Assembly (NCBI GenBank): GCA_947461995.1
Contig: CANHNH010000008.1
Coordinates: forward strand, 1 to 36,728
DNA: 36,728 nt
DNA from: Candidatus Nanopelagicaceae bacterium
Lineage (GTDB): Bacteria > Actinomycetota > Actinomycetes > Nanopelagicales > Nanopelagicaceae
Direction: 5' to 3'
Shown here: positions 1-36,728 of the stretch, in pieces
Numbering within the stretch: the first letter of the stretch is position 1
Layout: each line of letters starts with the position of its first letter
Notes under the pieces: generated by a model
The model's input: the letters and a program-made list of their open reading frames with translations, nothing else
Database searches by the model: none
Told to the model about the DNA's origin: nothing
Program-made: the position numbers and the translations under genes

Positions 1-1589
1 AACGTGGCGTCAACATACTTGCTGACACCGTCAAAGTAACTCTTGTACCTAAGGGTCGCAACGTAGTTATCTCTAAGGCCTACGGCGCTCCAACGATTAC
101 AAATGATGGCGTAACAATCGCCAAAGAAATTGAACTCTCTGATCCTGTCGAAAACATGGGAGCACAGCTCGTTAAAGAAGTTGCAACCAAGACCAACGAT
201 GTCGCTGGTGATGGAACAACAACTGCCACGGTTCTTGCTCAAGCAATGGTTAAAGAAGGACTTCGTAACCTTGCAGCCGGTGCTCAACCAATGGATCTTA
301 AGCTCGGAATTGAAGCCGCAGTTATTGCTATCTCTGAGCGCCTGCGCGCTAACGCCACTGTTGTAAATGACAAGGCGCAGATCGCTGACGTTGCAACAAT
401 TTCGGCACAAGATCGCAGCATTGGAGACCTCATCGCAGAAGCGATGGACAAGGTCGGCAAAGATGGCGTGATCACAGTTGAAGAAGCTTCAACAACGGCG
501 CTTGAACTCGAATTCACAGAAGGTATGCAATTTGATAAGGGCTATATCTCTCCATACTTCGTAACTGATCAAGATCGTATGGAAGCAGTCCTAGAAGATG
601 CCTACGTTTTGATAGTTGGAAATAAAATTTCTGCGCTCGCAGATTTACTTCCAATTCTTGAAAAGATTGCACAAGCATCAAAGCCGCTATTGATCATTGC
701 TGAAGATGTTGAAGGAGAAGCTCTTTCAACTCTGGTTGTTAACCGCATGCGTGGAGTATTTGCCTCTGCTGCAGTTAAAGCACCTGGCTTTGGAGATCGT
801 CGCAAAGCGATGCTCGAAGACATTGCAATTCTGACCGGTGGAACAGTTATCTCATCAGAAGTTGGAATGAAACTCGATCAAATCGGAGTTGAATCTCTCG
901 GCAAAGCACGCCGCATAGTTATTTCAAAGGATGCCACGACAATCGTTGATGGCGCCGGAGATAAGAAACTAGTTGCAGCGCGCGTACAAGAGATCCGCAA
1001 TGAATTGGCCACTACGGACTCTGAATGGGATCGCGGCAAGCTTCAAGAGCGCGTTGCAAAACTCGCTGGTGGAGTCTGCGTGATCAAAGTTGGAGCACAC
1101 ACAGAAGTAGAACTCAAGGAGAAGAAGCACCGCCTTGAAGATGCTATTTCAGCAACTCGCGCAGCAGTAGAAGAAGGAATCGTTATCGGTGGAGGAGCAG
1201 CACTTGTACACGCTGCCGATGCCCTAGAAGGCGACCTTGGATTTACTGGCGATAAGGCTGTTGGTGTTCGTCTTGTTCGCAAGGCTTGCGATGAGCCGCT
1301 TCGCTGGATTGCAGAAAACGCTGGACTTGAAGGTTACGTAGTTGTAGCAAAAGTTCGCGCGATGAAAGCACATGAAGGTTTTAATGCTGCAACTGATGTC
1401 TATGGCGATCTTGCAAAAGATGGCGTCATCGATCCAGTGAAAGTAACTCGATCAGCACTTGCAAATGCTGCATCAATTGCTGCGATGTTTATTACAACAG
1501 AAGCTGTTGTCTACGAACGCCCAGCAGATGAGGCACCTGAAGCTGGCGGCCACGGACACTCACATGGCCCAGGTGGACACTCGCACTAA
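1..1589 (+). CDS. groEL1: Chaperonin GroEL1, 60 kDa subunit (5'-truncated by window edge)
   Basis: This is the ATP-driven folding chaperonin of the cytosol. The frame is open from base 3, so 528 residues are visible and roughly 15-18 N-terminal residues lie outside the window. Visible landmarks are the DGTTT nucleotide-binding motif, the [15 protein letters not shown] segment that holds the catalytic Asp (D398 in E. coli), [12 protein letters not shown] and the GGGAAL loop. The tail is [14 protein letters not shown]; a His-rich tail marks the actinobacterial GroEL1 paralogue, as opposed to the Gly-Met tail of the housekeeping GroEL2. The segment [18 protein letters not shown] also matches the GroEL1 type as I recall it from Mycobacterium. 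One oddity: the normally invariant T-L-G-P motif of the ATP pocket reads T-L-V-P here (bases 39-50). A groES is expected upstream but is not in view. Identity is very secure; paralogue assignment rests on the tail. Confidence 0.97.
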
Positions 1590-1606
1590 ATAAATTCATT
1601 TGTTAG

Positions 1607-1647
1607 AAATAAAAACCCCTTCGCTTACCGCGAAGGGGTTTTTATTT
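1607..1647. terminator. Bidirectional intrinsic terminator between groEL1 and the WhiB gene
   Basis: A perfect 18-bp inverted repeat (1607-1624 with 1630-1647) surrounds a 5-nt loop (ttacc). The GC-rich core is CCCCTTCGC/GCGAAGGGG, flanked by A tracts on one side and T tracts on the other, so it gives a stem plus U-run in both directions. It lies 18 nt after the groEL1 stop and 12 nt after the WhiB-like stop, so it can end both convergent transcripts. It is the only textbook terminator I find in the window. Confidence 0.92.
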
Positions 1648-1658
1648 ATCTAAATAAT

Positions 1659-1961
1659 TTATGAAGCGTGAGAAACCTCGGGTGTAATTGCTTCTCCCAG
1701 AATTGTGAGGCGATCATCTTCTGACAAGCCTCCCCAGATTCCGTATGGTTCTTGAACAGCCAGGGCATGAGAGCGACACTGCTGGATGACTGGACAATTC
1801 GCACAGATAGCTTTTGCTGCATTTTCACGATTGCGTCTACGTGGCCCGCGTTCTCCATCTGGATGAAAAAACATCTCACTAGGCATAGTTCGGCATGAAC
1901 CTTCGTACTGCCACTCCCAATGATCAGCGATCGGTTGGGGTAAACGCGAGATTTCAGCCAT
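1659..1961 (-). CDS. WhiB-family iron-sulfur regulator, WhiB3/WhiD type
   Basis: A 100-residue Wbl protein, an actinobacterial transcription factor that carries a [4Fe-4S] cluster and works with the primary sigma factor. The four cluster ligands are present as C-x29-C-x2-C-x5-C (GSC..., AICANC, PVIQQC). They are followed by the sigma-contact turn YGIWGGLSEDDR. The N-terminal block (LPQPIADHWEWQYEGSC) and FFHPDGERGPRRR match the WhiB3/WhiD subfamily rather than WhiB1, WhiB2 or WhiB7. An upstream in-frame start would add 32 residues, but a -35/-10 pair places transcription start on the ATG at 1961, so that ATG is chosen. There is no Shine-Dalgarno, consistent with leaderless translation. In M. 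tuberculosis whiB3 also sits next to groEL1. Target genes cannot be read from the sequence. Confidence 0.93.
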   Translation of the reverse strand: MAEISRLPQPIADHWEWQYEGSCRTMPSEMFFHPDGERGPRRRNRENAAKAICANCPVIQQCRSHALAVQEPYGIWGGLSEDDRLTILGEAITPEVSHAS

Positions 1962-1967
1962 ACACAG

Positions 1968-1996
1968 AAGGTACAACCGATTCATAGGTTGTTCAA
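1968..1996 (-). promoter_or_regulatory. Leaderless promoter of the WhiB-like gene
   Basis: Read on the minus strand: -35 TTGAAC (1996-1991), a 17-nt spacer, then -10 TACCTT (1973-1968), followed by 6 nt and the ATG at 1961. The expected transcription start therefore coincides with the start codon. This supports the short gene model and explains the missing ribosome-binding site. Inferred from motif and spacing only. Confidence 0.6.
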
Positions 1997-2071
1997 GTAG
2001 CCACCATCGAATTCCCCTCACAAAGGGCTTTCTAAGTGGTGAGTTGCCTCTCATCACGCCACGATTAGCCT

Positions 2072-2947
2072 ATGGAAGAGCTATTAACCGTTGCTGCCGT
2101 GGCTAGGCGCCTTGGCGTGGCTCCGGCGACTCTTCGAACCTGGGCTCGTCGCTACGGCGTTGGGCCAACGGATCACGAGAGTGGTTCGCATCGGCTTTAC
2201 AGCGCTGAAGACCTAGCCACATTAACAACGATGCGTCGATTAATTATTGCTGGCACTCCACCAGCTTTGGCAGCAGAAAAAGCATTAAGTGATGAAAGCA
2301 CTATAAATGTTGACAGAATTGTGGATGATTTTTCTGATCGACAAGACATGATTAGCGTTTTGTATAACGCAGCAATGGCGATGGATAAGAATTTTATTGA
2401 GAGTGCACTTCGCAAAGATTTGAAAAAATATGGCGTGATTAAATCGTGGCAAGAGGTCATAGTTCCAGTTCTTGTTCTCATCGGAAAAGTGTGGGAAGAG
2501 ACAGGCAAAGGCATTGAAGTAGAACACTTTTTTTCTGAGATTTTAAAAACCGTTTTGCGTGAGCGAGAGTCATTATTGAAAAATCCAATCAATCCTCGTC
2601 CAGTCCTTGTTGCATCAGTTGGTGAAGAGATGCACTCACTCGCAATTCATGCTTTAGCTGCCGCGCTAGCTGAAAGAAATATAGAGTGCCAATTCATGGG
2701 TGCCCGAACACCATTTATTGCCCTTGAAGCAATGGTAGAAAAATTTGCACCACCAGCAATCTTCCTATGGGCACAATTAGTTGAAAATGCCGACCCTTCT
2801 TTTTTCAAAGATCTGCCAACTATGCGCCCTGCTCCACGCATACTCTTAGGCGGCCCAGGATGGCGAGAAAGCGATTGCACAAACATGACAAAAACCCCTG
2901 ATTTGAACTTCGCATGTGAGGAAATCACGCGGGCAATAGGAGCCTAA
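2072..2947 (+). CDS. MerR-type regulator with CarH/LitR-like adenosylcobalamin-binding module
   Basis: 291 residues. Residues 4-70 are a MerR winged helix (LTVAAVARRLGVAPATLRTW, then RRYG and GSHRLYSAEDL). Residues about 90-165 form a helical bundle, and residues about 175-290 a Rossmann-like cobalamin domain. In CarH, a light sensor that releases DNA when adenosylcobalamin is photolysed, the diagnostic W-x9-EH motif caps the upper face of the cofactor. Here it is W141-x9-E151-H152. The lower axial-ligand motif E-x-H is present as E186-M-H188, and GGPGW near the C-terminus fits the cobalamin tail-binding loop. The His next to the Trp in Thermus CarH, which ligates cobalt after illumination, is Glu142 here. 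An in-frame stop lies just upstream, so ATG 2072 is the first possible start; no clear Shine-Dalgarno is visible. Domain calls are secure; light sensing is inference. Confidence 0.85.
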   Translation: MEELLTVAAVARRLGVAPATLRTWARRYGVGPTDHESGSHRLYSAEDLATLTTMRRLIIAGTPPALAAEKALSDESTINVDRIVDDFSDRQDMISVLYNAAMAMDKNFIESALRKDLKKYGVIKSWQEVIVPVLVLIGKVWEETGKGIEVEHFFSEILKTVLRERESLLKNPINPRPVLVASVGEEMHSLAIHALAAALAERNIECQFMGARTPFIALEAMVEKFAPPAIFLWAQLVENADPSFFKDLPTMRPAPRILLGGPGWRESDCTNMTKTPDLNFACEEITRAIGA

Positions 2948-2956
2948 TTCCACCGA

Positions 2957-4120
<1,164 letters not shown>

Positions 4121-4137
4121 CAAAGAAAGAGGCGATG

Positions 4138-5250
4138 ATGAGCGATATTGAAATAGCTCCCGGCAAGAGAGCGCGAGTGGCTTATTCTTTTGACGACATC
4201 GCAATTGTTCCAAGTCGCCGTACTCGTGACCCACTAGAAGTTTCAACATCATGGCAGATTGACGCCTACAAATTTGATTTACCAATGATGGCTGCGCCAA
4301 TGGATTCTGTTGTCTCACCTGATACTGCAATTGCAATTGGAAAACTAGGTGGATTAGGAGTTCTTAACCTTGAGGGATTGTGGACTCGTTATGAAGATCC
4401 ACGAATTCCACTCGGTGAAATTGCATCCATGCCAGATAAGCACGCAACCAAGCGCATGCAAGAGATTTATTCCGAGCCAATTAAGCCAGAACTCATTAAA
4501 GAGCGAATCAAAACTATTAGAGATGCTGGCGTAACTGTTGCTGCATCGCTTTCACCTGCCCGCACTGCTGAATTACATAAAGCAGTTATCGATGCAGGAG
4601 TAGATATTTTCGTGATTCGTGGAACAACAGTCAGTGCTGAACACGTTGCCGCAGAGTCCGAAGCGCTAAATCTAAAGAAGTTTATTTACGAATTAGATGT
4701 ACCTGTAATAGTAGGTGGAGTTGCAACTGCAACAGGTGCTCTTCACTTAATGCGTGCTGGTGCTGCTGGTGTACTCGTTGGTTTTGGTGGCGGCTCTGCG
4801 CACACGACCCGAAAAGTTTTGGGCATTGAAGTTCCTATGGCATCTGCTGTCGCTGAAGTCGCATCGGCTCGTCGCGAATATTTAGATGAATCTGGCGGAC
4901 GTTATGTTCACGTTATTGCAGATGGTTCTGTTGGCCGCAGTGGAGATATTGCTAAAGCAATTGCATGTGGAGCCGATGCGGTAATGATGGGTTCCCCACT
5001 TGCAAAAGCCACAGAGGCACCAGGTCTTGGTTGGCACTGGGGATCTGAAGCGCACCATCCAGAACTTCCTCGTGGAGAAAGAGTTGCTGTTGGAACGTCA
5101 GGAACATTGCAAGAGATTTTACTTGGACCTTCACATGCAGCCGATGGGTCGATGAATTTGTTTGGCGCATTACGTCGTGCGATGGCAACAACTGGTTATT
5201 CAGATGTTAAATCTTTCCAGCGAGTAGAAGTACTTATTCATCGTGCCTAA
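4138..5250 (+). CDS. guaB3: GuaB3-family IMP dehydrogenase paralogue, catalytic Cys replaced
   Basis: A second IMPDH/GMP-reductase-fold protein of 370 residues, also without CBS domains. It matches the actinobacterial GuaB3 group: [61 protein letters not shown] and the ending [12 protein letters not shown]. Aligned on the neighbour's active-site loop ([11 protein letters not shown]), this protein reads [11 protein letters not shown], so His222 stands where the catalytic Cys should be. The Arg-Tyr flap is also not recognisable. IMPDH chemistry by the usual thioimidate route is therefore unlikely. A regulatory or different nucleotide-binding role is possible, but I cannot assign one. Two ATGs are adjacent; 4138 leaves a better 5-nt gap after GAGG than 4135. 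It follows guaB by 17 nt and overlaps guaA. Confidence 0.9.
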
Positions 5251-6793
5251 TCCTCACGGAGTCTTAGTTGTTGATTTTGGCGCGCAATATGCACAATTAA
5301 TCGCACGACGAGTCCGTGAAGCAGATATTTATTCAGAAGTAGTTCCTTCATCCATCACTGCAGCACAAGTAAGTGCTAAAAATCCCGAAGCAATAATTCT
5401 CTCTGGTGGACCATCGAGTGTGTATGCAGAAAATGCGCCATCGGTTGATCCTGCAATCTTTGCTCTCAACATTCCAATATTTGGAATCTGCTACGGCTTT
5501 CAAGCAATGGCTGCAGCCCTTGGTGGCGTTGTAAGCCAGACCGGCAAATCAGAATATGGACGCACTCAATTAATAGTTAATGCCGGATCAAAAGTTTTTG
5601 CATCACTGCCATCAGAACAAAGAGTGTGGATGTCGCATGGAGATGCCGTAACAGAGGCACCATGTGGATTTAGCGTGACTGCAAGTACGAGCGACACATC
5701 AATTGCTGCTTTTGAAAGTTCCAATGCTCAATTATCTGGAGTTCAATTTCATCCAGAAGTTTTGCATTCAGAACATGGCCAAGCCATTCTTAAAAATTGG
5801 TTGATTAATATTGCAAAGTGCTCACCAACATGGACGACAACAAATATTGCGCAGACTGAAATCGAAAAAGCACGCACAGAAATTGGCGACAAACGAGTAA
5901 TCTGCGGACTCTCAGGTGGCGTAGATTCCGCAGTTGCTGCAGCAATTATTCAAAAAGCAGTCGGTAAGCAATTAACCTGCGTCTTTGTAGATCACGGCTT
6001 ACTTCGAAGTGGTGAATCCGAACAAGTTCAAAGAGATTTTGTTGCTTCAACTGGAGTAAATCTTGTTGTCATCGATGCGGTAGATCAATTTTTAGATGCA
6101 CTCAAAGGCGTCACCGATCCGGAAACAAAACGTAAAATAATTGGCCGCGAATTCATCAGATCATTTGAGAAAGCCGCACGAGAGATAGCAAGCGGCGGTG
6201 AGGTTGAATTCTTAGTACAAGGAACTCTCTACCCAGATGTGGTTGAATCTGGTGGAGGAACAGGAACTGCAAATATTAAGTCTCACCATAACGTTGGTGG
6301 ATTACCTGATGATCTCAAATTTAGTTTGATAGAACCATTGCGTGAACTCTTTAAAGATGAAGTACGAAACGTTGGAATTGAATTAGGTTTACCTGAAGCA
6401 ATTGTGTGGCGTCAACCTTTTCCTGGCCCCGGACTCGGCATTCGGATTATCGGAGAAGTTACTCGCGAACGTTTAGAAATTTTACGTGCAGCTGATGCAA
6501 TTGCTCGGGAAGAGTTAAAGAACGCAGAACTCGATCGGGATATTTGGCAGTGTCCTGTTGTTCTATTAGCTGATGTGCGAAGTGTTGGAGTTCAAGGCGA
6601 TGGTCGTACCTATGGGCACCCAATCGTGCTTCGGCCGGTATCAAGTGAAGATGCAATGACAGCAGATTGGTCCAGAGTTCCCTATGAAGTTCTTGAGAAG
6701 ATTTCGACACGAATCACCAATGAAGTCCGCGAAGTAAATCGAGTCGTGTTAGATATAACCAGTAAGCCGCCGGCAACCATCGAGTGGGAGTAA
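5243..6793 (+). CDS. guaA: GMP synthase (glutamine-hydrolysing)
   Basis: Converts XMP to GMP using ATP and ammonia from glutamine. 516 residues, normal length. N-terminal class I glutaminase: [16 protein letters not shown], nucleophile Cys in GICYGFQ, and His-Glu in [12 protein letters not shown]. The middle is the ATP-pyrophosphatase P-loop [11 protein letters not shown]. The C-terminal dimerisation domain has [13 protein letters not shown] and ends KPPATIEWE, the standard terminus. The start is GTG 5243, eight bases inside the guaB3 gene (GTGCCTAA), so translation is coupled. The three-gene block covers the whole IMP-to-GMP branch. Confidence 0.97.
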
Positions 6794-6796
6794 AAA

Positions 6797-7465
6797 ATGT
6801 CACGCTTTAAAAAAGTTTCCCTTATTGCGCTTACCGTAACTGCTATTTCCTTATCAGGTTGCGGTCAAAGTCAAGAAGTTTCGCAAGGACCAACTGTTAC
6901 AGAAGATGGTATTTCTTGTACGGAAGCTAAAGCTGTCGGTCACCAGCCAGTTGAAGTGGCAACTCCCGAAAAAGTGTTAACAGAGTTTCCAAAAGAATTT
7001 ATCTTCATCACAAATTGTGGAAATATTGTCATAACCACCGTCGGTGAAAAAGCACCCTTTGCTATGACATCAATAGCTGCCCTTGCAAAAGGAGGCTTCT
7101 ATGACGACTCACTGTGTCACCGCTTAACTACACAAGGGTTATTTGTTTTGCAATGTGGGGATCCGACAGCGACTGGAAGCGGTGGACCACAATTTACATT
7201 CCCAGATGAGAACTTGCCAGAAAATCTCGAGAGTAATTATCCAGAAGGTTCTGTAGCTATGGCTAATTCAGGCCCAAACACAAATGGCAGCCAATTCTTC
7301 TTGGTTTATGAAAACACAACACTTGCGCCAAGTTACACAATTTGGGGCACCATTACATCAGGGCTAGATATTGTTAAAGCTATTGCAAAGGCTGGAGCAG
7401 TTGGTGGAGCGCCAGATGGTAAGCCAGCGAAAACTCTTGAAATTCAAAAGGTATTAGTAAATTAA
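6797..7465 (+). CDS. Cyclophilin-type peptidyl-prolyl isomerase, lipoprotein
   Basis: 222 residues. The N-terminus is a lipoprotein signal: basic MSRFKK, a hydrophobic stretch, then lipobox L-S-G-C with Cys22 as the lipidation site. The protein should sit on the outer face of the cytoplasmic membrane. From about residue 65 a cyclophilin barrel follows, with HRLTTQGLFVLQCGDPTATGSGGPQF matching the FHRVxxxFxxQGGDPTGxGxGGP signature in two parts, and later ANSGPNTNGSQFF. The catalytic Arg is kept. It probably helps fold secreted or membrane proteins. It starts 3 nt after guaA, using GGGAG inside the guaA end as ribosome-binding site, so it rides on the gua operon although unrelated in function. 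Its stop overlaps the convergent PIG-L gene by 4 nt. Confidence 0.9.
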   Translation: MSRFKKVSLIALTVTAISLSGCGQSQEVSQGPTVTEDGISCTEAKAVGHQPVEVATPEKVLTEFPKEFIFITNCGNIVITTVGEKAPFAMTSIAALAKGGFYDDSLCHRLTTQGLFVLQCGDPTATGSGGPQFTFPDENLPENLESNYPEGSVAMANSGPNTNGSQFFLVYENTTLAPSYTIWGTITSGLDIVKAIAKAGAVGGAPDGKPAKTLEIQKVLVN

Positions 7466-8187
7466 TTTGTATTTACTATTTTAAAAGCCTCGGCAACTCT
7501 TCCTTCGGCAAAGCCTGCAGCAGCAGCATTACGGGCGCCCCATTCGCGAACCATTTTTTCTAACTCTGGATTATGCGATGTTTGTGATGCATGGGCGTGC
7601 AGTGCTTTCATTTTAAGATCAAACGTTTCAGTAACATCAACAAAGTGATCGGGATTAGCAAAGCCCATTACCCACACTTCACGTACTTTCCATGGTTGCA
7701 GGTTCTCTTTTTCTAGTAAATCTGTGAACGCAAATGGATTTCGAGCATCTGGATACACCGCCTGAATCGCAGCTTCGCCAGCGGCTAAGTGATCGGGGTG
7801 GCTGGCACCAATTCTCTCCCAATTGCGCTCTGGACTCTGGCACACCATTCGATCAGGTTGAACTCGGCGAATTTGTCGAACAATATCTTTTCGAAGTGCA
7901 ATGGTTGCCTCAAGGTGTCCATCTACATAATTTAAGAAAGTTATATCCGTAACACCGATTGCAGCACCTGCTTCGCGTTGTTCACGTTGGCGAACAGCAG
8001 GCATATCTTCTTTTGCTATTCCTGACTCTTCGCCACCTTGATCACCATTAGTACAGAGCACATAAGAAACTTTGATACCTTTTTTCACCCACTGTGCAAT
8101 GGTTCCAGATGCGCCGAAATCAGAATCATCTGGGTGAGCATTGACAACTAGTACGCGCTTGATTTCGCTATCTGCGATCGGTTCCAT
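7462..8187 (-). CDS. PIG-L/LmbE-family zinc N-deacetylase
   Basis: 241 residues. The zinc-binding motif NAHPDDSDFGASGT at the N-terminus (the AHPDD signature) and the distal SHPDHLAAGEA motif identify the GlcNAc-PI deacetylase-like fold. Family members include MshB and Mca of mycothiol metabolism and many antibiotic or sugar deacetylases. This one is shorter than Mca, and I cannot assign the substrate. FLNYVDGHLEAT and the SPERNWERIGASHPD block are typical of the general actinobacterial family. The ATG at 8187 is preceded by a TAGGCT -10 six bases upstream on its strand, without a Shine-Dalgarno, so leaderless translation is likely. Divergent from pcrA; the 26-nt gap holds both promoters' -10 boxes. 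Confidence 0.88.
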   Translation of the reverse strand: MEPIADSEIKRVLVVNAHPDDSDFGASGTIAQWVKKGIKVSYVLCTNGDQGGEESGIAKEDMPAVRQREQREAGAAIGVTDITFLNYVDGHLEATIALRKDIVRQIRRVQPDRMVCQSPERNWERIGASHPDHLAAGEAAIQAVYPDARNPFAFTDLLEKENLQPWKVREVWVMGFANPDHFVDVTETFDLKMKALHAHASQTSHNPELEKMVREWGARNAAAAGFAEGRVAEAFKIVNTN

Positions 8188-8193
8188 ATCGCA

Positions 8194-8206
8194 AGCCTAA
8201 TAGACT
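8194..8206. promoter_or_regulatory. Back-to-back leaderless -10 boxes for the PIG-L gene and pcrA
   Basis: On the plus strand TAGACT (8201-8206) lies 7 nt before the pcrA ATG at 8214. On the minus strand TAGGCT (8199-8194) lies 6 nt before the PIG-L ATG at 8187. The two hexamers are separated by one base. Neither gene has a Shine-Dalgarno. The -35 elements would fall inside the opposite gene and are weak by eye. RNA polymerase could hardly occupy both at once, so mutual exclusion is plausible. Confidence 0.55.
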
Positions 8207-8213
8207 CACCACC

Positions 8214-10457
8214 ATGGAAAGTACCGATCCCTTACTAGAAGGGCTCAATCCGCAACAACAAGCCGCTGTAATTCATAGTGGCGGTCCGCTACTTGTTGTT
8301 GCAGGTGCTGGATCTGGAAAAACTCGAGTACTTACTCGCAGAATTGCGTACTTAATGGCTAGACGCGGCGTCGCTCCATATGAAATTCTGGCGATCACAT
8401 TTACAAATAAGGCTGCCGGCGAGATGAAAGATCGCGTTGCGGCATTGGTCGGGCCAGTTGCAAAATCGATGTGGGTCTCAACCTTTCACTCAGCATGCGT
8501 TCGATTATTACGCCTTGAAGCAGTGCGATTGGGTTATGGGAATTCTTTCAGTATTTATGATTCTGCAGATAGTTTGCGACTCATCACAATTGTTTCAAAA
8601 GAACTCAATCTCGACCCAAAGCGTTATCCACCAAGACAATTTCAATCAATAATCTCAAATGCAAAGAATGAATTGATGGGGCCAAACGATTATGTAAATG
8701 CCAGTAAAAATCAATTTGAAGAAGTTGTTGCTGATGTTTACAGTATTTATCAACGTAGATTACAACAGGCTAATGCAATGGATTTTGATGACCTGATTTT
8801 AAAAACTGTTGAAGTTCTTCAAAAATACCCTGAGGCCAAAGCACGATTACGCTCACGATTTAAGCACGTATTAGTGGACGAATATCAAGATACAAATCAT
8901 GCACAGTACATATTGGTAAAAGAGCTTGTTGGAAACGCTCAGGAAGGCTTGGCACCAGCCGAATTATGCGTTGTTGGTGATGCTGACCAATCTATTTATG
9001 GCTTTCGTGGGGCAACAATTCGCAACATTCTTCAATTCGAATTGGATTATCCAAACGCTTCGACAGTACTACTTGAACAAAATTATCGTTCTACGCAGAA
9101 CATTCTTTCTGCGGCTAATGCGGTGATTACAAAGAACCAGAGTCGCAAAGAGAAGAACTTGTGGTCAGAAGCCGGCGCCGGTGCTCCACTTATTGGATAT
9201 GTTGCAGAATCCGAACATGATGAAGCGGAATTTGTGAAAGATGAAATACGCGAACTGCAGCGCTCGGGTCAATCCGATCCAGGGGATACCGCAATTTTTT
9301 ATCGCACAAACGCCCAATCTCGTGTCTTTGAAGAAATTTTTATGAGATCGGCATTGCCCTACAAAGTAGTTGGTGGTCTTCGATTCTATGAGAGAAAAGA
9401 AGTTAAAGATCTTTTGGCTTATCTGCGGGTACTTGCCAATCTAGAAGATGAAATTTCTTTGCGGAGAATTATCAACGTTCCTAAACGCGGTATCGGTGAT
9501 CGAGCGCTTGAGTGCATAGATCTATATGCATCAAGTAACAATATTTCTTTTTGGTCTGGCTTATCTCAATGCGAGCAAGCATCTGGCATTCCAAATCGTG
9601 CTGCCCAATCTGTTAAAGAATTTGTCTCCATGATGGTGGCACTACGTACACTTGTAGAAGCTAAAACTCGGCCATCTGTAATTATTGAAGCTATTCTCGA
9701 GCAATCTGGATTACTTGCCGAGTTATCTTCGAGTACCGATCCTCAAGATGAGGTTCGAGTCGAAAACCTAAAGGAATTAGTAGCAGTTTCGATGGAGTAT
9801 GAAGAAAGGCCCTTTGAAGAGTTGGGCGAAGACGAAGAAATTTCTCTTTCTGGTTTCTTAGAAAAAGTTTCACTGGTTGCAGATGCTGATGAAATTCCCG
9901 AGGGCGAAGATCATGGTGGCGTTGTAACGCTGATGACACTTCACACTGCAAAAGGTTTGGAATTTCCAACTGTATTTCTCACAGGTATGGAAGATGGAAT
10001 ATTTCCACACTCACGCACATTGGGTGAGAAAGATGAAATCGAAGAAGAACGTCGTCTTGCATACGTTGGACTTACACGTGCTGAAAAACGACTTTATATT
10101 TCGCGTGCCGAATACAGATCATCGTGGGGATCTCCAACCTATAACCCTGCTTCACGATTCTTAGATGAGATTCCTGAAGGTGTTATCGAGTGGAGAAATC
10201 ATGGTGGAACTTCGTCATCGCTTTCTCCATCGCTGACAAGAAAGCCCAGAGTTACTACTGCACCACCTCGGGCAACAGGAAAGAAAAGCACCGCAATGCA
10301 ATTAGAGGTAGGAGAACGTGTGTCACATGACACATTTGGACTCGGAACTGTTGTGGCGATTGCAGGTGAAGGAGATAAGTCCGAAGCCACCATAAACTTC
10401 GGACAGTACGGTGAGAAGCGATTGCTGTTGCGATATGCACCAGTTGAGAAGCTCTAG
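8214..10457 (+). CDS. pcrA: ATP-dependent DNA helicase PcrA/UvrD (SF1A)
   Basis: 3'-5' helicase of nucleotide excision repair and replication-conflict resolution. 747 residues. Q-motif LNPQQQAAV (11-19), Walker A GAGSGKT (31-37), ITFTNKAAGEMK (motif Ia), Walker B with DEYQDTN (about 221-227), GDADQSIYGFRGA, LEQNYRS, and motifs V/VI in TLHTAKGLEFPTVFLTGMEDG and RLAYVGLTRAEKRLYI. The C-terminus ends in the PcrA Tudor-like tail: VGERVSHDTFGLGTVVAIAG, then RLLLRYAPVEKL, which in other PcrA/UvrD proteins contacts RNA polymerase. That tail favours PcrA over Rep or AddA. The start follows from the conserved LNPQQ motif and the -10 placed 7 nt upstream. Confidence 0.97.
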   Translation: MESTDPLLEGLNPQQQAAVIHSGGPLLVVAGAGSGKTRVLTRRIAYLMARRGVAPYEILAITFTNKAAGEMKDRVAALVGPVAKSMWVSTFHSACVRLLRLEAVRLGYGNSFSIYDSADSLRLITIVSKELNLDPKRYPPRQFQSIISNAKNELMGPNDYVNASKNQFEEVVADVYSIYQRRLQQANAMDFDDLILKTVEVLQKYPEAKARLRSRFKHVLVDEYQDTNHAQYILVKELVGNAQEGLAPAELCVVGDADQSIYGFRGATIRNILQFELDYPNASTVLLEQNYRSTQNILSAANAVITKNQSRKEKNLWSEAGAGAPLIGYVAESEHDEAEFVKDEIRELQRSGQSDPGDTAIFYRTNAQSRVFEEIFMRSALPYKVVGGLRFYERKEVKDLLAYLRVLANLEDEISLRRIINVPKRGIGDRALECIDLYASSNNISFWSGLSQCEQASGIPNRAAQSVKEFVSMMVALRTLVEAKTRPSVIIEAILEQSGLLAELSSSTDPQDEVRVENLKELVAVSMEYEERPFEELGEDEEISLSGFLEKVSLVADADEIPEGEDHGGVVTLMTLHTAKGLEFPTVFLTGMEDGIFPHSRTLGEKDEIEEERRLAYVGLTRAEKRLYISRAEYRSSWGSPTYNPASRFLDEIPEGVIEWRNHGGTSSSLSPSLTRKPRVTTAPPRATGKKSTAMQLEVGERVSHDTFGLGTVVAIAGEGDKSEATINFGQYGEKRLLLRYAPVEKL

Positions 10458-10473
10458 TATTAGCAAATACATT
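10444..10473 (+). promoter_or_regulatory. Candidate promoter of the sucCD-purNH operon
   Basis: TTGAGA (10444-10449), an 18-nt spacer, then TACATT (10468-10473). The start site would lie near 10480, leaving a short leader with GGAG (10488-10491) before the GTG at 10498. The -35 lies inside the 3' end of pcrA. Motif-based only. Confidence 0.5.
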
Positions 10474-10497
10474 TTTTCGATATGAGTGGAGTTTTCA

Positions 10498-11661
10498 GTG
10501 GATCTCTTTGAATACCAAGCCCGAGATCTCTTTGAAAAACACGGCCTTCCTGTACTTCCTGCAGCTATTGCAACCACAGCAGATCAAGCTCACGATGCGG
10601 CAATTAAAATTGGTGGAAAAGTTGTTGTTAAAGCTCAAGTAAAAGTTGGCGGCCGCGGAAAAGCTGGTGGCGTAAAAGTTGCAGCAAATGCCGATGAAGC
10701 AAAAGAAAAAGCTGGCGAAATTCTTGGAATGGATATAAAAGGCCATACGGTTCGCACAGTAATGATTGCACAAGCCGCACCTATTGATTCAGAATATTAC
10801 TTAGCAATTTTATTAGATCGTTCAAATCGAACTTTTCTTGTTATGGCATCTGTTTCAGGTGGAATGGATATTGAAGAAGTTGCTCATACCGCACCAGAAA
10901 AACTCGCAAAAATTCCAGTTGACGCCAACATTGGTATCACACCTGAAAAAGCAAAAGAGATTATTGCGGCTGCAGCATTTCCTGCAGATGTCGCTGCAGA
11001 TGTAGAAAAAGTTCTATTAACTCTTTGGAAGGTTTTCCAATCTGAAGATGCAACTTTGGTAGAAATCAACCCATTAGTAAAAACTGTTGACGGAAAAATT
11101 ATTGCCCTCGATGGCAAGGTAACTTTGGATGACAACGCCGGATTTAGACATCCCGATCACGAAGCACTCATTGATCATGCAGCAACAAATGCTCTAGAAG
11201 CTGCGGCCAAGGAAAAAGATCTCAATTATGTAAAACTAGATGGTCAAGTTGGAATTATTGGTAATGGTGCTGGTCTTGTGATGAGCACACTCGACGTCGT
11301 TGCATACGCCGGTGAAAAATTTGGGGGAGTTCGTCCGGCAAACTTCTTAGATATCGGTGGTGGAGCATCTGCTCAAGTAATGGCTGACGGTCTTTCAATA
11401 ATTTTGGGCGATGCAGATGTTAAGAGTGTTTTCGTAAATGTATTTGGTGGAATTACTGCCTGTGATGCGGTTGCTAACGGGATTGTTCAGGCACTTGAGC
11501 TTTTGGGTCCGAAAGCATCCAAACCAATTATTGTGAGATTAGATGGAAACAGTGTTTTGGAAGGACGTGCAATATTAAAAGCTGCCGCACATCCTTTAAT
11601 TGAACAAGTGGACACGATGGATGGAGCGGCAAATCGTGCTGCAGAATTGGCGGCAAAGTAA
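10498..11661 (+). CDS. sucC: Succinyl-CoA synthetase, beta subunit (ADP-forming)
   Basis: TCA-cycle enzyme; with SucD it converts succinyl-CoA to succinate and makes ATP. 387 residues from the GTG start, close to the usual 388. The protein begins [17 protein letters not shown], the family terminus. An ATP-grasp domain follows ([36 protein letters not shown]), then the CoA-ligase-like domain ([33 protein letters not shown]). GTG 10498 is chosen because it gives the conserved terminus and has GGAG 6 nt upstream; the ATG at 10486 would add four unconserved residues. sucD overlaps by 1 nt. Confidence 0.97.
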
Positions 11662-12542
11662 TGTCTATTTTTATCAATGAAAAAAGTATCGTGATTGTGC
11701 AAGGCATGACGGGTGCTGAAGGAACTAAACACACAAAGCGCATGCTTGCATCTGGTACAAAAATTGTTGGAGGCGTGACACCCGGTAAAGGTGGTCAGAG
11801 CGTCGAAATAGATGGTCACACATTGCCAGTTTTTAATACCGTGGCAGAAGCAATCAGCGCAACAGGTGCCAATACTTCGGTTGTATTTGTTCCACCTAAA
11901 TTTGCAAAGGCAGCAGTAATCGACGCAATCGATGCATCAATGCCACTAGTAGTTGTGATTACAGAAGGAATCCCAGTACATGATTCGGCTAGTTTTTATG
12001 CTCATGCCGTGAGCAAAGGAACAACTCAAATTATCGGACCAAATTGTCCAGGACTCATTAGCCCAGGTAAATCGAATGTAGGAATTATTCCTGCTGACAT
12101 AACCATCAATGGACCAATTGGACTTGTTTCTAAGTCTGGAACATTGACGTATCAGATGATGTACGAACTTCGCGATATCGGTTTTAGCACAGCAGTAGGC
12201 ATTGGTGGTGACCCTGTTATTGGCACAACTCACATAGATTGCTTGCGAGCATTTCAAGATGATCCAGATACGCAAGCAATTGTGATGATTGGTGAAATTG
12301 GTGGAGATGCCGAAGAACGTGCTGCAGCTTTCATTAGTGAATATGTCACCAAACCAGTTGTGGGTTATGTCGCTGGATTTACAGCTCCTGAAGGTAAAAC
12401 GATGGGTCATGCAGGTGCAATAGTTTCTGGGTCTTCGGGAACAGCGCAAGGAAAAAAAGATGCACTCGAAGCCGCCGGTGTGAAAGTTGGCAAGACACCA
12501 AGTGAGAGCGCGCAATTAATGCGCGCAATATTGGGGCGCTAG
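11661..12542 (+). CDS. sucD: Succinyl-CoA synthetase, alpha subunit
   Basis: 293 residues, normal length. The N-terminal CoA-binding Rossmann fold shows [17 protein letters not shown] and [11 protein letters not shown]. The second half carries the phospho-histidine site in [13 protein letters not shown], where the active-site His takes the phosphate. [18 protein letters not shown] and [14 protein letters not shown] are family hallmarks. It starts within the sucC stop (TAATG), so the subunits are translationally coupled. Confidence 0.97.
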
Positions 12543-12547
12543 TTCAG

Positions 12548-13648
12548 ATGTTTCAACGTGTCCTTTGGATTTCGTTGTCACAAGTTCTACGTAGTATCGC
12601 GCTCGTACTCCTTCCAATTGCCTTTTTATCTCTCATAGCATGGGCAACTGCAGGAAGTGTTACTGGAAATACATCAGATCCGATTCGTGCAGCAGCCTGG
12701 GTGTGGTTGGGTCTTCATAGAGTTCCACTTTCCTTGAGTATTCCACCCGCAGCAGTTGAAGGTTATCTTTCGTATCTACCCGTTGGTGGCTTGCTCTTTC
12801 CATTTCTAGCAATCAGAAGTTCATTTTCACGAATTGTTGAGCGACTAGATAATGATAATCATTTAGTAAATATTGCCCGAGTACATTTCACAGTGATTTA
12901 TTGTCTTATTGCAGAGCTCCTAATTTTTGCCTCAAAGACAGATTCAATTCGTCCAGTTTGGTACTTCGGTATTGCGGTTTTAATTCCTTCTGTTTATCTC
13001 ACTACCTTAACTGTTGGTAAAAAAGTCACACTTACACAGCCTGTAAATTTTGGAACTCGTATAGTTGCACTCTTACTTGCGATTAGTGCGTTATTTCTGG
13101 CGTTCTCTCTTTTCCTTCACTTATCAATTGTTCAAGACCTTATTACTGTTCTCCGTCCAGGAATCTTCGGCGGATTACTACTTTTGCTCATTAATATTAT
13201 TTATTTACCAAATGCTGCAGTTTCGGCAATGGCTTACTTAAGTGGTACTGGTTTTGGGGTAGGTGCTAACACACTTGTTTCTCCCTTAGAACATACAGTC
13301 GCACAAATTCCTGCTTTACCAATTCTCGGAGCGCTCCCAAGTACGGAACATCCACAATTCTTGTTTTCAATATTTTTCTTTGTAATGGCCGGCGCGTTAT
13401 TGGCGAGTTGGACAATTACTTTGAGCACAAAGGTCTTGTGGCAAAGTTATTTTGTAAGTATTGCTAGCATTTTTCTCCTAACTTATTTTTCAAGTGGATC
13501 TTTACTCACGCAAGAAATGTCAACAGTAGGGCCTTCGTTGTGGAAGTTTCCATTAAGTGTTGCAATTGAGATGGGATTTGGTATTGCTTTAGCAATTTTT
13601 ATTCCGCAGATTTCATTACCTTCTAGAAAATCAAAAATTGATGGCTAG
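12548..13648 (+). CDS. PerM-like multi-pass membrane protein (DUF6350)
   Basis: 366 residues, strongly hydrophobic, with roughly eight or nine membrane segments (the first about residues 18-36, after a short N-terminal amphipathic stretch). Its place between sucD and purN matches the conserved actinobacterial locus; in M. tuberculosis the same slot is held by PerM (Rv0955), linked to persistence and cell division. The motif pattern around WVWLGLHRVPLSLSIPPA and YLPVGGLLFPF fits DUF6350. Beyond that the sequence gives no catalytic or binding residues, and the molecular role is unknown. It follows sucD by 5 nt and overlaps purN by 8 nt, so it is an integral operon member. Confidence 0.75.
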   Translation: MFQRVLWISLSQVLRSIALVLLPIAFLSLIAWATAGSVTGNTSDPIRAAAWVWLGLHRVPLSLSIPPAAVEGYLSYLPVGGLLFPFLAIRSSFSRIVERLDNDNHLVNIARVHFTVIYCLIAELLIFASKTDSIRPVWYFGIAVLIPSVYLTTLTVGKKVTLTQPVNFGTRIVALLLAISALFLAFSLFLHLSIVQDLITVLRPGIFGGLLLLLINIIYLPNAAVSAMAYLSGTGFGVGANTLVSPLEHTVAQIPALPILGALPSTEHPQFLFSIFFFVMAGALLASWTITLSTKVLWQSYFVSIASIFLLTYFSSGSLLTQEMSTVGPSLWKFPLSVAIEMGFGIALAIFIPQISLPSRKSKIDG

Positions 13649-14216
13649 AGGCTTACTGATATTGGCTTCGGGCAATGGCTCTTTAGCGAAGGCTGTCATT
13701 GAAGCTACTCACAGTGGTGAGTTATCTGCACACGTACTTGCCGTATTGACGGATCAGCCTGACGCAGAAGTTGTTAGCAAGTGTGCAGCATTAGCAATTC
13801 CAATTATTACTCATCCACTCGAGCAAGATCGTGAAGCATGGAATGAAGAGTTGTTCTTCATTACAGAATCACTAAATCCTATGCTTGTAGTTAGCGCAGG
13901 GTTTATGAGAATTCTTTCTCCCGACTATGTTTCAACTTACAAAGTTATCAATAGTCATCCATCGCTTTTACCAAAATTTCCTGGTGCCCATGCGGTTCGC
14001 GATGCATTAGATGCCAAGGAGAGCATCACCGGGACAAGCATTCACTGGGTTGATGCAGGCATGGATACAGGAGAAGTAATCACTTCATGTGAAGTGCCAA
14101 TTTTAGAGGGAGATTCAGAAGAGCTATTGCACGAACGTATTAAGATTGTGGAACGAGGTCTCATCGTGGCGACCATTTCGCAAGTTCTAGATTTGTTGGA
14201 GACTGCAGATGAGTAA
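13641..14216 (+). CDS. purN: Phosphoribosylglycinamide formyltransferase (GART, folate-dependent)
   Basis: Third step of IMP synthesis: transfers formyl from 10-formyl-THF to GAR. 191 residues. It begins [15 protein letters not shown], the nucleotide-binding GNGS turn. The catalytic triad is visible: Asn and His in [17 protein letters not shown] and Asp in [13 protein letters not shown]. The residue after GNGS is Leu rather than the usual Asn, a mild deviation. The ATG at 13641 overlaps the end of the DUF6350 gene; a TTG one codon earlier is less likely. It overlaps purH by 8 nt, so the last two classical formyl-transfer genes are coupled. Confidence 0.95.
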
Positions 14217-15750
14217 TCGCAAGAAAATTCATAGAGCACTTATCAGCGTGTACGACAAGAATCGTTTAGGCGAAATTGGAAAAGCCCTAAGTGCAGCAGG
14301 CGTACAAATAGTTTCTACGGGTTCAACTGCGAAAACTCTTGCCGCAGCAGGTGTTGCAGTCACCGAAGTCAGTGCGATTACTGGTTTTCCGGAAATTATG
14401 GATGGAAGAATAAAGACGCTGCACCCGATTATTCACTCTGGAATTCTTGCTGATCAAAACAATGCCAATCACATGTCTGCAATTAAAGATTTAGGTATCG
14501 AACCTTTCGATCTGATTATTATCAATCTGTATCCATTTGCAGAGACAATCGCTTCAGGGGCACCATTTGCCGAATGCATTGAACAAATAGATATTGGTGG
14601 ACCATCGATGTTGCGTGGTGCTGCGAAGAATCATGGTTCAGTGGCTGTAATTTCACAACCAGATCAATACAATCAATTACTCGCTAGCATTTCTGCAGGA
14701 GGCTTTACAGACGAAGAACGCCAGAACCTTGCTGTCGAAGTATTTAGAACAACAGCTGAATACGATTTAACAATTGCCAATTGGCTGGGAAGTAAATCTC
14801 AATCAAAGTTACCTGAATGGTTTGGAAGAATTTATAAGCAAGAGAGTGTTCTTCGGTATGGAGAAAATCCTCATCAATCAGCCGCTATTTATAGCGATGG
14901 CCTACAAGGAATTGTTCAATCCACACAATTACACGGCAAGGAAATGTCCTTTAATAATTACACAGATGCAGATGCTGCATGGCGTGCGGCCTTCGATCAC
15001 GCAGACCCATGTGTTGCAATAGTTAAACACGCAAATCCATGTGGGATTGCAATTGGAAAAGACATCACCACTGCTTATTCAAAGGCACATGAATGTGATC
15101 CAGTCTCAGCCTTCGGAGGAGTAGTCGCCGCCAATCGAATTGTTAGTGTTGAAATGGCAAAAGCGCTTTCAGAAATTTTTACTGAAGTACTCATCGCACC
15201 AGGTTATGAAAGCGCCGCTATGGAAATTCTTGCTCAAAAACCTTCTATCCGTATTTTGCAATGCAGCATAACTGCGTTAGCACCGATTGAAATGCGTCCT
15301 GTCAGTGGAGGGGTTTTGCTGCAAGAATCAGATGTACTGAATGCTCCTGGCGATGCTTTTGCAACATGGAGGTTAGTAGCCGGACCACAAGTTTCATCCG
15401 ATACTTTGAAAGATCTTGAATTTGCTTGGCGAGCCGTTCGTGCAGTTAAAAGCAATGCGATACTTCTAGCAAAAAATGGTGCAAGTGTCGGCGTAGGTAT
15501 GGGTCAAGTTAATCGGGTAGACAGTGCCGAACTCGCGGTCAAACGCGCAGGCAATCGCGCCGCCGGAAGCGTTGCTTCCAGTGATGCTTTTTTCCCATTC
15601 GCAGATGGTTTACAAATTTTGATTACTGCAGGAATTACTGCAGTTGTTTCACCTGGTGGAAGCGTTCGAGACGAGGAAGTTATTGCAGCCGCAGATCAGG
15701 CTGGAATCAGCTTATATTTCACAGGCACACGTCATTTCTCCCACGCATAA
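14209..15750 (+). CDS. purH: Bifunctional AICAR transformylase / IMP cyclohydrolase
   Basis: Final two steps of IMP synthesis. 513 residues, normal length. The N-terminal MGS-like cyclohydrolase domain (about 1-190) shows [27 protein letters not shown] and NLYPF. The C-terminal transformylase domain has [12 protein letters not shown], the catalytic KHANPCG motif (Lys-His), and the ending [13 protein letters not shown]. Its IMP feeds the gua operon upstream. Last gene of the sucC-purH operon; the following folD has its own -10. Confidence 0.97.
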
Positions 15751-15757
15751 ATGCGCA

Positions 15758-15763
15758 TAAGAT
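15758..15763 (+). promoter_or_regulatory. Leaderless -10 box of folD
   Basis: TAAGAT ends 6 nt before the folD ATG at 15770. There is no Shine-Dalgarno between them, so transcription should start at or next to the start codon. The -35 region is weak by eye. Confidence 0.45.
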
Positions 15764-15769
15764 AAGAGC

Positions 15770-16609
15770 ATGAGCGCAGTAATTCTTGATGGCAAGGCAT
15801 TAGCTACATCAATTAAAAAGGATTTAGCAATTCGCGTACTTGAATTAAAGAAAAAGGGAATCACACCAGGACTCGGTACGGTATTGGTTGGCGATGATCC
15901 AGGGTCACACTCATACGTTGGTGGCAAACATCGCGACTGCCAAGAAGTTGGAGTTACTTCAATACGTGTAGATCTTCCGGTGGCAGCTTCTCAAGCAGAT
16001 GTATTAGCCGCAATCAAAGATTTGAATAATGCAAAAGAATGTACTGGCTATATTGTGCAGTTACCTATGCCAAAAGGAATTGACCCACAAGTAATTCTTG
16101 AAGCAATAGACCCAGCCAAGGATGCTGACGGATTACACCCAATGAATTTAGGAAGATTAGTCGCAGGATACGATGCGCCACTTCCCTGCACACCAAGTGG
16201 AATTGTCGCGCTTCTGCGTCATTACAACGTCGCACTAAGTGGGGCTGAAGTTACTGTCATCGGTCGTGGACTTACTGTTGGTCGCCCACTTGGTTTATTA
16301 CTTACCCGTAGACAGGAAAATGCAACTGTTACCTTGACGCATACTGGTACTAAAGATTTATCACTTCACACGCGAAATGCTGACATCGTTGTTGCCGCAA
16401 TTGGCCAAGCGCATTTTCTTAATGCGTCGATGATTAAAACAGGTGCTGCAATTATTGATGTGGGAATTTCACGGACAGATGCAGGATTGCTTGGAGATGT
16501 CCATCCTGATGTATTGGAAAAAGCTGGATTTGTCGCACCGATGCCGGGTGGAGTTGGACCGATGACACGAGCCATGCTCGTTACGAATGTAGTTAATGCA
16601 TGTTCTTAG
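15770..16609 (+). CDS. folD: Methylenetetrahydrofolate dehydrogenase / cyclohydrolase
   Basis: Interconverts 5,10-methylene-THF and 10-formyl-THF, supplying the formyl donor used by PurN and PurH just upstream. 279 residues, normal length. The catalytic motif [17 protein letters not shown] contains the conserved Tyr and Lys. The substrate segment [12 protein letters not shown] and [13 protein letters not shown] follow. The NADP-binding region [19 protein letters not shown] is of the actinobacterial type. [18 protein letters not shown] ends the protein. Its 3' end overlaps the next small gene by 10 nt. Confidence 0.97.
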
Positions 16610-16827
16610 ATTCCAAGATATTAAGATTTTCGAGTTATGCATGTGTTGTCGTAGGGATAGTTTTGGGTGCCCTGAGTTTCGTGCGATCCGGATCACTTCT
16701 AATAGCTCTTGGCACATTAGGCATTGCTTTTCCAACAAGGCATTTGCGCACAATTGAGTTCTATTTCCCGATAGGTATTGCAGTAGGGCTCTTTATCCTG
16801 GCAATTTCACTGCCGCACGGGTTGTAG
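16600..16827 (+). CDS. Small three-helix membrane protein (DUF3017-like)
   Basis: 75 residues with three hydrophobic segments, about 10-27, 30-46 and 56-72, separated by short basic turns (RSGS; PTRHLRT). It starts 10 nt inside the folD end. In other actinobacteria a DUF3017 membrane protein of this size sits directly after folD and before the malate dehydrogenase, which is the order here; that positional match is the main evidence. No function is known. The low-complexity hydrophobic composition prevents a firm family call. Confidence 0.65.
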
Positions 16828-16884
16828 AGTTGTGTTCATATCAAGGAATAAATGAATCCGATTTTCGAAAGAAGGATGTAAACC

Positions 16885-17835
16885 ATGGCAGGTAAAGTAA
16901 CCGTCGTCGGTGCAGGGTTTTATGGTTCAACTACTGCAATGCGAATAGCTGAGTACAACATTTTTGACACCGTTGTTCTCACGGACATCCTTGAAGGCAA
17001 ACCAGAGGGTTTGGCACTTGATATGAATCAATCTCGCTCTATTGAGGGATTTGAAACAAAGATTATTGGTGCAACAACTAGTGCAGATGGCGCAGGCTAT
17101 GAAGCAACTGCGAATTCTGATGTAGTTGTGATTACTGCAGGACTACCGCGCAAACCTGGCATGAGCAGAATGGATTTGATCGTAGTAAATGCAGGAATTG
17201 TTCGCGGAGTCGCTGAAAATATTGCTAAGCACTCACCAAATGCCGTCATTATTGTGGTTTCAAATCCGCTTGATGAGATGACCGCGCTAACTCAAATCGC
17301 GACAGCATTTCCCTATAACCGTGTAATGGGGCAAGCGGGCATGCTAGATACTGCGCGCTTCACACATTTTGTTGCTGAAAAGTTAAACGTTCCCGTGGCA
17401 TCAGTGAGCACATTAACTCTTGGGTCACACGGTGAAACGATGGTTCCTGTTCCAAGTCGCTGCACTGTTGGCGGTGTTGCACTCAGTGAAAAATTATCAG
17501 AAGCCGAGATTGATGAGTTAGTTGATCGCACGAGAAATGCAGGCGCAGAAGTTGTTGCACTGTTAAAAACTGGTTCTGCTTATTACGCACCTTCAGCAGC
17601 CGCGGCTCGAATGGCAAAAGCTGTTATTGAAGATTCGGGTGCAACCATGCCCGTGTGTGCTTGGGTAAATGGTGAATACGGAATTTCTGGTGTTTATCTG
17701 GGAGTTGAAGCGCAGATTGGCCGCGAAGGAATCAAGAAAGTTGTAGAAACAAAACTTACAGATAGTGAATTAGCTGCACTAAAAGTTGCAGCAGAAGCAG
17801 TTCGAGCAAAACAAGCAGACGTACAGTCACTTTAA
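16885..17835 (+). CDS. mdh: Malate dehydrogenase (LDH-like type)
   Basis: Oxidises malate to oxaloacetate with NAD. 316 residues. The Rossmann glycine motif is [12 protein letters not shown]. The substrate loop [10 protein letters not shown] carries the Arg that selects malate over lactate (a Gln would mark LDH). The catalytic pair is Asp plus His in [11 protein letters not shown], and NPLDEMT is typical of this group. It is the tetrameric LDH-like class rather than the dimeric cytosolic type usual in Streptomyces and mycobacteria. Start chosen by GAAGGA 7-12 nt upstream. Followed after 14 nt by icd, giving a small TCA operon. Confidence 0.95.
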
Positions 17836-17849
17836 GGAGAGCATTAGGT

Positions 17850-19064
17850 ATGACCAAGATCAAAGTTGAAGGAACAGTAGTCGAATTAGATGGCGATGAA
17901 ATGACTCGCATAATTTGGCAATTTATTAAAGATTCCTTGATTCTTCCTTATCTAGATGTAAACCTTGAGTATTACGATCTTGGAATTGAGAATCGCGACG
18001 CAACTGATGATCAAGTAACCATTGACTCTGCTCGGGCTATTCAAAAGCACGGGGTCGGAATTAAATGCGCCACAATTACTCCAGATGAGGCCCGTGTTAC
18101 TGAGTTTGATCTTAAGCAGATGTGGAAATCACCAAATGGGACTATCCGCAACATATTAGGTGGCGTAATTTTTCGCGAACCGATCATTATTAGCAATGTT
18201 CCGCGACTGGTCCCACATTGGACAAAACCAATCGTAATTGGACGTCATGCATTTGGTGATCAGTACAAGGCAACTGATTTCAAAGTACCTGGCCCCGGAA
18301 AACTAACTCTTTCTTTTGCGCCAGACGATGGCTCAGCACCTATGGAGTTTACTGTCTTTGATTTCCAATCTTCTGGCGTTGCTATGGGAATGTACAACCT
18401 GGATGATTCAATACGAGACTTTGCTCGTGCATCATTAAATTATGGGTTAAATCGAAAATATCCTGTGTATTTAACGACAAAAAATACGATTCTTAAGGCG
18501 TATGACGGACGCTTCAAAGATATTTTCGAGGAAATTTATCTTCAAGAATTTAAATCTGCTTTTGATACCGCAGGAATTTGGTATGAACACCGCTTAATCG
18601 ATGACATGGTAGCAATGTCACTTCGCATGGATGGTGGATATGTTTGGGCTTGCAAGAATTACGACGGAGATGTTCAGTCAGACATCGTTGCGCAAGGTTA
18701 TGGCTCACTTGGATTAATGACTTCAGTATTAATGTCACCAGATGGCAAAATTGTTGAGTCAGAAGCAGCCCATGGAACAGTTACGCGTCACTACCGCGAT
18801 CATCAAGCTGGAAAGGCAACATCAACTAATCCAATCGCATCGATATTTGCCTGGACGCGCGGTCTTGCACATCGCGCAAAGTTAGATGACAATCAAGAAC
18901 TAGCTGCATTCTGTGAAACCCTGGAGCGCGTATGCATTCAAACAGTCGAACAAGGAAAAATGACAAAAGACTTATCGTTGTTAATTTCCAAGAGCGCACC
19001 TTGGCAGACAACTCAGGAGTTTCTCAATTCAATTTATGAAAACCTCAAGAAGGCGATGGCTTAA
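17850..19064 (+). CDS. icd: Isocitrate dehydrogenase (NADP), homodimeric eukaryote-like type
   Basis: Decarboxylates isocitrate to 2-oxoglutarate, producing NADPH. 404 residues, matching the short subfamily shared with eukaryotes rather than the roughly 740-residue monomeric enzyme frequent in actinobacteria. Motifs: [17 protein letters not shown], the substrate-binding [13 protein letters not shown] (Ser and Asn), [29 protein letters not shown] with the metal-binding Asp residues, and [17 protein letters not shown] followed by [21 protein letters not shown] stands 10 nt before the ATG. It shares a transcript with mdh and an S51 peptidase 5 nt downstream. Confidence 0.96.
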
Positions 19065-19069
19065 TACCT

Positions 19070-19801
19070 ATGAATCCTGAGCGCGGTGCTTTAGCACTGG
19101 TTGGCTCAGGAGAGTACTTAGTACAGATGCAGGAAATCGAATCTGATCTTTTGCAACGTGGTATCGCTCAAGGTAAATCCAATACCTACATACAAATTCC
19201 TACGGGTGCGGGTCAAGAAAGTGATGACCGCATCGAGTTTTGGAGAGAACGTGGAGCCGTGCAGGCCAAACGATTAGATGCGGAAGTTTGTTTTCTGTCA
19301 ATTCTGACAAGAGAAGATGCCTTTAACGAGAAGTATATTTCTCAACTTACTAACGCTGGCCTGATTTATTTTTCAGGTGGCGACCCTGGTTACATCACAG
19401 AAGTTTTTAACCAGACTCCACTCTGGGAAAAAATCAAAAATGAATTTAACTCCGGAACCTCCTTGGCAGGTTGTTCAGCAGGTGCAATGGCATTTGGATC
19501 AAAAATTGTGGGAATCAGAAAGTCGCACATTCAAAGCGGCCTTGGCTTAATTCCTAATATTGAAGTAATTCCGCACTATGACAAATTTCTTGGATGGGTA
19601 CCAGATCGAATTGCATCTATCGCGCTCCGAAGTGATGAAGGTTCTTATTTACTTGGCATTGATGAAGACACTGCACTTGTACTCACTGATAAATGGCGAG
19701 TACAAGGCCGTGCAAAAGTTCACGTGCTAAAGGGATTAGGAAATTCACCTCAAACGTTTACAAGTGGTAACGAGATTGAATTACTTCAGTCGTTCACCTG
19801 A
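19070..19801 (+). CDS. Peptidase S51-like (class I glutamine amidotransferase-fold) hydrolase
   Basis: 243 residues. The S51 family includes dipeptidase E, which cuts Asp-Xaa dipeptides, and cyanophycinase. Visible features: LVGSGEYL at the start, IYFSGGDPGYI (the ligand loop), the nucleophile elbow GCSAGAMAFG with Ser136 preceded by Cys135, and a candidate catalytic His in VIPHYDKFLG. The usual E. coli PepE substrate residues are not clear to me, so Asp-dipeptidase versus another hydrolase is left open. It is placed 5 nt after icd, suggesting cotranscription with TCA genes. Its last 21 nt overlap the convergent MsiK gene. Confidence 0.8.
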   Translation: MNPERGALALVGSGEYLVQMQEIESDLLQRGIAQGKSNTYIQIPTGAGQESDDRIEFWRERGAVQAKRLDAEVCFLSILTREDAFNEKYISQLTNAGLIYFSGGDPGYITEVFNQTPLWEKIKNEFNSGTSLAGCSAGAMAFGSKIVGIRKSHIQSGLGLIPNIEVIPHYDKFLGWVPDRIASIALRSDEGSYLLGIDEDTALVLTDKWRVQGRAKVHVLKGLGNSPQTFTSGNEIELLQSFT

Positions 19802-20863
19802 TACTGCATCAAAGAGATGAATCGCTGACGCCTGCGCGCTTACGGTGATTGTGTCCCCAGGTTTTGGCGGATTTTTTGGATCCCAGCGAACAATAATTTG
19901 TGCGTGTTCTTCAACTGCCTGTGCAAAAGTAATACTTGAATCTACAGGTTGACCATAAACGTATGCATCAGAACCTAGTTCTTCGACTACTTCAACTTTT
20001 ACTGAAAATCCGTCAGGGCCTGCCATTAATCCTTCAGGTCGAATTCCAACTATGACTGAAGAACCAGCCGATGCCGGTACATCAATTGATAGTTTTCCAA
20101 GAGTCGCTTTACCTGCGCTGACAGATGTCTTCAGTAAATTCATTGCTGGTGAACCAATGAATCCCGCTACAAATGCGTTGGCTGGTTTGTCATACAAATT
20201 TCGAGGTGTATCAACTTGTTGAAGATTTCCATCCTTAAGCACAGCAACACGATCACCCATTGTCATCGCTTCGACTTGATCATGAGTGACGTAGACAGTC
20301 GTAATACCTAAGCGACGTTGAAGCGCAGCAATCTGGGTGCGCGTTGCTACACGCAATTTCGCATCTAAGTTTGAAAGTGGTTCGTCCATCAAAAAGACTT
20401 GTGGTTCGCGAACAATTGCGCGTCCCATTGCAACTCGTTGACGTTGTCCACCAGATAGTGCCTTTGGTTTGCGATCCAGGAAAGCCTCGAGATCTAGTAA
20501 CTTCGCTGCTTCTAATACTCTTCGATCACGTTCTTCTTTTGCAATTCCAGAAATCTTAAGTGCGAAGCCCATATTTTCAGCAACACTCATATGTGGATAT
20601 AAAGCATATGATTGAAAGACCATTGCGATATCGCGATCCTTCGGTGCTACATGTGTGACATCTTTGTCACCAATTAATATGCGACCGCTATCAACTTCTT
20701 CCAATCCTGCAAGCATCCGAAGTGATGTTGACTTACCGCATCCTGAAGGTCCGACGAGAACTAAAAATTCTCCGTCTTTAACTTCTAGATTTAACTTATT
20801 AACTGCTGGGATTGTCGAACCTGGATAAATACGTGAAGCATTTTCAAATACAACTGTAGCCAT
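19781..20863 (-). CDS. msiK: Orphan sugar-ABC ATPase, MsiK/UgpC type
   Basis: 360 residues. The nucleotide-binding domain has Walker A GPSGCGKST, Q-loop VFQSYALYPHMSV, signature LSGGQRQRVAMGRA, Walker B VFLMDEPLSNLD and switch His in YVTHDQVEAM. The C-terminal MalK-type regulatory (TOBE/OB) domain runs from about residue 235 (GFIGSPAMNLL; VIVGIRPEGL). This is the CUT1 carbohydrate-importer ATPase class. No permease or binding protein gene adjoins it, so it most likely serves several sugar importers encoded elsewhere, as MsiK does in Streptomyces. AAGGAG (20878-20873 on its strand) precedes the ATG by 9 nt. A structured leader lies upstream. Confidence 0.92.
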   Translation of the reverse strand: MATVVFENASRIYPGSTIPAVNKLNLEVKDGEFLVLVGPSGCGKSTSLRMLAGLEEVDSGRILIGDKDVTHVAPKDRDIAMVFQSYALYPHMSVAENMGFALKISGIAKEERDRRVLEAAKLLDLEAFLDRKPKALSGGQRQRVAMGRAIVREPQVFLMDEPLSNLDAKLRVATRTQIAALQRRLGITTVYVTHDQVEAMTMGDRVAVLKDGNLQQVDTPRNLYDKPANAFVAGFIGSPAMNLLKTSVSAGKATLGKLSIDVPASAGSSVIVGIRPEGLMAGPDGFSVKVEVVEELGSDAYVYGQPVDSSITFAQAVEEHAQIIVRWDPKNPPKPGDTITVSAQASAIHLFDAVSGERLK

Positions 20864-20938
20864 GAGAAATTTCTCCTTCTCCGGGCAGGTACGTGCCCGA
20901 CGGTCCGAGGATGAAGGTGATGAGCCCGGTTGGGCTCA
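20864..20938 (-). ncRNA. Structured 5' leader, candidate msiK RNA motif
   Basis: In the msiK mRNA direction there are two compact hairpins: GAGCCC-AACC-GGGCTC (20937-20922, plus one flanking pair) and CGGGCA-CGTACC-TGCCCG (20899-20882). The second is only 3 nt upstream of the Shine-Dalgarno. The last 12 nt before the ATG form a perfect palindrome, GAGAAATTTCTC (20875-20864), overlapping the ribosome-binding site. A cis-regulatory 'msiK RNA motif' upstream of actinobacterial msiK genes has been described. The location and hairpin layout fit, but I cannot check its consensus here. Function is inference: control of translation start. Confidence 0.5.
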
Positions 20939-20995
20939 ACGCTCTTAAGTTTAACGGGTTTGGACAAAGCGCACTCCTGTACAGTTGTAACCCTT

Positions 20996-22291
20996 ATGGA
21001 GCCTCACTCGTTCGGCGGATTAATCGGCGCTGTAGCTACTGTTGCGGCTCTTATTCTTTTAGCCGCGCTATTCGTGGCTGCCGAAATTGCTCTAATCTCA
21101 CTTCGCGAAAGCCAGATTCGCCAATTAGCGAGTAAAGGCAAACGCGGCAAACGTGTGGCTTTGCTGGCAGAAAATCCCAATCGATTCCTTGCCGCAGCTC
21201 AAGTAGGTGTAACGGTCTGTGGATTTTTATCTGCAGCACTTGGTGCAGAAAAACTTGGCGAATATGTAATTCCTTGGCTTGAAGAGATGGGATTAAATCC
21301 CAATTGGAGCACAACTATTTCACTCATTGGAGTGACTCTAGTGATTGCATATTTCTCTTTGGTTTTTGGAGAATTAGTTCCAAAACGATTGGCGTTATTT
21401 CGTACCGAACAAATATCACTTGCATCAGCGCCAATTATCGATGCAATCGCAACTCTATTTCGACCAATTATTTGGCTTCTGTCGCACTCAACGGACCTAG
21501 TTGTTCGTATTTTTGGTGTTGACCCGAAAGAACAACGCAGTGCCATGTCTGAAGAAGAACTTCTTGATTTAGTTGCAGGTCACGCTGCGCTCACAGATGA
21601 AGAACGAGACATTGTTGAAGAAGTATTTAATGCATCAGAGCGACAAATCCACGAATTAATGGTGCCACGCACCGAAGTTGATTTCATGGACGCCTCTTTA
21701 ACTATTTCAAAAGCAATATTGCTCGCAGTTGATAAAGCACACTCACGTTATCCCGTTGTTCGGGGCTCAACCGATGAAGTAATCGGTTTCATTCACGTTC
21801 GTGATTTACTTGATACATCTTTGGTTTCAACTGGTGGCAAAGTTCAAGAATTAGTACGTAACATCATGTTTTTGCCAGGCACCAAAGGCGTGCTACCTGC
21901 ACTTTCAGAAATGCGAAATCAAAGACAACACTTAGCCATCGTTCTTGATGAGTACGGTGGTACAGACGGAATTATTACAATGGAGGATCTCGTCGAATGT
22001 CTTATCGGTGACATTCGAGATGAGTACGACACAGATAAAATGGAAGTGCAACTGGAATCTCACACAGGAGATTTTGAAGTTGATGGTTTGGTCTCTATTG
22101 AAGATCTTTGCGAACAAACAGGACTTGAAATTCCTGAGGGACCATATGAAACAGCGAGTGGATTTGTTATGCACGTGCTGGGTCGAATTCCAGTGCAGAA
22201 TGACGTTGTAAGCATTAATGGATTGCGAATTACGGTTCTAACGCTGGAAGGTAAGCGAGCAGGTCAGCTATTGATCTCTCGAAACGCCTAG
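20996..22291 (+). CDS. CNNM/CorC-HlyC family membrane protein with CBS pair
   Basis: 431 residues. An N-terminal DUF21/CNNM domain of three to four membrane helices (about residues 8-140, e.g. [20 protein letters not shown]) is followed by a tandem CBS pair (about 190-330: [60 protein letters not shown]). A C-terminal CorC/HlyC transporter-associated domain follows ([14 protein letters not shown] ... [16 protein letters not shown]). Such proteins are linked to magnesium or cobalt efflux or homeostasis; 'hemolysin' in old names is misleading. ATG 20996 is used; a TTG further upstream would add 22 residues and lies in the msiK leader. Confidence 0.92.
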
Positions 22292-22311
22292 TCCGTGCGA
22301 GAATTAACTCC

Positions 22312-23310
22312 ATGAGCACAAAAAGAGTTTTGTCTGGCATACAGCCAACGAGTGACTCCTTTCATCTCGGTAATTATCTTGGCGCAGTTAAACAGTGGGT
22401 TGAGTTACAAGATGGTCATGATGCCTTTTATTGCATTGTTGACTTGCATGCTTTGACTGTGGAAACTGAACCAGCACTAATGCGCAAGAGAACCTTGGTC
22501 TCAGCTGCCCAATTATTGGCACTTGGAATTTCACCAGAAAAATCCACTTTATTTGTGCAGTCGCATGTTCCAGAACATAACCAATTAGCGTGGGTTATGG
22601 AGTGCATCACTGGGTTTGGCGAAGCAAGCCGAATGACTCAATTTAAAGACCGTACCGCCAAAGGCGGATCTGATTCTACGAAAGTTGGAGTTTTCACGTA
22701 CCCCATGTTGATGGCAGCAGATATTTTGCTTTATCAAGCAGATCTAGTACCAGTTGGTGAAGATCAACGTCAGCACATCGAACTGACAAGGGATTTAGCC
22801 GAACGATTCAACTCGCGCTATGGAGCAACATTTAATATTCCAGCGGGTTTTATTCTTAAACAAGGTGCCAAGATTTATGATTTACAAAATCCAACTGCCA
22901 AGATGAGTAAGTCATCTGATTCTGTTGCTGGGCTTATTGAGATTCTAGATAACCCAGACGTAAACGCCAAGAAGATAAAATCTGCCGTCACCGACGCTGG
23001 ACGCGAAATAAAATTCGATGAAAAAGAAAAGCCTGGTGTAAGTAATTTGCTCAGCATTCACAGCGCGCTTTCTGGTCAGTCAATTTCTGATCTAGAGAAT
23101 CATTTCTCAGGAAAGGGTTATGGAGATCTCAAGGGCGAAGTAGCTGATGTAGTTGTTGAATATCTCAATCCAATTCGTGCAAAAACTCTAGATCTACTCT
23201 CTGATGAAGCACATCTATTAAAAATGCTTGCCGCTGGCGCTGCAAAAGCCCACGAAGTTGCATCCACAACCCTTTCCAAGGCGTACTCCAACTTAGGTTT
23301 GGTGCGCTAA
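22312..23310 (+). CDS. trpS: Tryptophanyl-tRNA synthetase
   Basis: Class I aminoacyl-tRNA synthetase charging tRNA-Trp; 332 residues, normal bacterial size. It begins [23 protein letters not shown], where HLGN is the HIGH-type ATP motif. It has the expected [20 protein letters not shown] and the KMSKS loop in AKMSKSSDS. No unusual insertion. It starts 20 nt after the CNNM gene, probably cotranscribed, as in several actinobacteria. Confidence 0.97.
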
Positions 23311-23492
23311 ACACTTTCAGAGTTTCGACTTCAGGTTGAGAGTTTAAGAAAATAATCGCGTTTTCTTCTACGGCGCCACTTAAATAACTCTGATTTTTTT
23401 GGGTTTCCACGCTGAAAAATACTAGGCTCACCTCTAACGACAACCCTTAAATATATGTATCTGCATGTATTTAAAAACCCCTTGGAGGAAAA
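23311..23492 (+). promoter_or_regulatory. Promoter region of the nucleoside-import operon
   Basis: 182 nt without a gene. TTGGGT (23399-23404), an 18-nt spacer and TAGGCT (23423-23428) make a good actinobacterial promoter, placing the start near 23435 and a leader of about 58 nt. The leader ends in TTGGAGGAAAA, a strong ribosome-binding site for the TTG at 23493. I see no clear trpS terminator, operator palindrome or purine-riboswitch fold. Confidence 0.6.
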
Positions 23493-24548
23493 TTGAAGAA
23501 GTCAATTCGCATTGCGGCACTCGTCGCAGCTGCAACACTCGCTGCTGGTGCATTAGTTGCCCCAACAGCAAATGCAGCAATCAAAGTCAAAGCAGCAATT
23601 GCTTATGACATCGGCGGACGTGGCGACAAGTCATTTAATGACTCAGCTGCAGCTGGTCTCGACATGGCTAAGAAAAAGTTTGGTGTAACTGTTAAAGAAG
23701 TAACAGTTACACAAGGTACAGATTCAGAGCGCGAAGACAAGCTACGTCTTCTTGCAAAAGCTGGTTACACACCAATCGTTGCAGTTGGATACCTATATGC
23801 GGGTCCACTCAAGAAGGTTGCAGCAGAATTTCCAAAGACTCAGTTCGCAATCATTGATGATGAATCAGTGGCGCTACCAAATGTTTCTTCCCTTGTATTT
23901 ACTGAAGAGCAAGGCTCATACCTCGTCGGTGTTGCAGCTGCGCTTCAATCAGTAACAGGTGACATTGGCTATATCGGCGGCGTACGCACTCCATTACTTC
24001 AGAAGTTTGAGGCTGGATTCCGTGCTGGTGTTAAAGCTACAGATAAGAACGCAACTGTTGATGTTAAGTACATTTCAGAGCCACCTGATTACAGTGGTTT
24101 CAATGACCCAGCAAAGGCAAAGATTATTGCTAACGGCATGATCGATAAGGGCGTCGATGTTATTTACACAGCTGCTGGTGGTTCAGGTGCGGGTACTTTC
24201 GCCGCTGCAGCTGATGCCGGTAAGTACGGTAACAAAATCTGGACAATCGGTGTTGACTCTGATCAGTACTTAACAGGATCAGCAGCAGATAAGAAGAACA
24301 TGCTGACATCAATGCTTAAGCGCGTTGACAACGCAGTCTTTGACGTAATTGCTGCAGCAAGTGCTGGCAAGAAGGTTACAGATGCACTTGGCGGTGGAGT
24401 AGTTGGTCGCCGTTACAGCCTAAAGACCGGTGGAATCGCCGTTTCATATTCAGGTGGGTACATCAATCAGTACAAGTCAAAGATTGATGCTGCTGCAAAA
24501 GCAATCATTGCTGGAAAAATTAAGGTTCCAACAAAACCAGCTAAGTAA
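23493..24548 (+). CDS. BMP/PnrA-type nucleoside-binding protein of an ABC importer
   Basis: 351 residues, periplasmic-binding-protein fold of the BMP family (PnrA, BmpA, MED1), whose members bind purine and other nucleosides. Start TTG 23493 is set by the GGAGG 7-11 nt upstream. Residues 1-28 form a Sec signal peptide ending ANA|A; no lipobox Cys is present, nor any Cys in the protein, which is unusual for a Gram-positive binding protein. Family motifs: RGDKSFNDSAAAGLD, GTDSEREDKL, IDDESVALPNVSSLVFTEEQGSYLVG, GGVRTPLLQKFEAGFRAG and DVIYTAAGGSGAGTF. IGVDSDQY is the late ligand-contact motif. First gene of the nucleoside operon; likely made in excess over the membrane parts because of the hairpin after it. 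Confidence 0.92.
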   Translation: MKKSIRIAALVAAATLAAGALVAPTANAAIKVKAAIAYDIGGRGDKSFNDSAAAGLDMAKKKFGVTVKEVTVTQGTDSEREDKLRLLAKAGYTPIVAVGYLYAGPLKKVAAEFPKTQFAIIDDESVALPNVSSLVFTEEQGSYLVGVAAALQSVTGDIGYIGGVRTPLLQKFEAGFRAGVKATDKNATVDVKYISEPPDYSGFNDPAKAKIIANGMIDKGVDVIYTAAGGSGAGTFAAAADAGKYGNKIWTIGVDSDQYLTGSAADKKNMLTSMLKRVDNAVFDVIAAASAGKKVTDALGGGVVGRRYSLKTGGIAVSYSGGYINQYKSKIDAAAKAIIAGKIKVPTKPAK

Positions 24549-24593
24549 GCCAAAGCACAGCAGTAAATCTGTAAAAACTTAATATAAGTAGTG

Positions 24594-24648
24594 GCGCTCG
24601 GTCCGAAAGTGGAGTTAGATTCACTTGTAGGACCGGGCGCTTCTCTTT
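24594..24648 (+). terminator. Intercistronic stem-loop (attenuator or mRNA stabiliser)
   Basis: An 11-bp stem (GCGCTCGGTCC 24594-24604 with GGACCGGGCGC 24630-24640, one G-U pair) continues through a small internal loop to a second 5-bp stem (AAGTG/CACTT) and a 10-nt loop. TTCTCTTT follows. It sits between the binding-protein gene and the ATPase. The weak U tract suggests partial termination or a 3' stabiliser, giving more binding protein than membrane components. No known RNA family recognised. Confidence 0.55.
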
Positions 24649-24682
24649 AGTCCGGTTGAATTAAGAACAGGAGTCTTTTGTA

Positions 24683-26188
24683 GTGGCGATAGCAGTAGAG
24701 CTTCGACATATAAGTAAAGGATTCCCGGGCGTCATCGCAAATAAAGACGTCTCAATCACAGTTGAATCAGGTTCAGTACACGCACTCATCGGTGAAAATG
24801 GCGCAGGTAAATCTACTGTCATGAAGATTTTGTACGGAATGCAACGCCCAGATAGCGGCGAAATTTTAGTCAATGGAAAAACAGTTCATTTTAAGAAACC
24901 AGCTGATTCTATTAAGTCTGGAATCGGAATGGTCCATCAGCACTTTATGCTGGCCGATAACTTCACCGTTCTAGAAAATATCGTCTTAGGTTACGAACCA
25001 TCACGTGGTGGAGTTATCGATTTTAATGATGCGCGTACAAAGATCAACCAGATGGCTGCTGCTTATGGGCTTACAGTTGATCCTGATGCACTTGTGGCAG
25101 ATCTCGGCGTTGGTCAACGTCAAAGAGTTGAAATTCTAAAAGTTTTATATCGCGGAGCCAAAATTTTAATTTTTGACGAACCAACGGCTGTATTGGTACC
25201 CCAGGAGGTTGACGAACTCTTTCAGGCGCTTCAGGGCTTACGCAAAGAAGGCTTAACTGTTATTTTTATTACCCACAAACTCGATGAAGTTTTACGTGTT
25301 GCAGATGATGTAACTGTGATTCGAGCAGGATCAACAGTTGCCGAAGTTAAGGCCTCAGATGCAACAGCCAAAAAGTTGGCAGAATTAATGGTTGGAAGCG
25401 AATTGCCTTCACCAGAAATTCATGGCAGTGCCAAGAGAAGTGAAGTAACGCTCTCACTGAAGAACTTAACAGTTCCAGCTGAATCTGGTGCCCGAAATCT
25501 TGTAACAGATGTGAGTTTTACTCTACATGCGGGCGAAGTTCTTGGAATTGCAGGCGTTGAAGGAAATGGTCAGAGCGAGTTAATTGAAGCAGTACTTGGA
25601 TTACGTGATTACACGGGCACGGTCGTTTTCAAAGGTGAACCATTAGATACTGAATCAGTTTCTGATCGGCGAGATATGGGAATTGGATTTATTCCAGAGG
25701 ATCGTCAGCGCCAAGCATTATTAATGGCTTCTCCATTATGGGAAAATAGAATTTTGGGACACCAACGTGGCAAACCGGTAATGAATGGCGTTCTGATTGA
25801 TCGCAAAGCGACAATGTCTGACACGGTTCGAATAATGCAAGAATTTGATGTGCGCGCCCCAGGTCCAGATACTTTGGCGCTTGCTCTCTCAGGTGGAAAC
25901 CAGCAAAAATTTATTGTCGGTCGTGAAATGAGTGGATCACCTTCCTTACTATTAGCATCACACCCAACTCGAGGCGTAGATGTTGGCGCGCAAGCTGCAA
26001 TTTGGAATGAATTGCGAACTGCTCGTGAAAATGGAATGGCAATTGTTCTGATTAGTGCAGATTTAGAAGAACTCATTGGTTTATCAGATCGTTTAATTGT
26101 GATGCTGCGAGGATCAATTACTGCTGAATTAGATCCGGCAAAAACCTCACCAGAAGCACTTGGTTCTGCAATGACAGGTGCAGCGTGA
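24683..26188 (+). CDS. Nucleoside ABC importer, double-NBD ATPase
   Basis: 501 residues, two nucleotide-binding domains fused as in RbsA/NupA/YufO. NBD1: Walker A GENGAGKST, Q-loop VHQHFMLADNFT, signature LGVGQRQRVEILK, Walker B ILIFDEPTAVLVPQE, His in FITHKLDEV. NBD2 begins about residue 255: a degenerate Walker A GVEGNGQSE lacking the Lys, PEDRQRQALL, LSGGNQQKFIVGRE and ASHPTRGVDVGAQ. Degeneration in NBD2 is normal for this family. Starts GTG 24683 with CAGGAG 9 nt upstream. Pairs with the two permeases directly downstream (1-nt overlap). Confidence 0.94.
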   Translation: MAIAVELRHISKGFPGVIANKDVSITVESGSVHALIGENGAGKSTVMKILYGMQRPDSGEILVNGKTVHFKKPADSIKSGIGMVHQHFMLADNFTVLENIVLGYEPSRGGVIDFNDARTKINQMAAAYGLTVDPDALVADLGVGQRQRVEILKVLYRGAKILIFDEPTAVLVPQEVDELFQALQGLRKEGLTVIFITHKLDEVLRVADDVTVIRAGSTVAEVKASDATAKKLAELMVGSELPSPEIHGSAKRSEVTLSLKNLTVPAESGARNLVTDVSFTLHAGEVLGIAGVEGNGQSELIEAVLGLRDYTGTVVFKGEPLDTESVSDRRDMGIGFIPEDRQRQALLMASPLWENRILGHQRGKPVMNGVLIDRKATMSDTVRIMQEFDVRAPGPDTLALALSGGNQQKFIVGREMSGSPSLLLASHPTRGVDVGAQAAIWNELRTARENGMAIVLISADLEELIGLSDRLIVMLRGSITAELDPAKTSPEALGSAMTGAA

Positions 26189-27288
26189 TGAGATTTAAGC
26201 CAGGAAAAATTGTTCTTTCAATTGCCGCCCCAGTTTTTGCTGCTCTCTTTAGTTTGGCTGTTTCGAGTGCATCACTGCTGGCAACAAATAAATCACCTCG
26301 AGATGCGTTTGCAGCCATGTGGGAGTTTGGTTCTGAGGCAGGATCTTTAATGGAAACCGTAAATCTTGCCACCTCGTATTACATCGCCGCAATTGCAATT
26401 GCACTCACGTTTAGAGCTGGATTGTTTAATATCGGCGTAGAAGGTCAACTTCGCTTAGGCGCGCTCTTCGCTGCTTATTTTGGTGCGATGATCGTTTTGC
26501 CACCGGTACTTCATATTCTCGCAATATTCATAATCGCAATGCTTGTCGGTGGTTTATGGGCGGCGATTGCTGCTTATATGAAGGTCAAACGTGGTGTGAG
26601 TGAAGTTATTTCAACAATTATGCTTAACAGTATTGCTGGTGGATTATCTGCTTACCTTCTGTCAAAACACTTCATGGTTAAAGTTGAAGGTAGTAATGAC
26701 TTAGCAACTAAACCACTTCCTGCAAGTGGCCAATTTCCAGATTTGATGCCCGTTTTAAAGAAACTAGGTGTTGAAGAACAACCTGGTGGTGGGGTTTACG
26801 GAATGTTGATTATTTCCGTAATTTTAGGAATAGCATTTTGGTTTGTTATTAATCGCACTAGATTTGGTTTCGAATTGCGTTCAAGCGGAATGAATCCAAT
26901 TGCGGCTCGCGTCAGTGGTGTTAATTCAAAAAAGATGACGTTTGTTGCTCTCGTTGCAAGTGGTGCAATAGCAGGTCTAGCAGGTTTGCCAACTTTGCTC
27001 GGCGATACTCATAGCTACACATTAGGTTTTAGAGGTGGAGTTGGCTTTACTGCAATTGCGATTGCATTGCTCGGTCGCAATTCTGCACTAGGTATGGCAA
27101 TTAGTTCTTTGTTATTTGGTTTTCTTGAAGTATCTTCTCGAATTCTAGAACTCATTGATATTGCCCCAGAAACTTATGTGATTATGCAAGGCTCTATTTT
27201 ACTCAGCGCTGTTATTGCCTATGAAGTTGTGCGCAGATACCAACTGACACTTCAAAGCACTGCACTCGCGAAGACGGGTGAAAAGTAA
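26188..27288 (+). CDS. Nucleoside ABC importer permease 1
   Basis: 366 residues with about nine to ten hydrophobic segments, BPD_transp_2 (RbsC/NupB-YufP-like) fold. Characteristic stretches: LTFRAGLFNIGVEGQLRLGA, KVKRGVSEVISTIMLN, ELRSSGMNPIAARVSG (the coupling loop for the ATPase) and FTAIAIALLGRNSALGMA. The ATG at 26188 overlaps the ATPase stop (TGATG); a GTG one codon earlier is the alternative. It forms the membrane channel together with permease 2. Confidence 0.92.
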   Translation: MRFKPGKIVLSIAAPVFAALFSLAVSSASLLATNKSPRDAFAAMWEFGSEAGSLMETVNLATSYYIAAIAIALTFRAGLFNIGVEGQLRLGALFAAYFGAMIVLPPVLHILAIFIIAMLVGGLWAAIAAYMKVKRGVSEVISTIMLNSIAGGLSAYLLSKHFMVKVEGSNDLATKPLPASGQFPDLMPVLKKLGVEEQPGGGVYGMLIISVILGIAFWFVINRTRFGFELRSSGMNPIAARVSGVNSKKMTFVALVASGAIAGLAGLPTLLGDTHSYTLGFRGGVGFTAIAIALLGRNSALGMAISSLLFGFLEVSSRILELIDIAPETYVIMQGSILLSAVIAYEVVRRYQLTLQSTALAKTGEK

Positions 27289-28538
27289 TGTTAGAAAAAG
27301 GAAAACTATCTGGACTTCGTCGAACTCTTGTGATTTTCTTTGGAATCATTGCGATTCTTTCAATTATTCGAATTCTTACCGGCGCATCAGACTTAACAAG
27401 TGTTGGAACCGCAAAAGCTGCACTCTTGCTCTCAATCCCAATTGTTTTAGCAGCACTCGGTGGTTTATTTGCTGAACGTGCCGGTGTTGTAAATATTGGC
27501 CTTGAAGGCATGATGATCATGGGCGCCTGGGCTGGCGGCTACATGGGAAGCAAACACGGCCCTTGGGCCGGCTTGCTTGCTGCGATTTTCTTTGGCGCAG
27601 TTGGTGCTTTGGTGCACGCTATTGCAACGATTACATTTGGCGTTGATCACGTAGTCTCTGGCGTTGCTATCAATATTATTGCTGCCGGTTTAGTTAGATA
27701 CATATCAACAATTTTAGCTAAAGGTGGTTCTTGGCCTGGACCCTCGCAATCTCCGGATGTGGAATCTATTGGTCAAAACGGTTTACCAATTCTTTCTGCT
27801 GGAAAGTATTTTGGTTGGCAGAGTCCTGATCTTCTCGGTTGGATTGGTGAGAAGAATTGGTTCTTAATCTCAGATATTTCTCGAGTATTACGTGGTTTAA
27901 CTGGTGAGCTCTCGTACGTAACAATGATTGCTGTTGCACTAGTGCCGCTTAGTTATTTTATTTTGTGGAAGACATCATTTGGCTTACGTTTACGAAGCAC
28001 CGGAGAATCTCCAATTGCTGCTGAATCCCTTGGCGTAAATGTTTATGCGATGAAGTATTGGGGAGTCTTACTTTCTGGCGGATTTGCGGGTCTCGGTGGC
28101 GGATTCTTAGCAATCGTTGCTGCCAATCATTATCAGGAGAATCAAATTGGTGGACGTGGGTATATCGGATTAGCAGCCATGCTCTTTGGTAATTGGCGCC
28201 CAGGTGGATTATTAGCCGGTGCCGCACTCTTCGGTTTTGCCGATGCTCTTCAACTTCGAGATTCCACTGCAATCCATGCCCTCCTATTGCTTATTGTTGC
28301 AGTCTTGATATTTGCATCATGGCGATCATTCAAAAAGGCAAAACGAATTGCTGGAATAGGCGCTATTGCATTGGCAGCTTTCTTTGCTTGGTTCTTTATT
28401 GCCTTTGATGAACTTCCAGGTCAACTAGTCACGATGACACCTTATTTAGCAACACTGATCGTTCTCTCTTTTGCCTCGCAACGATTGCGGGGACCGGCGG
28501 CCGCAGGATTCCCATACAGACGTGGTGGCTTGAAATAG
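27288..28538 (+). CDS. Nucleoside ABC importer permease 2
   Basis: 416 residues, second BPD_transp_2 permease (NupC/YufQ-like). Motifs: ALGGLFAERAGVVNIGLEGMMIMGAW near the N-terminus in two parts, FGVDHVVSGVAINI, LRLRSTGESPIAAESLGV (coupling loop) and GRGYIGLAAMLFGNWRPGG. A C-terminal extension with two more hydrophobic segments (about residues 350-395) follows the core, so the protein is longer than permease 1. Start ATG 27288 shares an A with the preceding TAA. cdd begins on the next base after its stop. Confidence 0.92.
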   Translation: MLEKGKLSGLRRTLVIFFGIIAILSIIRILTGASDLTSVGTAKAALLLSIPIVLAALGGLFAERAGVVNIGLEGMMIMGAWAGGYMGSKHGPWAGLLAAIFFGAVGALVHAIATITFGVDHVVSGVAINIIAAGLVRYISTILAKGGSWPGPSQSPDVESIGQNGLPILSAGKYFGWQSPDLLGWIGEKNWFLISDISRVLRGLTGELSYVTMIAVALVPLSYFILWKTSFGLRLRSTGESPIAAESLGVNVYAMKYWGVLLSGGFAGLGGGFLAIVAANHYQENQIGGRGYIGLAAMLFGNWRPGGLLAGAALFGFADALQLRDSTAIHALLLLIVAVLIFASWRSFKKAKRIAGIGAIALAAFFAWFFIAFDELPGQLVTMTPYLATLIVLSFASQRLRGPAAAGFPYRRGGLK

Positions 28539-28937
28539 ATGTCGCTGACACCTGATTGGCAACTCTTACATTCAGTTGCAATTGCTGCCAGTAAAAAAGC
28601 GTATGCGCCATATTCAAATTTTCCAGTAGGCGTTGCAGGTTTAGTAAGTGACGGACGAATAGTCAGCGGATGTAACGTTGAAAATGCTAGCTATGGACTT
28701 GGTTTATGCGCTGAATGCAGCATGACATCCGAACTAGTCATGAGTGGTGGAGGTCGACTTGTTGCGGTTCTTTGCGTCGATGCACAAGGAGATTATCTAG
28801 CCCCATGCGGAAGATGCCGACAACTCTTGTTCGAACATGGCGGCAATGAGTTATTACTTATGACTGCCGATGGACCTATGAAGATGTCTTCGATGTTGCC
28901 GTGGGCATTTGGCCCTGATGATTTAGATCGCAATTAA
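28539..28937 (+). CDS. cdd: Cytidine deaminase
   Basis: Deaminates cytidine and deoxycytidine to uridine and deoxyuridine. 132 residues, tetrameric short class. The zinc site is complete: the C-A-E of YGLGLCAECSM (Cys ligand and catalytic Glu) and PCGRCRQLL (two Cys ligands). NVENASYG is the ribose-binding Asn-Glu motif. SKKAYAPYSNFPVG opens the domain. It follows permease 2 without a gap. Supplies substrates for the phosphorylase downstream. Confidence 0.96.
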   Translation: MSLTPDWQLLHSVAIAASKKAYAPYSNFPVGVAGLVSDGRIVSGCNVENASYGLGLCAECSMTSELVMSGGGRLVAVLCVDAQGDYLAPCGRCRQLLFEHGGNELLLMTADGPMKMSSMLPWAFGPDDLDRN

Positions 28938-28943
28938 ATTTTA

Positions 28944-30233
28944 ATGAGCACTGTAGAACCCTTTTCAGCAGTAGAAATTATTGCAGCGAAACGAGATAAA
29001 TCTATTCTGGCTAATCCGCAAATTGATTGGATTATTGATGCATACACGCGTGGAGTAGTTGCAGATGAGCAGATGTCGGCACTGCTGATGGCAATCTTGC
29101 TTAATGGCATGAATTCACAAGAAATTTCTCGCTGGACTAACGCAATGATCAATAGCGGTGAAAAAATGAACTGGTCAATGCTGGATCGACCAACTGTAGA
29201 TAAGCATTCAACTGGGGGTGTTGGCGACAAAATAACCTTGCCGCTTGCACCACTTGTAGCCGCATGCGGAGCGGCAGTTCCACAGTTATCAGGTCGCGGA
29301 TTAGGTCACACGGGTGGAACGCTAGATAAATTAGAGTCAATTTCAGGTTGGCAAGCATCACTGAGCAATGAAAAAATGTTACAAGTTTTGCAAGAGTGTG
29401 GAGCGGTTATTTGTGCAGCTGGTGCGGGCTTAGCACCTGCAGATAAAAAGTTATATGCACTACGTGATGTAACAGGAACTGTCGAAGCAATCCCACTTAT
29501 TGCATCATCGATTATGAGTAAGAAAATTGCTGAAGGCACAAGTGCGCTACTTCTAGATGTTAAAACTGGCAGCGGTGCATTTATGAGCGATCCTTTAAAA
29601 GCGCGAGAATTAGCGCAGATTATGGTTGGCCTAGGAAAAGATGCTGGAGTTAAAACATTGGCACTCGTAACTGCAATGGATGTGCCTCTGGGTCTCACGG
29701 CAGGTAACGCCTTGGAAGTTAGAGAATCTCTCGAAGTTTTGGCAGGTGGTGGTCCCTCAGATGTTGTCGATTTAACAATTATTTTCGCCCGAGAAATGTT
29801 GGAGTTAGCTGGCATCAAGGGCAAAGATCCTGCCGTTGCACTTAAAGATGGTTCTGCAATGGATGTATGGCGAAAAATGATTAGCGCTCAAGGTGGAAAT
29901 CCAGATTCACCGATACCTGTTGCAAAAGAAAATTTAACAATTACAGCAAATTCAACTGGCACATTACTTTCCATGGATGCGATGTCTGTCGGCATCGCAT
30001 CATGGAGATTGGGTGCGGGACGTTCACGCCAAGGTGAAAGCGTTCAAGCTGGCGCTGGAATCGAAATCCACAAAAAACCAGGTGAAAATATTGTTGCAGG
30101 TGAGGCCCTGTACACCCTTCATACAGATACACCCGAACGATTTGCGCGAGCACAAGAAGTGTTAGAAGGTAGTGTTGCAATCGGCTCGGGAGAAGTGAAG
30201 CGACTCCCACTTATTGTGGAACGAATTAGTTGA
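28944..30233 (+). CDS. deoA: Thymidine (pyrimidine-nucleoside) phosphorylase
   Basis: Splits thymidine or deoxyuridine with phosphate to base and 2-deoxyribose-1-phosphate. 429 residues. Signature motif [17 protein letters not shown]; phosphate-binding [14 protein letters not shown]; and [22 protein letters not shown]. The C-terminal domain (from about 340) ends with the typical [14 protein letters not shown] and [20 protein letters not shown] region. Length and motifs do not separate a thymidine-specific from a general pyrimidine enzyme. 6 nt after cdd. Its sugar product is consumed by the deoC/ALDH operon at the other end of this island. Confidence 0.94.
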
Positions 30234-30246
30234 AATTGGTGAAAAA

Positions 30247-31341
30247 GTGAGTATGCAAAGTATTCCAACCGTAGAACAGATTAAACGCGTTCCAAAGGTT
30301 TTATTGCACGATCACTTAGATGGCGGATTACGCCCACAAACAATTATTGATATTGCCAAGAAGATTGGGTATACCGCTCTACCAACTGATGACGCAACAG
30401 AATTGGCCACATGGTTTCGTGAATCCTGTGATTCAGGATCCTTGGTGCGTTACTTAGAAACTTTTAGTCACACAATTGCAGTAATGCAAACTCGAGAAAA
30501 TATAGTTCAAGTTGCTCGTGAGTGCGCACTTGATTTAGCTCGCGACGGAGTTGTTTACGCCGAAGTCAGAGGTGCGCCTGAGTTATTTACCGAGCAAGGA
30601 CTATCTCTTGATCAAGTTATACAGGCAACTTTGGATGGGTACCGTGAGGGCGAAGAAATAGCACGCACAGAAGGATTCACAATTCAAGTGCGTTCACTTT
30701 TGTGTGGAATGCGACAAAATAATCGTTCACAAGAAGTCGCCGAACTTGCTGTGAAGTATCGAGATAAAGGTGTTGTGGGATTTGATATTGCAGGTCCTGA
30801 AGATGGATTTCCACCATCTAATCAACAAAAAACTTTTGAATACTTACGTCGCGAAGATGCACACTTCACTATTCATGCTGGTGAAGCCTATGGTTTACCA
30901 TCAATTTGGGAAGCGATTCAATTATGTGGCGCAGAAAGATTAGGACACGGTGTCAGAATAATCGATGACATCAATGTCAACGCAGCCGAACCTAAATTAG
31001 GTCAGCTAGCGTCCTACATTCGAGATAGACGTATTCCCCTAGAACTATGTCCAACGTCGAATTTACAAACAGGTGCTGCGAAAAATATAGAACAACACCC
31101 GATTGGAATATTGGCCAAACTACGTTTTCGAGTAACACTTAATACTGATAACCGCTTAATGAGCCAAACATCCATGTCTCATGAGATGACAGAAGTAGTT
31201 CGAGCTTTCAAGTGGGATTTAGCAGAATTGCAAAGAGTCACAATCAATGGAATGAAGAGTGCATTTATTCCATATCCGGAGAGGCTAGAAATAATTGAAA
31301 AGATTATTAAGCCAGGATATGCAGCGATTGCATCTGAATAA
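30247..31341 (+). CDS. add: Adenosine deaminase
   Basis: Converts adenosine and deoxyadenosine to inosine forms with release of ammonia. 364 residues. Zinc ligands [10 protein letters not shown] (HxH) and HAGEAYG, with catalytic Glu next to them; GHGVRI; and late metal-binding Asp in NTDNRLMS, where Asn stands in the second Asp position. I take that as a common variant of the actinobacterial group, not decay. Possible starts are GTG 30247 (4 nt after GGTGA) and ATG 30253; a TTG at 30214 would overlap deoA and is unlikely. P450 follows immediately after its stop. Confidence 0.94.
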
Positions 31342-32535
31342 ATGATTGATTTTCTCGATAAGAATTTCATCGAAGATCCCTATCCGGCACTGCAAGAGTT
31401 AAGAGCTCACGGCAAACCTGTATGGCACGAAGGCGCTCAGATGTATTTAGCTGCTCGGTATGAGGACGCAAATGATGTTTTGCGTACCAAATCTTTAGGC
31501 AGAATTTTTAAGAGTAAAGAACCAGAGTTTGAATGGGATGTATTTAACTGGCTTCATGCAGATTCAATATTAGATAGTGAACCACCTAAGCACACCCGCT
31601 TACGTTCATTAGTGGCAAAAGCTTTTAATAGAAATAAAATTGAGAGCCAACGTCCAGTAATTGAGAAAATTACTCAAGAGTTACTCGATGCCATTGAAAT
31701 CAAAGTTCGAGCAGGCCACACCTTTGACGTTATTGCAGATTATGCAGAGCCATTACCTGTAAAAGTAATTGCCGCTCTGTTGGGATTTCCTGCCGCAGAT
31801 GAATATTTATTAAGGCCATGGTCCCAATCCATCGTAAAAATGTATGAAGTTAATCCGACTCCAGAGCATCAAAACGAAGCTAAAGCTGCAGCGAAGGCAT
31901 TTGCCGATTATGTGCATAATTTAATGTTGGAAAGAAAGAAGAATCCCGGAACTGATCTCATCAGCGATTTAGCAGCAGTTGAAGAGAGTGGTGAAAAGTT
32001 AAGTGCCCACGAGTTAGTTGCAACATGTGTGCTTTTACTTAACGCCGGCCATGAAGCAAGTGTTAATGCTTTTGGAAATGGAATGGTTGCCGCTCTATCT
32101 AGACCAGATCAGGCAGATTTACTCCGAACGAAGGCTTACGAAATCGCAGAAACAGCCGTTGAAGAGTTCTTACGCTTTGACGCACCACTTCACTTGTTTG
32201 AGCGCACCGCCACGTCAGATACAGACATTGGGGGAGTAACGGTCCGTGAAGGGGAAAAAATAGCGTCATTGTTGGGCTCTGCTAATCGAGATGAGAGCGT
32301 CTTTGAAAAATCTAATGACATGGATTTGTTGCGCAATCCAAATCTGCATATTGGTTTTGGCGCTGGAATTCATTTTTGTTTAGGTGGCCCACTCGCACGT
32401 CTAGAAATGGGAATTTCTTTGCCTGCACTATTCGAAAGATTCAAAGATATTGAATTGGCAAGTACGCCAAAGCGTCGACCAACCTTTGTTTTACGTGGTT
32501 ATGAGAGTGTGGATATTTCAGCGGCACTCGGATAA
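31342..32535 (+). CDS. Cytochrome P450 (substrate unknown), last gene of nucleoside operon
   Basis: 397 residues, soluble bacterial class I type. The haem motif is FGAGIHFCLGGPLARLE with Cys346 as thiolate ligand. The K-helix ExxR is E275-R278, and HTRLRSLVAKAF the C-helix. The I-helix reads N-A-G-H-E-A-S-V (234-241). Position 239, normally the oxygen-activating Thr, is Ala, as in P450eryF (CYP107A1). No ferredoxin or reductase gene is nearby, so redox partners must come from elsewhere. It starts on the base after the add stop, so it is surely cotranscribed with the importer, cdd, deoA and add. The cotranscription suggests a substrate linked to nucleosides or imported with them, but this is not shown. 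3' end overlaps rbsK by 37 nt. Confidence 0.92.
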   Translation: MIDFLDKNFIEDPYPALQELRAHGKPVWHEGAQMYLAARYEDANDVLRTKSLGRIFKSKEPEFEWDVFNWLHADSILDSEPPKHTRLRSLVAKAFNRNKIESQRPVIEKITQELLDAIEIKVRAGHTFDVIADYAEPLPVKVIAALLGFPAADEYLLRPWSQSIVKMYEVNPTPEHQNEAKAAAKAFADYVHNLMLERKKNPGTDLISDLAAVEESGEKLSAHELVATCVLLLNAGHEASVNAFGNGMVAALSRPDQADLLRTKAYEIAETAVEEFLRFDAPLHLFERTATSDTDIGGVTVREGEKIASLLGSANRDESVFEKSNDMDLLRNPNLHIGFGAGIHFCLGGPLARLEMGISLPALFERFKDIELASTPKRRPTFVLRGYESVDISAALG

Positions 32536-33395
32536 GAAGATTGTGCTCCTTTTCGGGTCACACTAATTGAGGCGATTCGACAAGCAAATTGCGCGGCATT
32601 TTCTGGATCAGACCCAGAGCCAAGCGCGTAGGAAAAAGATCCGATAAAACAATCTCCCGCACCTGTTGTATCAATTGCTTGGACTTTATTTGTTGATATA
32701 TTAGTTAAATCACCTTGTGGAGAGACGAGAACCGCGCCTTTATCTCCCAGTGTCACAATCGATTGGTTTCCATTACGAAATTGCGCCAGCGTAAGCGCAG
32801 TTGGAGCACTTCCAACGAACTCTTCAAATTCGATTTCATTAGGTATGAGCCAATCGGTTACAGCCAATAAATCTGATGAGAGCTCTTGATATGGCGCAGG
32901 ATTGAGAATTGTGAGCGCTCCGCGTTCTTTTGCAACAGCAAATGCTGCAGCTGTCACAGATTGTGGCACTTCACACTGGCCAATAACTATTGCAAGATCA
33001 GGAATCAATTTAATTGCTTGCGCAGCGTGATTCTCATCAAAATCATGATTCGCACCAGGAACAATCAAAATTCTATTTTGGCCTTGGCTATCAACCCAAA
33101 TATGCGCAACGCCTGTAGGCAAACTAGAAATCTTTACATACTCTGAATTAACATTTTGATTCTTGAAATTTTCTTGCAGCGATGTGCCAAATAAATCATT
33201 GCCAATGCTTCCAACCATATAAACATTTGCTCCTGCTAGAGCCGCCATTACAGCTTGGTTTGCACCCTTGCCACCAAATCCTGTTGTAAACAAATTACCG
33301 TACAGAGTTTGTCCTGCTTGAGGTAAAACTTCGGCATAACATGTCAGATCCATGCTAGAACTGCCTACGACGGCAATCACTGGTGCTTTGGCCAT
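32499..33395 (-). CDS. rbsK: Ribokinase (PfkB family)
   Basis: Phosphorylates ribose to ribose-5-phosphate. 298 residues. GFGGKGANQAVMAALAGA is the N-terminal PfkB signature; GSSSMDLTCY contains the substrate Asp; DTTGAGDCFIGSF carries the anion hole and catalytic Asp; ILNPAPY and NEIEFEEF are ribokinase-like. ATG 33395 is chosen because a TATTAT -10 lies 7 nt upstream and the protein then begins at the first beta strand; an earlier start would add 12 residues reaching into the divergent gene. Likely handles ribose freed by the divergent nucleoside hydrolase. Confidence 0.93.
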   Translation of the reverse strand: MAKAPVIAVVGSSSMDLTCYAEVLPQAGQTLYGNLFTTGFGGKGANQAVMAALAGANVYMVGSIGNDLFGTSLQENFKNQNVNSEYVKISSLPTGVAHIWVDSQGQNRILIVPGANHDFDENHAAQAIKLIPDLAIVIGQCEVPQSVTAAAFAVAKERGALTILNPAPYQELSSDLLAVTDWLIPNEIEFEEFVGSAPTALTLAQFRNGNQSIVTLGDKGAVLVSPQGDLTNISTNKVQAIDTTGAGDCFIGSFSYALGSGSDPENAAQFACRIASISVTRKGAQSSYPSAAEISTLS

Positions 33396-33402
33396 GAAAT
33401 AG

Positions 33403-33412
33403 ATAATAGAGT
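33403..33412. promoter_or_regulatory. Overlapping divergent leaderless -10 boxes, rbsK and nucleoside hydrolase
   Basis: Minus strand TATTAT (33408-33403) is 7 nt before the rbsK ATG at 33395. Plus strand TAGAGT (33407-33412) is 6 nt before the hydrolase ATG at 33419. The boxes overlap by 2 bp, and the whole gap is only 23 nt. Neither gene has a Shine-Dalgarno. Any -35 must lie inside the opposite coding region. Confidence 0.55.
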
Positions 33413-33418
33413 AAGTCC

Positions 33419-34366
33419 ATGAATTCCACACCCGTCATTCTCGATGTAGATACTGGAATTGATGACGCTTTTGCGATTTTGTTCGCAGCCCGACACCCAT
33501 CAATAAATTTGCTTGGCATCACGTGCGTGGATGGAAATACAAATGTCGCACAAGTTGTGGCAAATACACTGCAAGTATTAGATGCTGCCGGTGCAGGTGA
33601 CATTCCTGTTGCTCGCGGTGCAATTCGCCCGCTACTTGGGCAATCGCAATACGCAGAATATGTGCACGGTGAAGATGGCATGGGCGATTTAGGTTTAGCG
33701 CCATCTCGAAGAAGTATTGATTCACGCTCTGCAATCGAATTATTGCGCGACCTAGTAGATCAATCATCCGAACCCGTCACATTGGTACCACTCGCACCTC
33801 TTACAAACATTGCACTTTTCTTACGTGCATTTCCAGAAAGTGCCAAGAAATTAAAGCGAATTGTCTTAATGGGCGGATCAGCATCAGCGGGAAATGCAAC
33901 TCCTGCTGCCGAATTTAACGTCTGGCATGATCCTGAAGCGGCAGCTATTGTTTTCCAGAGCGGAATTCCAATAACAATGTACGGGCTTGATGTATTCATG
34001 CGTCCATGTGTGAGCGCAGAAGAAGCCGATAAGTTAACCAAATCGTCAGACTCATGTGCACAATTTGCAGGAAGATTAATTAATGCATTCATCGAACGAA
34101 TCGGCTCGCCAGTAACTCTAGGTGATTACGGAGCAGTTGCTAGTGTGATTGCCCCCGAGTTGATAACAACTGCGAGGTTTGATGTAATTGTTGATACATC
34201 AGCAGGTCCTGCGCGTGGTCAAACTATTGTTGATCGCAGACCAGCGCTTGAATTGGAAATTGAACCACTTCGGTTAGAAAATGCTGCAAAAGTAGATGTA
34301 ACTCTTGATTTAGATGTTGAGGGAATGCGTCAATTGTGGCTAAAAACTATTGATCCGCATTTCTAA
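33419..34366 (+). CDS. Inosine/uridine-preferring nucleoside hydrolase family
   Basis: Hydrolyses nucleosides to free base and ribose. 315 residues. The calcium/ribose motif DVDTGIDDAFA (residues 9-19) is intact. HGEDGMGDLGL, PLAPLTNIALFL, MGGSASAGNATPAAEFNVWHDPEAA and the late metal Asp in LGDYGAVA follow. In the Crithidia-type enzyme His precedes that Asp and acts as acid for purines; here it is Gly, so pyrimidine preference or another acid is possible. Its stop touches the stop of the convergent ALDH-like gene with no base between. Confidence 0.92.
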   Translation: MNSTPVILDVDTGIDDAFAILFAARHPSINLLGITCVDGNTNVAQVVANTLQVLDAAGAGDIPVARGAIRPLLGQSQYAEYVHGEDGMGDLGLAPSRRSIDSRSAIELLRDLVDQSSEPVTLVPLAPLTNIALFLRAFPESAKKLKRIVLMGGSASAGNATPAAEFNVWHDPEAAAIVFQSGIPITMYGLDVFMRPCVSAEEADKLTKSSDSCAQFAGRLINAFIERIGSPVTLGDYGAVASVIAPELITTARFDVIVDTSAGPARGQTIVDRRPALELEIEPLRLENAAKVDVTLDLDVEGMRQLWLKTIDPHF

Positions 34367-35212
34367 TTACACGCCAATTGGATGCCACACAGTTTTTGAT
34401 TCCATAAAGGCAAGAATACGGCCAGGTGTTGCAACTTCTTTAAATGAATGAATTCGCTTGAGATTTTGTGCACCTGCCACTTTAATTTCAGCCACCAGTT
34501 TTGAATCCAAACCGGAAATATCCAAACCATCTATATCCATATGCGATGCAAACCATGGTGCTAACTCTGCACTCTTCCCAGTCAGAATATTTATTACACC
34601 AGCGGGAACATCACTGGTTGCAATTACTTCTGCAAAACTTATTGCAGGCAGGGGAGCTACCTCACTCGCTAGCGCTATAACGGTATTGCCGCTTGCGATA
34701 ATTGGTGCTATTCCAGCAACAAAGCCAAGCAGAGGCGATTTCTTTGGCGCAATAAAACCAACCACGCCCAAAGCTTCTGGAATTGTGAAGTTGTAGTACG
34801 GCCCGGCAACAGGGTTTGTTGAACCATCTAGTGCGCTAATTTTATCGGTCCAACCCGCATACCAAACAAGCAGATCAATACTCGCTTCAACTTCGTCGTG
34901 TGCTTTCTTTGGTGTAACTCCAGTAAGTTCACAAATCTCAGCAATAAATTGATCATGGCGACCTTCAAGCATTTCGGCAATTCTGTAAAGAATTTGACCT
35001 CGGTTATAGGCAGTTGCGTTTGACCAACCACTTTGAGCGGCGCGCGCAGCAACAACAGCATCTTTAAGATCTTTTCGAGATGCCAAACAAGGATTTGCTA
35101 TGAAAACCCCTTTTGAGTTTTTAACTTCGTAGGTACGACCAGATTCAGTGCGTGGAAAAGCGCCACCGATAAATAACTTATAAGTTTTTTTCACATCAAT
35201 TCGCTTACTCAT
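34367..35212 (-). CDS. Truncated aldehyde-dehydrogenase-like protein, probable pseudoenzyme
   Basis: 281 residues, clearly ALDH-derived: YKLFIGGAFPRTESGRTYEV at the start, RGQILYRIAEMLE, YAGWTDKISAL, ALGVVGFIAPKKSPLLG (where active enzymes have PWNFP) and ASGNTVIALASEVAPLPA. The FTGS cofactor loop, the ELGGK catalytic Glu and the entire C-terminal catalytic domain with its Cys are absent. The frame is clean and starts 8 nt inside the end of the full-length ALDH, so this is a maintained gene, not a frameshifted remnant. It probably assembles with the neighbouring ALDH as a non-catalytic subunit; that is inference. Confidence 0.85.
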   Translation of the reverse strand: MSKRIDVKKTYKLFIGGAFPRTESGRTYEVKNSKGVFIANPCLASRKDLKDAVVAARAAQSGWSNATAYNRGQILYRIAEMLEGRHDQFIAEICELTGVTPKKAHDEVEASIDLLVWYAGWTDKISALDGSTNPVAGPYYNFTIPEALGVVGFIAPKKSPLLGFVAGIAPIIASGNTVIALASEVAPLPAISFAEVIATSDVPAGVINILTGKSAELAPWFASHMDIDGLDISGLDSKLVAEIKVAGAQNLKRIHSFKEVATPGRILAFMESKTVWHPIGV

Positions 35213-36644
35213 GTGCCACTCCCTTGAGATAAGCGGTTAAACCATGACGACCACCCTCGCGGCCCCATCCTGACTCTTTATATCCACCAAAAGGACTTGT
35301 TGGATCAAACTTGTTAAATGTATTCGCCCAAATAACTCCGGCCTTTAGTTTCTGAGAAGCCCAGAGAATCTTTGAACCCTTCTCGCTCCAAACTCCTGCA
35401 GATAGACCAAATGGAGTGTTATTTGCTTTATCAATTCCTTCTTGAGGTGTGCGAAATGTAAGGACAGAAAGTACTGGACCGAATATCTCTTCACGAGCGA
35501 TTCGATGAGATTGAGTAACACCAGTAAAAATTGTTGGCGCAAACCAGAACCCTTTGTTCGGTAACGCGCACTCAGGGCTCCAACGCTCTGCGCCTTCGGC
35601 ATCTCCTGCGAGAGAGAGCTCCTTAATTTTATCTAATTGCGCGCGTGAATTAATTGCGCCAAGATCCGTGTTTTTATCTAAAGGATCGCCTACACGAATT
35701 TTTTCCATTCTCTTTTGTAACTTCTTGATAAATTCATCTGAGATGCTTTCCTGAATAACGAGTCGTGAACCGGCGCAGCAGACGTGGCCTTGATTAAAGA
35801 AAATGCCATTAACAATTCCTTCGACACTTTCATCAATTGCTGCATCTTCGAAAACGACGTTTGCAGCTTTGCCACCAAGTTCGAGAGTTACGCTCTTTGT
35901 AGTTCCGGCAACAGCCCGAGCAATTATTTTTCCAACTTCAGTTGAACCAGTGAAGGCAATTTTATTAATTCCAGGGTGGTTGACAATAAGTACACCTGTA
36001 GAACCGTCTCCAGTGACAATATTTACAACACCCGCTGGCAAACCAGCTTGTTCGCATACTTCGGCGAATAGAAGAGCAGTCAGTGGAGTAGTTTCAGCGG
36101 GCTTTAAGACAACGGTATTTCCAGTTGCAAGTGCTGGAGCTACTTTCCAAGCAAGCATGAGTAGTGGAAAATTCCACGGAATAATCTGTCCTACAACTCC
36201 GTGAGCCTTTGCTTTTGTACCTACCCCAGCATATTCAAGTTTGTCAGCCCAACCTGCGTGGTAGAAAAAGTGTGCAGCCGCGAGAGGTACGTCAACATCT
36301 CGGGATTCTCTAATTGGTTTTCCGTTATCTAAACTTTCTAGTACGGCAAATTCACGTGCGCGCTCTTGCAGAATTCGGGCAATTCGAAATAAGTATTTAC
36401 CGCGTTCGCGTCCTGAGAGTTTCGACCAGTGCAGATCTAAGGCTTTCTTTGCTGCCTTAACTGCTGCATCAACTTCTTTTTTACCACCCAATGAGATTGA
36501 ACTAAGGATTTCTTCCGTCGCAGGATTAATTGTTGGGAAATGTTTTTCTCCTGCAACAAACTTGCCACCTATGTAATGGCCATATTTGGGTTTAATAGAG
36601 ACGCTGGCACGCGACTCTGGTGCCGGTGCGTATTCAAAACTCAT
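35205..36644 (-). CDS. Aldehyde dehydrogenase (NAD(P)), deoC-linked
   Basis: 479 residues, complete. Motifs in order: HYIGGKFVAGEKHFPTINPA, IIPWNFPLLMLAWKVAPALA, LKPAETTPLTALLFAE, FTGSTEVGK (cofactor loop), LELGGKAANVVF (catalytic Glu), NQGHVCCAGSR with Cys289 as nucleophile, EEIFGPVL, and SPFGGYKESGWGREGG. Start ATG 36644 has GGAG 8 nt upstream; an earlier in-frame start would reach into the preceding gene's end. It follows a probable deoC by 13 nt, so the likely substrate is acetaldehyde from deoxyribose-5-phosphate cleavage. Coupled by an 8-nt overlap to the truncated ALDH. Confidence 0.94.
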   Translation of the reverse strand: MSFEYAPAPESRASVSIKPKYGHYIGGKFVAGEKHFPTINPATEEILSSISLGGKKEVDAAVKAAKKALDLHWSKLSGRERGKYLFRIARILQERAREFAVLESLDNGKPIRESRDVDVPLAAAHFFYHAGWADKLEYAGVGTKAKAHGVVGQIIPWNFPLLMLAWKVAPALATGNTVVLKPAETTPLTALLFAEVCEQAGLPAGVVNIVTGDGSTGVLIVNHPGINKIAFTGSTEVGKIIARAVAGTTKSVTLELGGKAANVVFEDAAIDESVEGIVNGIFFNQGHVCCAGSRLVIQESISDEFIKKLQKRMEKIRVGDPLDKNTDLGAINSRAQLDKIKELSLAGDAEGAERWSPECALPNKGFWFAPTIFTGVTQSHRIAREEIFGPVLSVLTFRTPQEGIDKANNTPFGLSAGVWSEKGSKILWASQKLKAGVIWANTFNKFDPTSPFGGYKESGWGREGGRHGLTAYLKGVAHE

Positions 36645-36657
36645 GCGAAGTTCTCCA

Positions 36658-36728
36658 TTAATCAATCGTTACGTACTGAGGGCTAGCGTAGTAGCCATCA
36701 TCCATTTTCATGCGCTGCATCAATAAAT
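36658..36728 (-). CDS. deoC: Probable deoxyribose-phosphate aldolase, last 22 codons (window edge)
   Basis: Only the 3' end is inside the window. Read on the minus strand from 36726, the codons give LLMQRMKMDDGYYASPQYVTID followed by TAA at 36660-36658. This resembles the C-terminus of actinobacterial DeoC as I recall it (a LLMQRQK... G-Y-YV-x-D pattern after the ASSLL phosphate motif, which would lie just outside). The position upstream of two ALDH genes and the nucleoside context agree. The fragment is too short for a firm identification. Confidence 0.6.
   Translation of the reverse strand, partial: LLMQRMKMDDGYYASPQYVTID

Follow-up and report, generated by a model that had tools for sequence, protein, structure and literature searches.

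A CYP107P-like cytochrome P450 associated with a putative nucleoside importer and salvage genes in Nanopelagicaceae and other actinobacteria

The cytochrome P450 studied here lies on the plus strand at positions 31342 to 32535 of the window, by which we mean the whole stretch of 36,728 nucleotides that was analyzed, contig 8 of a Candidatus Nanopelagicaceae source genome (904 kb, 60.84% complete) in which one P450 was detected. Its 397-amino-acid open reading frame begins with an ATG directly after the TAA of add (31339 to 31341) and closes a run of eight plus-strand genes in the order BMP-nupO-nupP-nupQ-cdd-deoA-add-P450. The run opens with a gene for a BMP/PnrA-type substrate-binding protein (23493 to 24548; PF02608, 196 bits), an importer component absent from the gene list of the original prediction, which lies 134 bases ahead of nupO; from nupO through the P450, the genes overlap or are spaced by at most 6 bases. 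They encode a double ABC ATPase (nupO, 24683 to 26188; two stretches matching PF00005), two PF02653 permeases (nupP, 26185 to 27288, and nupQ, 27288 to 28538), a cytidine deaminase (cdd, 28539 to 28937; NF004064, 174.6 bits for a cut-off of 74), a thymidine/pyrimidine-nucleoside phosphorylase (deoA, 28944 to 30233; NF004490, 608 bits for a cut-off of 269), and an adenosine deaminase (add, 30214 to 31341; NF006847, 580.7 bits for a cut-off of 412). Open reading frame coordinates and family assignments thus confirmed that the P450 abuts the add stop codon at the end of a tight nucleoside import and salvage run, as had been claimed from the letters alone. The 3' end of the P450 gene overlaps, tail to tail, a minus-strand gene for a ribokinase-like PfkB kinase (32499 to 33431; PF00294; TIGR02152 at 293.9 bits, slightly below the cut-off of 299.65), and a plus-strand gene for an IunH/RihC-like nucleoside hydrolase follows (33419 to 34366; PF01156). 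Two minus-strand genes come next, encoding a half-length aldehyde dehydrogenase homolog of 281 amino acids (34367 to 35212), which covers only the first half of the NCBIfam aldehyde dehydrogenase models shown, and a full-length aldehyde dehydrogenase matching such models (35205 to 36665); the two are neighbors in other loci as well, whether the P450 is present or absent.

Elsewhere in the window, genes for IMPDH, an IMPDH-like protein, and GMP synthase form one plus-strand run (3005 to 6793) and a gene for AICAR transformylase/IMP cyclohydrolase lies at 14209 to 15750, placing purine synthesis on the same contig as purine salvage. A MerR-type regulator with B12-binding domains (2072 to 2947, plus strand; PF13411, PF02607, and PF02310) has what we take to be the architecture of CarH/LitR-like light-sensing repressors, and a cyanophycinase-like protein is encoded at 19070 to 19801 on the plus strand (TIGR02069 at 76.3 bits, below the cut-off of 126.6).

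Nucleoside ABC importers of the BMP/NupNOPQ type are built from a BMP/PnrA binding protein, a double ABC ATPase, and two PF02653 permeases. The window importer has these same parts, complete in one operon, and would carry nucleosides judging from its neighbors cdd, deoA, and add. The NCBIfam models of a putative B6 ABC importer (NF047927 to NF047930) missed their curated cut-offs on it, with 67.6 of 400, 433.9 of 670, 119.8 of 400, and 115 of 465 bits. Where it departs from other BMP/NupNOPQ-type importers is in belonging to a distinct P450-associated clade, hereafter type W, for which nupQ served as the marker in the order and class distributions; the paralog of P450-negative genomes is 28 to 33% identical to it in nupQ and 42 to 46% in nupO.

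The P450 itself matched the Pfam p450 family (PF00067) at 96.7 bits for a cut-off of 22.8, and its core is intact. The Cys-ligand loop FGAGIHFCLGGPLAR contains FGAGIHFCLGG, which fits FxxGxxxCxG, the K-helix ExxR is present as EEFLR, and the heme Cys and the Glu and Arg of ExxR are kept in every aligned group. An acid-alcohol pair with Thr is usual, though not universal, in the I-helix of P450s. Here, the I-helix follows the pattern NAGHEA[S/T]VN (NAGHEASVN in the window), with Ala replacing the usual Thr in 160 of 160 aligned sequences; the acidic residue, Glu, is kept in 159 of them, as is the Asn at position 242 of the window protein, and Asn at 234 occurs in most. Weighted entropy over 158 sequences was 0.33 for the I-helix segment, 0.47 for the heme loop, and 0.82 for SRS5, compared to 1.46 overall; SRS1, SRS2, and SRS6, at 1.36, 1.32, and 1.20, were slightly more conserved than average, within SRS limits that we set from an AlphaFold2 model (mean pLDDT of 81, residues 55 to 85 poor).

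The nearest solved chain by sequence was 8yhn, CYP107P2 of Streptomyces avermitilis (E = 1.2e-101, 43% identity), which was also at the top of the fold comparison (Z of 36.4, rmsd of 3.2 over 381 residues, 43% identity), tied with others including P450BioI (Z of 36.4, 32% identity to the window P450). The two proteins have in common LLLNAGHEA[S/T]VN, with Ala at the usual Thr position. In P450 nomenclature, members of a family are ~40% identical or more and members of a subfamily ~55% or more. With 43% identity to CYP107P2, the window P450 is a candidate member of CYP107, and it fell short of the level for the CYP107P subfamily, being 42 to 45% identical to the orthologs of the Streptomyces family, f17. 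The I-helix Thr is also replaced, by Ala245, in CYP107A1 (P450eryF), for which a review regards the 5-OH of the substrate as the likely proton donor; its authors considered CYP107A1 to be, to their knowledge, the only CYP107 without this Thr (PMC10741444). Going by their sequences, CYP107P2 and the window P450 family are without it as well, contradicting that statement. CYP107A1 differs from the window P450 in serving macrolide secondary metabolism (erythromycin biosynthesis), with no salvage operon; the structure of its A245T variant ranked 30 in the fold comparison, at 32% identity.

A scan of named genomes returned 94 relatives of the P450, of which 80 were kept (64 to 92% identical), the nearest being Candidatus Planktophila/acI actinobacteria at 90 to 92% P450 identity. 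One of these loci is from isolate IMCC19121, placed in tribe acI-A7 (PMC5301498). The gene directly upstream of the P450 was add in 63 of the 80 loci, with gaps of -2 to 67 bases, and cdd in 2; PNP and phosphosugar mutase genes lay on the same strand in 7, and 8 had no nucleoside gene in the fetched flank. Titles and gene content led us to sort the 65 add or cdd loci as Nanopelagicaceae type. Many of their contigs are short. The 1.5 kb ahead of the P450 include deoA in 48 loci, and the 4 kb ahead of it include a same-strand type W nupQ in 42; a subgroup has cdd-add-P450 and no deoA. The remaining 15 loci, 12 of them Micrococcales/Microbacteriaceae by title, comprise the seven PNP/phosphosugar mutase loci (three spaced by 21 to 24 bases, three with an intervening MFS gene, and L081 with an unresolved 1.2 kb) and the eight Rhodoluna-type loci. 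Among the Rhodoluna-type loci, L053, L063, and L072 carry one gene family directly after the P450, whose scanned member (L053) is bacteriorhodopsin-like. A UPF0176/rhodanese gene, of a family that presumably includes oxygen-dependent tRNA uridine hydroxylases, is the first or second gene after the P450 in L068, L069, L076, L078, and L081 (scanned in L078).

In a sample of the order (201 genomes, 69 with the P450), P450 and add were both listed for 47 of the 69 P450-positive genomes, and in 43 of these, add immediately precedes the P450 on the same strand. Two of the four exceptions had add on another contig and two had it 502 to 503 bases upstream on the opposite strand (G099:C68 and G149:C15), rearranged yet linked. 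With add directly upstream in 43 of 47 order-sample genomes and in 63 of 80 named loci, the arrangement is beyond chance. The far side of the P450 is also recurrent: of the 56 Nanopelagicaceae-type loci with enough flank, window included, 46 have a nucleoside hydrolase no more than 2.5 kb from the P450 and 39 a ribokinase beside it. For comparison, we fetched 20 add regions from Nanopelagicaceae genomes without the ortholog (G005, G010, G105, and G122 among them have weaker P450 paralogs), and no homolog of the ribokinase or of the nucleoside hydrolase was found there at E ≤ 1e-30.

At the class level, a P450 ortholog was present in 130 of 393 sampled genomes (E ≤ 1e-83, the next hits being 1e-76 and weaker), and 80 loci were fetched from the positive genomes. 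All 23 class-sample orthologs of family f23, which are 47 to 52% identical to the window P450, lie between cdd and deoA behind BMP-nupO-P-Q, with 0.8 to 2.2 kb separating P450 and deoA in L138, L158, and L168. In family f35, one of four P450 loci (L113) is divergent from BMP-nupOPQ-cdd-deoA. Another 19 of the 80 loci, from several families and some on one-sided contigs, have the P450 in a stretch that we labeled nuoD-like plus DUF2520-panC-nadB-nadC-coaX-lysS, where no nucleoside link is visible. None of the 16 fetched f17 loci from the Streptomyces family lies beside a nucleoside operon or in the nuoD-like/panC stretch, which, together with the 43% identity, sets CYP107P2 apart from the window P450. 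Moreover, f17 orthologs read FERWVLD instead of FERTATx in substrate-facing segments (15 aligned), and the Streptomyces enzymes may therefore act differently from the rest of the family. The three plasmid relatives opened among 30 listed matches, in Sinorhizobium and Synechocystis outside Actinobacteria (best, 38.6%) and in one Streptomyces, had no nucleoside neighbors.

In a FastTree phylogeny of 119 P450s, the f23 clade is separate from the Nanopelagicaceae/Microbacteriaceae clade, with L113 near the latter and members from other loci on both sides between them, several deep supports being modest (0.5 to 0.9). Most simply, then, placement beside nucleoside genes would have arisen at least twice. 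The expectation that orthologs always follow add/deoA thus held in the order for 43 of 47 genomes, directly behind add, and gave way in the eight Rhodoluna-type loci and in several families elsewhere; scattering at unrelated loci, which had been named as the observation that would speak against the linkage, is rare within the order and occurs outside it.

Where the P450 is found, importer type W is usually found too. The order sample has the P450 in 69 genomes, type W nupQ in 65, and both in 63; in the class sample, type W occurs in 123 of 130 P450-positive versus 43 of 263 P450-negative genomes, and of the seven P450-positive genomes without it, five are from one genus. Since 43 P450-negative genomes carry type W, the importer works without the P450. 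All 20 P450-negative Nanopelagicaceae loci keep cdd-deoA-add, and none has type W there: 15 have another ABC paralog in front (nupQ 30 to 33% and nupO 42 to 46% identical to those of the window), one (L212) has other-paralog ABC genes elsewhere in the region (nupQ 28%), and four have no full transporter there. In the nupQ and nupO trees, of 87 and 81 rows, type W is one clade (supports of 0.94 and 0.93, respectively) that unites the importers accompanying the P450 in Nanopelagicaceae, in f35, and at 22 of 23 f23 loci; the importers of P450-negative loci fall outside it, as do those of the P450-positive loci with another importer type, namely four Microbacteriaceae-type loci and f23 locus L155. 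Where the P450 sits at another locus, type W is still beside cdd in 13 of 14 fetched deoA loci. Conversely, f23 genomes without the P450 have a type N importer in the region (5 of 5), and an f17 genome without it (L231) has no transporter at deoA and type W elsewhere. The tie between P450 and type W therefore persists without gene adjacency.

Fisher values for the order and class co-occurrence ignore relatedness, and we did not use them as proof. With an aldehyde dehydrogenase (ALDH1) tree of 70 loci, paired independent contrasts pointed in the same direction in 7 of 7 cases (p = 0.016); a deoA tree of 102 loci, including five P450-positive ones with another importer, left 2 contrasts (p = 0.5), a drop that might reflect movement of deoA together with the cassette. 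Altogether, the association is strong, though kinship of the genomes inflates the counts. Given the recurrent placement, the co-distribution, and the joint absence, we consider it likely that the P450 shares a function with importer type W. The initial suggestion of a functional link between the P450 and nucleoside import and salvage is thereby strengthened, since the association is seen again in other families and with other gene orders, and across the class the P450 tracks one importer paralog. The alkylated, prenylated, or cytokinin-like purines put forward with that suggestion are candidate substrates, and their dealkylation is a candidate reaction.

A partner for the P450 was sought near and far. 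The statement that no redox partner is encoded nearby was borne out, a motif scan of the P450 loci giving only frames that looked spurious by eye. Of 91 genomes, 12 have a Fer4_15 ferredoxin, whereas the P450-positive genomes G004, G006, G015, and G021, each a single contig, have none, and 9 of the 13 Fer4_15 places in the order are within 5 kb of a different, distant P450; Fer4_13 was found in 0 of 14 genomes, including four single-contig P450-positive acI genomes. No dedicated ferredoxin of these two single-cluster families was thus found for the P450. A short frame (106 to 149 amino acids) matching Fer4_7 was present in 14 of 14 genomes, both with and without the P450, which makes a shared, general-purpose ferredoxin possible; Pyr_redox_2 proteins (flavin reductases) were likewise in all 14. 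As for the neighboring oxidoreductases, the aldehyde dehydrogenase pair, considered as formaldehyde handlers, was dropped: it also flanks 17 of 20 P450-negative operons, is probably not specific to the P450, and is therefore no sign of dealkylation. A putative corrinoid demethylation island present in 5 of 7 P450-positive and 0 of 7 P450-negative acI genomes (L196 to L199 and G021:C1:934094) contains, in our reading, a RACo-like Fer2 protein and MetF-like and pterin-binding methyltransferase-like frames; a large Fer2 frame ~5 kb away was read as sarcosine oxidase. We set this island aside as a P450-linked candidate, its distribution being confounded by lineage and betaine use being more likely given the sarcosine oxidase-like frame.

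We know of no P450 step in textbook nucleoside salvage. Ordinary phosphorolysis and hydrolysis are ineffective on some of the methylated nucleosides that RNA turnover releases. We propose, as an evenly balanced call drawn from gene content and protein motifs, that the P450 works as a catabolic enzyme in the scavenging of nucleosides, oxidizing modified ribonucleosides imported by type W, most likely through oxidative dealkylation. In this model, the BMP-type importer would take up ribonucleosides, some of them chemically modified, and the P450 would oxidize the modified ones for Add, Cdd, DeoA, and the nucleoside hydrolase with ribokinase. A nucleoside ligand is suggested by cdd, deoA, add, and the hydrolase standing beside the P450, and ribonucleosides in particular by the hydrolase and ribokinase, found in 0 of 20 P450-negative regions. 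The likeliest chemistry would be oxidative removal of the alkyl group from ribonucleosides that RNA turnover releases in O- or N-methylated (or otherwise N-alkylated) form, yielding the plain nucleoside and an aldehyde; we chose it as the P450 reaction by which the substrate would become available to the neighboring enzymes again, and methylated ribonucleosides are put before cytokinins solely on account of being common in RNA. Electrons would come from a general ferredoxin and reductase. Because the I-helix Thr is missing, as in CYP107A1, a hydroxyl of the substrate itself may aid proton delivery in the way proposed for that enzyme. A more daring version, possible in our view though doubtful, would make this widespread actinobacterial P450 family a dedicated salvage enzyme that demethylates 2'-O-methyl or N-methyl ribonucleosides and matches the importer paralog, the ribose hydroxyl replacing the Thr.

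Three other explanations were weighed against modified-ribonucleoside oxidation. The same operon and importer associations would be seen if the substrates oxidized by the P450 were plain nucleosides or bases, hydroxylated for example on the sugar or on a base methyl, and a catabolic branch were opened in this way; the polar I-helix residues kept nearly throughout (Asn 242 and Asn 234) also suit a polar ligand. Nevertheless, the adjacent deaminases, phosphorylase, and hydrolase would be expected to handle plain nucleosides already, P450-negative genomes retain cdd-deoA-add, and no further oxidative catabolic gene was seen recurring beside the P450, which makes this branch unlikely. It is quite unlikely, in turn, that the P450 acts on a nonnucleoside compound also carried by type W and stays near the salvage genes through the shared importer. 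The BMP family does include members annotated for other ligands, such as the putative B6 importer, whose models are the nearest named NCBIfam ones though far below cut-off (67.6 versus 400 bits for the binding protein), and it is the importer that the P450 follows, its placement among cdd, deoA, and add differing between loci; however, the B6 models were unmet, and cdd and deoA adjoin the type W nup genes in most fetched loci, for which reason nucleosides are the likeliest ligands of type W. Finally, the linkage could be positional only, an old, vertically inherited CYP107P-like P450 of unrelated function hitchhiking in a well-expressed operon, as might be argued from the several families that keep it at a locus without nucleoside genes, from the two contrasts left by the deoA tree, from the apparent age in the class of both P450 and type W, whose shared ancestry would explain part of the counts, and from P450s of other function in the order (the alkane-type genes alkB and CYP153 are reported in Nanopelagicales in a paper on hydrocarbon cycling, PMC10176705); we find this improbable, given a placement beside nucleoside genes in at least three arrangements, the joint absence of P450 and type W in two families, the retention of type W where the P450 is unlinked, and CYP107P2 as the nearest solved relative, with no CYP153 among the matches listed in the sequence and fold comparisons.

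Our preferred reading, oxidative dealkylation of imported ribonucleosides, has partial parallels in known systems. P450s that O-demethylate sugars such as 6-O-methyl-galactose sit in polysaccharide-use operons with their own ferredoxin and reductase. By analogy, they would resemble the window P450 in that a P450 within a catabolic import operon frees a usable sugar from its methyl ether, the kind of chemistry proposed here; they differ by their own ferredoxin and reductase, neither of which was seen at the window locus. The Fas P450 of the Rhodococcus fascians cytokinin locus is thought to act on a purine-type molecule and is biosynthetic rather than a salvage enzyme; going by this general description, the purine-type substrate would be alike and the role different. 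In the literature searched, in which subscription journals are thinly covered, we found neither a P450 tied to nucleoside import or salvage nor a report of the substrate of CYP107P2. The family was already known by sequence, one member having a structure, and what is new, as far as that literature goes, is its tie to nucleoside import and salvage.

Our study thus points to a P450 that accompanies one nucleoside importer in many actinobacteria, suggesting an unrecognized oxidation step in the recycling of modified nucleosides. The joint presence or absence of P450 and importer type W within two families offers a genetic handle on this step, and the tie to the importer could point to a function for CYP107P-like orphans. 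If the P450 supplies a salvage step, the single P450 detected in a streamlined acI genome, together with its heme, would be devoted to scavenging modified nucleosides, with a bearing on the diet of these dominant lake bacteria. If the demethylation reading is true, the enzyme would be, as far as is known, without precedent among P450s in nucleoside salvage, and methylated RNA debris in lakes would have a sink in it.
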